Assembly: GCF_900105455.1 (NCBI RefSeq)
Contig: NZ_FNSF01000008.1
Span: forward strand, 372,001 to 436,000
DNA: 64,000 nucleotides
Direction of reading: 5' to 3'
Origin: Tenacibaculum sp. MAR_2009_124
GTDB taxonomy: Bacteria > Bacteroidota > Bacteroidia > Flavobacteriales > Flavobacteriaceae
Made by a program: the position numbers and the translations under genes. The notes under the pieces are model-generated. The model made no database searches, had not been told where the DNA came from, and saw only the letters and a program-made list of their open reading frames with translations. How positions within the stretch are numbered: position 1 is the first letter of the stretch; each line of letters begins with the position of its first letter. This document shows, one piece after another, positions 1-64,000 of the stretch.

Positions 1-2815
1 AATTTCTATGATTTGTTGGAGCCATTTGCCAATTTTGAGCAAAATAATCAATCGGACTTGATACATCAAATGGGTATGGTAGCCACCAAACATAGCTCGT
101 CGCTCCTTGGGAAATCCCTCCATTATATCGTACCAGTGCTCCCGTATTAACACTTGTTGGTCCTGAAAGACTTGCTGGGCTTCCTGGTCTTCCTACCCAA
201 ATATTTTTCTGAACAGTTACCCCATTAGTAAATCGTGCCTTTATCCATCCAGTAGTTCTGTTATCCGCTGGAGGTCTTATTGTCACTGAGTTTCCAGTAC
301 TGCTTATAATCGGTAAATTTGAAGATGAAGTCCACTGCTGCACGTTTCCTGGAGTTGAACAACTAGTAAACGTATAGGTTTTGGTTTCATTTCTACAAAT
401 GGTTGATGTTCCAACCAAATTACTAACATTTACAGGAAAGTAAGGTAGTTGTGCATTTCCTGCTAATTCAGCTAATAACCACGGAACACTTTCTTTGTTG
501 AAGCTTGTATGTTGAGTATTTTTATCATGCCCGAAATACGAATCAAACGGGGTCAGGTTTTGACAAACCAAATTTTTATCCAATCGCCCCGCCCAACTTC
601 TATCTGGACTTAAATGTCCAATAGCAGAAAATGATGCTATAAAAGAATGTGAATGTTTTAATGTTCTCAAACTCCAATAATTCCCTCCAAGTAAATTTAA
701 TAAGCCTGAAACAATATTATCGAAAGCATCTTCAAATGAAGTCCAAAAACTTCCATTTACACCAACAGGACTTGTTCCTACAACTGGTGCAGCAAGCTCA
801 TATTGTCCAGGGAACCAGCCACCAGGGACATTGTCCATATTTCCACGAGAATTGTTATTAGTTGTATAAATACTAGTATCGTTAAATCCCTTTTTAAATC
901 TTGATATTTTCCCATATCCAGAGGTGTTTGGTAAAAAGTATGTTTCGATACTTCCAATATGAACGGTTGCCGTAATTATACGTTGAAATGCTCTTAAATT
1001 AACCGCTTGCTGACTATGATTTGCAAAAGCATCATTTGCATTGCCTGTAAATGGATTTTCATAAGCTCGAGATCCTTTTAAAGAACCATTTACCAACGAT
1101 ATTTTACGCAAGTTTTGAGGATATCCTTTAGATCCTGGCAAGCCATTATTAAACAAACTGTTATAGAAATTCTTAAAAAACGGAGCCCCTCTTGAATATG
1201 AATACCCTTGTGATACAGTCCTTGCGTTCAAATAACTTCCACTCGTACCATTGTACTGTTCAATTAATTGTTGTTTTGCTCCCGCAGAACCTAATTGGTT
1301 ATCAGCAAAATCTTGCGCAGCAGAACTATCTCCTTTTACTTGATTGATTAAGGCTTGTAAGCCTAATGGAATATTTGCTCCTAAATGTGGGCTATCAACA
1401 CTTACCCATAAACGCGTATTATGATTCCATTGTGATTGATTTGTTTGTGCATATTTCTTTTCCATATAAGCCAAAGCATATCTTGAAATTTGCCCTCCCA
1501 TACTTGGCCCTACAATTACCAAACCTTCATTTGAACTATTGTTAGACAACCTAGTATTTAGGTTTCTAATTAGCCTCGTTAAGTTTAATCCGTTCCTTTC
1601 AATATAATCAGCCCCTCCGTCAATAGTTCTTCCTCCTGAAGTATAAGTAGCGTGATTAACAATAACAACATCATATCCCAAGCTTCTTAATACACAAATT
1701 AAGTTTTGTTGAGCGCCACTTGTATCTTGATAGCTCATCATATCTTTAATAGATCGATGCTCTTCTGCGCTAAACTGGCCTCCTGAAATATATCTTGACG
1801 CACATGCTGGATCCGCAGCACAATCAGCATCTTGAATTCTTCTGCGATCTTGCGGATCGAATCCATCAATAATGATAACAGGTTTTCTTAAAGTACTCGA
1901 AGTATTCCCACCACTCGTTCTAAAGAATATTCTATAATCAATTTTACCGTATAACGGAGAAGATTCGTCATATCCCCTAAAAGGAATATCCGCCGTTACG
2001 GTTCCATTTTCAATAGCTCCTCCTAAACTACATCCACTACTAGAAGTTGGCGGTCGTCTAAGGATATCATCAGTAATTACATATAAACTCCCCTTAGTTT
2101 CTTTTATACTTCCATCCTTAAATGTAGTTTTAAATTTTAGTGTTTTTACTCCTGTTTCTTTAAATGAATAACTGATCGTATTTCTAACAATCTTTCCTGC
2201 TTCAACCAGTGTTATAAAGTTTTCTTCATTAAACCTTATACTCAAATTTTGAATCTTCTTATCTGAATTCTCATACCAGTATTCCTTTGATAATTTGAAC
2301 TTAATAACATTTCCTTTGACAGCATCTTTCATTGGAGATATGAGCAAACTATGATGGGAAATAAATGGTTTTTTCCCTACAAGTTGTGTAAAAGAGTCTC
2401 CGTTTAATTTCACCCCACTTTCTTTGTTTGAATTTTCAGAGTAATTCAAAGTTTCAAAATCGGTATTTACCAAACCTAAAGACACCACGTTTTCAGTTTC
2501 TTCACTTTTCTTTAATTTTTCTTTTAAATTTAAGTAAGAAATGAATTTTTCTCCTTTTGAGGCATTGTAAAGGTCTAGTAAAGCCTGCCGCATATAAGCA
2601 AAATTGGCTGGCTTATCATTTTCATCAGAGTTAAATAGATGAATCTTTGAGAAATTCATTGACCTATTTAATAACACGCCTGACTTCAAGCTTGTTTTGT
2701 CAACTTTTTTCAACATTTGATCCAAGCTTTTCTCAGTGCTTTTTTCAATGGTTATTTGAGCATACCCAATACTACAAATAAGAAATGTACTAATTAATAA
2801 TAGTTTTTTCTTCAT
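1..2815 (-). CDS. large secreted alpha/beta-hydrolase (lipase-like) protein, 3' end outside window
   Basis: An open frame of 938 codons runs off the left edge, so the C-terminus is missing. It starts at the ATG at 2815 with a clear signal peptide (MKKKLLLISTFLICSIGYAQ). About one third in, RKPVIIIDGFDP is followed by a region typical of esterase/lipase folds, including GLVIVGPSMGGQISRYAL: a GxSxG nucleophile elbow with serine in GPSMG. The N-terminal part (about 250 residues) looks like an extracellular beta domain. The last visible residues (CRNETKTYTFTSCSTPGNVQQW, split here for reading) look like Ig/PKD-type modules common in surface proteins of this phylum. The family elbow suggests ester or amide hydrolysis outside the cell; the substrate is unknown. 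A T9SS sorting domain would be expected beyond the edge but cannot be seen. Confidence 0.8.
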   Translation of the reverse strand, partial: MKKKLLLISTFLICSIGYAQITIEKSTEKSLDQMLKKVDKTSLKSGVLLNRSMNFSKIHLFNSDENDKPANFAYMRQALLDLYNASKGEKFISYLNLKEKLKKSEETENVVSLGLVNTDFETLNYSENSNKESGVKLNGDSFTQLVGKKPFISHHSLLISPMKDAVKGNVIKFKLSKEYWYENSDKKIQNLSIRFNEENFITLVEAGKIVRNTISYSFKETGVKTLKFKTTFKDGSIKETKGSLYVITDDILRRPPTSSSGCSLGGAIENGTVTADIPFRGYDESSPLYGKIDYRIFFRTSGGNTSSTLRKPVIIIDGFDPQDRRRIQDADCAADPACASRYISGGQFSAEEHRSIKDMMSYQDTSGAQQNLICVLRSLGYDVVIVNHATYTSGGRTIDGGADYIERNGLNLTRLIRNLNTRLSNNSSNEGLVIVGPSMGGQISRYALAYMEKKYAQTNQSQWNHNTRLWVSVDSPHLGANIPLGLQALINQVKGDSSAAQDFADNQLGSAGAKQQLIEQYNGTSGSYLNARTVSQGYSYSRGAPFFKNFYNSLFNNGLPGSKGYPQNLRKISLVNGSLKGSRAYENPFTGNANDAFANHSQQAVNLRAFQRIITATVHIGSIETYFLPNTSGYGKISRFKKGFNDTSIYTTNNNSRGNMDNVPGGWFPGQYELAAPVVGTSPVGVNGSFWTSFEDAFDNIVSGLLNLLGGNYWSLRTLKHSHSFIASFSAIGHLSPDRSWAGRLDKNLVCQNLTPFDSYFGHDKNTQHTSFNKESVPWLLAELAGNAQLPYFPVNVSNLVGTSTICRNETKTYTFTSCSTPGNVQQWTSSSNLPIISSTGNSVTIRPPADNRTTGWIKARFTNGVTVQKNIWVGRPGSPASLSGPTSVNTGALVRYNGGISQGATSYVWWLPYPFDVSSPIDYFAQNWQMAPTNHRN

Positions 2816-2844
2816 AGTTAAATTAGTTTATAGTTTTAATTCTA

Positions 2845-2852
2845 CAAACCTA
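2845..2852 (-). promoter_or_regulatory. putative -7 box (TAGGTTTG) for the secreted hydrolase
   Basis: On the minus strand TAGGTTTG fits the Bacteroidota -7 consensus TAnnTTTG, about 30 bases before the ATG at 2815. No convincing TTG element was found at the usual distance upstream, so this is a weak call. Confidence 0.35.
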
Positions 2853-2942
2853 AACTACTACAAATCAAAAACTTGAAAGTCCAGAATTATCTAAATTATA
2901 TAAATTAGGATGCTTTTAAATCAAATAGGACAAAATGAGTTC

Positions 2943-4064
2943 TTAATTAACCTTTCTAAATTCTGTAGGTGTTATTGACGTCATTTTTTTAAAAGCCGAA
3001 TAAAAGGTAGACTTTGAATTAAATCCACATTCCAAACCAATTGATGCTATCGTATAATTTCCGAAATGATTATCGGAAAGTAACTTTTTTGCCTGCTCAA
3101 CTCGAAAAGAATTTATGTAATCTGAAAAGTTTGAACTGCTATGACCATTTATTATTTTCGAAAAATGACTCGGACTCATTTTTAACTCATCGGCCAAAGT
3201 ATTCATGGTTAGCTTTGGATCTAAAAAGCGCTGTTTATCCGAAATATAGTTATGAATTTTATCAAAGTCCTTTTCATGCTTTGTAAGTGGTGATTTTTTT
3301 CTCTCTAGAATACTGCTTTTTTCATGACCTTCTTTAATTAAATGATTTCTCAATGAAATTCTATCCTTAACAATTCTATACCTAAAAAAACCTTGATACC
3401 CTATCCAATATAACAACACTGATGTTCCTAACCTTAAGGGTAAATAAGCCCAATTTTTTCCAGTAATATTATTAATGAATATGGCAAAAACCCAAAACAT
3501 CAGTACCAAACCTCCTAATTTCAAAAAGATTTTTATCCAATATATATCATCATAATCTGTAATAAACGTGTATAGTTCTTTCTGCTGAAATACCAAATAG
3601 GCTGATTTAGTAATAATACCAATACCTATAACAGCATTAAACACTTCTTCTACTCTTTCATATACCTGGATGAAAGATTGGTCAAAATTATCTGTAAAAA
3701 AATAAGAGTGAATTATAAAAGCCGAACGGACTATTAATTCTATCACAAAAACACTCAAAAAAAATGGTAAAACTCTATTTCCTCTATTTTTTACTTTTAA
3801 ATAGTGAAGTAAAAACATATGAAACATAGGAAACAATAGTAAATACCAAGCCACTTCAAATTGCTGAATAAAATAGTTTTGAACACTATAGCCTTTATCA
3901 ATCAACCAAGCTTGCAAATTATTTAGTGATAGAAAAAAAACTGTTAGATTTAGATACAAAATAACTTTACTAACTTTTTTCTGTTTCGATATTGTAAAAA
4001 TATTAAATGCGAAACCTTGAATTGCACCCGCAATTAACAAGGACGAAAAAAAACCATTCCCCAT
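2943..4064 (-). CDS. membrane-anchored AraC-family transcriptional regulator
   Basis: A 373-residue protein. The first ~235 residues hold about seven hydrophobic segments (for example SSLLIAGAIQGFAFNIF and WYLLLFPMFHMFLLHYL). The last ~110 residues are a double helix-turn-helix AraC domain: LTMNTLADELKMSPSHFSKIING, then YTIASIGLECGFNSKSTFYSAFKK, ending near the typical TPTEFRK. This integral-membrane plus AraC architecture is common in Flavobacteriia and is thought to couple a membrane signal to transcription. It is a single gene, followed after about 130 bases by the hydrolase on the same strand, which could be its target; that is inference only. The ligand is unknown. Confidence 0.88.
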   Translation of the reverse strand: MGNGFFSSLLIAGAIQGFAFNIFTISKQKKVSKVILYLNLTVFFLSLNNLQAWLIDKGYSVQNYFIQQFEVAWYLLLFPMFHMFLLHYLKVKNRGNRVLPFFLSVFVIELIVRSAFIIHSYFFTDNFDQSFIQVYERVEEVFNAVIGIGIITKSAYLVFQQKELYTFITDYDDIYWIKIFLKLGGLVLMFWVFAIFINNITGKNWAYLPLRLGTSVLLYWIGYQGFFRYRIVKDRISLRNHLIKEGHEKSSILERKKSPLTKHEKDFDKIHNYISDKQRFLDPKLTMNTLADELKMSPSHFSKIINGHSSSNFSDYINSFRVEQAKKLLSDNHFGNYTIASIGLECGFNSKSTFYSAFKKMTSITPTEFRKVN

Positions 4065-4610
4065 ATTGTTTATCTTTCTTGCTAAAAGTTATCCCTTCTT
4101 ATTGTTAGACAAGTTCCATATCCTGATATAAAAATAAAAAATACCTGATAATTAAGAGAATATAGATTCAATAAAAACGATAATTTTATTTCGCACAGGT
4201 ACCCCTCAAGTTTTTGAGGTTATTTAGTTATAAGTTATGGGGAGAAAAATAAACAAATAAACAACCTAAATAAACAACTGAATAGCAAACACATATACAT
4301 TACTACTAAGATTTATCTCTTTTTTCTTTAGCAGCTTCAAGAAAACAATGAAAATTTCTAGTTAAATTTGTACCCTTAGTTCTTGGAAAAAGTAATGTTA
4401 CTGGTTATAAATGTTTCGCATCGGTTAAGGCGATTAAGCATTAAACATGCCATCCTAAACCAAACTTGTTGAACACAAAGTTTTCAAAATTAAACAATTA
4501 CACTTGTAATATTTGCTTACTTTCATTAACTTTGATTACGACCCTTGGAGTTTTTATTTTTTTTAACCAAATTAAAGTAAAACTATTACTAATTATTACC
4601 CCTCAAACCC
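4065..4610. other. 546-bp intergenic region upstream of the FHA/kinase operon
   Basis: No credible gene. A short hairpin (CCTCAA, 4-base loop, TTGAGG) lies near 4202-4219, and CCCCTCAA recurs just before the start codon at 4611. The right end carries the promoter listed separately. Apart from these the stretch is A/T-rich with no recognisable element. Confidence 0.5.
4504..4534 (+). promoter_or_regulatory. Bacteroidota-type promoter for the FHA/kinase operon
   Basis: TTG at 4504-4506 and TAACTTTG at 4527-4534 are separated by 20 bases, matching the Bacteroidota -33/-7 arrangement (TTG, about 19-20 bases, TAnnTTTG). The start codon at 4611 lies about 75 bases downstream. This is one of the best complete promoters in the window. 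Confidence 0.6.
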
Positions 4611-5555
4611 ATGGCAATTATTAAATGCATACATTCTAATAAAGCTATAATACTTCATACCCAAAATAGAATTGGGAGGAACCAAAAAGTTTCTACAATA
4701 CATATAGCCGAAAGCGATATTTCTCAATCACATGCTGTAATAGAGTGGAAAAACGGAGACTGGTATCTTCAAGATTGTAGTAGAAATGGAACTCTTATTT
4801 CTAAAAAATATCTTCACCATGCCTCTACAAAGTTAAAGGAAAATGATATTATTCAGTTCGGAAAAGATGAGTCGACAAAATATCAAATAGTAAACCTAAA
4901 CCCTCCTGTGAGTTATTTAATTTCATTATCGAACCCAGATACAATTATGGAGTTAGGTAATTTTGAAAAAATCACAGATGATCAAAACGAAGAAATTCTG
5001 TTCTATTATTCGAGTAATATGAGCTGGAAGGCTGAAACTGTATCCTACTCCATCGAATTTGAACATGAAAAAAAATACAGACTTAACAATGAGGATTGGT
5101 TGTTTATTGAAAATGAACCACTAAATGCAACCGTTGATACAAGAAACTTAGTTGATCAAGCAGAATTTCAATTTAAAATTAGCGAGGATGAAGAAAGCGT
5201 TCATGTAAATATTATGATTGACGGTCTTGAACTTAATTTAGGAGAACGTAGTCATCATCATTTACTTTTGATTTTAGCAAGAAAAAGGTTTTCCGATTCA
5301 AAAGAAGATTTACCAACTAATAATGACGGTTGGGTGAATGTAGATGGTCTTGTTTCTCAACTTTCTAAAGAACTATATAAAAGTGTTGACGAGTATTACA
5401 TCAATATTTTAATTCACAGATTTAGAAAGCAATTATTCGGTTTAAAACCCTATGGTTACTTATTTTCAGAAGTTATAGAACGAAAAAAAGGGAAAATTCG
5501 TTTCGCTCACCCTCTATTTAATATTTCAAAAGAATCTCAGTTATCTATCGCTTAG
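4611..5555 (+). CDS. FHA-domain protein with C-terminal winged-helix-like domain
   Basis: 314 residues with no signal peptide. Residues ~18-95 form a forkhead-associated domain, with IGR at 21-23, SQSH at 38-41, RNGT at 58-61 and a final KENDIIQFG strand. These are the conserved phosphothreonine-binding loop residues. The last ~100 residues (from HHHLLLILARKR through NILIHRFRKQL to VIERKKGKIRF) have the layout of a winged-helix effector domain; this part is inferred from pattern, not a firm family match. It is the first gene of an operon whose second gene, 73 bases on, is a Ser/Thr kinase. A phosphorylated kinase or substrate peptide is therefore the natural FHA partner, possibly making this a phospho-dependent transcription factor. 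Confidence 0.8.
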   Translation: MAIIKCIHSNKAIILHTQNRIGRNQKVSTIHIAESDISQSHAVIEWKNGDWYLQDCSRNGTLISKKYLHHASTKLKENDIIQFGKDESTKYQIVNLNPPVSYLISLSNPDTIMELGNFEKITDDQNEEILFYYSSNMSWKAETVSYSIEFEHEKKYRLNNEDWLFIENEPLNATVDTRNLVDQAEFQFKISEDEESVHVNIMIDGLELNLGERSHHHLLLILARKRFSDSKEDLPTNNDGWVNVDGLVSQLSKELYKSVDEYYINILIHRFRKQLFGLKPYGYLFSEVIERKKGKIRFAHPLFNISKESQLSIA

Positions 5556-5628
5556 ATAGTTAATAATGTTTATTAAAAACAATAAAAAGTATATCATCTT
5601 TTTAATTAAAAGTATTCTAGAAATTTAA

Positions 5629-8600
5629 ATGAAGGAAGTCCTTGTAACAAAAATTACAACTCACTCAGCCAATACATATGAACTTAAAAATATTATTGGT
5701 GAAGGCACTTATGGCGTCATTTACAAGGCAAAACAAACCAGTACTGGTCAGGTAGTAGCAATAAAGTTATTAAAACCTCCCAACGGTGCTAGCCATGAAA
5801 ATTATGTATTTCAAACAGACCATTTTGATAAAGAGGTTCGTCTCTATTCAAAAATGAATCACACCAATATTGTAAAACTTTTAGACAAAGGTATTACAGC
5901 TAAAAACGAACCTTTTTTTGTATTTGAATATATTGAAGGGCTTAGTTTAAGAGACATTATTACCGATAAAAAACTTCGTTCTTTTTCTTCTATAAAAGAA
6001 ATCATGAGTCAATTACTGGATGGTATAAATCATGCTTTTGAAAAAGGGATAGTCCACTGTGATTTAAAACCTCAAAACATAATGGTCTTAAATAACGGTT
6101 TGCGAAATCATATAAAAATATTAGATTTCGGAACTGGCACTTTTTCTGAGAACAAAGAACAAAGTAGGAAAAACAATATTTTTCAATCGGGTAATATTGA
6201 AGGAACCCCAAACTACTGTTCTCCAGAACAATTGAGAGGAGAAACCCCATCAATAAAATCAGACATTTATTCTTGGGGATTGATTTTAGCCGAATGTTTA
6301 ACTGGTGAAATGGCCATTCAAGGTGAAAGTATTTCTCATATTTTACAACAACAATTGAGTAATGACCATGTTTCATTACCTTCTTATATTTTAAAACACC
6401 CTATTGGTTCAATTTTAAGAAAAGTATTAATGAAAACTCCCGCTTTAAGAGCTGGAGACCCCAAACGTATTTACGAAGAGTTTCTTGAAATTAATTTAGA
6501 GACATTAGATATGTCTCCATATGGAGCTGCAACTGTTTATTCAAATGATGATTGTTTAACCATAGCAAACCCGCTTGGTTGGCAACATATAAAAGCAGAG
6601 AAGCGATTTTTATCCATACTTTGTATAGAAATAAACATCAACAATGAAACTAATGATCATTTAGATTTAGAAACCTTCGATATTGTCCAAAAAAATCAAA
6701 TTAACAATTGCATTGACACTGTTACAAAATACGGTGGCCATGTAGCCGAACAAATTGCTAATATTATTGTTATCTACTTTGGATACCCTTCTGCTGGGGA
6801 TGATGATACCAGAATGGCTGGTAAAGCCGCTATCGAAGTTCTTAATCAAGTAAATAGTTTTAAAAGCGATTTATTTCTTCAAAAGAAAATAATATTGAGT
6901 GCAAAAATAGCAATCCACTCCGGAACCCTATTATCAAACAAAGATGAAGTTCCTAGTGGCCCTATTTTAAACGAATCCTTGAAGTTACTCCATAATTCAA
7001 GCGAAGAGCTTATCTTAATTCATAAAAGCTCAAAAAATCTATTTGAAAAGTATTTCGTTCTAAAATCACATAAAAATGGTTTTGTCTTGGAACATAGAAA
7101 AGACAAAGAATTCGAATTCAATTCAATTCAAAAACCACTTTATGGGAGAGAAAAAGAATTTAAAGAAGTATTGCTACACTGGAGCTCAACAAAATCAAAC
7201 AATACAATTTTAGTTTCTGGGCAAGCTGGTATTGGTAAATCTAAACTTGTTTCAGAAGTTAAATCATCAGTAGCAAAATCAAATAACCTCATTTTTCATA
7301 GTCAATGTTCACCTGAACATCAAAACGACACTCTATACCCGATTTTTAATTTATTAAAAAATCATTTGAAAATTGATGAGAATACTCTGCAAGAAAACAT
7401 CATTAAAAAGCTAGAGGAAGCTGTAAAGCTAACTACCTACAATATTGAAGTTTCTCTTCCTATTCTCTGCTCATGGTTTTCTATTTCTTATAAAACTCAA
7501 AAAACAAGTTCTGTTCCTCCAGAAAATCAAAGAGAATTTGTTTTAAACTTACTTCAGGAGTTATTCTTAAGCTTTGGTAATGGCAAGAAATTTCTAATCT
7601 TAATAGAGGATATTCACTGGATTGATCCAACAAGTGAAAGTTTTATTGAGAAGTTGATTACAAAAAGTTCAGGAAATAATTGTTTTCTATTACTTTCATC
7701 TCGATCCAACTCACATTTTTTTTCTCAAAAAACCTTAATTAAAGAAATTGCACTATCTCCATTAAATAAGTTTTTTGTAAAGAGTTTAGCAGAGAGTTTA
7801 CTTAATGGGCTAGAGCTTAGCGATGACATAGTTGAGCTAATTTATAACAAAACCGACGGAATTGCGCTTTATATTGAGGAATTAACGACAATGTTAATTG
7901 ATAAAAAACTTATAAAACAAGTAAACAATAAATACGAGCTATCGGAACGAATTGAGGATTTAAACATACCATCTTCTTTAACGGGTTTACTTCAATCAAG
8001 ATTAAAAAGTGTTGGATTGGCTATTGAAACAGCTCAAATTGCTTCAATTATCGGTAGAGAATTTTCGTATAACTTACTTGTTAACTCTTCTTTAAAAGAA
8101 AAAAACTTCGTTAACGACGATCTCGATATACTGATTAGATCAAATATTGTATACAAAAATTCGGAAAACACTCAAAATTATATTTTTAAACATGCTTTAA
8201 TTAGAGATGCCGCTTTTGAAAGTATTGCCTCATTTCCTAAAAAGGAAACTCATAAAAGGATTGGAGAAAACATAAAAAATTATCCACTAAAACTTCGTGA
8301 ACAGAATATTCAAAGACTAGCTTATCATTATCATGAAGCAGAAGAATATAAGCATGCTATTGGTTTTTATAAACAAGCAGCAAACTTGGAACTTCTAAAA
8401 AAACTAGGGCAATCGGAATCTATTTATCTTACGGATAAAGCATTATTCCTAAACGAAAACCTAAAGAGTGAAGGTTCTTCAGATTATATGCCTCTTGTAG
8501 AAGCCGAATTAAGAATTCACAAAGCTGCCGTTTTAACATATAAATCTGGTTGGAAGCACCCTGAAATTATTGACAATTATAGAATTGTAGAGTCCTTAGC

Positions 8601-9585
8601 TAAAAACACGCAATTTAATAACGAAGTAAATTTTGCTTTGGCAAAAGGAATGTGGGTATATGAATGTACGGAAGGAAACATTCCACGTATGTTCAAACTT
8701 GCTGAAGAAATGAAAAAAACAGCCAGAGCAATTGGTGATTCTAATTGTTTAGCTCAGGCTTATGATTGTCTTAGTCAAACACAATTTTTTAATGGTCAAT
8801 TTAAAGAGTCCATTCAATCTTGTCATGACTGCTATAATTCTTATGATCAGCATCAAGGTAAAAGAAAACCAATATCTGACGGCCTAGATCCTTACGTTGT
8901 ATGCATGACTTTCGAAGCTTTATCTCAATTATTTTTAGGCGAAAAAAAACAGTCTATTAACTTAATGAAAGATGCTTTGAATAAAGCGAAGTCCTATCGT
9001 TGGTCGAATCTGACCATGGGGGTTTTTGCTCAAACTTCCCGACTTTATTTATACCTCTGTTCTTTCTCGCATATAAATGAACAGACTGAATCATTATTTA
9101 AAGATTTAAATGATAATGTAGAGTTGTTCGGTCAAAAGGGAGCTTTTCCTTATTGGGAAAGCGCTATCCACTTAAATAACTCAGCGAGTCTTTCTTTATG
9201 TAATAATGACGAGTCAACTTTGGTTTTTCAAAAAGCAAGAAAAAAATGGGCACCAAAAACCTCTTCAATTCCTTACTACAATCTAATTGAAGTTGTAGCT
9301 CTCATAAAAAATAAAGCATTTAAAAAAGCCCTTCAAATAACAAACGAATCAATTACTTTTGCCGAAAAGAATAAAATCATTTATGCCCTTGCTTATGCTT
9401 ATTGTTTTAAAGGTAAAGCTCTTTTTAATTTAAATAAAAAAGACGAAGCTTTTAATGCATTTATCAAAGCAATAAAAATTGCTGAAAGTCAAAAAGCACT
9501 TTGGATAAAATCATTTGTTACGAATGAATTTGTATTTTTTTATCAAAAGAAACAAATTCCAAAAGTTTTATGGAATAAGCCATAA
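5629..9585 (+). CDS. Ser/Thr protein kinase - degenerate cyclase - AAA ATPase - TPR fusion
   Basis: 1318 residues, cytoplasmic. Residues ~18-290 are a Hanks-type kinase: GEGTYG at 24-29, VAIK with Lys46, HCDLKPQN with Asp145 (HCD in place of HRD), DFG at 166-168, and SPE at 198-200. Residues ~325-480 resemble a class III nucleotidyl cyclase (YGGHVAEQIANIIVIYFG), but the first strand reads LSILCIEI and lacks the metal-binding aspartate, so it is probably inactive. Residues ~500-720 are an AAA/NACHT-like ATPase with Walker A GQAGIGKS (531-538) and Walker B FLILIEDIHW (655-664). The rest (~870-1310) is helical repeat of TPR type. The same layout is known from kinase/cyclase fusions linked to TOMM clusters and from PknK-like regulators, but no TOMM synthetase is present here. 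Confidence 0.88.
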   Translation: MKEVLVTKITTHSANTYELKNIIGEGTYGVIYKAKQTSTGQVVAIKLLKPPNGASHENYVFQTDHFDKEVRLYSKMNHTNIVKLLDKGITAKNEPFFVFEYIEGLSLRDIITDKKLRSFSSIKEIMSQLLDGINHAFEKGIVHCDLKPQNIMVLNNGLRNHIKILDFGTGTFSENKEQSRKNNIFQSGNIEGTPNYCSPEQLRGETPSIKSDIYSWGLILAECLTGEMAIQGESISHILQQQLSNDHVSLPSYILKHPIGSILRKVLMKTPALRAGDPKRIYEEFLEINLETLDMSPYGAATVYSNDDCLTIANPLGWQHIKAEKRFLSILCIEININNETNDHLDLETFDIVQKNQINNCIDTVTKYGGHVAEQIANIIVIYFGYPSAGDDDTRMAGKAAIEVLNQVNSFKSDLFLQKKIILSAKIAIHSGTLLSNKDEVPSGPILNESLKLLHNSSEELILIHKSSKNLFEKYFVLKSHKNGFVLEHRKDKEFEFNSIQKPLYGREKEFKEVLLHWSSTKSNNTILVSGQAGIGKSKLVSEVKSSVAKSNNLIFHSQCSPEHQNDTLYPIFNLLKNHLKIDENTLQENIIKKLEEAVKLTTYNIEVSLPILCSWFSISYKTQKTSSVPPENQREFVLNLLQELFLSFGNGKKFLILIEDIHWIDPTSESFIEKLITKSSGNNCFLLLSSRSNSHFFSQKTLIKEIALSPLNKFFVKSLAESLLNGLELSDDIVELIYNKTDGIALYIEELTTMLIDKKLIKQVNNKYELSERIEDLNIPSSLTGLLQSRLKSVGLAIETAQIASIIGREFSYNLLVNSSLKEKNFVNDDLDILIRSNIVYKNSENTQNYIFKHALIRDAAFESIASFPKKETHKRIGENIKNYPLKLREQNIQRLAYHYHEAEEYKHAIGFYKQAANLELLKKLGQSESIYLTDKALFLNENLKSEGSSDYMPLVEAELRIHKAAVLTYKSGWKHPEIIDNYRIVESLAKNTQFNNEVNFALAKGMWVYECTEGNIPRMFKLAEEMKKTARAIGDSNCLAQAYDCLSQTQFFNGQFKESIQSCHDCYNSYDQHQGKRKPISDGLDPYVVCMTFEALSQLFLGEKKQSINLMKDALNKAKSYRWSNLTMGVFAQTSRLYLYLCSFSHINEQTESLFKDLNDNVELFGQKGAFPYWESAIHLNNSASLSLCNNDESTLVFQKARKKWAPKTSSIPYYNLIEVVALIKNKAFKKALQITNESITFAEKNKIIYALAYAYCFKGKALFNLNKKDEAFNAFIKAIKIAESQKALWIKSFVTNEFVFFYQKKQIPKVLWNKP

Positions 9586-9626
9586 AATGATTGAATATTA
9601 TACTAATACCCAACTTAAATAACAGT

Positions 9627-10469
9627 ATGAACGAAAAAAAAGTGATATCTCCTGAAGTTCTCCATAAACTTCTGAATCGTTTTAAACTAAGTACAACAGA
9701 ATGTAATGAAGAAGGATTAAAAAAAGTATACCAAGCTTGGTGCAGAAACATTCCCTTTGACAACTTTTGGAAACGTCTAGAATTAGAACAATCTCCATTT
9801 ATTGAAAAAGATCAAATTGATGCAACTACTTTTTTCGAAGCTTGGCTAGAACATGGAATCGGAGGAACTTGTTGGACAACTACCAATGCCTTACAAGCTT
9901 TACTTATTGACATGGGCTTTCAAGTTAAATTTGTTGGTGGATCGATGGGCGATATGGGACTTGTAAATCATGGTAGCTTAATCGTAACAACCAATGATAA
10001 GCGAGAATTTATTGTAGACACTTCTATTTCTAATGAAGTTCCAATAGAAATCATTCCAAATACTATTGATAACACCCCACATTCCATTCAACTTATTGAT
10101 GAGCAGGAAAAGCTCTCAATCTTATTCGAATTCCCTTCGAAAAAAGATCTCATGAAATGCGCTATCTATAATAACACACTTTCTTCAGAAAACGTTCAAA
10201 AACATCATAAAGAAAGTTACACCAATAGCTTATTTAATGACTGCGTATATATCAAAAAGAATAATGAATTTGGAATTAACACCATCATAGGTAACACCCT
10301 ATATACGAAAACAAAAAATGAAATAAAAAAAGTTACTCTTAATAAAGAAGAAATAGAAAAAGTTTTATCTAATGTTATGGGCTTATCTGACGAAATCATT
10401 ACTCATATTGAAAAAACGACATTATTCAATATACCCAGTGAATCTCACTTAATAAGTCTTACCAGTTAA
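9627..10469 (+). CDS. arylamine N-acetyltransferase-like protein (Cys-His-Asp triad)
   Basis: 280 residues from the ATG at 9627; an upstream TTG at 9591 would add 12 residues but is less likely. NAT landmarks are visible: NIPFDN near residue 41, GGTCWTTTNALQALL with Cys82, LVNHGSLIV with His115, and FIVDTSI with Asp131. These correspond to the Cys-His-Asp acyl-transfer triad of arylamine N-acetyltransferases. Family members move an acyl group from CoA to an amine or close amide rings in natural products (the RifF branch). The glutamate often seen two residues after the Cys (RGGxCxE) is threonine here. It sits 41 bases after the kinase gene and 18 before the next, in the same operon. The substrate is unknown. 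Confidence 0.75.
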   Translation: MNEKKVISPEVLHKLLNRFKLSTTECNEEGLKKVYQAWCRNIPFDNFWKRLELEQSPFIEKDQIDATTFFEAWLEHGIGGTCWTTTNALQALLIDMGFQVKFVGGSMGDMGLVNHGSLIVTTNDKREFIVDTSISNEVPIEIIPNTIDNTPHSIQLIDEQEKLSILFEFPSKKDLMKCAIYNNTLSSENVQKHHKESYTNSLFNDCVYIKKNNEFGINTIIGNTLYTKTKNEIKKVTLNKEEIEKVLSNVMGLSDEIITHIEKTTLFNIPSESHLISLTS

Positions 10470-10487
10470 TTTAAAAATTAGTATACC

Positions 10488-11129
10488 ATGGAAACACAAA
10501 CAGCAGTAAAAAAAACTGAAACACTAGCACCGTCTACAAACGACATTAATCGAGCATTAATTAACTTTATGCAGATCTTAGCTAATGACACAAATGGAAC
10601 AAAAACCACAATGAAAGGTTTTGAAAAAGAATTAGCAAAAGCTGTTCAAAACGGTAATGAAGGAGACATCTTATTTTACCAAGATAAAATTGTTGACTTG
10701 TTAAACGATAATATTCCGTTAAAAGAAGCTGCGGAAAAAATGTATTCAGCCATATTTTCTGATATTAGAAACTTAGATTCAAACTGGTGGGCAGTTAACA
10801 AAGTAATAGGAAACTCTACAACAGGATTAATCTGGGGATATACTTGGACATCATCTGATCAAGATGCTTTTATCGCCTTCATTAACGAAGTTGCAAAAGA
10901 CAAAGAGAATACCTTTGCTAGTCTTGCTATTAAATTAAGGTCTTCAGAAGAAAACTCGAAAAAATATCGTAATGAATTTATTGAATATATTGAAGGAGTT
11001 CAAAAGTTAATTGACCCAACAATGAGTCAACACCTCGTAGATACGCTTGTTCAAAAATCAAGCTATCCATGTTCTGAGGCTGAACTAGAAACATTATTTG
11101 ACAATTTAGTAGAGCCTAAAACTTGGTAA
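10488..11129 (+). CDS. uncharacterised helical protein in the kinase/NAT operon
   Basis: 213 residues, not recognised. No signal peptide or membrane segment. It is predicted from composition to be almost wholly alpha-helical, with a central aromatic stretch (DSNWWAVNKVIG then GLIWGYTWTSSDQDAF) and a final SSYPCSEAELETLFDNL. It starts 18 bases after the NAT-like gene and overlaps the next ORF by 7 bases, so it is translationally linked. It could be a carrier or substrate of the neighbouring enzymes or a structural partner; the sequence does not decide. It lacks the Gly-Gly leader or Cys/Ser/Thr-rich core of typical RiPP precursors. Confidence 0.7.
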   Translation: METQTAVKKTETLAPSTNDINRALINFMQILANDTNGTKTTMKGFEKELAKAVQNGNEGDILFYQDKIVDLLNDNIPLKEAAEKMYSAIFSDIRNLDSNWWAVNKVIGNSTTGLIWGYTWTSSDQDAFIAFINEVAKDKENTFASLAIKLRSSEENSKKYRNEFIEYIEGVQKLIDPTMSQHLVDTLVQKSSYPCSEAELETLFDNLVEPKTW

Positions 11130-12100
11130 CTAAAAAATTAAATAAAATCATACCATGCATTTTTCCCATAGGGGAAGAATGTATGGTTTCATCTTTGGCC
11201 GCGAATCGATTAGAAAAACAACTTTCTTATTTTTATCCCAAGCAACATTTATCCTACGTTTTTGAATTTCGTGTTTCGAATGAAGAAGATCAAGTAGACT
11301 TGGCTATTGCATTCGATCAAAAAGATGACATCGATTTTTTGAAAGAACACTTCCCTTCTATTTATAAAAATATTGAAATTCAAAACTGGTTAAAAAACTG
11401 TTTACATCTAAAAACAACCAATAACAACATCAAAAGTTTTTGGTTAGAAATTGATCTTGATGGGCAGGAAACTACCAATATACCAAGCTTATTTATCAGC
11501 TTAACCTCCGAAGCGATTACCAAAACAACATTAGAAAAACTCGTTACCGTTTTGAGTTTTCAATATACTGATCGCAATAGTTTCAAAATGCTTGAAATTT
11601 GTAAAAATGCTTTGGATAAAGGTCAATATATTGAACATATTGGTGTAATGCATTCTAGAACTACTAATAAAACAACTAGACTATACATTAGAGGCTTTAA
11701 TAAATCTACACTTCTCGCCTATTTAGAAAAAGTTCAATGGAATGGAAATAAAAAACTTGTAAAAGAACATTTAAATGAGCATCATTCTATAGAATATATT
11801 AGCGTAGCTTTGGAGTTTACTAGTGTCTGGAAACCTACCATTGGCATTGAATTACATTTAAAAAAAGGCACACAACATTCCGATATCTTACTTTCAGACT
11901 TCATCAAAAAAGAAATTTGCTCAACACAAAGAACACTTGCCATAAAAGATATTCTTACTACAAATAAAGTTTCAACAGAAAACTATCGCTATCGACGAAG
12001 TTTGAGTCATTTTAAATTCACTATTAAAAATGATACAGCACCTGAATATAAAGTATATGTGCAGCTTATTCCGAGTTACACCAGCTTGTTTGGGTTTTAA
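11123..12100 (+). CDS. uncharacterised protein with repeated beta-hairpin/helix units
   Basis: 325 residues from a TTG that overlaps the previous gene by 7 bases. The first in-frame ATG is 60 bases later at 11183 and gives 305 residues; the start is not settled. I do not recognise the family. Three similar stretches, each two strands followed by helix, can be seen (IEHIGVMHSRTTNKTTRLYI; IEYISVALEFTSVWKPTIGI; LSHFKFTIKNDTAPEYKVYV). Such alternation, with many Arg/Lys/Tyr on strands, recalls the alpha-beta-beta-alpha barrel of ABBA prenyltransferases, but this is only a resemblance. It is the last gene of the operon that begins with the FHA protein. Confidence 0.7.
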   Translation: MVTKKLNKIIPCIFPIGEECMVSSLAANRLEKQLSYFYPKQHLSYVFEFRVSNEEDQVDLAIAFDQKDDIDFLKEHFPSIYKNIEIQNWLKNCLHLKTTNNNIKSFWLEIDLDGQETTNIPSLFISLTSEAITKTTLEKLVTVLSFQYTDRNSFKMLEICKNALDKGQYIEHIGVMHSRTTNKTTRLYIRGFNKSTLLAYLEKVQWNGNKKLVKEHLNEHHSIEYISVALEFTSVWKPTIGIELHLKKGTQHSDILLSDFIKKEICSTQRTLAIKDILTTNKVSTENYRYRRSLSHFKFTIKNDTAPEYKVYVQLIPSYTSLFGF

Positions 12101-12135
12101 AATTAATAGATGAAACTTATTTTTTTTAATCAAAA

Positions 12136-12161
12136 AAGGCTTCCAATTTCTTGAAAGCCTT
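12136..12161 (-). terminator. terminator downstream of tRNA-fMet
   Basis: AAGGCTT at 12136-12142 pairs with AAGCCTT at 12155-12161. On the minus strand the stem is followed by a T run (the A run at 12132-12137). It lies 12 bases beyond the tRNA 3' end and so fits a Rho-independent terminator for the tRNA transcript. Confidence 0.65.
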
Positions 12162-12172
12162 GTCAATTCTAG

Positions 12173-12245
12173 TAGCGGGAACTGGACTCGAACCAGTGAC
12201 CTTCGGGTTATGAGCCCGACGAGCTGCCTACTGCTCTATCCCGCG
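12173..12245 (-). tRNA. initiator tRNA-fMet (anticodon CAT)
   Basis: 73 bases read on the minus strand. All cloverleaf arms can be paired: acceptor stem from CGCGGGA, D arm GAGC/GCTC, anticodon stem TCGGG/CCCGA around CTCATAA, and T arm ACTGG/CCAGT around TTCGAGT. Three consecutive G-C pairs in the anticodon stem and the unpaired first position (C1 opposite U72) are the hallmarks of the initiator rather than elongator tRNA-Met. The discriminator is A. CCA is not encoded, as is usual in this phylum. Confidence 0.95.
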
Positions 12246-12404
12246 ATTTGCGGTTGCAAAGATAGTTCTTTTTATTAATTACCTCCAAACATTTAAGCTT
12301 CTTTTTTATTTTTTAATACAATATGTATATCTCTTTAATACTTTTACCTTAATTTTCAACTCAATAACGATTTACTTTAATCTTAAACCAGTTCCATTTT
12401 TTTT

Positions 12405-13247
12405 ATGAAATTTAGTTATACCGGAGAAGACGAAGCCACATTCGATTTAATAGACACTACTAACCTTAGCTATAGCGCTCCTAAAATGAGAGGAGACTGC
12501 TATAAGATAATTTGGGCTAAGAACGATGAACTACATATAGGTGTTGACGGTTACAGTGTATTGTTGCAAAAAAATCAGATGTTATTTTGTACACCTTTAA
12601 ATCTTTTAGATTTTGAGGTTCAAAACAAAGAAATTGTAATTTATTCTTTTAACAGAGAGTTTTATTGTATTCGCGATCATGATAATGAAGTTTCTTGCAA
12701 TGGTTTATTATTTCTTGGGTCTTCGGCTCCTGTTGTGGTTAAACTAAATGAAAAAGAACAACAAAGTTTCAGTTTATTATATAACTTCTTTATAGAAGAA
12801 TTCGAAACCATAGATCATATTCAAGGAGAAATGCTTTTAGTTCTTCTAAAAAGGTTACTCATTAAATCCCTAAGAATAGCCAAGAAAACCTTGCCGCATC
12901 CCGATATGCCCCAGCCGAAATTAGACACCATTAGAAAGTTTAATTTATTGGTAGAAATGCATTTTCGAGAGAAACATAAAGTTTCTGAGTATGCGAATAT
13001 CATGAATTTAACATCGAAATCATTATCTAATATATTTACTCGGTATTATAACAAATCTCCTCTAAAAATTATTAATGAACGTATAATTCTTGAAAGTAAA
13101 CGACTCCTATCTTTTTCAGAAAAAAACATCAACGAAATTTCATTCGAATTGGGTTTTGAAGAAGCCTCACATTTCTCAAAGTTTTTTAAAACTCATGTTG
13201 GCAAATCTCCAAACTTTTATAAAAAGGCGAATATCAACCGTGAGTAA
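12405..13247 (+). CDS. AraC-family transcriptional regulator
   Basis: 280 residues, soluble. The C-terminal ~100 residues carry the two AraC helix-turn-helices (HKVSEYANIMNLTSKSLSNIFTR and KNINEISFELGFEEASHFSKFFK). The N-terminal half is a cupin-like sensor with the unusual block REFYCIRDHDNEVSCNGLLF, almost identical to one in the regulator at 17624. A His-Asp and two cysteines in that block are suggestive of metal or redox sensing, but this is inference. It precedes msrB by about 85 bases on the same strand and opens the redox island, which makes it a candidate local regulator. Confidence 0.88.
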   Translation: MKFSYTGEDEATFDLIDTTNLSYSAPKMRGDCYKIIWAKNDELHIGVDGYSVLLQKNQMLFCTPLNLLDFEVQNKEIVIYSFNREFYCIRDHDNEVSCNGLLFLGSSAPVVVKLNEKEQQSFSLLYNFFIEEFETIDHIQGEMLLVLLKRLLIKSLRIAKKTLPHPDMPQPKLDTIRKFNLLVEMHFREKHKVSEYANIMNLTSKSLSNIFTRYYNKSPLKIINERIILESKRLLSFSEKNINEISFELGFEEASHFSKFFKTHVGKSPNFYKKANINRE

Positions 13248-13299
13248 AATATATAAAAACAGATGGAAAATAGCTACGTTATAAACTCTTCTTCCTCTG

Positions 13300-13307
13300 T
13301 ATCTTTG
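13300..13307 (+). promoter_or_regulatory. -7 box (TATCTTTG) for msrB
   Basis: TATCTTTG matches the Bacteroidota -7 consensus exactly and lies 24 bases before the ATG at 13332. No clear -33 TTG is present at about 20 bases upstream. Its place inside the longest possible msrB reading frame argues for the downstream start. Confidence 0.5.
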
Positions 13308-13331
13308 CATAACAAAAGAAAGGATAATACA

Positions 13332-13790
13332 ATGAAAGACAAAACACTAACTTGGAAAAACATTATTAGTTTCGCTGTAAATGGAAATCCTGTTCCTGAC
13401 AGAAGGGTTGAAAAAACTGAGGCAGAATGGAAAGAACTCTTAACCCCAGAGCAATATAGAATTACAAGGCAAAAAGGAACGGAAAGAGCTCATTCTGGGG
13501 CTCTGTGTAGCGCCCATGACGCTGGTAAGTATAATTGTGTATGTTGTGACACGCCATTGTTCGACTCAACAATTAAATTTAACTCAGGCACAGGATGGCC
13601 AAGTTTTACACAACCTATTCAAGAAAATGCCATAAAATACGAAAAGGATGCTTCCTTCGGAATGGTTAGAGTTGAAGTAATGTGTAATACCTGTGATGCC
13701 CATCTCGGACATATATTTCCAGATGGTCCAGAACCAAGTGGGCTACGATACTGTATTAACTCAGAATCCATGACTTTACAAAAGGAATAA
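13332..13790 (+). CDS. msrB: peptide-methionine (R)-S-oxide reductase MsrB
   Basis: 152 residues from the ATG at 13332. An in-frame ATG at 13263 would add 23 low-complexity residues but lies upstream of a good -7 box, so the shorter start is chosen. Two zinc-binding CxxC pairs (CVCC; CNTC), the GTGWPSFTQP segment, HLGHIFPDGP and the catalytic cysteine in RYCINS are all present. MsrB reduces the R epimer of methionine sulfoxide in proteins, regenerated by thioredoxin-like partners. No signal peptide is seen, so it is cytoplasmic. It sits between an AraC regulator and a thioredoxin-like gene, consistent with a redox-repair role. Confidence 0.95.
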   Translation: MKDKTLTWKNIISFAVNGNPVPDRRVEKTEAEWKELLTPEQYRITRQKGTERAHSGALCSAHDAGKYNCVCCDTPLFDSTIKFNSGTGWPSFTQPIQENAIKYEKDASFGMVRVEVMCNTCDAHLGHIFPDGPEPSGLRYCINSESMTLQKE

Positions 13791-13823
13791 TACCATATTC
13801 TTTTGAGCTATGTTAACATTCTA

Positions 13824-13846
13824 GGCTATCTATAAATTAGATAGCC
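13824..13846. other. perfect 9-bp hairpin between msrB and the redoxin gene
   Basis: GGCTATCTA at 13824-13832 pairs with TAGATAGCC at 13838-13846 across a 5-base loop. There is no T run after it on the + strand, so it is not a standard terminator. It may be an RNA processing or stability element, or a protein-binding palindrome. Confidence 0.45.
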
Positions 13847-13881
13847 AGGAAAATTATTGTCTAAATTAAAATTAATTGAAA

Positions 13882-14367
13882 ATGAATAGTACCGAAAATA
13901 AAGTATTCAAGGCTCCCGAATTCAATGTTAAACATTGGGTTGATGCCAATGGAAATAAAACTAATGAAATAAAGCTATCAGACTTTAAAAGTAAATTTAA
14001 AGTTTTATATTGTTTTCAAAGTTGGTGCCCTGGCTGCCATAGCGCTGGCTTACCTAATCTTCAAAAAATGGTAAAGGCACTTGAAGGAAATGATAAAGTA
14101 GCTTTCTTAGCGGTTCAAACTGTTTTTGAAGGACACGAGTCAAACACTTACGAGAAAATGTTAGAAACTCAAAAAAAGTATGAGCTTAAAATTCCATTTG
14201 GTCATGATGCAGGAGATGATGGTAAATCACGATCGAACATTATGATTAATTATAAGACGGGAGGAACTCCATGGTTTATATTAATCGATCAAAATGACAA
14301 TGTTGTTTTTGCAGATTTTCATTTAAACGTTGATGCGGCCATTGAAGTTTTAAAAACTGTTAAATAA
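13882..14367 (+). CDS. thioredoxin-like (TlpA/redoxin-type) protein
   Basis: 161 residues from the ATG at 13882; a TTG two codons earlier is ignored. The redox centre is WCPGC in CFQSWCPGCHSAGLPNL, with the cis-proline region GGTPWFILID later, both typical of the thioredoxin fold. No signal peptide or membrane anchor is seen, unlike exported TlpA proteins, so it probably acts in the cytoplasm as reductant or peroxiredoxin-like protein. Its stop overlaps the start of the next gene by one base (TAATG), so the two are translationally coupled. A similar protein is encoded at 24449. Confidence 0.85.
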   Translation: MNSTENKVFKAPEFNVKHWVDANGNKTNEIKLSDFKSKFKVLYCFQSWCPGCHSAGLPNLQKMVKALEGNDKVAFLAVQTVFEGHESNTYEKMLETQKKYELKIPFGHDAGDDGKSRSNIMINYKTGGTPWFILIDQNDNVVFADFHLNVDAAIEVLKTVK

Positions 14368-14900
14368 TGATTAGAAATGTTCCTGAAATTAAACTATATG
14401 GTGCCGAAGGATGTCATAAAACACGGTATTATAAACTTGTTTTAGATGATATTGGCTTGCCTTATGCTTTTTTAGATGTTGAAGCCAATAAGCAGCATGC
14501 CGAAGAGCTCAAAAGTCTTTATGAAAACAGAAAGTTAAATTTCCCGACTATTACAATAGGAAGTAAGAAATTAAGAAATCCGTATAAGGAAGACCTTATT
14601 AAATGGATGCATAAATTAATACCAAACATGTTACCAATAAAACACGACACAGTAAACAAAAAATTCACTCTTCATATTAACGGCGAGGAAGCAAAAGTTG
14701 AATATGTATGGAAAAATGGTAAAATGTACTTAGTGCATTCTGAGGTTCCATATAACCTCAGAGGTAAAGGAGTTGGAAAAGAACTTGTTTTAAAATCATT
14801 TGAAAAGTTACACGAGGAAGGGCACAAAGCTGTAGCAGTTTGTAGTTATATTAAACTGGTTAAAAATAGAAACGAGTACTGGAAAAACATTATCGAATAA
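14367..14900 (+). CDS. glutaredoxin-like / GNAT acetyltransferase-like fusion
   Basis: 177 residues. Residues ~7-85 look like a glutaredoxin: IKLYGAEGCHKTRYYKLVLDDIG, with a single active-site cysteine (CHKT in place of CPYC) and the NFPTITIG cis-proline loop. Residues ~98-175 match small YjdJ-type GNAT proteins: FTLHINGEEAKVEYVW, then EVPYNLRGKGVGKELV containing the R-GKGVGK acetyl-CoA loop, and a final KAVAVCSYIKLVKNRNEYW. Each half is of near-complete family length. The function of such a fusion is unknown to me. It is coupled to the redoxin gene by one-base overlap. Confidence 0.75.
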   Translation: MIRNVPEIKLYGAEGCHKTRYYKLVLDDIGLPYAFLDVEANKQHAEELKSLYENRKLNFPTITIGSKKLRNPYKEDLIKWMHKLIPNMLPIKHDTVNKKFTLHINGEEAKVEYVWKNGKMYLVHSEVPYNLRGKGVGKELVLKSFEKLHEEGHKAVAVCSYIKLVKNRNEYWKNIIE

Positions 14901-15211
14901 ACTCTGAGGTATAGGTATCTACCAACTCTCAATGCCCTTTCATACAATTCTTTATTCTTTCGATCTTAAGACTTGCTCTTGTAATTCTTAGAAAATAGTA
15001 CCACATATCTCGAATTTGATCTACTAACTTTGAATCATAAGAGGTATGAAAACTCTCTTAATTATTAACATCTAGAAACACTTGATAACCGTTGGATAGC
15101 AATATTCAACGGTTTCTTAAAATTCACATACATGATACATTAATCTCTACATCCGAAAATCGGATTCTTTTGAAATACATTTAAGAAAATTAACGAAAAC
15201 CAATTACAACC
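14901..15211. other. 311-bp intergenic region with promoter-like box and hairpin
   Basis: No gene. A TAACTTTG box (15025-15032) fits the -7 consensus. About 55 bases further lies the strong hairpin at 15087-15114, and the lactonase-like gene begins at 15212. If transcription begins at the box, the hairpin would lie in the leader and could attenuate expression; alternatively it terminates the upstream operon. Confidence 0.5.
15087..15118 (+). terminator. hairpin with short T-rich tail
   Basis: AACCGTTG (15087-15094) pairs perfectly with CAACGGTT (15107-15114), followed by TTCTT. It may be a terminator for the upstream redox genes, although it lies almost 190 bases beyond the last stop. Confidence 0.55.
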
Positions 15212-16543
15212 ATGAAAAATAGGAACAATTCTTTTACACGAATAAGAACCAACACTTTGCTAATACTCTTATTAGCAACATTAGGCAATCTTTATAGTCA
15301 AAAACATGATGCTAATAAAGAAATTAATTATATTTATGTAGCAACTAATGATCAGCATGAAAACTCAATAGTTGCTTTTAAACACTCAAACAATAAAATT
15401 GAGGAAATCGGAGAATTCCAAACGAAAGGAAAAGGAACCGGTAACATTGAAATTTTTGACTGGGGGTATGATACTACCCATCCGCTTAAAGATGGAATAG
15501 ACCCTCTTATTTCGGCATATAGTGTTTTCAAAACAGACGACAATAAGTTTCTTCTTGCAGTAAACCCTGGAGATGGTTCTTTGACTTCTTTTAAAATTAA
15601 AAAAAATGGAAAACTTTCTTTTGCTAGTAAAACCAAGACTGGAGATATTCATCCATTGAGTATTGCGGTACATAAAAATATGGTTTATGTAGCTAGTGCT
15701 GGAAGTACTTCTCCTCCAACACCTCCGTTCACAGGAAACCTGTCTGGTTTTTTTATTGACAATCAAGGGAAATTAACTCCTATTAAAAATTCTATAAGAA
15801 ATTTAAATGCTCGCCCTTCATGTACTATGTTTACTCAAGACGGAAAATTCCTAGCGGTAAACGAACTGGTAACAGGATTAACCAAAGTTTACCAAGTAAA
15901 CAATAAAACTGGACGTTTATCAGAGTCTCCAATCTCTAAAGTTCAATCGCCTAATAATGGAACCAATGGAAGGTGGTTAGCAATACCCGTTGGGTTTGAC
16001 ATCGTTTCTTTTAAAGATCATCATGTTCTATATGCCGCCGAAGCTCGTTTTTTGAACAATAAAGGAATGCTAAGAGAAGAAGCCAATGTTGTACCTCAAT
16101 CGCCAAAATACTCATGGCAAACGGGGTCGACCTCAGCATATAAAATTGATAAAAACGGTATGATTTCTGTGTTGTCTCCTGATGTTTTAACTGGAACCCA
16201 TTCTGAAGGTGGTGAAATTGCCAATTGTTGGATTGAAGTAAGTCCAGACAAAAAACATTTATGGGCAGCAAACGCATTATCTAGTTCGTACAGTTCATAT
16301 GACATCAACGATTCAGGAGCCTTAAAACTAGATAAAAGAATTGCTTTTAAAGTAAAGGATGAGAGTTTATTCTTTGGGGATTTAATACATAGTAAAGACG
16401 GTAAATACCTTTACCAATTAATTGGTAATAAAGGGGCTATTTATGTATTTAAAATACTTTCCAATGGAAACCTAAAACCAATTTTAATGCACGATGAACC
16501 TTTATTACCTAAAACTGGTTCTTTTGGAATAATAGCCAACTAA
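15212..16543 (+). CDS. exported lactonase-family beta-propeller protein
   Basis: 443 residues with an N-terminal signal peptide (hydrophobic NTLLILLLATLGNLYSQ). The rest shows repeated strands of a seven-bladed propeller: NYIYVATNDQHENSIVAF, FLLAVNPGDGSLTSFKI, MVYVASAGST, FLAVNELVTGLTKVYQV, HLWAANALSSSYSSYDI, YLYQLIGNKGAIYVFKI. This is the pattern of the lactonase / YVTN family that includes 6-phosphogluconolactonase-like and carboxymuconate-cyclase-like proteins. Export suggests a role in the periplasm or surface rather than in central metabolism. It is followed by two haem-binding proteins, so a link to a periplasmic redox process is possible. Confidence 0.8.
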   Translation: MKNRNNSFTRIRTNTLLILLLATLGNLYSQKHDANKEINYIYVATNDQHENSIVAFKHSNNKIEEIGEFQTKGKGTGNIEIFDWGYDTTHPLKDGIDPLISAYSVFKTDDNKFLLAVNPGDGSLTSFKIKKNGKLSFASKTKTGDIHPLSIAVHKNMVYVASAGSTSPPTPPFTGNLSGFFIDNQGKLTPIKNSIRNLNARPSCTMFTQDGKFLAVNELVTGLTKVYQVNNKTGRLSESPISKVQSPNNGTNGRWLAIPVGFDIVSFKDHHVLYAAEARFLNNKGMLREEANVVPQSPKYSWQTGSTSAYKIDKNGMISVLSPDVLTGTHSEGGEIANCWIEVSPDKKHLWAANALSSSYSSYDINDSGALKLDKRIAFKVKDESLFFGDLIHSKDGKYLYQLIGNKGAIYVFKILSNGNLKPILMHDEPLLPKTGSFGIIAN

Positions 16544-16577
16544 TAAATTAACAACGTTTGAAGTAATAAAGCTCAAA

Positions 16578-17042
16578 ATGATAAAGCAAAATAATATCGT
16601 TAGGAAAAAGTATGTGATACTAATACTTTCAACTATTTTAATAGGAATCCAATTTTACAGACCCCAAAAACCAATTTATAAGAAACTTACTCCTAACGAT
16701 ATTATTTATTCAAACAAACCACCAAAAGAGATTGCCAACCTTGTAAAAAATGCTTGCTATGATTGCCATTCAAACGAAACCAAAAAGTACTGGTATTCCA
16801 ACATTGTGCCAGTGGCATGGCTGATTGATTATGACATTAAAGAAGGAAAAGAAAAACTCAACTTTTCCGATTGGGAAACCTATCCTCATAAAAAAAAGAT
16901 AGAAACAGCTGGAAACATTATGTTTCAAATGTATGAAGGAAAGATGCCTTTACCAATATATACTAAACTTCACCACAAATCTAATTTATCAAAAGCCCAA
17001 CAAAACAAAATAACCGAATGGATAAATTCTTTAGTAAAATAA
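16578..17042 (+). CDS. membrane-anchored haem-binding domain protein (copy 1)
   Basis: 154 residues. An N-terminal membrane anchor (YVILILSTILIGIQFYRP) precedes one CxxCH haem c motif (CYDCH). The surrounding pattern (SNETKKYWYSNIVPVAWLI, LNFSDWETY, MPLPIYTKLHHKSNLS, ITEWINSL) is that of the small haem-binding domain proteins common in Bacteroidota. The protein should sit in the periplasm on the inner membrane and carry one covalently bound haem. Its 3' end overlaps the next gene by 25 bases; the two proteins are clearly paralogous. Confidence 0.85.
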   Translation: MIKQNNIVRKKYVILILSTILIGIQFYRPQKPIYKKLTPNDIIYSNKPPKEIANLVKNACYDCHSNETKKYWYSNIVPVAWLIDYDIKEGKEKLNFSDWETYPHKKKIETAGNIMFQMYEGKMPLPIYTKLHHKSNLSKAQQNKITEWINSLVK

Positions 17043-17488
17043 AATACTTTATTGTAATTATTTTAGGATTTGCTCTTTTGGCTCAACTCTATCGTCCATA
17101 CATTCTCAATAAAAACCAAAAGGAATCATATGATTTTTTTAAAGCATTAAACGCTCCAAAAAAAGTACAACATCTTATTATTAATAGTTGTTATGACTGT
17201 CATTCAAACAACACAAATTACGCATGGTTCGATTATATTTCTCCTATTTCTTGGTATGTAAACACCAATATTGAGAGAGGAAAAACAATTGTTAATTTTT
17301 CAGAATGGAAAAGTTATGAAGAATGGAGAAAACTCTCCACTTTATCCGCCAGCACTTTCAATATCAAAAACTTAAGAATGCCACCTGAGAATTATCTTAT
17401 AGCACACCCAAGTAAAAAGCTTACACAAAGCGAAAGACAATACCTTACCAAATGGTTTGAGACCATAAGCAGAACCACTTTAGAGTAA
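17018..17488 (+). CDS. membrane-anchored haem-binding domain protein (copy 2)
   Basis: 156 residues, starting inside the end of copy 1. It repeats the same plan: N-terminal anchor (FIVIILGFALLAQLYRP), CYDCH haem motif, NTNYAWFDYISPISWYV, VNFSEWKSYEEW, and MPPENYLIAHPSKKLTQSE. Tandem duplicates of this family often act as small electron carriers or sensors in the periplasm, but no specific partner is known. It is followed by two AraC regulators and a P460-type dihaem lipoprotein. Confidence 0.85.
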   Translation: MDKFFSKIKYFIVIILGFALLAQLYRPYILNKNQKESYDFFKALNAPKKVQHLIINSCYDCHSNNTNYAWFDYISPISWYVNTNIERGKTIVNFSEWKSYEEWRKLSTLSASTFNIKNLRMPPENYLIAHPSKKLTQSERQYLTKWFETISRTTLE

Positions 17489-17623
17489 ACTACTGTTTTG
17501 TGTTTATCTAATATTTGAGATTTTAATATTCTCCACTCCAGAAACCAAACAACATAAAACACTCATTTATAACCAACTAATTTTAGTACCTTTAGAAGTA
17601 CGTTTCCCACAATAAGAATTCAC

Positions 17624-18472
17624 ATGAACTTTAAATTCCAAAAAACATCTAATCAAAGTGAGTTTATCATCACCGATTTTAGTGATATTTCATATAAAAA
17701 ATTTGTAAAAAGCAACAATTACTTTAAAATTCTATGGGTAAAAAAAGATAACTCCTATTTTATTATCGATGGATATAAAATAGACTTGAATAAAAATTGC
17801 CTCGTTTTTTGTACTCCTGAAAATCAAATAGACTTAAAAGACAATACTAATCAGGAAATTCTTGCCTTCATTTTTAATAGAGAGTTTTATTGTATTCGAG
17901 ATCATGATAAAGAAGTTTCTTGTAATGGTCTTCTTTTTTATGGCTCCTCTTTACCTACTGAGCTAAAACTTTCTCAATTAAAAATAGACTTATTCAATAT
18001 GTATTATATCATGTTGGAAGAAGAATTTATGATGAACGATTCTCTTCAGGGTGAAATGCTAAGAACAATACTAAAACAAATTCTAATTCTTTCAACTCGT
18101 TTAATGAAACAAAACCTGAACCTTTCTATGGAAGCTGAAGAAAATGTTGATTTAATACGAAGTTTTAATTTACTTGTTGAACAACATTTTAAAACAAAGC
18201 ATAAAGTAAAAGAATACGCGGAAATCTTAAACAAATCACCGAAAACACTTACCAACGTTTTTAACTCAAACAACTACAAAACACCTAGTTCTATTATTAC
18301 CGACAGAATAATACTCGAAACGCAAAGACTGTTAACTCATTCAGATAAAAACATATCTGAAATTGCCTTTGAATTAGGGTTCAGTAGTAGTTCTCACTTC
18401 TCTAAATTCATTAAGAAGCATAAAGGAATGAGCCCTGTTCTTTTTAAAAACAACTTACTTCAAAACAGTTAA
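17624..18472 (+). CDS. AraC-family transcriptional regulator (paralogue of the one at 12405)
   Basis: 282 residues. The C-terminal AraC domain is clear (KVKEYAEILNKSPKTLTNVFN and KNISEIAFELGFSSSSHFSKFIKK). The N-terminal sensor shares REFYCIRDHDKEVSCNGLLF with the regulator at 12405 apart from one residue, and the proteins align over their full length, so they are paralogues. The conserved block contains two cysteines, a histidine and several acids. It sits between the haem-binding pair and another AraC gene. Confidence 0.88.
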   Translation: MNFKFQKTSNQSEFIITDFSDISYKKFVKSNNYFKILWVKKDNSYFIIDGYKIDLNKNCLVFCTPENQIDLKDNTNQEILAFIFNREFYCIRDHDKEVSCNGLLFYGSSLPTELKLSQLKIDLFNMYYIMLEEEFMMNDSLQGEMLRTILKQILILSTRLMKQNLNLSMEAEENVDLIRSFNLLVEQHFKTKHKVKEYAEILNKSPKTLTNVFNSNNYKTPSSIITDRIILETQRLLTHSDKNISEIAFELGFSSSSHFSKFIKKHKGMSPVLFKNNLLQNS

Positions 18473-18541
18473 ACACCTCCTAACAGGAATATATACAACT
18501 ATTTAGGAAAATTATCCATTTCCTTGCAGACCTTGTTCTCA

Positions 18542-18549
18542 TAAATTTG
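18542..18549 (+). promoter_or_regulatory. -7 box (TAAATTTG) before the AraC gene at 18572
   Basis: TAAATTTG fits TAnnTTTG and lies 22 bases before the start codon. The nearest TTG upstream is only about 15 bases away, so the -33 element is doubtful. Confidence 0.4.
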
Positions 18550-18571
18550 CCATGAAACGCAAACTGAACAT

Positions 18572-19390
18572 ATGATATTGATTCGAGATATTGAATATCA
18601 AGAAATAGTTACAAAGTCAGCAATCCAAATAGAAAACGGAACCGATTATCAAATACTATGGAATAAACACACTATTGAAAACTGTTGGTTTAACTATAAA
18701 CAAATTAAAATCCCATCAAATACATTAATAGCTTTAAACCCTAACGATGTATTTCATTTACCTGATGGTGCACAAAAATTATATCGAATTTCCTTTAACC
18801 AGCCCAAAGAAGAATCGATTAAAAGCTTTTTTAACACTGCCTTTTGTAATCAGGTCAACGAATTCTACAGTCTTTTTAAAATAAAAAACAAGGAGATTGT
18901 TAACGAAGTTGATCACATAGTACGACAGATAAAATTGTCTTTTTTCAATACAAAAAACACACCATATTTCAAAACTCACTATCTATTAAACTTAGTTATA
19001 TGCCTATTACATGCTAAATTTTTGGATACTGTTGATCTGAAAGTAACTCAATTTAAAAAACTATTTTCTTTTGAAGAAAAAGAAACTCATTTTGTAAAGT
19101 ATTATGGTAATCAACTAAATACTCCTCCGAAAGAATTACTGAGGCAATTCACCAAAAAAGGATATAATAAACCCAGTGCAATTATTAACAATTTTATTGT
19201 TCTTGAAGCTCAAAAAAAACTAATGGCTTCGTCGTTAAGTGTAAAAGAAATTGGATTTGAACTAGGGTTTGATGACCCCGCATACTTTTCTCGTTTTTTT
19301 AAAAAATACGCAGGAATTTCCGCTATGGAATTTAAAAAAAACCACAAACAACTTTTAATAAATATAAACAACGAGTCTATTGGAAAATAG
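18572..19390 (+). CDS. AraC-family transcriptional regulator
   Basis: 272 residues. C-terminal AraC helices are present (TPPKELLRQFTKKGYNKPSA and LSVKEIGFELGFDDPAYFSRFFKK). The N-terminal sensor is cupin-like (IPSNTLIALNPNDVFHLPDG, YRISFNQ) and is not closely related to the other two regulators. It lacks the cysteine block seen in them. It lies just upstream of the P460-type lipoprotein, separated by 79 bases. Confidence 0.87.
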   Translation: MILIRDIEYQEIVTKSAIQIENGTDYQILWNKHTIENCWFNYKQIKIPSNTLIALNPNDVFHLPDGAQKLYRISFNQPKEESIKSFFNTAFCNQVNEFYSLFKIKNKEIVNEVDHIVRQIKLSFFNTKNTPYFKTHYLLNLVICLLHAKFLDTVDLKVTQFKKLFSFEEKETHFVKYYGNQLNTPPKELLRQFTKKGYNKPSAIINNFIVLEAQKKLMASSLSVKEIGFELGFDDPAYFSRFFKKYAGISAMEFKKNHKQLLININNESIGK

Positions 19391-19469
19391 TCCAACGAAA
19401 ACATTAACCTACTCATTATCTTTAACATAAAATTAACAAAACTCAATAAATAATTAAAACACATTTCAC

Positions 19470-20573
19470 ATGAAAATTAAACTAACTTTATATAAAATAG
19501 CGCTTATTTTACTAGTCTTTACATCTTGTTCCAATGGTGGCTCAAAAGGAATGAGTGATAATAGCTATGAAAACAAAAGCTTTTACACTATGGAAAACGG
19601 AGAACTTATTAGACCTACCGGGTATCGTTCTTGGATTTTCGTTGGAACTCCTGTTACTCCTAATGAATTAAATGGTGGTAAAGCTCCGTTCCCAGAGATG
19701 CATAATGTATATATTGATCCAGCCAGTTATGATCATTACAAAAAGTCAGGAAAGTTTAAAGAAGGAACTATACTGGTAAAAGAACTCGTGAGCGTTGGAG
19801 CAACTTCGGCAGTTAGCGGAAATGGATATTTCGAAGGTGAGTTCATTGGTTTAGAAGCCTCCGTAAAAAGTAAAGAACACTTTCCAAACGAACCTGGAAA
19901 CTGGGCAATTTTTAGTTTCACAGAGCCAAAAACAGGAATTCTTAAAGAAAGAGCAAAACAGTTTCCTTACGCCGCCTGTGCTGCTTGTCATGACACCAAT
20001 GCTGATGACGACTTTGTCTTTACCCAATTTTATCCAGTACTACGAGCTGCAAAAGGCGCTGGTGCCATAAACCCTGAAGATGGTGCAAAGCGTACCGCCG
20101 AGAAAAAAGACGACTCAAAAAAGTTAGGGATATGGGACGCAACAGCTCCAACTCCAACAGATAAGAAATTTGACATTCCACTTAACGAAGAAAAGCTATT
20201 TGCTTTCCTAAATACTGAAAGTTATAAAAAACTAAAGTATCAAGAAAAGGAAACTCACAAATCAGCAGGGCCTCATGAAACGGTTCGAAGCTATATTAGT
20301 AATGAATTAGCAGAATCGGTAAAGGCGGGTAATAAAGAACATCCAATTGGATCGTATGCTATTAAAGAACAATATAAAGATGGAAAACAATTAGGCTGGG
20401 CGGTTATGCTTAAAACCCAAGATAAAACAGACAATGGAAGTGGATGGTTTTGGTATGAAACGTTAGATCGAAATGATATTTCGAAAAAAGCTGCCTATGG
20501 AAACGGTGTAAAAGGCTGTGTTTCTTGCCATTCAATTGGAAACGACATGGTTCGAGCAACATTTTTAAATTAG
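19470..20573 (+). CDS. cytochrome P460-family dihaem lipoprotein
   Basis: 367 residues. A lipobox ending at Cys20 (ILLVFTSC) marks an exported lipoprotein. Residues ~45-175 follow the cytochrome P460 pattern (RPTGYRSWIFVGTPVTP, MHNVYIDPASYDHYKKSGKF, EGTILVKEL) and end in CAACH (170-174). A second module ends in CVSCH (350-354), so two c-type haems are expected. P460 proteins oxidise small nitrogen compounds such as hydroxylamine or detoxify nitric oxide, but many Bacteroidota members are uncharacterised and the special haem cross-link lysine cannot be confirmed by eye. The second half also contains a GWAVMLKTQDKTDNGSGWFW segment typical of these proteins. Confidence 0.83.
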   Translation: MKIKLTLYKIALILLVFTSCSNGGSKGMSDNSYENKSFYTMENGELIRPTGYRSWIFVGTPVTPNELNGGKAPFPEMHNVYIDPASYDHYKKSGKFKEGTILVKELVSVGATSAVSGNGYFEGEFIGLEASVKSKEHFPNEPGNWAIFSFTEPKTGILKERAKQFPYAACAACHDTNADDDFVFTQFYPVLRAAKGAGAINPEDGAKRTAEKKDDSKKLGIWDATAPTPTDKKFDIPLNEEKLFAFLNTESYKKLKYQEKETHKSAGPHETVRSYISNELAESVKAGNKEHPIGSYAIKEQYKDGKQLGWAVMLKTQDKTDNGSGWFWYETLDRNDISKKAAYGNGVKGCVSCHSIGNDMVRATFLN

Positions 20574-20634
20574 AAACTAGAGTCTTATTTAGTTTATATA
20601 GATTGATTGAGTACTTCTTTTGAAGTACAACTTT

Positions 20635-20677
20635 AGACTCATTTAACTTACTGCTTTAGTTAAGTGAGTCTCTTTTT
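20635..20677 (+). terminator. Rho-independent terminator after the P460 gene
   Basis: AGACTCA followed by TTAACT pairs with AGTTAA and TGAGTCT, then a run of T residues (20672-20678). It lies 60 bases beyond the stop codon at 20573. Confidence 0.7.
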
Positions 20678-20711
20678 TACTTTCCTTTTACAAATCCAAT
20701 TAATTAAAAAC

Positions 20712-21011
20712 ATGAAACAGCTCAAACAAAAATGGAATATCACCTCTAACCTTCAACTCATTGTTATACTTATGGTATTTACAGTGAACGGTTCTCTATC
20801 TGTTTTCTTAGTTAAACCTTTACTAAGTATGGTAAATATAACTCAAGAATCTTTGTCTCCATTCCTGTTCTGGCCGATAAGAATCCTTATCATGTTTATT
20901 ATCTATCAAATTCTTCTTGTTACCATAGGCTGGCTGGCTGGTCAGTTCGATTTTTTTTGGAACATGGAAAAAAAAATGCTGGTAAGGCTTGGTTTACTTA
21001 AAAACAAATAA
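20712..21011 (+). CDS. small two-TM membrane protein (DUF6787-like)
   Basis: 99 residues from the ATG at 20712. The longer frame from 20664 would overlap the terminator just upstream and is rejected. Two membrane segments (LIVILMVFTVNGSLSVFLV and FWPIRILIMFIIYQILLVTIGWLAG) are followed by FDFFWNMEKKMLVRLGL. This arrangement matches a small family widespread in Flavobacteriia, which I remember as DUF6787; no function is known. It is three bases upstream of the next gene. Confidence 0.75.
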   Translation: MKQLKQKWNITSNLQLIVILMVFTVNGSLSVFLVKPLLSMVNITQESLSPFLFWPIRILIMFIIYQILLVTIGWLAGQFDFFWNMEKKMLVRLGLLKNK

Positions 21012-21014
21012 AAA

Positions 21015-21500
21015 ATGAAAACGACAATTATACATCTGTTTTTTCTCTTTGCAATAGTAATATGCTCCGCCCAAGAGAACTCACAACACATCGAAACAAC
21101 CCTTAAAACCGAAAAGAATCCTGGATTTGAAGTGGTATTATCAGGAATTGGAATTTACAGTCCAGAACACGAGCATTGGAATAGCGCTATCGAAACCCAT
21201 TTAACCTATTGGACCACTCATAAATGGGCCTTCGGTATAGGGTATTCTATTATTTTTGAAGATGAACTCGAACACGAAATTGCTGCACTTGTAAGTCATA
21301 AACCTTATAAATTTCTTACACTAAACTTCGGACCAAGTTTTTCCTTGCCCAATGAACATAACGACACGAAAGTATCAGCTTATCTCGAAAGTGAATTTGC
21401 TTTTCATGTAGGTGAAATCCATTTTGGTCCTACTGTTGGAGTACTTGCAGGAGATGACTTTAGAATATTTGGAGGACTGCATATTAGTTACGAATTCTAA
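21015..21500 (+). CDS. small exported beta-barrel-like protein
   Basis: 161 residues with a signal peptide (IIHLFFLFAIVICSAQ). The mature part alternates polar and aromatic residues in a pattern of amphipathic strands (THLTYWTTHKWAFGIGYSII, LTLNFGPSFSLP, FHVGEIHFGPTVGVLAG, FGGLHISYEF) and ends in phenylalanine, like outer-membrane barrels. Eight short strands could be fitted, but this is only a visual inference. Function unknown. It lies three bases after the DUF6787-like gene. Confidence 0.7.
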   Translation: MKTTIIHLFFLFAIVICSAQENSQHIETTLKTEKNPGFEVVLSGIGIYSPEHEHWNSAIETHLTYWTTHKWAFGIGYSIIFEDELEHEIAALVSHKPYKFLTLNFGPSFSLPNEHNDTKVSAYLESEFAFHVGEIHFGPTVGVLAGDDFRIFGGLHISYEF

Positions 21501-21515
21501 TCTAAAACCTAAATA

Positions 21516-21959
21516 ATGGATAAATTAAAATTAAAAGACACCTTAATTGCTTTAGAAAAGCATCATATTGATGAAGCCGAAATGAAATATGACGATTTCC
21601 TACTTGGAAATCTACTTGATAAAACCGATGTTATTGATGATGATGATCAATCACATCATCGACAAAGTATTGAAATATCAGATCAGTTAGAGGAGCAAGC
21701 ACATGTACACTTAGAACACTTTAAAACGATTCAAAATATTTCTTTCACGGCTAAAACAGTGGTAGAACCTGGAGCTGTTGTAAGTGTTAATGGCAGGTGT
21801 ATGGTTATAGCTGTTTCGAAGCCTGTGTTCACCATTGATGGCAGAAAATTCATCGGTATCTCTACAAATGCCCCAATATATAAAGAATTGGCTGGTAAAA
21901 AAGCAGGAGAATCTTTTGTTTTCAATGGGAATAATTTTAAAATAGAAACTGTATATTAA
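21516..21959 (+). CDS. GreA/GreB-like C-terminal domain protein
   Basis: 147 residues. The C-terminal half (VVEPGAVVSVNGRCMVIA, then FIGISTNAPIYKELAGKKAGESFVFNGNNFKI) resembles the FKBP-like C-terminal domain of Gre transcription factors, including the strand-turn-P-x-x-x-x-L-x-G-K-x-x-G signature. The N-terminal half is an acidic helix pair (DDDDQSHHRQSIEISDQLEEQ) instead of a full Gre coiled coil. Similar flavobacterial proteins are often mislabelled as 3-oxoacyl-ACP synthase. It probably touches RNA polymerase, but that is inferred from the fold alone. Confidence 0.7.
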   Translation: MDKLKLKDTLIALEKHHIDEAEMKYDDFLLGNLLDKTDVIDDDDQSHHRQSIEISDQLEEQAHVHLEHFKTIQNISFTAKTVVEPGAVVSVNGRCMVIAVSKPVFTIDGRKFIGISTNAPIYKELAGKKAGESFVFNGNNFKIETVY

Positions 21960-21969
21960 ACCTTGTATT

Positions 21970-22287
21970 TTGTTTACTAATTTCCTAAAACGATTCATCT
22001 TAAAAAAAAGCTCTTTGAATTCAATAGTTTTAAAAACAATTAAAGATTTACCAGAAGGATATTCAGAAGGTATATACATGAAGAAAAAGTATGGAATTTC
22101 CAAAGCTTCTTTTAACAAAGGAAAATCATTTAAAATATATGCTAAGGAATTAGGAGGAACGGATGTTATTAGTTTGAACTACTATATAACCTCCACCGCA
22201 GAAAAATTGAAACCTTGTGAAATGCCAGAACAAAAAGTACTGCACTTCTTGCATAATGTAGAACCAATTTCTCAAAAGAATACTTAA
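21970..22287 (+). CDS. small conserved protein of unknown function
   Basis: 105 residues from a TTG start; the first ATG is at codon 37 (22078) and would leave 69 residues. The segment LPEGYSEGIYMKKKYGISKASFNKGKSFKIYAKELGG (split: LPEGYSEGIYMKKKYG and KGKSFKIYAKELGG) and the ending LKPCEMPEQKVLHFL recall a small flavobacterial family often found near, and sometimes named after, methionine sulfoxide reductase. It has no Msr catalytic motif itself. Its position just upstream of msrA fits that association. Confidence 0.6.
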   Translation: MFTNFLKRFILKKSSLNSIVLKTIKDLPEGYSEGIYMKKKYGISKASFNKGKSFKIYAKELGGTDVISLNYYITSTAEKLKPCEMPEQKVLHFLHNVEPISQKNT

Positions 22288-22411
22288 TTAAAACATAAAA
22301 ATCTTATTATCAGACTTTTCTTTGAAATACACAATACAAACAGTAAATTTAGTGAGTAAAATAAACAAGTATATATGATTAATATATATGGACAAAACAA
22401 CATCTTGATCG

Positions 22412-22419
22412 TAACTTTG
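22412..22419 (+). promoter_or_regulatory. -7 box (TAACTTTG) for the msrA-egtD operon
   Basis: TAACTTTG is a perfect TAnnTTTG match 113 bases before the msrA start. The -33 position carries ATGG, not TTG. It implies a long leader, which contains the hairpin listed next. Confidence 0.45.
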
Positions 22420-22460
22420 ACCTAGTCAATGAGGCTCCTTTAAGAAGCTGACTTAAAAAT

Positions 22461-22477
22461 TTCGACATCAAGTCGAA
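22461..22477 (+). other. hairpin in the msrA leader
   Basis: TTCGAC (22461-22466) pairs with GTCGAA (22472-22477) across a 5-base loop, between the -7 box and the msrA start at 22533. There is no T run, so it is not a terminator. A regulatory leader or an operator is possible. Confidence 0.4.
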
Positions 22478-22532
22478 GCTTTTAAATTTCACTTAGTGAG
22501 TAATTATTAATCTTATACAGTAAAATATTACA

Positions 22533-23033
22533 ATGAGCAATTACAAAAAAGCATACATAGCAGGAGGTTGTTTCTGGGGAATGGAAGACCTTTTTAGAAA
22601 AAGACCAGGAATTGTAAATACCGAAGTTGGTTATTTAGGTGGAGAAAATGATTTCCCTACGTATAGAAATCATCCAGGGCATGCTGAAGGAATTGAGCTT
22701 ACCTATAATCCTGATGAAACTAATTTTAAAGAAATTTTAGATTATTTCTACAGAATGCATGACCCAACATCAATTGATAGACAAGGAAATGACCGTGGAT
22801 CAAGCTATCGATCGGCTATTTTTTATCAGAATGATGAAGAAAAGCAAATCGCTGGGGATTTTATCAAAATTGTTGACGATTCAAACAGATGGCCAAGTAA
22901 AGTGGTAACAACTATAGAACCTTTTACAAAGTTTTGGGTTGCTGAAGATTATCACCAAGACTATTTAGTAAAGAACCCAAATGGATATACCTGTCATTTT
23001 GAAAGATTTGACAACTCATTTATACCAGCATAA
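22533..23033 (+). CDS. msrA: peptide-methionine (S)-S-oxide reductase MsrA
   Basis: 166 residues. The catalytic GGCFWGMED motif is near residue 12, followed by [39 protein letters not shown] and AEDYHQDYL, all classic MsrA positions. A cysteine near the C-terminus (GYTCHFERF) may act as recycling residue. The enzyme reduces the S epimer of methionine sulfoxide. No signal peptide. It is the first of a run of about nine closely packed genes ending with egtD. Confidence 0.95.
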
Positions 23034-23035
23034 TT

Positions 23036-23497
23036 ATGAACGAAACCAAATTCAAAAACATTCGCTTTAACCCTGATGTAACTCCTTTTCATGATTTAGC
23101 CAAACAAATGGCGCGAGCTTTCGGATATACTGCTGACTTGGAAGTAGACAAACAGCTAGCTCAATTGTTACGATTACGTGTTGCTCAGAAAAACGAATGT
23201 GCGTACTGTGTTATTTTACATGCCAAAACCTCCAGAGAAGTTGGAATTAACGAAGCGAAAACTGATAATATTTCTTCTTGGTGGAATAGTGAATTATTTA
23301 CCGAAAAAGAGAAGCTTGCTTTAGCTTACTGTGATGTGTTAACAGAAGGAACTCATAAAAACTTTCAGCAATATCACCATGATATGACCAAGTTTTTCTC
23401 GGAAAAAGAAATCGCAGAAATCGCGGCAATCGTTATTAACATGAATGTTTGGACTCGTTTAAAACTTGCCCAAGGTCAAATACCTTATCTAGAATAA
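23036..23497 (+). CDS. carboxymuconolactone decarboxylase / AhpD-like protein
   Basis: 153 residues. The CxxC...H signature of the AhpD branch is present (NECAYCVILHAKTSREVG), preceded by LLRLRVAQ and followed by the helical LALAYCDVLTEGT segment. AhpD-like proteins act as alkylhydroperoxidases or thiol reductants; the fold alone does not fix the substrate. It starts two bases after msrA and ends one base before the next gene, so it is in the same operon. Confidence 0.85.
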   Translation: MNETKFKNIRFNPDVTPFHDLAKQMARAFGYTADLEVDKQLAQLLRLRVAQKNECAYCVILHAKTSREVGINEAKTDNISSWWNSELFTEKEKLALAYCDVLTEGTHKNFQQYHHDMTKFFSEKEIAEIAAIVINMNVWTRLKLAQGQIPYLE

Positions 23498-23498
23498 T

Positions 23499-24458
23499 AT
23501 GACAAAAATTTCCAATATAGGTCTTGGAACCGCTGCTATTGGGAGACCACTTTATATCAATATTAAAAACACCGCTCAAACTGGTGGTGTTTTTAATATT
23601 ACTGAGTTCAAGCAAGAAGGAATGCAAGTTTTAGAATCTGCCTATCAAAAAGGTATTCGCTATTTTGACACAGCACCTGGATATGGCCTCTCTGAACAAT
23701 TACTGATAGAGTGGCTTCAAGAAAAAAATGATCCTACAATTAAAATCGGTACAAAATGGGGCTATACGTATGTCGCTAATTTTGATTCTAATGCAGATGT
23801 TCATGAGATAAAAGAACATAGCTTAAGTAAATTGAATGAACAATGGGAAGTGTCAAAACAACTACTCCCCTATTTGAGTTTTTATCAAATTCATTCAGCC
23901 ACTTTAGATACTGGTGTTCTTGAAAATGAAAAGATTTTAAATCGTCTTCATGAAATTAAAAAAAAGTACAGTGTTCAAGTTGGAATTACAGCATCAGGAG
24001 CAAATCAATTGGAAATACTCGAAAAAGCTAGCGCTATTTCAATAGATAATGAAATCTTGTTTTCAGTGTACCAATGTACCTTCAATATGCTTGAGCAAAG
24101 TATACGAAAAGTTGATCAGTTATTTAAAAACGGAACTCAACTCATTATTAAAGAAGCTTTAGCCAATGGGAGAGTTTTCAATAATAGTAACTACCCCGAA
24201 TACAATTCATTTTATGCTTATTTGGAAAAACTTGAAAGTGAATTACAAGTAGGTAGAGATGCTATTATTTTAAGTTATTGCTCAACTATTTACCCAAACG
24301 CTATTGTTTTAAGTGGTGCCAATAATGAAACACATTTATCTAGTAACTTAAATGCACCAAAAGTAAAACTTACAGGTACTCAAATTGATGAACTTTCTAA
24401 GTTTAAAGTAGCTGCTGAGTTTTACTGGAATGAACGTAAAAAACTGACATGGAATTAA
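23499..24458 (+). CDS. aldo/keto reductase family protein
   Basis: 319 residues. Typical features: IGLGTAAIGRP at the N-terminus, GIRYFDTAPGYGLSEQLLIEWL with the catalytic Asp and Tyr, IGTKWGY with the Lys, YQIHSAT with the His, and VGITASGANQLEILEKA. The C-terminal LSGANNETHLSSNL segment is where NADPH would bind. It should reduce an aldehyde or ketone with NADPH; the substrate is unknown. The next gene overlaps its last 10 bases. Confidence 0.88.
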   Translation: MTKISNIGLGTAAIGRPLYINIKNTAQTGGVFNITEFKQEGMQVLESAYQKGIRYFDTAPGYGLSEQLLIEWLQEKNDPTIKIGTKWGYTYVANFDSNADVHEIKEHSLSKLNEQWEVSKQLLPYLSFYQIHSATLDTGVLENEKILNRLHEIKKKYSVQVGITASGANQLEILEKASAISIDNEILFSVYQCTFNMLEQSIRKVDQLFKNGTQLIIKEALANGRVFNNSNYPEYNSFYAYLEKLESELQVGRDAIILSYCSTIYPNAIVLSGANNETHLSSNLNAPKVKLTGTQIDELSKFKVAAEFYWNERKKLTWN

Positions 24459-24925
24459 TGAACACGAACGATTTACAACTTGGCAAACTACTTCTTAATT
24501 GGGAATTAGAATCTATTTTTCAAGACCTTGTTCCTTCTATTGAAAAACTAAAAGGTAAACCTATTTTGGTTCTTTTTTTTAACCTGGGGTGCCCAGGCTG
24601 TAAAGGTAGAGCTTTACCTTATGCCAATAGAATTGTTGTTGAAAATGGAGATAACATCCATGTCATAGGCATCCATTCTAGATTTGAAGGACCTGAGTAT
24701 ACGCTTCGTGATTTTGAAAACGCAAAAGAAGAATTTTACATTCGATTTCCTTTTTATAAAGATAACAACGATACAAATACTTTCAGAAAATATCAAGCGG
24801 GTGGAACTCCGCACTGGCTATTGACAGATAAAGAAGGCAACCTAGTCTATTCAATTTTTGGTTCAGACCCAAACAATGCTCTTTATAGACTCGACTTAAA
24901 AATTAATGAACTCTTAAACTCGTAA
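24449..24925 (+). CDS. thioredoxin-like (TlpA-type) protein
   Basis: 158 residues. CPGC in LFFNLGCPGCKGRALPYA is the redox centre, with the cis-proline loop GGTPHWLLTDKEGN. It lacks a signal peptide. It resembles the protein at 13882 in motif spacing and is probably a second cytosolic reductant in the same island, perhaps recycling the Msr enzymes. It overlaps the aldo/keto reductase by 10 bases and lies three bases before the next gene. Confidence 0.85.
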   Translation: MELMNTNDLQLGKLLLNWELESIFQDLVPSIEKLKGKPILVLFFNLGCPGCKGRALPYANRIVVENGDNIHVIGIHSRFEGPEYTLRDFENAKEEFYIRFPFYKDNNDTNTFRKYQAGGTPHWLLTDKEGNLVYSIFGSDPNNALYRLDLKINELLNS

Positions 24926-24928
24926 ACA

Positions 24929-25321
24929 ATGCACGATTGGTATCTACCCATAACTATTTTACCTGCCTTAGGTATGCTAATTTTATCTACTACTAGTCAA
25001 ATTACAAGTTTAAGTACTGAACTAAATCAATTATTAAGTAATAAATGTAACGATTTTCAACATTTAATATCTAGCAAAAAAATAAAGCAGCTAGGTTTAT
25101 TAACTAGGGCAAGCGCCCTGCTATATTTAGCTTCAGGAGTGTATGTTTTATCTGGAATTTTAGGAGCCATATTTGAAAACAAGTCGTTTTATGACATCCC
25201 TAGTTTGTTGTTATACACTGGAACGATTTTCATGTTTATTGCTTTTGTTATTCTAATTATTTATGCCTTCCGCGCTGTAGGAATTAGAAAGTTTCAATTT
25301 GAAAACAATCATAATTTATAA
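24929..25321 (+). CDS. DUF2721-like integral membrane protein
   Basis: 130 residues with three membrane segments: ITILPALGMLILSTTSQITSL at the N-terminus, ASALLYLASGVYVLSGILGAIF, and LYTGTIFMFIAFVILIIYAF. The PALGMLILSTT start is typical of DUF2721 proteins, whose function is unknown. It lies between a redoxin and an MsrA-family gene with no gap, which suggests a role in the same operon. Confidence 0.65.
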   Translation: MHDWYLPITILPALGMLILSTTSQITSLSTELNQLLSNKCNDFQHLISSKKIKQLGLLTRASALLYLASGVYVLSGILGAIFENKSFYDIPSLLLYTGTIFMFIAFVILIIYAFRAVGIRKFQFENNHNL

Positions 25322-25849
25322 GTGAATAATGAAATTAAAATAGGATTTGGTGGCGGTTGCCATTGGTGTACGGAAGCCGTTTTTCAACATTTAAATGGAG
25401 TTGTTCTCGTTGAACAAGGTTGGATTGCTTCCTCTAATGAGAACGAAAGTTTTTCAGAAGCCGTTATCGTTTATTTTGACGAGAACGTTATCGATTTAAA
25501 AACGCTTATTGAAATTCACTTGCACACGCATAAAAGTACGAGCAGCCATTCCTTCAGGAAAAAATACAGATCGGCTATTTATACATTTTCTAAAAAGCAG
25601 GAAGAAATTTGCAAAGAGTATGTTAACTCGTTTCAAGTAGATTTTGATCACCAAATAATTACGCAAGTCCTTCCTTTTATAGAATTTAAGGCTTCTCGGG
25701 AAGAAATTCGAAATTATTATAAAAAAAATCCGACCAAACCATTTTGTGAAACCTTTATCAATCCGAAACTAAGAATCTTATTGACTCGATTTTCAGAAGA
25801 TGTAAATGTTAAGGAATTGAATCATTTAAAAAACAAAACCGCATTATGA
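25322..25849 (+). CDS. msrA: divergent MsrA-family protein
   Basis: 175 residues from a GTG immediately after the previous stop. The MsrA core is present: [20 protein letters not shown] with the catalytic Cys, [25 protein letters not shown], and [14 protein letters not shown]. It departs from standard MsrA at the motif (GGCHWC in place of GGCFWG) and in the region where HYHQDYL is expected ([12 protein letters not shown]). It may have changed specificity or acts on a small molecule. Its end overlaps the next start by four bases (ATGA). Confidence 0.85.
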
Positions 25850-27066
25850 AAACCATCAGACTAGACATTGAAAATAGCAAACAATATAAATTAAGAGCTT
25901 ATGTAGAACTTCCTGCAAATCAAAAGCCTCATTATTATGCTATTTTCGCTCATTGTTTTTCTTGTTCTAGCAGTTTAAACGCCGTTAAAAACATTAGTAG
26001 AGCATTGACCAATCATGGATTTGGTGTAGTTAGATTCGATTTTACTGGATTGGGAAGAAGTGAAGGAGGTTTTGCAGAAAGTCATTTTTCAGCAAACGTT
26101 GACGATTTAATTTCTGTGAACAGGTATATTTCCGAAAACTTCAGCGCACCAAGCTTAATTATTGGTCATTCCCTAGGAGGGGCTGCTGCTGTGGTAGCCG
26201 CTTCAAAACTAAGCAATATCAAAGCTGTAGCCACTATCGGTTCACCGGCCACTGTTAATCACGTTACCCATTTATTTTCACATGCAATTGAAGAGGTAAA
26301 AAGTAAGGGTGAAGTTGAGGTAAATATTGGTGGACGTCCCTTTAAAATCAATCAAGAATTTGTAGAGGATTTCCATAAAACTGATTTACCTGAAATCACC
26401 AAAAAATTGAGAAAACCCATCTTAATTATGCATTCTCCAGTCGACGCTGTTGTTGAAATTAGTAATGCCCATAGTTTATATCACAATGCAAAACATCCCA
26501 AAAGTTTTATAAGTTTAGACAATGCTGATCATTTACTATCTCAAAATAGAGATAGTTTGTATGCAGGGAATATGATTGGTTCTTGGGCGCAGCGTTTTTT
26601 TGACCCCAAAGAAAACACTATGCTTGACACTAATGGAGAACAGTTAATTGGTCATTTAAATCTATTAGAAGATAATTTCACGACCTCTTTGCAAACTAAA
26701 AATCATTCGTTTTTAGCAGATGAGCCCACAACTTTTGGAGGTGATGACTTCGGACCTTCTCCTTATGATTATTTAAGCGCTAGTATCGCTGCTTGTACCA
26801 CAATGACCCTAAAACTTTATGCGCAACGAAAAAAATGGGATTTACAGGAAGTGTACGTGTACATTACCTACTCTAAAAAACACAGCGATGAATTGAGCTT
26901 AGATGTTGAAAAACCAGGAAGAATAGATCATATTTCTAAAAAATTAAAATTTGTTGGAAACCTCGATGAAAGTCAGCAACAAAAATTAAAAGAAATCGCA
27001 TCAAAATGTCCTGTTCATAAAACTGTTGCTAAGGAGGTTTATTTCGACACCGAACTATTAAACTAA
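25846..27066 (+). CDS. alpha/beta hydrolase - OsmC fusion protein
   Basis: 406 residues. Residues ~1-250 are a serine hydrolase with [14 protein letters not shown] and the nucleophile elbow [10 protein letters not shown], then [10 protein letters not shown] and NADHLL giving Asp and His. Residues ~265-406 are an OsmC domain with [22 protein letters not shown] (first redox Cys) and [10 protein letters not shown] (second Cys). OsmC proteins reduce organic hydroperoxides with a cysteine pair. This bifunctional arrangement is known in several phyla. The hydrolase may release the lipid peroxide from an ester before reduction (inference). Confidence 0.9.
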
Positions 27067-27115
27067 AAACAACTGCTATCGCTAATACTATTTAATTCAT
27101 TTTAAAATTATAATT

Positions 27116-27397
27116 ATGAAAGCTATTTGGAATAACAAAATCATTGCTGAAAGTGATAACACTATTGTGGTGGAAGGAAATCATTACTTCCCTCCTGAAA
27201 GCATCAATAAAGAATATTTTCAAAGTACAGAAACCCATAGCACTTGTCCGTGGAAAGGACAGGCTTCTTACTATACCATTTCTGTTGATGGCGTAGAAAA
27301 TAAGGACGCTGCCTGGTATTATATTCATCCCTCAGAAAGAGCTTCTAAAATAAAAGATCATATTGCTTTTTGGAGAGGCGTAAAAATTGAAGAATAA
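27116..27397 (+). CDS. DUF427 family protein
   Basis: 93 residues matching the DUF427 pattern: MKAIWNNKIIAESDNTIVVEGNHYFP (in pieces MKAIWNNKIIAES and VVEGNHYFPPESI), STCPWKGQASYYTI, and DAAWYYIHPSERASKIKDHIAFW. Members are small cytosolic proteins of unknown catalytic role, often beside redox genes. It is 49 bases after the OsmC fusion and 19 before egtB. Confidence 0.85.
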   Translation: MKAIWNNKIIAESDNTIVVEGNHYFPPESINKEYFQSTETHSTCPWKGQASYYTISVDGVENKDAAWYYIHPSERASKIKDHIAFWRGVKIEE

Positions 27398-27416
27398 TAC
27401 CTAAGCGGAAATCAAA

Positions 27417-28574
27417 ATGATAGATACTGAATATTTAAGAGATAAATTTCTCCAATGTAGAAAGCAGTCGGAATTTATCTGTAAAGATTTAGAAATTGAA
27501 GATTACTCGGTTCAACCCATAGTAGATGTGTCACCACCCAAATGGCACTTAGCACATACTACCTGGTTTTTTGAGCAGTTTATTCTTGTTCATTTCAATA
27601 AAAACTACAAAGTATATAACGACGATTTTGCCTTTCTTTTTAATAGTTATTATAACAATGCTGGCGATCGTGTTTTACGTCCGAATCGTGGACTAATGAC
27701 ACGTCCAACGGTTAAGGAAGTATATGAATATAGAAATTATGTTACTCAGGAAATTTCAGCTTTCCTATCAACAAATGTATCTAGTGAAGTTAAAAACATT
27801 GTAGAAACAGGAATTAATCACGAGGAACAACATCAAGAATTACTTGCCTATGATATTAAATATATTTTAGGACACCAACCTACATTTCCTAGCATTCCTC
27901 TCAACTATTCTTTACAACAGGAAATTCAAGAATTAGAGTTTCTCAAAATAGAGGAAGGCGTTTATGAAATCGGACATAGATCAAATGGTTTTTGTTTTGA
28001 CAATGAGTTGGGAGTGCATAAAACCTATATCCAACCGTTTTCTATTGCAAACAAACTTGTTACTAATCAAGAATTCATTGACTTCATTGAAGATGGAGGT
28101 TATCAAAATTTCAATTTATGGCATGCCGCTGGGTGGGATTGGGTTCAACAAAATAAAATGCTTGCACCGTTATATTGGCACTTTTTTAAAGGAAAGTGGC
28201 ATTATTACCATACCGATGGTTTTACAAACATAGATATGAAACTACCTGTGATGAACATATCGTATTATGAAGCTTTTGCTTTTGCTGAATGGAAAAAAAT
28301 GCGTCTTCCCACCGAATTTGAATGGGAAGTGGCTTCAAACAATTTCAATTGGGGGCAGCTATGGGAATGGACTTCTAGTGCTTATTTACCTTACCCTAAT
28401 TTTAAAAAAGCTGACGGAGCCCTTGGTGAATATAATGGTAAGTTTATGGTGAATCAACATGTTTTACGCGGAGCCTCAATAGCCACACCTAAAAACCATA
28501 GCAGAAAAACGTACAGAAACTTTTTCCATCCTGAATTACGTTGGATGTTTTCAGGAATACGACTGGTAAAGTAA
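27417..28574 (+). CDS. egtB: ergothioneine biosynthesis sulfoxide synthase-like EgtB
   Basis: 385 residues. The N-terminal DinB-like helical domain carries the iron ligands: WHLAHTTWFFEQF with His47, and NHEEQHQELLAYD with His135 and His139 (HxxxH). The C-terminal half is a formylglycine-generating-enzyme-type domain (IANKLVTNQEFIDFIEDGGY, LPVMNISYYEAFAFAEWKKM, RLPTEFEWEVAS, and the ending WMFSGIRLVK). EgtB uses oxygen and a non-haem iron to join a sulfur donor to trimethylhistidine. It is 40 bases before egtD, its usual partner. Which thiol it uses (gamma-glutamylcysteine or cysteine) cannot be read here. Confidence 0.9.
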   Translation: MIDTEYLRDKFLQCRKQSEFICKDLEIEDYSVQPIVDVSPPKWHLAHTTWFFEQFILVHFNKNYKVYNDDFAFLFNSYYNNAGDRVLRPNRGLMTRPTVKEVYEYRNYVTQEISAFLSTNVSSEVKNIVETGINHEEQHQELLAYDIKYILGHQPTFPSIPLNYSLQQEIQELEFLKIEEGVYEIGHRSNGFCFDNELGVHKTYIQPFSIANKLVTNQEFIDFIEDGGYQNFNLWHAAGWDWVQQNKMLAPLYWHFFKGKWHYYHTDGFTNIDMKLPVMNISYYEAFAFAEWKKMRLPTEFEWEVASNNFNWGQLWEWTSSAYLPYPNFKKADGALGEYNGKFMVNQHVLRGASIATPKNHSRKTYRNFFHPELRWMFSGIRLVK

Positions 28575-28614
28575 ACGAACAATAAAAAGCTCCTTCAAAC
28601 AAATCAATCTATCT

Positions 28615-29556
28615 ATGAATCAAATATTTGCTAAAGACTTAATCGAAGGCCTATCTTCGGAAAACAAACATCTATCTTCAAAATATTTTTATGACGATAC
28701 TGGAAGTAAAATCTTTCAGGAAATCATGGAAATGCCCGAGTATTATTTAACCTCAAGTGAATTTGAAATTCTTTCTCTTCAGGCTAAGCAAATAATTGAT
28801 GCGGTAAACTTCAATCAACCTTTTAATATTGTAGAACTAGGTGCTGGAGATGGTATGAAAACTTTTAAGCTTTTGGAATATTTAGTCAACCATAATATTG
28901 ATTTTTATTATGTTCCAATTGATATTTCACAGGGAGCTATGAATAGCTTGGAAGAAAAGTTAAAAGCAAAACTTCCAACATTAAATATTCATCCGAGAAT
29001 AGGAGATTACTTCGAGGTTCTTTCAAAAGAAAATGTACAAACAAATATTCCGAGTCTTCTATTGTTTTTAGGAAGTAATATTGGGAACTACTCTTATGAC
29101 GAAGCTGTTAATTTACTATCTCTTTTTAATAAAAACATGAAAGATGGAGATAAACTATTGCTTGGCGTCGATTTGCAAAAAAACCCGAATACTATAAAGA
29201 ACGCTTATGACGACTCTTATGGAATTACTAAAAAATTCAATTTGAACTTACTTTCAAGAATAAATCGTGAATTTGATGGTGATTTCAGATTGGATGATTT
29301 TGATTTTTACTGCCACTACAATCCAGAAAATGGAGAGGTAAATAGCTACCTCATCAGTTTGAGAAAGCAAAGTGTTTTTTTAAAGAAACTAAATAAAGGG
29401 TTTCATTTTAATTACGATGAATTGATTTGGACGGAGCTTTCCAAGAAATACAATTTAAACGAAATTAACCAGCTAGCACAATCAACTAATTTTACTACGG
29501 AGCAACACTTTTTAGATTGCAAACATTATTTCACGAACATAATTTTAAAAAAGTAA
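28615..29556 (+). CDS. egtD: L-histidine N-alpha-methyltransferase EgtD
   Basis: 313 residues. The SAM-binding GAGDG lies at 76-80 in NIVELGAGDGMKTFKLLEYL, followed by VPIDISQGAMNSL. The N-terminal MPEYYLTSSEFEIL and the SLLLFLGSNIGNY segment are characteristic of the histidine-specific methyltransferase family. It would convert histidine to trimethylhistidine (hercynine), the substrate of EgtB. With EgtB this gives the core of an ergothioneine-type pathway. No EgtA, EgtC or EgtE lyase is seen in the window. Confidence 0.9.
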   Translation: MNQIFAKDLIEGLSSENKHLSSKYFYDDTGSKIFQEIMEMPEYYLTSSEFEILSLQAKQIIDAVNFNQPFNIVELGAGDGMKTFKLLEYLVNHNIDFYYVPIDISQGAMNSLEEKLKAKLPTLNIHPRIGDYFEVLSKENVQTNIPSLLLFLGSNIGNYSYDEAVNLLSLFNKNMKDGDKLLLGVDLQKNPNTIKNAYDDSYGITKKFNLNLLSRINREFDGDFRLDDFDFYCHYNPENGEVNSYLISLRKQSVFLKKLNKGFHFNYDELIWTELSKKYNLNEINQLAQSTNFTTEQHFLDCKHYFTNIILKK

Positions 29557-29561
29557 TTCAT

Positions 29562-29828
29562 ATGAGTTTAATTGAAAATGTAAGAGATTTCTTTAATAGA
29601 AAAAGAAAAAATGAAACCACTGAAAAAGCTCCTGAAGGTGTTTGTCCTAACTGTTGGGGAGAACATGAATATGATGGTGAGTTTTATTCTTTTATGAAAG
29701 GGCAAAACAATAACCCTAGTAAAGACATATACAACAACTTTATTGCCGATGTCACCAGGAAACTCGATAAAATCACCATTAATAAGAATACCTATACATG
29801 TGAGACTTGTAAGGTAAAGTATAAATAA
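29562..29828 (+). CDS. small zinc-ribbon-like protein
   Basis: 88 residues from the ATG at 29562, five bases after egtD; the longer frame from 29517 overlaps egtD and is rejected. Two cysteine pairs (CPNCWG near residue 25 and CETCKVKYK at the C-terminus) suggest a zinc-ribbon. The middle has YSFMKGQNNNPSKDIY. No function can be given; its place at the end of the egt operon and before a terminator suggests co-expression. Confidence 0.75.
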   Translation: MSLIENVRDFFNRKRKNETTEKAPEGVCPNCWGEHEYDGEFYSFMKGQNNNPSKDIYNNFIADVTRKLDKITINKNTYTCETCKVKYK

Positions 29829-29832
29829 AATT

Positions 29833-29871
29833 AAGGCTATACTCATCTACGAAAACGCTGGGTATAGCTTT
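29833..29871 (+). terminator. terminator at the end of the msrA-egtD operon
   Basis: AAGGCTATAC (29833-29842) pairs with GTATAGCTTT (29862-29871, one G-T pair). It begins four bases after the stop of the zinc-ribbon gene. The T tract is short (TTTACTAATT). Confidence 0.65.
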
Positions 29872-30090
29872 ACTAATTGATCAAGGTACCTGGTGCTAAT
29901 ACTTAATTTAACGCCATTTGTTAGTAAAACCAGTTTATCTTTGATAGGCACTGTCATAAAATAGCTAAACCCTTGTTTTTACGAGGGTTTTGTTGTATCT
30001 TATATTCATAATAAACCCCGAAAATCACCAAAAAAGGTAAAAAACGGGGTTTCCATTTGTGTAATTATGAAAATACGAAGAATTTCTGAA

Positions 30091-31423
30091 ATGCAACACC
30101 GCATTTCAATTTTTTCCCCTCAGTGAGAATTATGATGCTCATTACACACGTTTTTTAGAGGGAGATTTGGGCAAAATCTATTCTGCTATTGATTGGGATG
30201 ACTTGGTTACTACTTTAAATATTACTGAACAAAAAAAAGGGCGTAACTATCTTTTTAGCCCTAAAGGAAGACTTGGCTTGATGTTTTTAAAGCATTATGC
30301 CAATTGTTCGGATAGGAAAATGATTGAACAACTCAACTCAAATTTAGACTATCAATTTTTCTGCGATATAGAATTAGGTTTTGAACGTTTAACAAACTAT
30401 AAAATAATAAGTCAAATACGTTGTGAATTAGCAGAGAAACTAGATATTAATTTAGTAGAAAAAGTTCTTTTTAATTCTTGGAAAAATCATATTGATAGTA
30501 CCGACCAAATCGTAATGGATGCTACTTGTTACGAAAGTGAAGTTCGTTATCCTACCATCCAGAAATTACTTTGGGAATCTGTTCACTGGTTGTACAATCA
30601 ATTACGTAAAACTTGCTCCATCTTAGGAACTAAGATGATCAGAAGTAGATATAACAAGTGGAAAAAACGTTACCAAGGATTTAGTAAAATGCGAAGAAAA
30701 ACCAAGTCTAAACGTACTTCATTAACCCGAGCTTTACTGAAGCTATTAAGTAAGTTTATCGATTTTGAAAAGGAATTATCCAAGGCCTACAATATCGAGT
30801 TTAAGCCCTTGTATTATAAGCGAATCGACACAATCCAAAGAATTTACAAACAACAAAAAGATCATTTTGATACAGGAGAAAAAATCAAAGATAGAATTGT
30901 AAGTATTCATAAGGATTATATCCGTCCTATTGTTCGCGGAAAAGAAGTAAAGCCTGTTGAGTTTGGAGCAAAAGTTAACAAAGTTCAAATTGATGGAATT
31001 AGCTTTATAGAACATATTAATTTTAATGCGTTTCACGAAGGAAACCGTTTTATACAAACAGTTCAAAAAGCGCAAGGGTTAACTCGAAAAAAGGTAAAAG
31101 TAGCCGGTGGAGATAAAATTTATGCTACCAATAAAAACAGAACATATAGTAGCTCAAAAACCATACAGACAGACTTTATCCCCAAGGGTAGAAAACCTAA
31201 AAATCATAAAGAGAAAAAGCAACTTAGGGCTATCATTGCTAAAGAAAGAGCAACAAGATTAGAAGGCTCTTTTGGTAAGGATAAAGAACATTATCACCTA
31301 CGGAAAATAAAAGCCAAAACAAAAAAGAATGAAATTCTATGGATATTCTTTGGTATACACACAGGAAATGCATTAGAAATTGGTCGAAGAAAAATAGCTC
31401 AAACAGACCAACAAATAGCCTAA
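30091..31423 (+). CDS. IS transposase, N-terminus in a shifted frame
   Basis: The main frame (30167-31423, 418 residues from a TTG) is a DDE-type transposase with an IS1182/IS5-like N-terminal region (GRLGLMFLKHYANCSDRKMIEQL), the catalytic block MDATCYESEVRYP, a basic central region, and the C-terminal block EGSFGKDKEHYHLRKIKAKTKKNE with the conserved glutamate. The frame continues upstream to 30071 without a start codon. In the frame one base off, an ATG at 30091 (or 30067) reads MQHRISIFSPQ and stops. Removing one T from the run at 30110-30115 would give MQHRISIFPLSENYDAHYTR, a natural start. The gene is therefore either frameshifted or uses programmed frameshifting at the T6C4 run. Confidence 0.75.
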
Positions 31424-31516
31424 AATAAAATCTTAGTATTTTTTTCATGGGAGAGCTACGTCTTGTAGGTACGTTTTTAGGAGATTCAATCAATAAAACC
31501 TCTTTTAAACAGAAAT

Positions 31517-31552
31517 AGAGGATAGAATTTATATAATTTTATCCTCTATTTT
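31517..31552. terminator. hairpin near the right end of the IS
   Basis: ATAGAGGATA pairs with TATCCTCTAT across about 16 bases, after the transposase and inside the IS. It probably ends transcription of the transposase. Confidence 0.5.
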
Positions 31553-31692
31553 CAATGTATTTTAAAAAATAGACTGTTTTCTGAAAGTGCCTTGATATGA
31601 ATTTCAAAAATCAAAAAACCAAGTCCAGATCTAATTTATTACGATTGTTTAATTGAAAACAACTTAGAAAGAAACATAAAACTTCTTTTTTT

Positions 31693-32925
31693 CTAATACC
31701 AGCGTTTTTTGTTCTTTTTAGAATTTGATGATTTTCTTCCTTTTTTATGCTTACTAATCGTATTGGGTTGTTTTTTAGGCTTGGGTTTTGATAAAGGAAA
31801 AGGGTGATCTTCAATAATAGCAATTGGTTTTTGTAAAAGTTCTTCAATAGTTTTTACATAAGAAGTTTCATCAGCGCTACAAAAGGAAAATGCTATACCG
31901 GACTTCCCTGCTCTTCCTGTCCTTCCTATTCTATGTACATAGGTTTCAGGAACATTAGGCAAATCGAAATTAATAACAGCATCAACCTTACTAATATCAA
32001 TACCTCTTGCAGCTACATCAGTAGCAATTAATATAGTTGATTTTTTATCCTTAAAATCTTGTACTGCTTTGTTACGAATTACCTGAGTTTTATCACCATG
32101 TAAACTAGTTACTTTATAATTGTTTTTAAGTAATGTTTGTTCAAGCTTATCAACGCCAATTTTTGTTCGTCTAAAAATGATAACTTTTCCATTAATTGTA
32201 TTTCGCAAAAGATGTAAACACAAATCTGTTTTATTCTTTTTTGGAACATAATACAGCAGTTGACCAATATTCTTAGATGTAGTATGACTTGGTGAAATTG
32301 TTATTTTCTCTGGCTTATAAAGTAGTCTTTTAGCTAATTCATCAATTTTTTGAGGTATGGTTGCAGAAAATAATAATGTTTGTTTTTTCTTAGGAGAAAA
32401 GCTTTCAATTTGTTTAACATCATTTATAAACCCCATATCTAACATGAGGTCAGCTTCATCTAAAACAAAAGTTTTTAAAAAACTCAGATCAATAACTCCC
32501 TGTTTATGCAAGTCAATGAATCGTCCAGGTGTAGCAATTAAAATATCAACTCCTTTTTTTAGCACATCCTTTTGAGGTGCTAGAGACATACCTCCATAAA
32601 CAGCTGTACTTCTTAGATTTGTATATTTTCCATACGTTTTAAAACTCTCATCAATTTGAATTGCTAATTCGCGTGTTGGACTTAAAATTAAGGATTTAAT
32701 TGTTTTCTCCCCTTTTTCAGCATTTTGTTCTTCTAATAATTCTTCAATGATAGGCAACGCAAATGAAGCCGTTTTACCTGTACCCGTTTGTGCTGTTACA
32801 ATAACATCTTTTTTATTTAACACTAAAGGAATCACCTTTTCTTGTACCAGAGTTGGTGTATGGTGTTTATTTTCGGTTAGTGCTTTTAAAATAGATTTGT
32901 TTAAACGTAAGTCAGAAAACTTCAT
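31693..32925 (-). CDS. DEAD-box ATP-dependent RNA helicase (RhlE-like)
   Basis: 410 residues. All core motifs are visible: the Q motif region (TPTLVQEKVIPLVL), Walker A AQTGTGKTASFALP, PTRELAIQ, TPGRFIDL, VLDEADLMLD, SAT in LFSATIP, ATDVAARGIDI, and HRIGRTGRAGKSG. A basic C-terminal tail (KPKKQPNTISKHKKGRK and on) follows the helicase core, as in RhlE-like proteins. It remodels RNA, for example in ribosome assembly or cold growth. It is a single gene with its own promoter-like box. Confidence 0.95.
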   Translation of the reverse strand: MKFSDLRLNKSILKALTENKHHTPTLVQEKVIPLVLNKKDVIVTAQTGTGKTASFALPIIEELLEEQNAEKGEKTIKSLILSPTRELAIQIDESFKTYGKYTNLRSTAVYGGMSLAPQKDVLKKGVDILIATPGRFIDLHKQGVIDLSFLKTFVLDEADLMLDMGFINDVKQIESFSPKKKQTLLFSATIPQKIDELAKRLLYKPEKITISPSHTTSKNIGQLLYYVPKKNKTDLCLHLLRNTINGKVIIFRRTKIGVDKLEQTLLKNNYKVTSLHGDKTQVIRNKAVQDFKDKKSTILIATDVAARGIDISKVDAVINFDLPNVPETYVHRIGRTGRAGKSGIAFSFCSADETSYVKTIEELLQKPIAIIEDHPFPLSKPKPKKQPNTISKHKKGRKSSNSKKNKKRWY

Positions 32926-33383
32926 TGATTATTTTTTTTTGCAAAGATAATTTAAAAGTAAAGACTTCTTTATTATTAGATAGTATTATTACTAATGTTA
33001 AAATGTAGCAGTAATTATATTATTACTTCCTACGTTTTTTTATAAAAGAAAGCCATTATCTGGTACAATCTCAATTCATTTAGAATGACTGAATCGCGGC
33101 AATTTAACTTTTTATATTAGAGGCTGACACTTAACTGTGTCGAGTGCTGTCAAAGACAAGAACGAGAGAATATGTTATGTAATAAAGTCAAAAGATTTCT
33201 CCTTTCAGCTGAAACAATTAATTAAATCAAAACCAATTACTTACGAACAGAGTCACATATAAATCCGTGATCCATAATTGTCAACCTTAACTTGTTTCAG
33301 ATTCTCACTCAAAATGTTTGCGTCATAATATAATGCAGAAAAAAATTCGTAATTACCCAACCTCTATAGCTAATCCATACCAA
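32926..33383. other. 458-bp intergenic region with a dispersed-repeat fragment
   Basis: No gene. Next to the helicase is its promoter box. Around 33125-33165 the sequence reads TTAACTGTGTCGAGTGCTG and GTCAAAGACAAG, which shares blocks with the 142-bp repeats at 45.7-46.4 kb (TAACTGTG, GTCAAAGACAAG). It looks like a single decayed copy of that family. The rest shows nothing recognisable. Confidence 0.5.
32942..32949 (-). promoter_or_regulatory. -7 box (TATCTTTG) for the DEAD-box helicase
   Basis: On the minus strand TATCTTTG exactly fits TAnnTTTG, 17 bases before the start codon. No TTG is seen at the -33 distance. Confidence 0.5.
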
Positions 33384-34028
33384 TCAATCCTCCACATACT
33401 TCATCTTCAGAGCATATTTTGTTAAACCAGCGAGGTTTCTAACACCTAGCTTTCCAATAATATTTTTTCGATAACTTTCAATCGTATGTTTACTTAAAAA
33501 CAACTTATCCGCTATTTCTTGGGTAGTATGCTCTTGTGCAATTAAGGTAATAACATCGATTTCCCTTTGCGTTAGTTTAATCTCCTCCTCTTTCTTTTTT
33601 GACAACTTATTTTCAAAATAAATATCTTTTATCTCTTTGGAAAAATACTTATCTCCTTCTAAGATTGTTTTTATGGCATGTAACAATTCCTCTTTTTTAG
33701 CATTTTTAGGAACATATCCCTCTACATCCGACTTAATAAGGCTATCAATAACATCTGCATTGGTATGCATGCTAACCACAAGAATTTTAATATCCTTCCT
33801 TTTTTCTTTTACGATTTTACTAAGAGCAACTCCATCTAACTCCGGCATGGAAATGTCTGTGATTATTAAATCTATTGTATCTTTAGAATTAATCTCTAAG
33901 TATTTGACTACATTTTTGCCTTCTGTTGAAGTTAACACAACATTATAGTCATTTTCGGAATTTAAGATACTCAGAACGCCGTCTAAAAACATCTTATGAT
34001 CATCAACAATTATTAAATTATACTTCAT
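33384..34028 (-). CDS. LuxR/NarL-family response regulator
   Basis: 214 residues from the ATG at 34028; a start ten codons further upstream would lie deeper in the kinase gene and is less likely. The receiver has the acidic pair in IIVDDHKMF, the phospho-acceptor in DLIITDISMPELDG, and the Lys in VPKNAK. The C-terminal LuxR helix-turn-helix is LTQREIDVITLIAQEHTTQE and KLFLSKHTIESYRKNI. It overlaps the end of the sensor kinase gene by 11 bases, so the two are a coupled two-component pair. Confidence 0.93.
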   Translation of the reverse strand: MKYNLIIVDDHKMFLDGVLSILNSENDYNVVLTSTEGKNVVKYLEINSKDTIDLIITDISMPELDGVALSKIVKEKRKDIKILVVSMHTNADVIDSLIKSDVEGYVPKNAKKEELLHAIKTILEGDKYFSKEIKDIYFENKLSKKKEEEIKLTQREIDVITLIAQEHTTQEIADKLFLSKHTIESYRKNIIGKLGVRNLAGLTKYALKMKYVED

Positions 34029-36015
34029 ATTCAACTTCTTTTGCAACAGGTATTTCAATGTTAATTATAGTACCTCTATTGAGTCTAGAATCGATGTGTA
34101 AAACACCGCTAAATTTCTTTAATCTACTTTTAATGTTTGAAAAGCCAATACCCTCAATACTCTTCTTCGGAATAAAGCCTACACCGTTGTCTTCAAACAA
34201 AATACTTAATGCGCCATCAATCACATTCAATTGTAATTCGATCGATGTAGCCTTGGCATGTTTAATGGTATTGGTTGTTAATTCTTTTATAATCTTAAAA
34301 ATTTCAATCTGCAATTTTTCGTTTAAAAGATTTACTTCATCTCTTGGGTATACTGTAAAGGAACTGTTGGCCCCCCAAATACTATTCGTATATTCTTCGA
34401 GAATATCACAAAAATTATTCTCATTAAACTGTTTTGGTATTAGGTTATGAGAAATATTTCTTACTTCTTCATAAGTACAATCTATTTGAGTATTGAGTTC
34501 ACTTAAAAAATCGGTTTTCATATTTTCTTTAACAGAGCCGTTTAGCTTTAATTTAATAGCGGCCAAATTCCCTCCAATACTATCGTGCAACTCTTGAGCA
34601 ATGTGCTTTCTTTCTTTGTTCTGACCTTTAATGGAGGCCTTGATTACCTTTAATTCTTGATCTTTTATCAGTGAAGATATTTTTTGATTATTTATCTCTT
34701 CTTGTTTCCTATTAAGCTCACTCTGTGCTTGTAACTTCTGATAATAAATCACAAGCAATCCTAAAACGGGTATCAAAATAATTAAGAAAGAATATAAAAT
34801 AATGTTTTTAATACTCTTCTCCCTTACCAACTCTGCTTCTTGAATTTCTTGATTTTTCTTTAAAAGTGTAATTTCATTTTCCTTTTGCAGTGTTTTATAC
34901 TTTACCTCTAGCTCATTAATCTCCTTATCCTTTTGTAGTTTACTTATAGAGTCTTTCACACTAAAAACTCGATTTAAAAATTGAAAGGCATTTTTGTACT
35001 CGTTCTTTGCTATAGAAATATCTTTAAGTTTTTCATATATAAGCTCCTGTTGATTTAAGTATCCCAACTCAATGGCATTAATTAAACTAAGAGAAAACAT
35101 TAATTCCGCATCTTTATATCGCTTCAGTTTTAAATAAATATTCGCAATATTAAGACGTGCTTCAATAGCGAGTTTATTGTATCCTTTTTTTTCTGCGATT
35201 GCAAGTACTTCTTTGTTGAATGAAAATGCCTTATCCAGATCCTCTAATTCTTCATAATTTTTAGCAAGATTTACTTTTATTGTGCCAATAGCATAATCAT
35301 TTTCCTTGGCAAGATTCAAGGCTTTTTCTAAATTCTTACTAGACGATTTAAAGTCTTTCAAAAGCGAATAGATAATCCCTATATTAATATAACTTCCAAA
35401 AGTTATTTCTTCTTCACCGTTATATTTTATACATTTTTGAAACAACTCCAAGGCCTTTTGATATTCCCCCATATTCATATACGCATGAGCCAAACCATGA
35501 GTATGGGTATAGTAAAGATTTTCTTCGTTATACTTTTGAGCTGCTTCGATACCTTTAAGGTGCCATTTCTTACTTTCGCTACTTAAGCCTTTTCTTTTAT
35601 CATTTAAGGCAAATAAATTATAAACAAGAGCACTTAACTTATTTTGTAACGAATCATTTTTAACATATTTCTTATGACTCAAGGCTTTTCTTCCATAGAA
35701 CAAAGAAGAATCAATTAACTCAGAAGAATTGAAATAAAAACTCAATAATAAATAAGTATTCACTTTAGAATGTGGATCTAGCTTTTTCTTTAATAATTTA
35801 TGGGCTATTTTATATGCTTTCTCTTTCTCATTATTATTTAAAAAATGAAATGCCTGATCAATTCTTGCTTTTTCTTTATAGACTATCTCTTTTTTTATTT
35901 TTATAGGTACTTTATCTGCTCCCATTTCTTGAGCATACACACAAAAAGAGAATAGATAAATACTGATTAAAACAATTTTTTGTAAAACTTGAAGCATGTG
36001 AGCAAATGTATTCAT
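34018..36015 (-). CDS. TPR-domain sensor histidine kinase
   Basis: 665 residues. A signal peptide or first membrane segment (VLQKIVLISIYLFSFCVYAQ) is followed by about 350 residues of TPR repeats, which would be periplasmic, one membrane segment (IILYSFLIILIPVLGLLVIYY), a coiled coil, the HisKA_3 phosphorylation site (KHIAQELHDSIGGNLAAIK), and a GHKL ATPase with ELTTNTIKHAKA and FEDNGVGF. This type pairs with NarL-type regulators, as here. The TPR sensor suggests a protein or peptide ligand, but none is known. Confidence 0.92.
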   Translation of the reverse strand: MNTFAHMLQVLQKIVLISIYLFSFCVYAQEMGADKVPIKIKKEIVYKEKARIDQAFHFLNNNEKEKAYKIAHKLLKKKLDPHSKVNTYLLLSFYFNSSELIDSSLFYGRKALSHKKYVKNDSLQNKLSALVYNLFALNDKRKGLSSESKKWHLKGIEAAQKYNEENLYYTHTHGLAHAYMNMGEYQKALELFQKCIKYNGEEEITFGSYINIGIIYSLLKDFKSSSKNLEKALNLAKENDYAIGTIKVNLAKNYEELEDLDKAFSFNKEVLAIAEKKGYNKLAIEARLNIANIYLKLKRYKDAELMFSLSLINAIELGYLNQQELIYEKLKDISIAKNEYKNAFQFLNRVFSVKDSISKLQKDKEINELEVKYKTLQKENEITLLKKNQEIQEAELVREKSIKNIILYSFLIILIPVLGLLVIYYQKLQAQSELNRKQEEINNQKISSLIKDQELKVIKASIKGQNKERKHIAQELHDSIGGNLAAIKLKLNGSVKENMKTDFLSELNTQIDCTYEEVRNISHNLIPKQFNENNFCDILEEYTNSIWGANSSFTVYPRDEVNLLNEKLQIEIFKIIKELTTNTIKHAKATSIELQLNVIDGALSILFEDNGVGFIPKKSIEGIGFSNIKSRLKKFSGVLHIDSRLNRGTIINIEIPVAKEVEYEV

Positions 36016-36225
36016 TTTAGAGAGTTCTAAGTATTTTAAACCTGTATAAATTTTTGCCTTTTACACCGATCAAATAAAACCGGTGCAAAGAGAAATAATT
36101 ATGCTCATTCTATACGAGCAAAACATCCTTCCCAATGCTTGTTAGCGCACCGAAAAAGATGTTTAAAAGCCCCCTTCTAATTGGCTTCTTATTACATATA
36201 GTAGTAGTATTAGTAGTATTCTTGT

Positions 36226-36645
36226 TTATAGAAATAAAAAGGAAGCAACAATCATCCAAGCACCAACGATTAAACCGAAAACACCTAATTGTCCTTGTTT
36301 TGGAGCTAACTTTTCTCTTAAACGATTTCCTTTTTCTTCTCCTGCTTCTGTTCTAGATAAAACGAATTTATTTATTAAGCCAAAACCTAACATAAAACCT
36401 AAAACCGCTTCAACGATATTCCCTGCTAATAAAGTAATCCACCAAATAGGATACGTGCTAAGTCCTCCAATATTTAATAAAGAAGATATAACTCCCCAAA
36501 TACCCCAAAAACAAAAAGCAAACCCAATCCAACCTTGATAAGGCTCAATTTTTTCTAGAAGTTCTTTAGCATTTGGTTTTTTTGCTAATAATAATGATGG
36601 CACTGCGATGATACTTAATAAGATTAATGTGATTCCCCAAATCAT
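36226..36645 (-). CDS. four-TM membrane protein of unknown function
   Basis: 139 residues with four hydrophobic segments ([77 protein letters not shown]). The loops repeat PYQGWIGF and KQGQLGVF, giving the protein an internal twofold look. I do not recognise the family. It is transcribed alone, divergently from the giant adhesin. Confidence 0.75.
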
Positions 36646-36803
36646 AATATAAATAGTTTTAATAGGGTTAATACTTGTTTTTTGTGAAAGTTCTGAATCA
36701 GTATGGTCATGGTATTTACTTGGTTAATAGTTGATCAAAAATCACAAGGCAAAGATCAGAGGAGTTCATTAAAAATAGTACACCCTTTTTAGTGAAAGTA
36801 TAC

Positions 36804-36883
36804 CCCCTGAAAACAGGGGTATTTAATATATTTAAAAACCCTGTTTATGGTGACATAGGTTCATAAGCTCATTTTTAGTTTTG
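36804..36883 (+). promoter_or_regulatory. conserved palindrome and promoter upstream of the giant adhesin
   Basis: Four blocks occur in order: CCCCTGAAAACAGGGG (36804-36819), AAAAACCC (36834-36841), ATGGTGACATA (36847-36857) and the -7 box TAGTTTTG (36876-36883). The same blocks recur upstream of the truncated paralogue at 46564 with identical spacers of 14, 5 and 18 bases. No TTG -33 element is present, so an activator may replace it, with the palindrome as a likely operator. Confidence 0.65.
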
Positions 36884-36908
36884 CCTTGAATTAACTACTA
36901 TTTTAACC

Positions 36909-39900
36909 ATGAAAAGTATACCAGAAAATATTGCTAAGCTTACGTATTTAATATTACTAAGTTTATTAAATTCACTATATACTTCTACAATAAAAGCGCA
37001 GCAGTTATATCCTGCTAGTTTTGATATAAATACTTTAAAAGGGACCAATGGATTTGCAATACCTGGTATTGATCCAGAGTCTCAATTTGGTGCTGAAACT
37101 AAATTCATTGGCGATATCAATAATGATGGTTTTGAAGATATTGGTATTGGTGTTAACAATGCAGATATAAATGGGTTGGATCTCGCAGGAGCTGCTTACA
37201 TAATCTTTGGAACAAATGCTGGCCTCCCTCCTAATTTTGACATTACCACTCTTAATGGTGCAAATGGATTTGTCGTAGAAGGAAAAGATCGAAGCAAACG
37301 AATGGGAGGTTCTATTGAAGGTGTTGGTGATATTAACGGTGATACTATTGACGACTTAGTGGTTGTATACTCTGGAGGCACCATGGTTATTTACGGAAAA
37401 GCCACCCCTTTTAATGCTACCTATACTGTTGATTATGCTGATGGTGTAAATGGTTTTCTTATTCAAGGCAGCGCTAACGAAGCAGGTGCTCTTGGAGATG
37501 TAAATGGCGATACTATAAACGATTTTATATTAAGTAGGGCTGGTGGTGTCGCACAAATATACTTTGGACGATCTACAAATTTCCCTGCTATTATTAATGC
37601 TTCTTGGTTAGATGGCATAAAAGGATTTAGCATCAAAAGATATTCCAATTCATCCATTCCTGGCTATTTAGCAGGTGGTGCAGGCGATATTAATAATGAT
37701 GGTATTAACGATATTAATTTAGGCGATTGGAAATCTGGAACTGGAGCAAGAACACATTTAATTTACGGAAGAAACTCTTTTCCTTCTGTATTAGATGTAG
37801 AAACCATGTCGATTACCGAAGGCTTTACTGTAGACCATTCTGGTGGTAATTTCTTAGCTTTTACAGGATCATTAGGAGATATTAACCATGATGGAATCGA
37901 CGATTTCTTTTCTGAAAGGGCAGCTATTTTCGGAAAATCACTAACCGATCCTTTTCCTTCCCATATTCCATTGAGCAGTATTCATGATGGCACCTATGGT
38001 TTTGTGTTGCCAGGTACGTTAACTTCAGCAAGCATTGGTGATATAAACCAAGACGGAATTAACGATTTTATATCTGTTTATGGAGGAAGTGGATCTGATA
38101 GAAACGCTTATGTTATTTTTGGAAGCACAACTGGTTTTCCCAATCCTATTGATGAAACCACATTGAATGGTATGAATGGTTTTATCGTTCCTGGGTTCAA
38201 AACATCAAATATTGGTAGACCTATAAGTGGTGGCGACTTTAATAATGACGGAATTTCGGACTTTATTATTGGTAGTCCAAATGAAGTACTTAGTGGAAGT
38301 GGCTTAAGAACGGGAGAAGCATATGTAATCTTAGGAGGAGACCATTATGCCATACCTTTAAACGATACCTACCCACAAGTCAATAATGAAACAACTTCTG
38401 GTTTTACCATTACTGTTAACGGTCCAGAAACAGGAACCATACACTACGCCATTTTTCTAAGTACGTTTTCTACAAGTGTAACACACGATATTATTACAGG
38501 AGGCACGGGAGCAATAACTAATGGTAGTTTTTTAATGAATACCGCAAACACAAGTATTGATGAAGTAATTTCATCTTTATCGGAAGATACCACATATGAC
38601 ATTTATATCTTCTTAGAAGATGGTTCAGGGAACCAAGGAGTGATCGAAAAAATAGATAATGCTAAAACGTTGTCCAGTGGAGATACTACCCCCCCAACGA
38701 TTACTTGTCCAGGAAATCAAGAGGTGCCTTGCCATACGCATGAGGTTCCAGATTTTACAAGTTTGGTTACGGTTACAGACGCCATAGACCCTTCGCCTAC
38801 TGTTACGCAAAGTCCTGCTGCAGGAACTCGATTTACAGATGGAATGACAATTACCATGACGGCCACTGATTCTAGTTCAAATAGTAGTACCTGTACATTT
38901 ATTTTAAATAGAGGGGCAGATACCGAAAAACCAGTGATTACCTGTTTAACATCAGAATCTTTATTTGTAAACGCTACCCTCCCTAATTATTTTTTAAAAC
39001 TAACAGTTTCTGACAGCTGTACTTCTATTTTCGATTTCACTTATACTCAAACTCCTGCACAAGGAACCGTGTTTACCTCAGACACTAATGTAATTGTAAC
39101 CGTAACTGATGGGGCTGGAAACAGCGAGAGTTGTTCCTTTTTAGTTACAACACGTCCTTCACCTCCTCCTATAGATTGTACAACAGCTTCGTTGAACTTA
39201 AATGATTTAAATGGTAGCAATGGATTTACCATTGAAGGAGATAGAATAAAAGGTGAAACTGGTTATGATGTAAGAAACGCTGGTGACGTAAATGGCGATG
39301 GTATTCAAGACTTTTTAGTGGGTTCACCTGGAAAAGCCTATAGGATGAATACCTTACGAGGTATAGAAAGGGGGAATTTCCCAGGTGATGTTTTTGTCGT
39401 TTTCGGAAAAAGAGGAAATTTCCTTCCAAACCTCGACACTAAATTACTGAATGGAACTAATGGGTTTAAAATAACAAACGATATTCCAGGTGGAACTTTT
39501 CAATTTTCAGGTTATCAGGTAAGCACAGCTGGAGACATTAATAACGATGGAATTGATGATTTAATGTTTAGTGATCCATTCCGTCGTCATGCTTTGGGAA
39601 GTGAAATGGGAGAAACCTATATTATTTTTGGTAAAAGAAGCGCTTTTCCTCCAGTGTTTAATGTTTCTGATATTGATGGTACAAACGGATTCGTATTTTT
39701 AGGTGGAGCTGCTTTTGATCAATCTGCACTTTCTATTGATTCTGCAGGAGACATCAACAATGACGGTATTAATGATATTATTATTGGTGCTAGATCAGCA
39801 AGATGGACGGATACCACTGGTAAATGTTATATTGTTTATGGAAGTTCTAATCCTTTCCCTGCTTTATTAAAAGCTGTCGATTTAAATGGTACCAATGGAT

Positions 39901-42900
39901 TTACCATAAAAGGGAATGCCGATGGAGAGGCTATCGGAAATTTTGTTGCCGGTTTAGGAGATGTTAACGGTGATGGCATTGATGATCTTGGTTTTCAAGG
40001 GGGAAGAACAAATAAAACTTTTATCCTTTTCGGAAAAACAGGAAACCATCCACGTACTATTTCTACTGGTGAAATAAATGGTACTAACGGATTTTATGTT
40101 GATGTTTCTTCTTTTACATCAAACCGATATAAGACATTAATAAACGGGGTTGGTGACATTAATAATGACGGAATTAATGATATTTTATTCGGAAATTCCT
40201 ATCTGTTTTTTGGAAAGAATACTCCTTTTTCTGCTGAAGAAGATATAACGACCTTAAATGGGACTAATGGGTTTAAGGTTTCATCAACTCCTACTGTTGC
40301 CAGCTCTGGAGGTGATTTTAATAACGATGGAATTGATGACCTTCTTTTAGGAACTTATGGAAGAAGTGTTATTGTTTTTGGAAAAAATACTCCGTGGAAT
40401 GCAACTATCTCTCCATATTCATTACCTCCTTCTGAAGCATTTATAATTCGTTCTTCTCTTAGAGAATATCCATTAGCAAATTTAGGGGACATAAACGGTG
40501 ATGGAATTACTGATATCATAATTGGAGAAAAAGAAAGGTTGTACTATGATAGTAGTTCTAGTTTAGATCCTGGTCATGCTTATGTTATTTATGGTTTTTC
40601 AGTTCCAGATACAGAGGCGCCTGTAATTACTTGTCCATCTGATCAAATCTTAGCTTCTGGAAATTTATTGCCAGACTATACTTCCTTAGCAACTGTAAGC
40701 GATAATTGTGATGTAAATCCAATAGTAACTCAATCTCCTACTGCAGGCAGCACCTATACTCCAGGAATGACCATTACCCTCATTGCAACCGATGTGAAAG
40801 GAAATACTAATGATTGTACTTTTGTTGTAAATGAAATTGTTGACTCGGTTCCTCCTACAGCCAGTAATCCATTATCACTGAGTTTTCAGTGCTCTAGTGA
40901 TGTTCCTACTCCAGATCCTTTAGTGGTTACTGATGAGGCGGATGACAGCATGATTACACCAACAGTTACTTTTATTAGTGATGTTAGTGATGGAGCGAGC
41001 AATCCTGAATCTATTACAAGAACCTATCGTGTTACTGATCAAGCAGGAAACCACACCGATGTACAACAAACCATTATTGTAAACGATACCATTAATCCAA
41101 CCGCGAGTAATCCACCAAATGTAACAGTAGCTTGTTCCTCTGATATTCCTGCTGCCGATATAACTATTGTAAATGATGAAACTGATAATTGTACCGCAAA
41201 TCCAACAGTTACTTTTATTAGTAATGTTAGTGATGGAGCGAGTAATCCTGAAACTATTACAAGAACCTATCGTGTTACTGATGAAGCAGGAAACTTTATC
41301 GATGTAATACAAACAATTATTGTAAACGATACCATTAATCCAACTGCGAGTAATCCACCAAATGTAACAGTAGCTTGTTCCTCTGATATTCCTGCTGCCG
41401 ATATAACTGTTGTTACTGATGAGACTGATAACTGTACCGCAAATCCAACAGTTACTTTTATTAGTAATGTTAGTGATGGAGCGAGTAACCCTGAAACTAT
41501 TACAAGAACCTATCGTGTTACTGATGAAGCAGGAAACTTTATCGATGTTACACAAACAATTATTGTAAACGATACCATTAATCCAACCGCGAGTAATCCA
41601 TCAAATATTGCGGTGGCTTGTTCCTCTGATATTCCTGCTGTCGATATAACTGTTGTTACTGATGAAACTGATAACTGTACCGCAAATCCAACAGTTACTT
41701 TCGTTAGTGATGTTAGTGATGGAGCGAGCAACCCTGAAACTATTACCAGAACCTATCGTGTTACTGATGAAGGAGGAAACTTTATCGATGTAATACAAAC
41801 AATTATTGTAAACGATACCATTAATCCAACCGCGAGTAATCCACCAAATCAAACAGTAGCTTGTTCCTCTGATATTCCTGCTGCCGATATAACTGTTGTT
41901 ACTGATGAGACTGATAACTGTACCGCAAATCCAACAGTTACTTTTATTAGTGATGTTAGTGATGGAGCGAGCAACCCTGAAACTATTGTAAGAACCTATC
42001 GTGTTACTGATCAAGCAGGAAACTTTATCGATGTAATACAAATAATTATTGTAAACGATACCATTAATCCAACTGCTAGTAATCCATCAAATATTGCGGT
42101 GGCTTGTTCCTCTGATATTCCTGCTGCCGATATAACTATTGTAAATGATGAAGCTGATAACTGTACCGCAAATCCAACAGTTACTTTCGTTAGTGATGTT
42201 AGTGATGGAGCGAGCAACCCTGAAACTATTGTAAGAACCTATCGTGTTGCTGATCAAGCAGGAAACTTTATCGATATAACACAAACTATTGTAATAATTG
42301 ATACTGCTGACCCGACGGCGAGTAATCCTCCAAATATTACAGTAGTTTGTTCCTCTGACATTCCTATTCCCGATACAACTGTTATTACTGATGAAGCTGA
42401 TAACTGTACCGCAAATCCAACGGTAACTTTTATCAGTGATATCAGTGATGGTGTTCGAAATCCTGAAACCATTACAAGAACCTATCGTGTTACTGATCAA
42501 ACTGGAAATTATATCGATATCACACAAACTATCGTAATTATGGATACTGTTAACCCGACGGCAAGTAATCCATCAAATATTACGGTAGTTTGTTCTTCTG
42601 ATATTCCTGCTGCCGATACAACTGTTGTTACTGATGAAGCTGATAATTGTACCGTAAATCCAACGGTAACTTTTATCAATGAGATCAGTAATGGAGCGAG
42701 CAATCCTGAAACTATTACCAGAACATATCGTGTTACTGATGAAGCAGAAAACTTTATCGATGTTACACAAACCATTATTGTAAACGATACCATTAATCCA
42801 ACTGCGAGTAATCCTCCAAATATTACGGTAGCTTGTTCCTCTGATGTTCCCGCTGCCGATATAACTGTTGTTACTGATGAGGCTGATAACTGTACCGTAA

Positions 42901-44795
42901 ATCCAACGGTAACTTTTACTAGTGATGTGAGTGATGGAGCGAGCAATCCTGAAACTATTACCAGAACATATCGTGTTACAGATGAAGCAGGAAACTTTAT
43001 TGATGTAACACAAACCATTATTGTAAACGATACCATTAATCCAACTGCGAGTAATCTTCCAAATATTACCTTAGTTTGTTCTGATGATATTCCCGCTGCC
43101 GATATAACTGTTGTTAATGATGAGGCTGATAACTGTACCAGAAATCCAACGGTAACTTTTATTAGTGATGTGAGCGATGGGGCTAGTCGTTCTGAAACTA
43201 TTACCAGAACTTATCGTGTTACAGATGAAGCAGGAAACTTTATCGATGTAACACAAACCATTATTGTAAACGATACCATTAATCCAACTGCGAGTAATCC
43301 TCCAAATATTACGGTAGTTTGCTCTGATGATGTTCCCGCTGCCGATATAACTGTTGTTACTGATGAGGCCGATAATTGTACCGGAAATCCAACAGTTACT
43401 TTTATTAGTGATGTGAGCGATGGGGCTAGTCGTTCTGAAACAATTACCAGAACTTATCGTATTGCAGATGAAGCAGGAAACTTTATCGATGTAACACAAA
43501 CCATTATTGTAAACGATACCATTAATCCAACTGCGAGTAATCTTCCAAATATTACCGTAGTTTGTTCTGATCATGTTCCCGCTGCTGATATCAGCTTAAT
43601 AAACGATGCAACTGACAACTGTACCACAAATCCAACAGTTACTTTTATTAGTGATGTGAGCGATGGAGCGAGCAATCCTGAAATTATTACCAGAACCTAT
43701 CGTGTCACCGATCAAGCGGAAAATCAAATTGATATAACGCAAACAATCACCGTGCAAGATAGCATCAATCCAACTGCAAGTAATCCTCCAAATATTACAA
43801 TAACTTGTTCTTCTGATATTCCTGCTGCTGATATCAGCTTAATAAACGATGCAACTGACAACTGTACCACAAATCCAACAGTAACTTTTATTAGTGATGT
43901 GAGCGATGGAGCGAGCAATCCTGAAACTATTACCAGAATCTATCGTGTTACTGATCAAGCAGGTAATCTCATTAATGTAACGCAAACAATCATCGTGCAA
44001 GATAGCATCAATCCTACTGCGAGTAATCCTCCAAATATTACGGTAACTTGTTCTTCTGATATTCCCCCTGCTGATATCAGCTTAATAAACGATGCAACTG
44101 ACAACTGTACCACAAATCCAACAGTAACTTTTATTAGTGATGTGAGTGATGGAGCGAGCAATTCTGAAACTATTATAAGAACCTATCGGGTTACTGATCA
44201 ATCAGGTAATCACATTGATGTAACGCAAACAATTATCGTAAACGATAACATAGCACCTGAAATCGAATGTCCTAATGATATCGTTCAAAATGTAGAAGGT
44301 GGTTTATCAACAGCTATTGTACATTACAATTCTCCTGTAGCAACTGATAATTGTTCTACTACTACCATCAATCAAATAGCGGGATTGTCTTCCGGATCTG
44401 AGTTCCCCATAGGAACGACCATCATCACTTTCGAAGCAACAGATTTAAAAGGAAATACTAGTACTTGTAGTTTCAATATTACAATAGAAGATGTAAACCC
44501 ATTTAAGGACAAATACGGATTTTCTCCTGATGACGATGGAATTAATGAGTATTGGGAAATTCCTGGTATTGAAAATTACCCTAAAAACAAGGTATTCATT
44601 TATAACAGATGGGGCGATTTGGTTTTCGAAATTTCTGACTATAATAATTCTTCTAATGTTTTTGGAGGAACTGCCAACAAAAAAAGAAGTTTAGGAGCCG
44701 ATGAACTTCCCGAAGGAACTTATTTCTTTCAAATCAAAATTGACAATCCTCAACATCAAAAAGAACAAACAGGATTTCTTGTTTTAAAACGCTAA
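36909..44795 (+). CDS. giant T9SS type B surface adhesin with FG-GAP, HYR and tandem repeats
   Basis: 2628 residues. Signal peptide 1-31; FG-GAP/integrin-alpha-like repeats with Ca-binding DINNDGxxD loops at about 35-480; a fibronectin-like segment to ~590; HYR domains (PPTITCPGNQEV and on) to ~755; a second FG-GAP block 760-1230; a HYR domain; then 14 tandem ~81-residue repeats (about 1317-2445), each with a CSSDIPAAD block, a DNCTxNPTVTF block and TYRVTDxAGN; a last HYR domain; and a C-terminal type B sorting domain (FSPDDDGINEYWEI to GFLVLKR). It should be exported by the type IX system and attached to the surface. Three bases later begins a PorP/SprF partner. The name SprB-like is avoided as the repeats differ. 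Confidence 0.93.
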   Translation: MKSIPENIAKLTYLILLSLLNSLYTSTIKAQQLYPASFDINTLKGTNGFAIPGIDPESQFGAETKFIGDINNDGFEDIGIGVNNADINGLDLAGAAYIIFGTNAGLPPNFDITTLNGANGFVVEGKDRSKRMGGSIEGVGDINGDTIDDLVVVYSGGTMVIYGKATPFNATYTVDYADGVNGFLIQGSANEAGALGDVNGDTINDFILSRAGGVAQIYFGRSTNFPAIINASWLDGIKGFSIKRYSNSSIPGYLAGGAGDINNDGINDINLGDWKSGTGARTHLIYGRNSFPSVLDVETMSITEGFTVDHSGGNFLAFTGSLGDINHDGIDDFFSERAAIFGKSLTDPFPSHIPLSSIHDGTYGFVLPGTLTSASIGDINQDGINDFISVYGGSGSDRNAYVIFGSTTGFPNPIDETTLNGMNGFIVPGFKTSNIGRPISGGDFNNDGISDFIIGSPNEVLSGSGLRTGEAYVILGGDHYAIPLNDTYPQVNNETTSGFTITVNGPETGTIHYAIFLSTFSTSVTHDIITGGTGAITNGSFLMNTANTSIDEVISSLSEDTTYDIYIFLEDGSGNQGVIEKIDNAKTLSSGDTTPPTITCPGNQEVPCHTHEVPDFTSLVTVTDAIDPSPTVTQSPAAGTRFTDGMTITMTATDSSSNSSTCTFILNRGADTEKPVITCLTSESLFVNATLPNYFLKLTVSDSCTSIFDFTYTQTPAQGTVFTSDTNVIVTVTDGAGNSESCSFLVTTRPSPPPIDCTTASLNLNDLNGSNGFTIEGDRIKGETGYDVRNAGDVNGDGIQDFLVGSPGKAYRMNTLRGIERGNFPGDVFVVFGKRGNFLPNLDTKLLNGTNGFKITNDIPGGTFQFSGYQVSTAGDINNDGIDDLMFSDPFRRHALGSEMGETYIIFGKRSAFPPVFNVSDIDGTNGFVFLGGAAFDQSALSIDSAGDINNDGINDIIIGARSARWTDTTGKCYIVYGSSNPFPALLKAVDLNGTNGFTIKGNADGEAIGNFVAGLGDVNGDGIDDLGFQGGRTNKTFILFGKTGNHPRTISTGEINGTNGFYVDVSSFTSNRYKTLINGVGDINNDGINDILFGNSYLFFGKNTPFSAEEDITTLNGTNGFKVSSTPTVASSGGDFNNDGIDDLLLGTYGRSVIVFGKNTPWNATISPYSLPPSEAFIIRSSLREYPLANLGDINGDGITDIIIGEKERLYYDSSSSLDPGHAYVIYGFSVPDTEAPVITCPSDQILASGNLLPDYTSLATVSDNCDVNPIVTQSPTAGSTYTPGMTITLIATDVKGNTNDCTFVVNEIVDSVPPTASNPLSLSFQCSSDVPTPDPLVVTDEADDSMITPTVTFISDVSDGASNPESITRTYRVTDQAGNHTDVQQTIIVNDTINPTASNPPNVTVACSSDIPAADITIVNDETDNCTANPTVTFISNVSDGASNPETITRTYRVTDEAGNFIDVIQTIIVNDTINPTASNPPNVTVACSSDIPAADITVVTDETDNCTANPTVTFISNVSDGASNPETITRTYRVTDEAGNFIDVTQTIIVNDTINPTASNPSNIAVACSSDIPAVDITVVTDETDNCTANPTVTFVSDVSDGASNPETITRTYRVTDEGGNFIDVIQTIIVNDTINPTASNPPNQTVACSSDIPAADITVVTDETDNCTANPTVTFISDVSDGASNPETIVRTYRVTDQAGNFIDVIQIIIVNDTINPTASNPSNIAVACSSDIPAADITIVNDEADNCTANPTVTFVSDVSDGASNPETIVRTYRVADQAGNFIDITQTIVIIDTADPTASNPPNITVVCSSDIPIPDTTVITDEADNCTANPTVTFISDISDGVRNPETITRTYRVTDQTGNYIDITQTIVIMDTVNPTASNPSNITVVCSSDIPAADTTVVTDEADNCTVNPTVTFINEISNGASNPETITRTYRVTDEAENFIDVTQTIIVNDTINPTASNPPNITVACSSDVPAADITVVTDEADNCTVNPTVTFTSDVSDGASNPETITRTYRVTDEAGNFIDVTQTIIVNDTINPTASNLPNITLVCSDDIPAADITVVNDEADNCTRNPTVTFISDVSDGASRSETITRTYRVTDEAGNFIDVTQTIIVNDTINPTASNPPNITVVCSDDVPAADITVVTDEADNCTGNPTVTFISDVSDGASRSETITRTYRIADEAGNFIDVTQTIIVNDTINPTASNLPNITVVCSDHVPAADISLINDATDNCTTNPTVTFISDVSDGASNPEIITRTYRVTDQAENQIDITQTITVQDSINPTASNPPNITITCSSDIPAADISLINDATDNCTTNPTVTFISDVSDGASNPETITRIYRVTDQAGNLINVTQTIIVQDSINPTASNPPNITVTCSSDIPPADISLINDATDNCTTNPTVTFISDVSDGASNSETIIRTYRVTDQSGNHIDVTQTIIVNDNIAPEIECPNDIVQNVEGGLSTAIVHYNSPVATDNCSTTTINQIAGLSSGSEFPIGTTIITFEATDLKGNTSTCSFNITIEDVNPFKDKYGFSPDDDGINEYWEIPGIENYPKNKVFIYNRWGDLVFEISDYNNSSNVFGGTANKKRSLGADELPEGTYFFQIKIDNPQHQKEQTGFLVLKR
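40860..44250 (+). repeat. 14 in-frame tandem repeats of about 243 bp in the adhesin gene
   Basis: Units of about 81 codons run from ASNPLSLSFQC to TQTIIVNDN. Units 2-6 are nearly identical in DNA (for example the block GTTTACTGATGA-like regions recur), while units 7-14 diverge progressively, with SSD replaced by SDD or SDH in units 10-12. This gradient suggests recent amplification at the 5' end of the array, and the locus should vary in copy number between strains. Confidence 0.9.
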
Positions 44796-44798
44796 ACA

Positions 44799-45713
44799 AT
44801 GAACATACGATTTATACTACTCATAACGATACTCATATCGTCAGGTTTATCACATACTATTGTAGGACAGCAAACCCCCATTTTTGCGGATTACAATTAT
44901 AATAGTGTGGTATTTAACCCAGCTCACGCAGGCTTTTACGAGAGTACTGACATCATCATAAACGCTCGAGGGCATTTAAATGATATTGAAGGGAGCCCTA
45001 GAAACATTGGATTAAGTTTTAATATGCCTACAAACTCAAAAAATGTTGGTTTAGGTGGTGGTGTGTATAATGATCAAATTGGTGTGAGTCAGATGACCAA
45101 TATCTTTGGTGCATATTCCTATAAGTTATTTTTTAATTCCGATCGCAGCACTTGGTGGGACTATAATCCTCATGTATTATCTTTTGGAATTACTGGTGGA
45201 ATGATTATTTATGGTGAAGATTTATTGTCCTTAGAAATTAAAAACGACCCCAATTTTGCTCGAAATATTAATACTCTCGTACCAACCATAGGCGCTGGGG
45301 TGTTTTATAACCGAGAGCGTGTTTATATTGGATTTTCCGCTCCCAATTTATTAGGAAACTCATTGTCATCAGAAAATAATGTCAATATCTCTAGTCCTTT
45401 TTATTTGTTAACAGGTTATCGTTTTTTTGCTACCCGATTTAAAGAACTAATGATTAATCCGAGCATGCTTATTAAATATGTTGCTGGAGCTCCAATGCAA
45501 GTAGATTTAAACACGAAAATAAACTACAAAAACAAATTTGAAGTTGGAGTGGGATACAGAACAAATGCTTCTGTTAATTTTTTAGCTGGATTTAGAATAT
45601 CCAACAATTGCAGAGTTGCCTATAACTATAATCAAGCACTCAACAACAGTCCTATGAGTACACATGGCATTGTAATGAATTTCCGATTAAATGAGGGATT
45701 TCGTTTTAGGTAA
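44799..45713 (+). CDS. PorP/SprF-family type IX secretion outer-membrane protein
   Basis: 304 residues with a signal peptide (FILLITILISSGLSHTIVGQQ). The mature start QTPIFADYNYNSVVFNPAHAGFY and the strands SFNMPTNSKNVGLGGGVYNDQIG, GITGGMIIYGE, YIGFSAPNLLG and the ending RVAYNYNQALNN and GIVMNFRL fit the PorP/SprF family of 14-stranded barrels. In Flavobacterium johnsoniae SprF-like proteins are needed for secretion or attachment of the neighbouring type B CTD protein. Here it is three bases after the giant adhesin, so it is almost certainly its dedicated partner. Confidence 0.93.
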   Translation: MNIRFILLITILISSGLSHTIVGQQTPIFADYNYNSVVFNPAHAGFYESTDIIINARGHLNDIEGSPRNIGLSFNMPTNSKNVGLGGGVYNDQIGVSQMTNIFGAYSYKLFFNSDRSTWWDYNPHVLSFGITGGMIIYGEDLLSLEIKNDPNFARNINTLVPTIGAGVFYNRERVYIGFSAPNLLGNSLSSENNVNISSPFYLLTGYRFFATRFKELMINPSMLIKYVAGAPMQVDLNTKINYKNKFEVGVGYRTNASVNFLAGFRISNNCRVAYNYNQALNNSPMSTHGIVMNFRLNEGFRFR

Positions 45714-46425
45714 ATAGTTTAAACATTAAATAGTATGTTCGCGCTCGTCTTCGACGAGTGCTCATTACACATATCTTCATAAAAAATAATTTAACTTAGC
45801 TTAACTGTGACAGCACTAGCAAAGATTTAATTCGGACAAATAACTTACTAATTCAATAATACGTCAGCGATCGTCTTCGACGAGTGACCATAAAACATAT
45901 CAAAATAAATAAAAATAACTTTACCTAACTATGACGGCACTCGTTAAAGACGAGCGCTAGCTAAGGATTTCGTTTTAGGTAAATAACTTACAATTCAATA
46001 ATACGTTGGCGCTCGTCTTCGACGAGTGCACATAGAACATATCAAAATAAATCAAAATAACTTTACCTAACTGTGACGGCACTCGTAAAAGACGAGCGCT
46101 AGCTAAGATTTAGTTTTAGACAAATAACTTACTAATTCAATAATACGTTGGCGCTCGTCTTCGACGAGTGCCCATAAAACATATCAAAATAAATCAAAAT
46201 AACTTTAACTAACTGTGACGGCACTCGTCAAAGACAAGCGCTAGCTAAGATTTAGTTTTAGACAAATAACTTACTAATTCAATAATACGTTAGCGCTCGT
46301 CTTCGACGAGTGCACATAAAACACATCACTATAAATAAAAATAACTTTTCTTAACTGTAACGGCACCCGTCAACGACGAATTCTAGCAAAGATTTAGTTC
46401 GAACAAATAACTTACTAATTCAAAA
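45697..46425. repeat. five tandem ~142-bp repeats with paired hairpins
   Basis: The core GCTCGTCTTCGACGAGTG occurs five times (TCGTCT at 45745, 45871, 46013, 46155 and 46297; spacings 126, 142, 142, 142). The second copy reads GATCGTC. Each unit holds a hairpin GCGCTCGTC/GACGAGTGC with a 3-base loop and, about 75 bases later, its near inverse GCACTCGTC/GACGAGCGC. The units also carry AACTTACTAATTCAATAATACG. The block GGATTTCGTTTTAGGTAAATA, the 3' end of the PorP/SprF gene (45697-45717), recurs at 45965-45985, so the gene end took part in the duplication. No gene is present. Confidence 0.85.
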
Positions 46426-46456
46426 ACACAAAATACCATTATCGGTAAAAATAACA

Positions 46457-46536
46457 CCCCTGAAAACAGGGGGACACAATACTGCTAAAAACCCCATTTA
46501 TGGTGACATAAATTTTTAAATGTGGCTGTAATTTTG
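46457..46536 (+). promoter_or_regulatory. second copy of the adhesin promoter/palindrome
   Basis: CCCCTGAAAACAGGGG (46457-46472), AAAAACCC (46487-46494), ATGGTGACATA (46500-46510) and TAATTTTG (46529-46536) repeat the blocks before the giant adhesin, with exactly the same spacers, while the bases between have diverged. Spacing conservation argues for function. Confidence 0.65.
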
Positions 46537-46563
46537 ATTCGAGAATTAACCACTATCTTAATC

Positions 46564-47397
46564 ATGAAGAGTATCACAGGAAATACTGCTACCTATAAAT
46601 ATTTAATCGTACTTACGTTTTTAAATGTATTGTATACTTCTAGCATCAAAGCCCAAGAATTTGATGTAAGTAATACAATTGAAGAAATAAACACAATTGC
46701 CCCCCAGGCTACAAATGATACTGTGCCTCCCACAGGAAATAATCTTGAAACAATTGATAGAACCTATCGTGTAAGTGATGCCTATGGAAACTATACCAAC
46801 GTACAACAAAACATTCCGACAAAAGACAACACAAAACCCACAGCCGATAAACTCCCTGATGTTAGGATTTGTTGTTTTACCTACCTTCCTGATCCAGATA
46901 TTTCGGTAGTAAAGAATGCAACTGACAACTATACCACAAATCCAACGGTAACGTTTGTTAATGACACCAGTGATGGACTAAGTAACCCGCAAACCATTAC
47001 AAGAGTTTATCGTGTAAGTGATAAAGCTGGAAACTTTATGAACCTCAGACAGAAAATCATTATCCATGATACCGTTAAACCGACAGCAATTCCTTTAGCT
47101 AATATCATGGTTACCACTATTGATGATATTCCAGCGGCTGATATATACACAGTTGATCCTATTGACAATTGTAATACTGAACCAATAGTTACTTTTGTAG
47201 ATGATGTAAGCGATGAAATGAGTAATCCTGAAACCATTACCAGAACCTATCGTATTACTGACGAAGCTGGCAATTATAAAGACGTTAAACAACGTATTAT
47301 TGTAGGAGGTTTATTGAAACCTAGCCTTAGTGACACCCCAAATAACAACGTAGTTTCTCCTACTGAAACACCTATAACTGATGGTCATACTAAATAA
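46564..47397 (+). CDS. truncated paralogue of the giant adhesin
   Basis: 277 residues from the ATG at 46564; the frame is open from 46522 but the shared signal peptide fixes the start. The first ~31 residues (MKSITGNTATYKYLIVLTFL to SSIKAQ) match the adhesin start (MKSIPENIAKLTYLILLSLL to TSTIKAQ). What follows is one partial and two decayed copies of the 81-residue repeat (NPTVTFVNDTSDGLSNPQTI, NPETITRTYRITDEAGN) and a short unrelated tail. There is no FG-GAP region and no T9SS sorting domain, so if made it would be a small exported protein. It may be a degenerating copy or a decoy; the promoter is conserved. Confidence 0.7.
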   Translation: MKSITGNTATYKYLIVLTFLNVLYTSSIKAQEFDVSNTIEEINTIAPQATNDTVPPTGNNLETIDRTYRVSDAYGNYTNVQQNIPTKDNTKPTADKLPDVRICCFTYLPDPDISVVKNATDNYTTNPTVTFVNDTSDGLSNPQTITRVYRVSDKAGNFMNLRQKIIIHDTVKPTAIPLANIMVTTIDDIPAADIYTVDPIDNCNTEPIVTFVDDVSDEMSNPETITRTYRITDEAGNYKDVKQRIIVGGLLKPSLSDTPNNNVVSPTETPITDGHTK

Positions 47398-48246
47398 TGA
47401 ATTAGTCAATTTCATGACCCCTAATTAAATCCTATTTGAAATGGGTATTTGATTTTAAACAAGCATAAAACAATACATAATTAGATTTTAGTTTTCAATA
47501 GTTGATGTTTCTGCTAGTGCTCGTCTTTGACGGGTGCTTGCAGCATCATGTTTTAGCTACGTAATCGGTATTACTTCTTGAAGGCTTCCAATCTTATAAT
47601 AAGGTTAAATAACGTATTAGGTTTTCTAAGTGTTGAAGGTGCTTAACATAGTCGAGCGTTTTTAATTATCAATGTTCTGTTATCAATAGATCTTATTTAT
47701 TCTTTGATCACTGAATTACTAACTGTTTATAGCTTCTATTCCTGAAGTCATGCCAGCGTGGCTGGGAAAGGTTTTTGTTATTTTTTTTAATTATCAGTGA
47801 TCAATGTTTAATTATGAATGCTCAATTTTAGGTATCTAGTTTTTTGTTATCGTCATTACGAACGTAGCCAAAGCGAAGTGAAGTAATCTTCCAAAACCGA
47901 GCTCTAAAGTTAATCGGAAATATCAATAAACAGATTGCTTCGTTGCATACTCCTCGCAATGACCTACTAATTAATAATTATCAATTTTAAGTGTTGAGTT
48001 CTTTTTAATTTTAAATGTTGAATTTTGAATTCCGCGTCATTTCGACCTTAGGAGAAATCTACACCAACATCAACACAAAAAATAGCAATCAGATTTCTCA
48101 GTTGTTGCCTCCTTCGAAATGACAGAACTGGAATTAACAATGATCACTGATCATTGTTAATTGACAATTGTTCTAAGTAGGATGGGATTCCGAAATAAAT
48201 TTGGAATGACGCTGGGTCTTGATTTTTATATATTTTAAATAATAAG
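47398..48246. repeat. gene-free stretch packed with dispersed palindromic repeats
   Basis: About 850 bp without a credible gene. Visible elements: a fragment of the GCTCGTCTTTGACGGGTGC family (around 47518); an inverted pair CGTCATTACGAACGTAGC ... CTCCTCGCAATGAC (47851-47963); an inverted pair GTCATTTCGACC ... TCGAAATGAC (48034-48125); a perfect 15-bp palindrome AATTAACAATGATCA / TGATCATTGTTAATT around one base (48132-48162), with weaker copies near 47800; and GGATTCCGAAAT ... ATTTGGAATGAC (48186-48213). These look like REP/MITE-type elements common between flavobacterial genes. Confidence 0.7.
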
Positions 48247-48293
48247 AAAAGCTTCAAAACAACAATTGAAACATTGTTTTTTGAAGCTTTTTT
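48247..48293 (-). terminator. strong terminator of the decarboxylase/ligase/PixA operon
   Basis: AAAAGCTTCAAAACAA (48247-48262) pairs with TTGTTTTTTGAAGCTTTT (48275-48292) with slight bulging, and T runs occur on both strands. It lies about 60 bases beyond the last gene of the minus-strand operon. Confidence 0.8.
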
Positions 48294-48354
48294 ACTTCGT
48301 TATGAGAATTTCGCCAAGGGCGATTAATCCCCTTGATTTATTGTTCTACGTGGA

Positions 48355-48909
48355 CTAAGAAAACTCTTTTCCTTCGCTTGTTAGCGGAACTACATTTAAA
48401 CTTAAGCTATCAAGGTTCAAATAAGATTTTACACCTGGTAACAACGGATCGTCCACTTCAAAAATTAATCGATATCTATATTTCCCTGGAGGTAAGGTTG
48501 CTTTTACAGCTCCCGCCCAGTAATAAAAAACTGGAGGTTGTAAAAATGGCCTCCCTTTTTCTTGAGTTCCATAAGGTTCAAGGTTATCGCATATTTTCTC
48601 ATTAATCACCGTACCGTCTTCTTTAATAAATACGATATTACTAATTCTCGCTGAAGGATTGTAAACATAAGGGTTCACCATTTCATCCATATTCACTGGA
48701 TATAGTAACCAGTTTAATACCTGTCCTTGGGTACAAACTGTTTCTAAGGCTGGTGTCCCTTTATTTTCACTGTGAAATGAATTATCCGTTAAATACACAG
48801 CATCTTCTAAAGACTTCGTTCTATAAATCGTTTTTAAATCGATGGTCGTAACAATATTCAATTGAATTCCGTTAGCAACACCTAATCGTTTACTATCTTT
48901 TGTTGCCAT
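48355..48909 (-). CDS. AidA/PixA inclusion-body family protein (copy 4)
   Basis: 184 residues. The family pattern is recognisable: an N-terminal strand (IQLNIVTTIDLKTIYRTKSLEDAVYLTDNS), a GTPALETVCTQGQVLNWLLYPV segment, a long insertion with YNPSARISNIVFI, and a final YYWAGAVKATLPPGKYRYRLIFEV. PixA of Xenorhabdus forms cytoplasmic crystalline inclusions and AidA is a related secreted or quorum-controlled protein; the biochemical role of the family is poorly known. It is the last gene of the operon, three bases after copy 3, and no signal peptide is seen. Confidence 0.78.
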   Translation of the reverse strand: MATKDSKRLGVANGIQLNIVTTIDLKTIYRTKSLEDAVYLTDNSFHSENKGTPALETVCTQGQVLNWLLYPVNMDEMVNPYVYNPSARISNIVFIKEDGTVINEKICDNLEPYGTQEKGRPFLQPPVFYYWAGAVKATLPPGKYRYRLIFEVDDPLLPGVKSYLNLDSLSLNVVPLTSEGKEFS

Positions 48910-48912
48910 GTC

Positions 48913-49326
48913 TTATTTCTTTTTAATGATTGATTTAATACTTGGTCCGTTAGTAACGGAAAACACTGTTTTTGTATCCCCCACATTAAAATCGATCGTA
49001 TATCCTAATTTTTTCGCTGGTGCTTTCAAAACTGTCGCTGTCCAAAATGGAATATTCGTTCCGTCGTAATAAGACTTTACGGGCTGGGTAACATAGGTTT
49101 TGTTTACCTTGATGGTATTTATTTCAACATACGATTCTACTTCTAAACCAAAAGCACTCCAAACCAGTTCATCACCTTTTTCAATAGCGGTTTCTAAGTT
49201 TGCCGTTCCTTCTTTATCTGACCCATTTAACTTATTGTTATCCATAAGATATAGGTTCTTTTCAAGTGTGTTGTTTGATAATACTGCTACAACATCTACA
49301 ATTGCTTTTATACTTATAATGCTCAT
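48913..49326 (-). CDS. AidA/PixA inclusion-body family protein (copy 3)
   Basis: 137 residues. It shares the family plan: IISIKAIVDVVAVLSNNTLEKNLYLMDNN, GTANLETAIEKGDELVWSAFGL, VEINTIKVNKTYV, FWTATVLKAPAKKLGYTIDFNVG. It is shorter than PixA (about 170-180 residues) and has lost part of the central insertion. It is preceded by copy 2 after 11 bases and followed by copy 4 after three. Confidence 0.78.
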   Translation of the reverse strand: MSIISIKAIVDVVAVLSNNTLEKNLYLMDNNKLNGSDKEGTANLETAIEKGDELVWSAFGLEVESYVEINTIKVNKTYVTQPVKSYYDGTNIPFWTATVLKAPAKKLGYTIDFNVGDTKTVFSVTNGPSIKSIIKKK

Positions 49327-49337
49327 GTTTCTGGTTA

Positions 49338-50156
49338 TTAAATTGGTAAATAAGAATCTCCTGCTCCAGTGAATCCGTTTTTCATAGGATCTCTTGAAAT
49401 AAGAATTGACGCATCAAAAGACATTGTTACTGGCTTCCAATAGGCTGGTGCGTCTTTGGTTTCTTCTATCAAATCAAACAAGGTTACATCCACAGTATAC
49501 GAAAACTGTCCCTCATGGGCTGTATTTACAGTTGCGCACCAATACCATCCTTCCGTTGAAAAGTTCGGGGAACCGTATTGCGCTGGAAAGATAATACCTA
49601 GATCTACTGCTTCTCCTGTAATATTGGTGATAACGGGCGGATGGTATACAATATCGTCTTTATTCCCTGCTACTTTTTCTACCAATTCACCTTTTGTGTT
49701 AATTAAAGGCCATGCTGATTGAATGCCCGTTTTTGCATCGTTACTTATATGAAGCCCTGCCGCACCAAGTGTGCTCTCTTGCAAGTGATTTCTTAAATCA
49801 ACTAGCTGGTCTTCTTTATTTTGTTTTGCCTTTTCTCCTTTTAAATTTTTATTATCTAATAAAGGTAACTTACTCAATACCGACTCAATAGTTTTGCTTT
49901 TATGATGTGCCGTTCTTTGAACAGATCTTGGTAAATCGTTAATGTCGATGGCTAACCAGTTCATTACTTCTTCTCCCGCTTGACTTCCATCGTACCAATA
50001 GGTTCCATTTACTTTAGATACTAAATGATTTGTTCCTTCATGCTCAGACCCAAAACCTTTCATGTTTCCAATAAGGTACACATGCTCCTGCAAATCTTTG
50101 GTTTTTAAAGCCGCTTTTACATCGACCATCACCATAATTCCGAATTGTTGACTCAT
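49338..50156 (-). CDS. AidA/PixA inclusion-body family protein with central insertion (copy 2)
   Basis: 272 residues, much longer than the family norm. The start (FGIMVMVDVKAALKTKDLQEHVYLIGN), the GEEVMNWLAIDINDL segment and the end (GWYWCATVNTAHEGQFSYTVDVTLF) match the family. Between residues about 82 and 165 is an extra charged helical insert (KSKTIESVLSKLPLL, KGEKAKQNKEDQLVDLRNHL). The insert has no known match to me. Copy 2 lies 18 bases after copy 1. Confidence 0.75.
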   Translation of the reverse strand: MSQQFGIMVMVDVKAALKTKDLQEHVYLIGNMKGFGSEHEGTNHLVSKVNGTYWYDGSQAGEEVMNWLAIDINDLPRSVQRTAHHKSKTIESVLSKLPLLDNKNLKGEKAKQNKEDQLVDLRNHLQESTLGAAGLHISNDAKTGIQSAWPLINTKGELVEKVAGNKDDIVYHPPVITNITGEAVDLGIIFPAQYGSPNFSTEGWYWCATVNTAHEGQFSYTVDVTLFDLIEETKDAPAYWKPVTMSFDASILISRDPMKNGFTGAGDSYLPI

Positions 50157-50174
50157 AATTTTAGCTTTTAATGA

Positions 50175-50591
50175 TTAATAATGTGCCGGTAAAATTTTTA
50201 ATGCAGGTGTCTGGATTTCCAATACACTCTTTTCTCCTTTACCAATTTGCAGCACAAGATTGTAGTGATATTGTACGGCATGATCTGCAACACGAGGAAC
50301 AATTCCTGTCCATACTAGAGCATCTAAATTTTCATCATCAGTATTTCGAGGTTCCGATGGATTCGATGAAAATGAAATTTCTTTGATACTTACAGGTGTT
50401 TGCACATCAACCGCTTTTACAGTCCAATGTATTTTTTGATAGGGTACGCAAGACGTTACCAGTTTTGATCCTCCCTGATTCTTATTCGCAAAAGGGCTAT
50501 CATCCACCATCACGCAGTTTCCTTCAAGACTTTGATCTAACAAAGCCTTGATAGCATCTACCATGATCATAATGTTAATTTGATTTGACAT
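50175..50591 (-). CDS. AidA/PixA inclusion-body family protein (copy 1)
   Basis: 138 residues. INIMIMVDAIKALLDQSLEGNCVMVDDS at the start, YQKIHWTVKAVDVQTPVSIKEISF, LDALVWTGIVPRVADHAVQYHYNLVLQIG and the ending LEIQTPALKIL follow the family plan closely. It is the first of four such genes and begins 37 bases after the second ligase gene. Four different family members side by side suggest hetero-oligomer or successive assembly, but this is inference. Confidence 0.8.
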   Translation of the reverse strand: MSNQINIMIMVDAIKALLDQSLEGNCVMVDDSPFANKNQGGSKLVTSCVPYQKIHWTVKAVDVQTPVSIKEISFSSNPSEPRNTDDENLDALVWTGIVPRVADHAVQYHYNLVLQIGKGEKSVLEIQTPALKILPAHY

Positions 50592-50628
50592 ATTATTGTT
50601 GGTTAGTTAATCTAATGCATTATTTTAT

Positions 50629-52221
50629 TTAAAATTTATCTCTGATTAATGGTGTTTTTCCATGGGCGGTTCTGAAAATTTTATTCGACCCTTTTTCAAC
50701 TACTTCTACAAAAAATTGATAGTTACTTTTTTCAATATACCCTCTATTGGCTTCCCAAGTATTAAACAAAGGAAGTGATTGTATAAGTGCTTCCACAAAA
50801 AGAGTATTGATTGTTTCTTCTCCTAAATTGGCAATGCTCTTTTGAAATTCATCTGCTTTTAATGCTGATACTATCAAGGTAAGTTCTTTTGATTTTCGGT
50901 CATTTAAAAACTGAATTTCAATTGCCTGTTCTTTTAAAGGAATCTCTTCTTTTTCTAGTGTTGCAAAAAGTTTCTTTTCTGCTTTTGGTGCCGAAAAATG
51001 AGAGTCTCCTAAATGAATTACATCACCACTTCTTCCTTTAAATAAAAACTGTTCTGTTTTCAGTTCAGGAGTATTCAATCTTTTTAATCGCACCACTCGA
51101 TCTCCTAGTTTATAGCGAATATTGGGTACTTTATTGGTATGTAATCGAGTAATAACCAACTCTCCTTCTTCTCCTTCTTTTACCCATTTTCCATTTTCAT
51201 CAACGATTTCAACAAAGTGTAATCCTGGCACGGTTGATAAAGCCTGATTTGCATGGTCTAGTTGTAAACCGATAGTCTCTGCCTGTGTAGCCGCAAAATA
51301 ACTGAGTATTTCAACTTGAGGATATACTTCTCGTAATGCTTCTTCTTGCTTATTCGACATCAATCCACTTCCATACATGGCAATTTTAAAGCTATTCCTT
51401 CTTTCTTCATCCATCCCTCGACCGAAATCAGCCAGTAGAGCAATTGCATTGGAAGTAGACATAATAGCTTTTTCTCCTTTATAAGACATCATATGCTGAA
51501 ACACCTTAGTATTTAAAGGCCCTGCTCCTAAAAAGTTTACCTTCGGAATTTTCTGTAACACACCTCCTACCATGGTTCCACTACTCCACATTTGATAATC
51601 AGCCAATGTCGTAGCCATCCATTTTGGTCCTTCTTTTGAAAGGTATTTATCGGTAATAAACTTCCCCATGAATTCTCCTGCCATTTCATAGGTTTCTTGA
51701 AGTTCTTCTAATTCATACACCGTTTCTAAAGGAACTCCTGATGAAGTACCTCCACTTGCCACGATTTCAAAACCACCTTCACTAAAAGGAACAATCATCC
51801 CCTCTCGCTTGCCGTTAAAAGCCGCAACCATGGTTTCTTTATCCGTTAACGGAATGCTTTGCCATGCTTCAAAATTTTTGGGTACTTCGGTGATTCCTGC
51901 TTCCTTCAATCTGTTTTTCCAAAATGGATTAAAAAACAAATTGTTGGTCATTTGTTGCAATCTTCTTAAGATAATGGCTTCCTGAATATCGAAATCGAAC
52001 TCGTAAAACTTCTTTCCAAGTTGCTTTTCAACTTCTTTTATTTTATGATAGAAATGAGGTTGCTGAATAACTTCTTGAATGTTTTTTACCGACAATTCCT
52101 TTTCAGGAATTAGTTTTTCGGCAAGCGTTACCTCATCACTATTTTTTATTGTTATTATTTTATTTTGTTTTATTGATACCTCCTTTTCTAAAGTATCTGG
52201 CGTTGAAATATTAGTGCTCAT
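50629..52221 (-). CDS. adenylate-forming (ANL, PaaK-like) ligase, copy B
   Basis: 530 residues. Adenylation motifs are in order: the phosphate loop ASGGTSSGVP (155-164), YFAATQAETIGL (308-319), YKLGDR (370-375), FKGRSGDVIHLGD (394-406), and the catalytic lysine in AHGKTPLIRD (Lys522). The enzyme would activate a carboxylate as an acyl-AMP and pass it to CoA, a carrier protein or an amine. It has a ~50-residue N-terminal extension. No carrier protein is seen nearby. It is seven bases after a PLP decarboxylase. It is paralogous to the ligase at 53804 along its whole length, with DNA almost identical in the block encoding VPGLHFVEIVDENGKW. Confidence 0.85.
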   Translation of the reverse strand: MSTNISTPDTLEKEVSIKQNKIITIKNSDEVTLAEKLIPEKELSVKNIQEVIQQPHFYHKIKEVEKQLGKKFYEFDFDIQEAIILRRLQQMTNNLFFNPFWKNRLKEAGITEVPKNFEAWQSIPLTDKETMVAAFNGKREGMIVPFSEGGFEIVASGGTSSGVPLETVYELEELQETYEMAGEFMGKFITDKYLSKEGPKWMATTLADYQMWSSGTMVGGVLQKIPKVNFLGAGPLNTKVFQHMMSYKGEKAIMSTSNAIALLADFGRGMDEERRNSFKIAMYGSGLMSNKQEEALREVYPQVEILSYFAATQAETIGLQLDHANQALSTVPGLHFVEIVDENGKWVKEGEEGELVITRLHTNKVPNIRYKLGDRVVRLKRLNTPELKTEQFLFKGRSGDVIHLGDSHFSAPKAEKKLFATLEKEEIPLKEQAIEIQFLNDRKSKELTLIVSALKADEFQKSIANLGEETINTLFVEALIQSLPLFNTWEANRGYIEKSNYQFFVEVVEKGSNKIFRTAHGKTPLIRDKF

Positions 52222-52228
52222 CGTTAAC

Positions 52229-53794
52229 TTATGTTTTTATAATACCATTTGGTATTGAAGAGGTTTGTATAATTGTTTTTCCTATTACTTTAATTTCTTG
52301 AAGTAATGTTTTAAAATGATTTAATTCGGTGTTATGATTCATGAACACCACTCTTAAAGCTATTTTTCCATCGAGACTTACTTTTGAAATAAAGAAGTTT
52401 CCATGTGCTTTGAGTTGATCTCTAATTTTTAATTGGAAATCGGTTATTTGGATGGCGTTTTCTTCGGAGGGTATATATCGAAAACACAGCATATTCGCCT
52501 CTGGCTGATGAAGTACTTCAAAATCGTCTTCTTTATTGAGTTCTTGATATGCTCTCTGTGTAAGGTTGTATAGATAATCTATTTTCTCCTCAAAAACCGA
52601 TACTCCATGAAATGCCCAAACACCCCATAAATTCATAATCATAGGTCTTTTGGTACATTCAATATTCTTTTTTGCTCCATCGTATTTGGTATACTCGTCT
52701 TCTTCTTCTTCAAAAACATAACTTGCTGTTTGACGAAAAGCCAATTTACTTTTACGTTTGTCTTTATAAAAAAGCATGCTACAAGTTCCTGGAATAAACA
52801 TCATTTTGTGAGCGTCCCAAGTAATAGAATCGGCTCTATTAATTCCTTTTAACTTTTCTTTTTGCTGTTGAGAAAGTAAAAAACTAGCGCCATGTGCACC
52901 ATCAACATGTAACCAACAATCTCTTTCTTCAGCAACCTCAGCAAGTTTATCAATCGGATCAAAGGCGCCTACCGCTGTTGTTGCCGCATTGGCCACGATA
53001 CAAAATACTTTAAACCCATTTTCTTTTGCTGCGGATAATGTTTCTCCTACTTTAGAAACATCTACCTGTCGCTTATCATTTATCGGTAATAAAATAATAT
53101 TATGTCTGCTTAAACCGAGCATTTCAACGGTTCTAATAATGCTATAATGGGCTTCTTCACTTACAGCAATAGCAGGAACCTCTCCCTCTTTTATACTTAA
53201 AATTCCTTTTTTCCAAAACTCTGGGAAGTAGTAATTTCTTGCCGATAACAACGCTGTTAAATTTGCCAAAGACCCTCCAGTAGTAGTAACCATATCGAAC
53301 TCATTCGCTGGATACTTAATGAACTTATTTAACTCTTTCGCCATAAAGGTTCTTACCACACTTGGTAATTGAGCTGCCTCATAAAAAGACGAGGGCTGAC
53401 TTAGCATAGAGCTAATAAAATCAAACACTCCAGCAATTGGAAATACCGAAGAAAATTGTCGTCCCATATATCCTGGTGAATTCGCTTGGACACCCGTTTT
53501 TAAATACAAATCAACAATGTTGCTTAATTTTTCGTTTAGGTTCTTATCATTTTGTGAATTCATGACACCCAAAACCTCCGTCATTAAGTCTTGCGGATTT
53601 TGAACATTAACTCCTCGAAGCTCGCTCTTACTTTGGGTTAAATAATTTTCTATTTTGGTAAGAATCAATTCGGATTGTTCTTCAAATAAAAGGGTATCGA
53701 AAACCTTTTTATAATCGACTAATTTTTGTTCCAACTCATGGACTGCCGTTGAATAATTTTCAACCAACTCCTTTTTTTTCACTGTCACTTCCAT
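52229..53794 (-). CDS. PLP-dependent group II decarboxylase-like enzyme, copy B
   Basis: 521 residues. The fold-type I landmarks are TTGGSLANLTAL (171-182, phosphate loop), EEAHYS with His216, HVDGAHG (296-302, Asp298), and the PLP lysine in TWDAHKMMF (Lys330). This is the pattern of glutamate/aromatic amino acid decarboxylases, although some members are aldehyde synthases or lyases. N-terminal SPGYMGRQFSSVFPIAG and the late VVFMNHNTELNHF segments are shared with copy A. It lies nine bases after one ligase and seven before the other. The substrate cannot be read from sequence. Confidence 0.88.
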   Translation of the reverse strand: MEVTVKKKELVENYSTAVHELEQKLVDYKKVFDTLLFEEQSELILTKIENYLTQSKSELRGVNVQNPQDLMTEVLGVMNSQNDKNLNEKLSNIVDLYLKTGVQANSPGYMGRQFSSVFPIAGVFDFISSMLSQPSSFYEAAQLPSVVRTFMAKELNKFIKYPANEFDMVTTTGGSLANLTALLSARNYYFPEFWKKGILSIKEGEVPAIAVSEEAHYSIIRTVEMLGLSRHNIILLPINDKRQVDVSKVGETLSAAKENGFKVFCIVANAATTAVGAFDPIDKLAEVAEERDCWLHVDGAHGASFLLSQQQKEKLKGINRADSITWDAHKMMFIPGTCSMLFYKDKRKSKLAFRQTASYVFEEEEDEYTKYDGAKKNIECTKRPMIMNLWGVWAFHGVSVFEEKIDYLYNLTQRAYQELNKEDDFEVLHQPEANMLCFRYIPSEENAIQITDFQLKIRDQLKAHGNFFISKVSLDGKIALRVVFMNHNTELNHFKTLLQEIKVIGKTIIQTSSIPNGIIKT

Positions 53795-53803
53795 AGTTCA
53801 ATT

Positions 53804-55363
53804 TTATAAATTGGTATCAAGAATATCTCTGAAGAAGGGTACTTTACCTACTTCTGTCCTATGAATTTCAGAAGAATCCTTTTCTACAAATTTTATTTCA
53901 AATTGATATCCTAATTTTTCAACAGTATCGAAGTTGATAGAGGATTTACTATACAAGCCCATTGAGTTTACTAGAGCGTCTTTCACTAAACATTGCATTC
54001 CATACACACCTAGTTTTCCTCCTATAATTTGTTGATTTTGGATAGCATTTTCAGAAGTCAATAAAACCGATAGCTTTCTTTCCTTTCTACGATTCACTAT
54101 TTGAACATGTGAGGCTATCATATCCACATCAAAAGCATATACGTTTTTTAAGGCATTCTTTAAATACTCGTAGGTATTTAACGCTGAAAACTGATGATCA
54201 TCTAAATGAATAACATCACCACTTCTTCCTCTAAATTCAAATTGAAATGCTTTTAACTCTTTCTCATTTCTTAACGGTAATCTAACAGCTCTATCACCCA
54301 ATTTAAATCTAATTAAAGGAGCTTCGTTACAATGTAATCTTGTAATTACTAACTCGCCTTCTTCTCCTTCTTTTACCCACTTTCCATTTTCATCAACGAT
54401 TTCCACAAAATGTAACCCCGGAACAGTCGTTAAGGCATTATCATTCTTATCTAACTGAATAGCAATAGCTTCCGCTTGCGATGCAGAAAAATAACTTAGT
54501 ATATCAAGATTTGGATATAATTCTTTTAATTCTGCTTGTTTTTTTGCTGGTAATAAACCACTACAATACAATCCTAAACGCAGGCTATTTCTGGTTTCTT
54601 CGTCTAAATCATTTCCATACTCATAAAGACTTCCTATTTGCTCGGTGGTACCTAAAAACACTTTTGGACCTTCATAATTCATCATTAAATGATATACCTT
54701 TTTGTCGATAGGACCCGCAGCAATATAATTAGCTCCTGGTATTTTTTGTAAAACACCTCCTACCATGGTTCCACTACTCCAAAGTTGATAATCCGCATAG
54801 GTGGTAGTTACCAAAGGTGCCTTTTCTTTTTTATCAAAAAATCGATTAAAAAGTTGATTCGCCATAAACTTCCCCGAAATATCATAGGTATCTTCTAACT
54901 CTTTTAATGAATACACCGTTTCCGAAGGTTTTCCGGTACTGGTGCCTCCACTCGCTACAATTTCGAACCCGCCATTTTCAATCGGCACTACCATTCCTTT
55001 TCTATCTTCTGAGAAAAAAGAAATCGCCGTTTCTTTATCGGTTACAGGTAACTTTTGCCAATCTTCAAAACTTTTTATCGGTTTGGTAACTTCAAAATCT
55101 TTAAATCGTTGTTTCCAATGTGGGTTTAATTCTAAAATATTTTTTATTTGTTGTAATCTCAATAAGATAATCTCCTCTTGAATGGCAGAGTTTAAAGAAT
55201 CAAAAGAAGCTCCTTTAAAATGTTGTTCAACTTGATGTAATTTTTCCGAAAATCGAGACAATCCTATTACTTGATTTATAGATTTTGGTTTTAGCTGATT
55301 GGCTGGGTATATTTTTTTCAGGAAAGCTTTGTAATCAGCTTCTGGGTTTGTTTTCTTACTCAT
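53804..55363 (-). CDS. adenylate-forming (ANL, PaaK-like) ligase, copy A
   Basis: 519 residues. Motifs: ASGGTSTGKP (137-146), YFSASQAEAIAI, FKLGDR, FRGRSGDVIHLDD, and the lysine in EVGKVPFFRD (Lys507). It would form an acyl-adenylate like copy B. The start overlaps the end of decarboxylase copy A by eight bases, so the two are translationally coupled. The pair decarboxylase plus ligase is repeated directly downstream, evidence of a tandem duplication followed by divergence in the substrate-facing parts. Confidence 0.85.
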   Translation of the reverse strand: MSKKTNPEADYKAFLKKIYPANQLKPKSINQVIGLSRFSEKLHQVEQHFKGASFDSLNSAIQEEIILLRLQQIKNILELNPHWKQRFKDFEVTKPIKSFEDWQKLPVTDKETAISFFSEDRKGMVVPIENGGFEIVASGGTSTGKPSETVYSLKELEDTYDISGKFMANQLFNRFFDKKEKAPLVTTTYADYQLWSSGTMVGGVLQKIPGANYIAAGPIDKKVYHLMMNYEGPKVFLGTTEQIGSLYEYGNDLDEETRNSLRLGLYCSGLLPAKKQAELKELYPNLDILSYFSASQAEAIAIQLDKNDNALTTVPGLHFVEIVDENGKWVKEGEEGELVITRLHCNEAPLIRFKLGDRAVRLPLRNEKELKAFQFEFRGRSGDVIHLDDHQFSALNTYEYLKNALKNVYAFDVDMIASHVQIVNRRKERKLSVLLTSENAIQNQQIIGGKLGVYGMQCLVKDALVNSMGLYSKSSINFDTVEKLGYQFEIKFVEKDSSEIHRTEVGKVPFFRDILDTNL

Positions 55364-56885
55364 TTAATGTAGTTTTTTTGTTTGGTACTAGGCTTTCTCC
55401 TATTCTCTTAATTTCAGTTAGAAGCTCATTGAAATGAACCATAGTTACTTCATGATTCATGAACACTACTCTTAAAGCAGTTTCCCCTTCGATTTCAACT
55501 TTAGAAATAAAGAATTTTCCATCTTCTTTTATAATATCTCTTATAGTTAATTGTACATCTTTTACTTTTAGATCATTTATATTCTCAGGTGAATACCTAA
55601 AGCACAGAATATTTGCTTCTGGTTTATGCAATGGATAAAAATCTTTTTCTAATTTTAGTTTATAATACGCTTGCTTGGTTGTAGCGCATAACTCTTCCAA
55701 TTTTTGAGCGAAAAATTCTCTTCCATATAATACCCATGGAATCCATAAATTCATAATCATAGGTCGTTTTGTACATTCGAAACTCTTCTCCCCTCCATCT
55801 AAATTGTTCGAATCGCTTTCAAATATGTAGCTCGCTTTTTTATAGAATGTTTGCTGAGCTGCCTCTTTATTTTTGTAAAATAAAAGCGTACAGGATGCAG
55901 GTAAAAACATTGTTTTATGCGCATCTAAGGTGAAAGAATCTGCCAATTCGATTCCTTGTAATTTTCCTCTTAATTTTTCTGACACTAAAAAACTTCCCGC
56001 ATGCGCTCCATCTACATGTAACCAATAGTTCTTTTTTTTACATAATTCTGCCAAATCATTTAACGGATCAATAGCGCCTACTGGAGTAGTTCCCGCCGAA
56101 GCCACTAGACAAAAAACAGACAACCCACTGGCTTCCGCTTCTTCTAGTTTTTGTTCAGCCTGAATCATGCAAATCTGACCTTTTTTATTCACTGGTAATG
56201 ACACTATTTGGTCTTCTCCTATTCCAAGAATACCAACAGCTCTTTTTACTGAATAATGAACATCTGAACTCATGGCTACGGCAGGAACTCCTTTGGATGA
56301 ATTGTTTAAATAATAAAAGTTCGGGATTTTACAATTCCTGGCCGTTAACAACGCTGTTATGTTTGCTAAAGACCCTCCAGAAGTAGTAACAACATCATAT
56401 GTGTTTTTTTTCCACTCTAGTAAATTTCCAAATTCATTAGAAATAACCTTTTCAACAATACTTGGCAATTGAGCCGATTCATAAAAAGAGGAAGGCTGAC
56501 TCATCATAGAGGTCAATAAATCAGTTAGCCCTGCAATTGGCACCACACCTGAAAATTGCCTCCCCATATATCCTGTTGAATACACTGGAATTCCAGTTGC
56601 AATATAAAGATCTACGATTTCCTCATAAATTTTCATACTTACCTCTCCGTCAAAATTTTTATGACTTCTTTTCGTGTACTCTTCTACTAATTCTTCTAAA
56701 CGATTTGGTCGAATTAACTGTAATCCTCTAGAAGAAGTATTGTTTATATTCTTACTTAACTTTTTAACCGCTACAGAAACGGCCTCTCTAAGGATATTAG
56801 CATCAAATGCTTTTTGAGTTTTAGGTATAGATATATCATGATCAAGAAGCATTAGCTCCTCATCAAAAGAGTTGTTTTTGTACAT
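55356..56885 (-). CDS. PLP-dependent group II decarboxylase-like enzyme, copy A
   Basis: 509 residues. TTSGGSLANITAL (167-179), DVHYS with His210, HVDGAHAGSF (290-299, Asp292), and TLDAHKTMF with Lys324 are all present, so it should be catalytically competent. The start is the ATG at 56885; a good SD-like AAGGAG lies just upstream of a second ATG 14 bases earlier in another frame, which would give a short overlapping leader peptide. It is the first gene of the eight-gene operon. Confidence 0.88.
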   Translation of the reverse strand: MYKNNSFDEELMLLDHDISIPKTQKAFDANILREAVSVAVKKLSKNINNTSSRGLQLIRPNRLEELVEEYTKRSHKNFDGEVSMKIYEEIVDLYIATGIPVYSTGYMGRQFSGVVPIAGLTDLLTSMMSQPSSFYESAQLPSIVEKVISNEFGNLLEWKKNTYDVVTTSGGSLANITALLTARNCKIPNFYYLNNSSKGVPAVAMSSDVHYSVKRAVGILGIGEDQIVSLPVNKKGQICMIQAEQKLEEAEASGLSVFCLVASAGTTPVGAIDPLNDLAELCKKKNYWLHVDGAHAGSFLVSEKLRGKLQGIELADSFTLDAHKTMFLPASCTLLFYKNKEAAQQTFYKKASYIFESDSNNLDGGEKSFECTKRPMIMNLWIPWVLYGREFFAQKLEELCATTKQAYYKLKLEKDFYPLHKPEANILCFRYSPENINDLKVKDVQLTIRDIIKEDGKFFISKVEIEGETALRVVFMNHEVTMVHFNELLTEIKRIGESLVPNKKTTLNE

Positions 56886-57273
56886 GTTGTTTGGTTCATT
56901 TATCGTTCTCCTTTCTGAACAATATCTTGTTTAGAAAAGAAAATCTTACTCCATAATTCATGGAATTATCTTGTAATACTTGTTTAAAATTATAGTAAAA
57001 AAAATGTGTTAAAGAATAAATGACACCAACAACAACTTTTTGTTTACAAACAGCAAAAAACAATATGAACATCAAAAAACTCACACTTAAGTTCGAAATA
57101 CAAACACTTAAGGGTTTTCTAAAAAACAGGGGTTGATATTTCAATAATTTAGACATCGAGCTCCATCATCAACACATTAATTAAAGGAGTAATTAGCTCG
57201 ATTTTAAGGATGAATATTAAAATACTTATCAGAGTTTCTCTATCAATTTTAAACACAATTAATACCAAAGGAT
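56886..57273. other. 388-bp divergent control region of the decarboxylase operon
   Basis: It separates the minus-strand operon from the LytTR regulator on the plus strand. An imperfect palindrome CCATAATTCATGG lies at 56952-56964. No TAnnTTTG box is evident on either strand. An 86-codon minus-strand frame inside it (56896-57156) has no recognisable features and is not called. It should contain both promoters and the operator. Confidence 0.5.
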
Positions 57274-57984
57274 TTGTACACAGAAACAAAAAAAATACTC
57301 GTTATACGTAAAAAAATAGAGGTATCTAATCGTTTAAAAGAAAGCTTAGAAAGAAAACCTTATTATCATGTAGATGTGGTTACTTCGGGAGGAGAAGCTA
57401 TAAAACTTGTTGAAAAAAACGAGTACGACTTATTATTGGTTGATCTTTATCTGAATGAGTCAAATAAGACCAACGGAATAGACTTGATAAAATACTTGTC
57501 GGAAAAAAGTAGCTTTAAACATGTGTATATTTCAGACCAAGGAACTATGGATATTATTGATAAGGTTAAGGAAACGAATCCTTCCACCTTTATCATCCCT
57601 CCATTTACAACAAACTCAATTTTTGCTCAAATAGAAATCATTCTGAATTCAGGTAATAGTAACTCTTACCTCAGCTATTCATATAAAGGGATGCAACAGC
57701 AAATTTCGTTAGCCAGCATTAGTCACGCAAAATCAGATGGAGCCTATATTAAATTATTTAGTAGTTGTGGGAAACAATACTTTGTACGAAAATCTTTATC
57801 GAACTTAAGAGAGTTATTACCTTCTGCTTTTATCAGAATACATAAATCTATTTTAATTAACAAAGACTATGTTCAAGGGTACTCTAGTCAATATGTAAAA
57901 GTAAATCGAGAAAAGTTACCTATTGGAAGAGCGTATAAAGAACTTTTTTTATCGCAAGTAAAGGAATCTACTTTTTCGTTTTAG
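57274..57984 (+). CDS. LytTR-domain regulator with degenerate receiver
   Basis: 236 residues from a TTG; there is no ATG upstream before a stop at 57250. Residues ~8-125 are receiver-like: the phospho-acceptor Asp is kept (DLLLVDLYLNE), but the acidic pair is replaced by Arg-Lys (ILVIRKK in place of ILIVEDE) and the Lys-Pro switch reads FIIPPF, so normal phosphorylation is doubtful. Residues ~135-236 are a LytTR DNA-binding domain (ISLASISHAKSDGAYIKLF, YFVRKSLSNL, FIRIHKSILINKDYV, LPIGRAYKELF). It is divergent from the decarboxylase operon and probably regulates it. Confidence 0.85.
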   Translation: MYTETKKILVIRKKIEVSNRLKESLERKPYYHVDVVTSGGEAIKLVEKNEYDLLLVDLYLNESNKTNGIDLIKYLSEKSSFKHVYISDQGTMDIIDKVKETNPSTFIIPPFTTNSIFAQIEIILNSGNSNSYLSYSYKGMQQQISLASISHAKSDGAYIKLFSSCGKQYFVRKSLSNLRELLPSAFIRIHKSILINKDYVQGYSSQYVKVNREKLPIGRAYKELFLSQVKESTFSF

Positions 57985-58009
57985 GTATTTTTAAAAAATA
58001 AAACAGCAT

Positions 58010-58741
58010 TTAAAATAAACTCAGCAATTTGCTCCTATTCATCTTCGAAACAGGTACTCTTCTTTCATTTTCCAAAACAATATATCCTTCATTTTCAAAA
58101 GCTCTTATTTTTTGAAGATTTATAATATGAGATTTATGGCATTTAAAGAAACTATCACTTAGCATTTTTTCATATTTTCCAATATTGTAAGAGCTTATAA
58201 TTTCCGAAGTATTTGTATGTATTTTCGTATAACCATCATACCCTTCAATATGTAAAATTTCATTATGTGGAATAAAAAGCAATCCTTTGTTTGTAGGAAT
58301 CACCAACTTATTTGAGTTGGACGTCGTTTTTGCAAAATGATTTAACAACCGTTCGTTTTTAATTAGTTTATTTTTTTGATTTACATTTTTTAATGCATTA
58401 TTTATCATAGATTTTAGCTCATCATTATCAATTGGTTTTAACACATAACCGATAGCGCTGTACTTAAAAGCTTCTATTGCATAATTACTATATGCAGTAA
58501 CAAAAATAATTTCAAAATTAGGATTTGTAAGTTTTGCTAAAACGTCAAACCCTGTTAAAACAGGCATTTCAACGTCTAAAAATAAAACATCAGGATTATT
58601 TCTATTGATAAAAACAATAGCCTCTTGTGGATTCTGAAATTTTCCTATAATACTAATATTCGGAAAAAAACGACTTATCTTTAAGGCTAAACTTTCAAGT
58701 GCATTTTCCTCGTCATCTACTAAAATGGCGGTTAATTTCAT
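58010..58741 (-). CDS. LytTR-family response regulator
   Basis: 243 residues. The receiver is complete: acidic LVDDEENAL, phospho-acceptor DVLFLDVEMPVLTGF, Ser/Thr and Lys in FVTAYSNYAIEAFKYSAIGYVLKPID. The LytTR domain follows (LLFIPHNEILHIEGYDGYTKIHT, FFKCHKSHIINLQKI, RRVPVSKMNR). It ends three bases from the histidine kinase gene and forms a classic LytS/LytR-type pair. It could phospho-signal independently of the degenerate regulator next to it. Confidence 0.94.
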   Translation of the reverse strand: MKLTAILVDDEENALESLALKISRFFPNISIIGKFQNPQEAIVFINRNNPDVLFLDVEMPVLTGFDVLAKLTNPNFEIIFVTAYSNYAIEAFKYSAIGYVLKPIDNDELKSMINNALKNVNQKNKLIKNERLLNHFAKTTSNSNKLVIPTNKGLLFIPHNEILHIEGYDGYTKIHTNTSEIISSYNIGKYEKMLSDSFFKCHKSHIINLQKIRAFENEGYIVLENERRVPVSKMNRSKLLSLF

Positions 58742-58744
58742 TCA

Positions 58745-61609
58745 CTACAACATTTTAAAAGTTAGCGTTACCGAAGTTCCGGTTATTTTATTGTTGTTTA
58801 AATGTACTATTTTTTTTACTACTTTCCATTTTTTAGATTGATTGATTAACGCTATTCTATCTTTCATGATTTTGGTAGATTTTGAAGTATGCTTTTTAAT
58901 TGAATTTTCCTTAATTTCCTGTGCTTTTTTAAAACCAACTCCATCATCTTCTATTGTTATTTTAAACTCGTTTTTAGTTATATTTTCAATATAAATAATA
59001 ATATTTCCTTTTCTGTTATTGTGAAAAACTCCATGGTTTACCGCGTTTTCTAAAATTGGCTGTAATAACATCGTAGGAATACTCGTTTTTAAATTGATGC
59101 TCTTATCAATTATAAACTGATAGTTTAAACCATCGCCAAAACGCATTTTTTCAATTTCTAAATACCCATTTAGTAAATCAATTTCCTGCTGTAAGGTAAT
59201 TGTTTTTTCCGCGGAAAAATCGAAAAACATTCGTATTAATTTGGAGAATTTAACCAAATATTTTTCTGATAAATCAATTTCATTTTTAGTAATATAATAC
59301 TGAATTGCATTTAACGAATTAAATACAAAATGAGGGTTCATTTGCGAACGTAATGCATATAATTCTTGCTCTACTAATTGTTGTTTAACTTTAACTTCTT
59401 GTTTTGATTTTTCCTCTATTCTCTTTTTATTCCATTGGTACAAAAAGTATAGAAATACTAAGAATACAAAGAAAGCAGTTCCTTTAAACCAATATGTTTG
59501 ATACCATAATGGAAGCACTATTAAGGTAATGACTTTGGTTATTGATTGCTGTTTATGATTGCTTACCTTTAAATGTAAACGATAGGTTTTAGGAGCTAAT
59601 TGACTAAAGTTTATTTCAGAAGTATTTGTATGTATCCATTTTTTTTGAATTGGATTCAATTTGTATTGATATCTTAAATTTTTCTGGTTACTATAATTAA
59701 CTGCTCCAAAAGAAATGTTTAAGCTACTGTTTTCTTTATATGGAAAAGAAATAGTGTCACCTTTATAAGAAATACCACTAGCAGTTAGTGCCTTTATGTA
59801 TAACTTTTGAAGTTGATTAATTGGTTTTCGTCGTAATGAAATTACTGAAACACCAATATCTGTAGCTACGAACAGCGAGTCGTTTTTAACGGTCACGCTG
59901 TTTGTTTTATTAGATAGCAACCCATCTGTTTCAAAAAAAGACTGTGTTATTTGATATCCGTTTTCTTGTTTTATAGCTTTATGAACTCCTTTTTCAGTTG
60001 CTAACCAAACGCTTTTATCGGTGTTAATAAAAATATTTTGAACACTTAAGTTTTCAGAATTATCAATAAACATTACTTCTTTCCCATCAGTGAAATAAGC
60101 ACCAAAGCCATCTGTACCTACTACAGTATAATTATTATTAAATTGTGTTTGAAATAGTATAGGTTTTTGAAATAAAGAATGCTTCTCTAATTTAAAAAAA
60201 ACATCATTTTGTAAAGAATACAAACCAGATTGATTCCCTATAAATAACTGCGTATTAGTTTTTGAAAAAGAAGACACGCCAAATAATTTATATTCTTTTT
60301 CAACTATAAAATTTTTACTATTTATTTTATGAACTCCGAAAGAATTATTACCATATAATACTCCTTTAAAACCAATTAATTTACGAGCAAATTCATTTTT
60401 AAAATGTTCATATTTTGGTGTACTTACTTTTACTTTTTTAATCGTTTTATTTTTATAGCTGTAAACATCATATTCCGAAGAAAAAAAAGTAGTTTTAAGA
60501 GTATCAATATAATTGATTCCATATTGAAATCCGCTATTCTTTATCAAAGAACGTAAGTTGTTGTCTTCTAAAATAAAAAAACCTTCTTTGTAAACACCCG
60601 CATATATCTTATCTTCTATATATTTTAATTGCTGAATTTTTTTACCTTCTCCCAATATTTGTAGCTGTTGTTTTTCTTTTGGGAGCATAAAAACACCTTT
60701 GTTAAAAGTTGCTGACCAAATATTACCTGTCTTATCCACAAAAGAAAAATGACTGTTCCTCTTTTCAGGAATAGATACCGTATTTTTTAGCCTTCCGTTT
60801 ACATCTAAATAACTCACAAAATTCATCCCTGTAAGTTGTATATGATTATTCACATTATGAAACCTAAAATATTTAAGATTACGAGGTAAATTTTGAGAAG
60901 CATAAGTATGCGTATGTATTTTTTCTGAATTAAAATTTTCAATAACATAATGCTGCTTAGCTATGCTAATATATAAGCTATCGTTAATCTGACCATTTTC
61001 TGATGTTGTTTCAAGTATTTCTTTTTCGATTGGAAATATTTTTTTATTTTTTTCTTTATAAAAAACAATATTATTTCCTTTTTTACCAACACTGTGAAAA
61101 CGAATTGTTGGATGTATTACTTTTTGTTTTGAATAGCGTTCGTTGTTGGATATAAGATTTTTTGTAGCTTTCCAAAGTGAATCCTTTAAGGTATAGTGAA
61201 AAATTCCATCATTAAACCCAACCTTATTTTTAACTTGAAATATAGCTCTAGGGTATAATGTTTTATTGGTTTTGGTAGCAAAAGCATATACACTATCATT
61301 TTTAATATAACCCAATTTATTTGATTTAGAGAAGTACCAAACTTTATTATCGGGTGTAATTCTAATATTCCAAATATCGTTGGTAGGCAATCCGTTTTTT
61401 GTAGTAAATGTTTTAAAGGTTTTTCCGTCGTATTTTACCATTCCTTTATCGGTAATAAACCATATAAAACCTTCATAATCTTGTGTTATTCTATATACAT
61501 GGTTACTTGGCAATCCGTTTTCTACTGAGAAATTAGTGTATTGCTGCGCATATGAAAAACCCCATATTAATAATAAAAGTAATGTACTCTGATATTTTTG
61601 TAGTCTCAA
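58745..61609 (-). CDS. propeller-sensor histidine kinase (LytS-type)
   Basis: 954 residues. Signal peptide (LLLLLIWGFSYAQQ), then about 600 residues of two-component-regulator propeller repeats (NGLPSNHVYRITQDYEGFIWFIT, GKTFKTFTTKNGLPTNDIW, NIFINTDKSVWLATEKGV), a Y_Y_Y-type domain (LRYQYKLNPIQKKW), one membrane segment (FKGTAFFVFLVFLYFLYQW), a coiled coil and a His_kinase domain with MNPHFVFNSLNAIQYYI and an ATPase (LLQPILENAVNHGVF, IEDDGVGF). The periplasmic propeller would sense an external molecule. Confidence 0.93.
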   Translation of the reverse strand: MRLQKYQSTLLLLLIWGFSYAQQYTNFSVENGLPSNHVYRITQDYEGFIWFITDKGMVKYDGKTFKTFTTKNGLPTNDIWNIRITPDNKVWYFSKSNKLGYIKNDSVYAFATKTNKTLYPRAIFQVKNKVGFNDGIFHYTLKDSLWKATKNLISNNERYSKQKVIHPTIRFHSVGKKGNNIVFYKEKNKKIFPIEKEILETTSENGQINDSLYISIAKQHYVIENFNSEKIHTHTYASQNLPRNLKYFRFHNVNNHIQLTGMNFVSYLDVNGRLKNTVSIPEKRNSHFSFVDKTGNIWSATFNKGVFMLPKEKQQLQILGEGKKIQQLKYIEDKIYAGVYKEGFFILEDNNLRSLIKNSGFQYGINYIDTLKTTFFSSEYDVYSYKNKTIKKVKVSTPKYEHFKNEFARKLIGFKGVLYGNNSFGVHKINSKNFIVEKEYKLFGVSSFSKTNTQLFIGNQSGLYSLQNDVFFKLEKHSLFQKPILFQTQFNNNYTVVGTDGFGAYFTDGKEVMFIDNSENLSVQNIFINTDKSVWLATEKGVHKAIKQENGYQITQSFFETDGLLSNKTNSVTVKNDSLFVATDIGVSVISLRRKPINQLQKLYIKALTASGISYKGDTISFPYKENSSLNISFGAVNYSNQKNLRYQYKLNPIQKKWIHTNTSEINFSQLAPKTYRLHLKVSNHKQQSITKVITLIVLPLWYQTYWFKGTAFFVFLVFLYFLYQWNKKRIEEKSKQEVKVKQQLVEQELYALRSQMNPHFVFNSLNAIQYYITKNEIDLSEKYLVKFSKLIRMFFDFSAEKTITLQQEIDLLNGYLEIEKMRFGDGLNYQFIIDKSINLKTSIPTMLLQPILENAVNHGVFHNNRKGNIIIYIENITKNEFKITIEDDGVGFKKAQEIKENSIKKHTSKSTKIMKDRIALINQSKKWKVVKKIVHLNNNKITGTSVTLTFKML

Positions 61610-61647
61610 GGAAATAGATTTTAAATATTAAAACCTTCGTGTTTATT

Positions 61648-61655
61648 CAAATTTA
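61648..61655 (-). promoter_or_regulatory. -7 box (TAAATTTG) for the LytTR two-component pair
   Basis: TAAATTTG on the minus strand fits TAnnTTTG, 38 bases before the start at 61609. No clear -33 element. Confidence 0.4.
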
Positions 61656-61747
61656 ACTAAAAGTATGTTTTTTTTAATAATTGATTCATTTATTTAAACT
61701 AACAGATTAAAATATTTAAAGTTTAGAAAAGAAGTGCAATCTTATTT

Positions 61748-61866
61748 CTAATCAAAAACACCTTCTAAACTCCCGTTATAATGACCTGCAATTACGGTTC
61801 CTTTTTTATTAGTAAAACTATATTAGGGTTTGGGTTAAAACTATAAGAGTTTATAATGTTTTCAAC
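61748..61866 (-). pseudogene. remnant of the 3' end of a lost gene
   Basis: Between the two genes the minus strand reads ENIINSYSFNPNPNIVL, then, one base out of frame, TNKKGTVIAGHYNGSLEGVFD and a TAG stop at 61748. The two pieces together look like a natural C-terminus with a frameshift at TTTTAC. There is no start. It is probably what is left of a gene deleted by rearrangement; the evidence is only that the residues look coding-like. Confidence 0.35.
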
Positions 61867-61870
61867 TTAT

Positions 61871-63487
61871 TTATTTTTTAATTATTATTGCTTTGGTGAT
61901 AGATTCATTTTCACTACTTAATCTGAATAAATAAACTCCACTAGCAAGGTTTAAATTAGATAACTCATTATTACCTTTAGTTAACTTTCTTTTTAAAACT
62001 TTTTTTCCATGAATAGTGTAAATAATAAGACTTACTTCTTTTATAGCATGAATAGTGATAATTCCTTGTGATGGATTTGGGTACGTACTAAAATTAGTAG
62101 CATGAAATTCATCAACACTTAAACTACTGCACTCTGCTTGATTGTTTACAAAAATTGAAGCAGCATCGATATCAGTCCAGTTTGTAGCACTCCAAGTAGC
62201 ATCATCGACCTCGATACAAATTAAATTTGGGTTATTTGATGAGTTAAAACTTGTAAAGTTAGCGTTATTTCCATTTTTAACATGTAAGCTAGTCAATTGG
62301 TTATTATAGCAATTTAATCTGGTTAAAGAGCTATTTAGTGTCATATCTAAACTACTCATAGAATGATTATTAGAACAATTTAAATCTATTAAAGCCGTAT
62401 TTAATGACAAGTCTAAATCAGATAGTTGATTATCACTACAGTTTAATTTCATTAAAAGTATGTTTGCAGATAAATCTAAGTTGGATAATTGATTACGGGA
62501 ACATTTTAATTCTGTTAAAGCAGTATTAGCAGACAAATTCAAGTTAGTCAACAGGTTATTAATACAATGTAATTTAGTTAGTGCTGTAAAATCTTCAATA
62601 CCTGTTAAATCTGCAATAGGTAAATTTCTTAACATTAAGTCAGTTATTGTATTAATATTTGCCGTAGTAACATAATTGTCACTAGCAATGCCATTACCCA
62701 TACTTGTTGGGTTTCCAATAGTAACCACATTTCCATATGCATTGTGGGTTTCTAGATAATTTTCAAAAACATCATCTGGCACATAGGTTGAGTTAAAAAC
62801 TGTACAATTTTCACTAAAACTACTTGTACTATTAATATTTACCCAATTTGAAGCACTCCAAGCAGCATCATCCACCTCTATACAAATTAAGTTTGGGTTT
62901 CCAGTTGCAATAAAACCAGTTATATTGGCATTGTTCCCATTTTTAATATTCAAGTTGGTTAATTGATTATTATAGCAGAATACTTCTTGCAAATTGGTAT
63001 TTGAACTTAAATCTAAACTTGCTAGTTGATTGTTGTAAGCTCCTAAGTACATTAAATTAGGATTCTGACTCAAATCTATAGTTGTTATCTGGTTATTTTC
63101 AATAGATAAGTCTTGTAAACCTGTAAGCAATGTAACATCTAAATTTGTTAGCTGATTATTATCTATCCACAGCAATTCTAATGCGGTATTTTGGGATAAA
63201 TTAACATTAGATAAATTATTATCATCTGCATATAAATTTTGTAGAGCAATAAAATCTTCAATACCACTTAAGTCGGCAATATTAGCTGATGAAATGTTTA
63301 AAGTTGTAAGTGTATTAATATTAGAAGTCAATACATAATCATCTAAAGCACCAGAGTCATAACCTAAAGCAATTAGTAAATGTTCAAAATTGTCATCAGG
63401 TACATATGTCGTCGATTGACTAAAAAACTGAATAGTAAAAAGGCTAGTTATTATAAAAAAAAGTAATTTTGTTTTCATAATCTTCAT
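61871..63487 (-). CDS. leucine-rich-repeat surface protein with T9SS type A domain
   Basis: 538 residues; start at 63487 or three codons later. A signal peptide (KTKLLFFIITSLFTIQFFSQ) is followed by two similar halves, each starting YVPDDxFE and carrying short LRRs of the NxLTxLDLSxN type (LSANTALTELKCSRNQLSNL). Two short Cys-containing segments (NLICIEVDDAxWSA) end each half. The last ~75 residues are the T9SS type A sorting domain (FSTYPNPSQGIITIHAI, VYTIHGKK-like and GVYLFRLSSENESITKAIIIKK). It should be secreted and bound to the cell surface. Confidence 0.92.
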   Translation of the reverse strand: MKIMKTKLLFFIITSLFTIQFFSQSTTYVPDDNFEHLLIALGYDSGALDDYVLTSNINTLTTLNISSANIADLSGIEDFIALQNLYADDNNLSNVNLSQNTALELLWIDNNQLTNLDVTLLTGLQDLSIENNQITTIDLSQNPNLMYLGAYNNQLASLDLSSNTNLQEVFCYNNQLTNLNIKNGNNANITGFIATGNPNLICIEVDDAAWSASNWVNINSTSSFSENCTVFNSTYVPDDVFENYLETHNAYGNVVTIGNPTSMGNGIASDNYVTTANINTITDLMLRNLPIADLTGIEDFTALTKLHCINNLLTNLNLSANTALTELKCSRNQLSNLDLSANILLMKLNCSDNQLSDLDLSLNTALIDLNCSNNHSMSSLDMTLNSSLTRLNCYNNQLTSLHVKNGNNANFTSFNSSNNPNLICIEVDDATWSATNWTDIDAASIFVNNQAECSSLSVDEFHATNFSTYPNPSQGIITIHAIKEVSLIIYTIHGKKVLKRKLTKGNNELSNLNLASGVYLFRLSSENESITKAIIIKK

Positions 63488-63532
63488 TTTCGTTTAAACT
63501 TCTCCAGTTTTAAAACCAGTGCTTTTTTATCT

Positions 63533-64000
63533 TTAAGTATTATCATTTCCATCACAATTACTATCTATACCATCATTAGGAATTTCTCTAGTATATGGAT
63601 GAATTTCATTGTTTGTATCATTACAGTCTAACTTGTTGTGTACACCTTGTGCAGCAGAAAATTGTTGCGAACCATATCCATCTCCATCCGCATCTATATA
63701 ATACTCTATAACGTCAGTTTCTCCATCGCAATTATCGTCAATTCCATTATTAGGAATTTCATTTGCTTTAGGATGAATCGCTATATCATTATCATCGCAA
63801 TCTCCAGCAAACCACGAATGATTATTAGGTGCTGTAGTATGATTATCTATTTCTACAACTATTGGAGAAGGGCTTCCAAATCCGTCACCATCTTTATCAC
63901 TATAAAATGTATAAGCAAATTTCCCATTACAATCTTCGTCAATTTCATTATCAGGAATTTCTGTAGCGTTTGGAAACACATTGGCATTGGTATCATCACA
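63533..64000 (-). CDS. MopE-like metal-binding repeat protein, 5' part outside window
   Basis: 155 codons are visible; the start lies beyond the right edge. The sequence is a chain of MopE/putative metal-binding motif repeats: GDCDDNDIAIHPKANEIPNN, GIDDNCDGETDV, and YIDADGDGYGS, with many Asp and paired Cys, which usually bind calcium. It ends directly after the last repeat (DGIDSNCDGNDNT) with no T9SS sorting domain, although nearly all such proteins in this group have one. The LRR gene begins 46 bases later on the same strand. Confidence 0.8.
   Translation of the reverse strand, partial: CDDTNANVFPNATEIPDNEIDEDCNGKFAYTFYSDKDGDGFGSPSPIVVEIDNHTTAPNNHSWFAGDCDDNDIAIHPKANEIPNNGIDDNCDGETDVIEYYIDADGDGYGSQQFSAAQGVHNKLDCNDTNNEIHPYTREIPNDGIDSNCDGNDNT

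Follow-up and report, generated by a model that had tools for sequence, protein, structure and literature searches.

The closest described relatives of the small proteins considered here are MakC and MakD of Vibrio cholerae. Both are encoded in the mak operon (makDCBAE) with a pore-forming toxin, the operon combining two MakC/D-type proteins with three alpha pore-forming toxin subunits (PMC11484084). As presented in the excerpts of that source, MakC and MakD are cytosolic, dimeric in crystals and of no known function; MakC cross-links into large complexes and MakD is mostly monomeric in cross-linking. Neither protein is secreted, and complementing with either left nematode survival unchanged (PMC11484084, excerpts). 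The PixA family, in turn, comprises inclusion body proteins of stationary-phase cells and is called poorly understood; its Burkholderia member, aidA, is required for virulence in C. elegans (PMC9060813, excerpts). The excerpted literature on PixA and AidA (PMC9060813, PMC6127331, PMC4706420) names no enzyme partners, and PixA, decarboxylases and inclusion bodies occur in two of these sources as separate mentions only (PMC6127331, PMC4706420). Among the matches listed from open-licence full-text literature, none was seen to combine a decarboxylase and MakC/D- or PixA-type proteins as one system, in agreement with a previous sequence-only reading of this DNA, which knew of no described system of this composition.

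The locus described here lies in a window of 64,000 nucleotides from Tenacibaculum sp. MAR_2009_124. Eight tightly packed minus-strand genes, at 48355-56885, encode two pairs of a PLP decarboxylase and a PaaK-like ligase, followed by four small proteins, P1 to P4 (Table 1). The gaps from gene 1 to gene 8 are -8, 9, 7, 37, 18, 11 and 3 bases. The gene order and the range of gaps given in the sequence-only reading are confirmed by the ORF coordinates, and the strong terminator that it placed at the end of the operon is confirmed by folding. Between the window and a second locus, L001, dN/dS is 0.05-0.09 in each of the eight genes and in the divergent regulator (DecA 0.06), which indicates purifying selection on every one of them.

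Table 1. Features of the operon and its flanks in the window
Feature	Position	Strand	Evidence
DecA, group II PLP decarboxylase, 509 aa	55356..56885	-	PF00282 E 3e-53; GAD1 3vp6 E 1e-51
LigA, PaaK-like adenylate-forming ligase, 519 aa	53804..55363	-	NCBIfam ANL models, best E 3e-15
DecB, DecA paralogue, 521 aa	52229..53794	-	PF00282 E 1e-54; 46% identity to DecA
LigB, LigA paralogue, 530 aa	50629..52221	-	48% identity to LigA
P1, MakC/D-type, 138 aa	50175..50591	-	NF049870 E 5e-12; own branch 90/84
P2, MakC/D-type, 272 aa	49338..50156	-	NF049870 E 6e-10; own branch 100/100
P3, MakC/D-type, 137 aa	48913..49326	-	NF049870 E 3e-17; own branch 100/99
P4, MakC/D-type, 184 aa	48355..48909	-	NF049870 E 2e-12; own branch 100/97
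Intrinsic terminator 3' of P4	48241..48296	-	sequence; fold -20.6 kcal/mol, z -6.6
Divergent LytTR regulator, degenerate receiver domain	57274..57984	+	PF00072 and PF04397
Candidate LytTR binding site upstream of DecA	57083..57112	-	9-bp direct repeat in two identical copies spaced by 12 bp

All four P proteins of the window match the MakC/MakD family model NF049870, with scores that stay below its 110-bit cut-off (best 63 bits in the window and 65 bits in other lineages). Nine of ten P proteins from those lineages match at E<=0.001 and the tenth, the P2 protein of L006, at 0.006. Profiles built for P1 to P4 find MakC (8rqy) and MakD (6tct) with E values of 8e-19 to 4e-5. The P1 profile (A6) matches MakC at 6e-11 and MakD at 2e-8, while the profiles of P2 (A7), P3 (A8) and P4 (A9) match MakC at 2e-6, 8e-19 and 3e-8. 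The mak operon likewise has adjacent MakC/D-type genes, of 126-131 aa, to which P1 to P4 correspond by profile and P2, as far as its predicted model goes, also by fold. P2 exceeds P1 and P3 in length by about 130 residues. Its weak model (mean pLDDT 50) superimposes on 8rqy with Z 7.1 (rmsd 3.3, 100 aligned residues) and on 6tct with Z 6.9 (rmsd 3.0, 94 aligned); a Foldseek search with the model returned nothing at E<=0.001, and MakC/D emerged only on a second look. Against PixA (4lzk) the same model reaches Z 4.7 (rmsd 3.7, 103 aligned), a value that unrelated folds also reach. The four small proteins had been called AidA/PixA-type in the sequence-only reading. That name has to be changed, since none of them matches PF12306 (PixA) at E<=1 and the nearest named family is that of MakC/MakD; a whole-genome PF12306 search (E<=0.001) matched no control genome and so carries no weight by itself. 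By sequence, P1 to P4 are MakC/MakD-type proteins, presumably within a wider PixA-like fold, rather than members of Pfam PixA, and what they may have in common with the PixA/AidA proteins of Xenorhabdus and Burkholderia is the broad beta-sandwich type. P1 also has a short sub-cut-off match, at residues 8-48, to formate-tetrahydrofolate ligase (E 9e-4), taken as chance. In a flavobacterial genome, G649, a pair of MakC/D type stands in front of a protein that matches the HBL family.

In a tree of 40 P sequences, P1, P2, P3 and P4 each form one branch, a clustering that, for each label, none of 500 shuffles equalled. These four separate branches make each position a distinct part, and the P positions are four separate orthologous ones. 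The P proteins could also be substrates of the ligase, one of them receiving an acyl or amine group from it. The ligase belongs to an unusual ANL branch, and in every locus examined a ligase gene stands immediately before the P genes, both of which would suit such a modification. However, no Lys is invariant in P1 to P4 (10 sequences each), which rejects attachment to Lys, and C59 of P4 is the sole invariant Cys; the enzyme rows of this comparison omit one ligase (L008) and one decarboxylase (L007), both with a truncated annotated start. Glu, Asp or the C-terminus could still accept an amine, but modification of the P proteins is improbable.

A search with the ligase only found 12 loci outside the window, in Flavobacteriaceae, Chitinophagaceae, rhizobial plasmids and Nonomuraea, which belong to three phyla; the systematic survey covered Bacteroidota genomes and plasmid records. 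In all 12, a decarboxylase gene lies directly upstream of the ligase gene and the same four P genes lie directly downstream in the same order. The sequence-only reading had staked its claim of a system on such conserved neighbourhoods, and enzymes and small proteins do stay together. It had also described two enzyme pairs. Both are present in the window, but the shared module has one pair, the second being seen only in the four Flavobacteriaceae loci. The core is therefore six genes: decarboxylase, ligase and P1 to P4. Inside it there is no carrier protein, transporter, other tailoring enzyme or secretion gene. Compared with the mak operon, the module joins four MakC/D-type proteins to a decarboxylase and a ligase, and a Pfam domain search of the eight genes found no pore-former or other toxin-like domain. 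The widest gap of the window operon, 37 bp between LigB and P1, extends to 247 bp in L001, as might be expected if two unrelated operons, one of enzymes and one of small proteins, were adjacent by chance; this is contradicted by the conserved order, with the same neighbours in 12 of 12 outside loci across three phyla, and is hardly credible.

The plasmid collection gives the same picture. Twelve records match the ligase, seven of them at full length, and these seven are the very records that contain the seven P2 and the seven P4 matches, which argues against the enzymes as a free-standing pathway. The remaining five ligase matches have 22-25% identity over 59-68% of the query. With the decarboxylase, 262 records match at E<=1e-20, and the best 25 consist of the seven module records and 18 others at 26-33% identity. 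Neither a ligase gene nor P genes adjoin a decarboxylase relative in Azospirillum (L027), and the record of an unannotated relative in R. lusitanum (L026) has no ligase match. In these data, relatives outside the module exist for the decarboxylase family but not for the ligase family. Pairwise identities of the six families, calculated with the B paralogues for Flavobacteriaceae, correlate with r of 0.87-0.97 over 45 genome pairs, values inflated by close relatives. None of six ORFs that flank the L001 cluster has a tblastn match in the 64-kb window, so the same cluster sits in other surroundings. The module is also found on conjugative Bradyrhizobium plasmids, and apparently moves horizontally. 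A scan of viral_contigs seeded by short peptide patterns, and not exhaustive, found no relative. A role in anti-phage defence was rejected: PADLOC returned weak DndA/SspA PLP-fold matches for the two decarboxylases and none for the other six proteins.

The decarboxylases belong to group II, as indicated by the PF00282 model and by the PLP lysine (DAHK), the stacking His, the Asp and the C-terminal Arg, all of which are intact in 14 of 14 sequences. The corresponding ligase motifs and lysine are likewise intact in 14 of 14 ligases, so that the catalytic residues listed as intact in the sequence-only reading hold across both enzyme sets. The closest solved relatives are GAD1, GADL1 and CSAD, from the group of glutamate, cysteine sulfinate and diaminobutyrate decarboxylases, which have the same four residues. 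The module enzymes differ from GAD1 in having His in place of the Trp of HVDAAW, and seven of the 14, namely four DecA and three rhizobial sequences, lack a Tyr in the catalytic-loop segment, where DecA has a three-residue gap relative to GAD1. DecB has a Tyr in this segment, one column off what we take to be the place of the catalytic-loop Tyr in GAD. In aromatic amino acid decarboxylases this Tyr is needed for simple decarboxylation (PMC11308512, excerpts). Since half of the decarboxylases lack it, DecA included, an aldehyde product is also possible and the chemistry may differ between lineages. The Nonomuraea locus has a copper amine oxidase ORF immediately upstream of its decarboxylase, consistent with an amine being made there. 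An isochorismatase-type hydrolase adjoins the core in the rhizobial and Nonomuraea loci, and none was seen in the flavobacterial and Chitinophagaceae ORF lists, so that the lineages may differ in their pathway.

The ligases appear to form a divergent PaaK-like family, an unusual ANL branch met in these data only beside module genes. The window copies match the ANL models DVU_1553, FlxY and PaaK, and score 15.7 and 16.1 bits with PF00501, under its cut-off of 29.9 and unlike other PaaK-type ligases. A profile of 10 ligases finds 4r1l in the PDB at E 1e-14. The adenylation motifs, the C-terminal GK lysine and the PaaK-like fold, the last from a predicted model, place them in the PaaK branch. The LigA model (mean pLDDT 63) superimposes on 4r1l with Z 10.0 (rmsd 11.9, 318 aligned) and on 4rvn with Z 9.8 (rmsd 4.5, 234 aligned). 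Motifs and predicted fold are common to PaaK-type ligases, including the ester- or amide-forming NatL2 (6tm4, Z 8.0), AjiA1 (6wuq, Z 8.0) and ClxA (9s45, Z 6.9), values too low to single these out. In NatL2, a C-terminal extension excludes CoA and an ester is formed (PMC7204872, excerpts). Whereas PaaK-type ligases have about 430 residues, the module ligases have about 515, the additional residues lying ahead of the N-domain and within the C-terminal part. In a Kordia locus (L003), DecB and LigB are in one open frame of 1046 aa, which the loss of a stop codon or an error in the sequence of this one genome could explain.

None of 200 shuffles folds as well as the terminator after P4, which is absent from the list of a consensus terminator scan whose total was no higher than in shuffles. 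The divergent regulator, correctly read from sequence as having a pseudo-receiver, joins a receiver and a LytTR domain. At the receiver positions which we take to be canonical, the acidic pair reads RKK and the conserved Lys is replaced by Pro; the Asp of VDL is kept. The regulator is probably independent of normal receiver phosphorylation. Its counterpart in L001 is 87% identical and also divergent from the operon, and inspection by eye of the other lineages showed no LytTR regulator beside the core. The repeat pair upstream of DecA is exact in the window and L001. It is not found in L002 at up to three mismatches, and the exact form is missing from 20 of 21 loci examined. Its 9-12-9 layout is that described for LytTR sites (PMC6193735, excerpts), and in the two Tenacibaculum-type genomes the regulator may act on the operon through it.

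A rare gene block, kept in one order by very different bacteria, suggests a system, not yet described, in which a small molecule is made and then handled by a protein assembly. The reading preferred here, tentatively and with somewhat less than even confidence, is a six-gene module in which the enzymes build a product derived from an amine or aldehyde, and P1 to P4 form a cytosolic hetero-oligomer that serves the enzymes or the product. We infer both the chemistry and the assembly. The decarboxylase would turn an amino acid into an amine, or perhaps an aldehyde in the versions without the loop Tyr, and the ligase would activate a carboxylate as acyl-AMP and join it to the amine or to CoA. The product may be the N-acyl amine or amide put forward in the sequence-only reading, and the P proteins may package or bind it, as that reading also proposed. 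Since the four paralogues are a fixed set, they would assemble with one another, docking the enzymes or holding the product; the mostly monomeric state of MakD in the excerpts of PMC11484084 speaks against this step. In Flavobacteriaceae, the second enzyme pair would carry out a variant of the reaction, again served by P1 to P4.

Instead of a soluble carrier or scaffold, P1 to P4 might enclose the enzymes in a shell, a tube or a crystal-like inclusion. Four fixed paralogues adjoin the enzymes in all loci examined and PixA-family proteins are described as inclusion body proteins (PMC9060813, excerpts), but the closer relatives, MakC and MakD, are described as cytosolic, and as dimers in crystals, and not as inclusions (PMC11484084, excerpts), making an enclosing structure unlikely. 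Alternatively, the P proteins might themselves be active agents, AidA-like against nematodes, protists or neighbours, or helpers of a secreted factor, with the enzymes supplying a linked small molecule. The virulence role of aidA, the toxin encoded with MakC/D and the gene pair of G649 all point in that direction. However, the eight genes encode no toxin-like domain, the core has no secretion genes, and MakC/D are neither secreted nor, on complementation, of effect on nematode survival (PMC11484084, excerpts); such a role is a little less likely still. The farthest-reaching reading, to which we give the same low credence as to the active agents, makes P1 to P4 a dedicated four-component particle that recruits the decarboxylase-ligase pair as a new enzyme compartment or assembly-line scaffold.

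Across three phyla, the module links four MakC/D-type proteins to a pair of enzymes whose chemistry can be guessed, which opens the role of P1 to P4 to testing. It also points to an unrecognised two-enzyme pathway and to a divergent family of PaaK-like ligases. If the four-component particle were real, scaffold proteins of this kind would have MakC and MakD of the mak operon as reduced relatives.

The operon in the window, carried by a 5.5 Mb host genome, consists of two pairs of a group II PLP decarboxylase and a PaaK-like adenylate-forming ligase (DecA and LigA, DecB and LigB), followed by four small MakC/D-type proteins, P1 to P4. The gaps between the eight successive ORFs are -8, 9, 7, 37, 18, 11 and 3 bases, and a terminator (-20.6 kcal/mol, z -6.6, equalled in 0 of 200 shuffles) lies 3' of P4. 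About 850 bases between the terminator and an HYR-like ORF contain no listed gene. Elsewhere in the window, a 2628-residue ORF has three open frames on its opposite strand, each 146 residues long and spaced 486 bases, which suggests internal repeats.

Loci outside the window, all of which were sought with ligase queries only, establish the gene system and show how widely it is conserved. A genome contig scan yielded loci in an uncultured Tenacibaculum (L001), Flavobacteriaceae (L002), Kordia (L003) and Filimonas (L004), a tblastn search of plasmid records gave seven full-length matches (Nonomuraea gerenzanensis, Bradyrhizobium barranii, Sinorhizobium alkalisoli and four B. elkanii plasmids), and one more locus, in genome G791, came from surveying the family of Filimonas. 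In 12 of 12 outside loci, a decarboxylase lies directly upstream of the ligase, and four small genes with the lengths of P1-P4, in identical order, lie directly downstream. These six genes form the core. Alignments and trees took in ten genomes (the window, L001-L008 and L021, the G791 locus). L028-L030, the other three B. elkanii records, were assessed from annotation; their P1-P3 share the protein accessions of the B. elkanii locus L008, as does P4 in one of the three. Since the four B. elkanii loci nearly duplicate one another and L001 is closely related to the window, there are fewer independent lineages than loci, namely Flavobacteriaceae, Chitinophagaceae, rhizobia and Nonomuraea, which represent three phyla. 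Mean identity between these lineages (35 pairs) is 45% for the decarboxylase, 49% for the ligase, and 34%, 37%, 35% and 42% for P1 to P4, respectively. Across 45 pairs (the B paralogues representing Flavobacteriaceae), the six families are correlated in their pairwise identities with r of 0.87-0.97, values that close relatives inflate.

Both decarboxylases match PF00282, and their nearest PDB relatives include GAD1, GADL1 and CSAD. The ligases are PaaK-like but divergent, scoring under the PF00501 cut-off. Their profile matches PDB entry 4r1l (E 1e-14), and the fold of the ligase model (mean pLDDT 63) matches 4r1l (Z 10.0, rmsd 11.9, 318 residues) and 4rvn (Z 9.8, rmsd 4.5, 234 residues). The sequence-only reading had likened the four small proteins to PixA; P1-P4 have no match to PF12306 (PixA), and they match NCBIfam MakCD under its cut-off. 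Profiles built from orthologue sets of eight rows each match MakC (8rqy, so named in its PDB entry title) and MakD (6tct) with E-values of 6e-11 and 2e-8 for P1, 2e-6 and 4e-5 for P2, 8e-19 and 9e-12 for P3, and 3e-8 and 1e-6 for P4. One account describes MakC and MakD as cytosolic beta-sandwich proteins, dimeric in crystals and of no known function (PMC11484084).

Coordinates of features in the window and in the outside loci
Sequence	Feature	Position	Strand	Remark
Window	DecA, LigA, DecB, LigB, P1, P2, P3, P4	48355-56885	minus	eight-ORF operon
Window	two identical 9-bp repeats	57083-57112
Window	stretch beyond terminator	47400-48240
Window	2628-residue ORF	36909-44795
Window	second LytTR-like and sensor-like proteins	58010-61609	minus
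L003 (Kordia)	DecB-LigB frame	11567-14707		1046 residues
L004 (Filimonas)	217-residue protein	7452-8105		upstream of core
L021 (G791)	217-residue protein	4629-5282		upstream of core
L005 (Nonomuraea)	copper amine oxidase ORF	5187-8066		directly upstream of decarboxylase
L005 (Nonomuraea)	isochorismatase-type hydrolase	13997-14545	minus	convergent to core
L006 (rhizobia)	isochorismatase-type hydrolase	14110-14667
L007 (rhizobia)	isochorismatase-type hydrolase	13949-14509
L008 (rhizobia)	isochorismatase-type hydrolase	14192-14740
L015 (G649)	two MakC/D-type genes, then a protein with HBL-family match	1094-1914; 1946-3004

The lineages differ in what accompanies the core. Two enzyme pairs occur only in the four Flavobacteriaceae loci, and the trees do not choose between duplication and second arrival of the extra pair. 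In Kordia, DecB and LigB form a single open frame, which may reflect either gene fusion or the loss of a stop codon. An isochorismatase-type cysteine hydrolase adjoins the core in rhizobia and Nonomuraea, and the latter also has a copper amine oxidase ORF. Both Chitinophagaceae loci encode a 217-residue protein (67% identical between Filimonas and G791) that has no Pfam match.

A receiver-LytTR regulator, 87% identical in L001, diverges from the operon. Its receiver sequence has neither the acidic pair nor the conserved lysine that are canonical for receiver domains. Two 9-bp repeats 12 bp apart, exact in the window and L001, share the 9-12-9 layout described for LytTR sites (PMC6193735). The chance expectation of this pattern with up to three mismatches is 0.15, a figure that is no independent test because the pattern was derived from the same sequence. 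L002 has another LytTR regulator upstream (21% identical, one ORF farther off), and none was seen beside the core at the other loci in ORF lists and annotation inspected by eye. Directly beyond the divergent regulator are genes for a second receiver-LytTR-like protein and a 954-residue sensor-like protein, both named by eye.

The module is rare and apparently mobile. At E<=1e-60, the ligase profile matched 1 of 395 Bacteroidota genomes, 2 of 397 in the window's family, 2 of 244 in the Filimonas family and 2 of 116 in the window's genus (overlapping samples); the matching genomes are the window's own, those of L001, L002 and L004, and G791. Among 326 Bacteroidota genomes, the MakCD model matched a single one, that of the window, and its four matches there all fall within the operon. 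The P4 profile (E<=1e-6) matched three of 299 family genomes: the window's own, that of L002, and G649. In G649, as in the mak operon, a MakC/D-type pair precedes a gene whose product matches an HBL-family Pfam model; decarboxylase and ligase are both absent within the 3.2 kb examined, so MakC/D-type proteins also exist without these enzymes. For six ORFs on the flanks of the L001 cluster, the window contains no match. Transposases and recombinases are found close to the rhizobial copies L006-L008, and one of these copies also has a group II intron protein nearby. Between the window and L001, the regulator and each of the eight genes have a dN/dS (NG86) of 0.05-0.09, rough ratios since dS is near or above 1 in several genes.

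Bounded by SY[IV]F and ECTKR, the catalytic-loop segment of the decarboxylases carries a Tyr in 7 of 14 enzymes (four DecB, Filimonas, G791 and Nonomuraea) and lacks it in the other seven (four DecA and three rhizobial). Aligned with GAD1, DecA has a three-residue gap in this loop, and the DecB Tyr is off by one column. In aromatic amino acid decarboxylases, changing the loop Tyr to Phe yields aldehyde synthases, an effect reported also for mammalian DDC and human HDC (PMC11308512). By this analogy, DecA may make an aldehyde, or another proton donor may serve. The module ligase is longer than PaaK. Since a C-terminal extension in the PaaK relative NatL2 is described as keeping out CoA, with an ester as product (PMC7204872), ligation here is possibly CoA-independent. 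The core lacks genes for carrier proteins, transporters and tailoring enzymes.

Among the papers listed by our searches of an open-licence library, none described a system of this composition, though one may be described in subscription journals or under different names. On that basis, the decarboxylase-ligase-P1-P4 combination appears new as a gene system; all of its proteins can be placed in known superfamilies. When 40 P sequences from the ten genomes were placed in one tree, every position forms one side of a single branch (supports 90/84, 100/100, 100/99 and 100/97 for P1 to P4), and for each label 0 of 500 shuffles cluster as well; the tree program warns of long branches, which leaves relations among the four groups unsure. 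No lineage has swapped one P protein for another in this tree, and the duplications appear to predate the module's spread. Read most simply, the fixed set of four paralogues suggests that P1-P4 would join in a single assembly that acts together with the enzymes.
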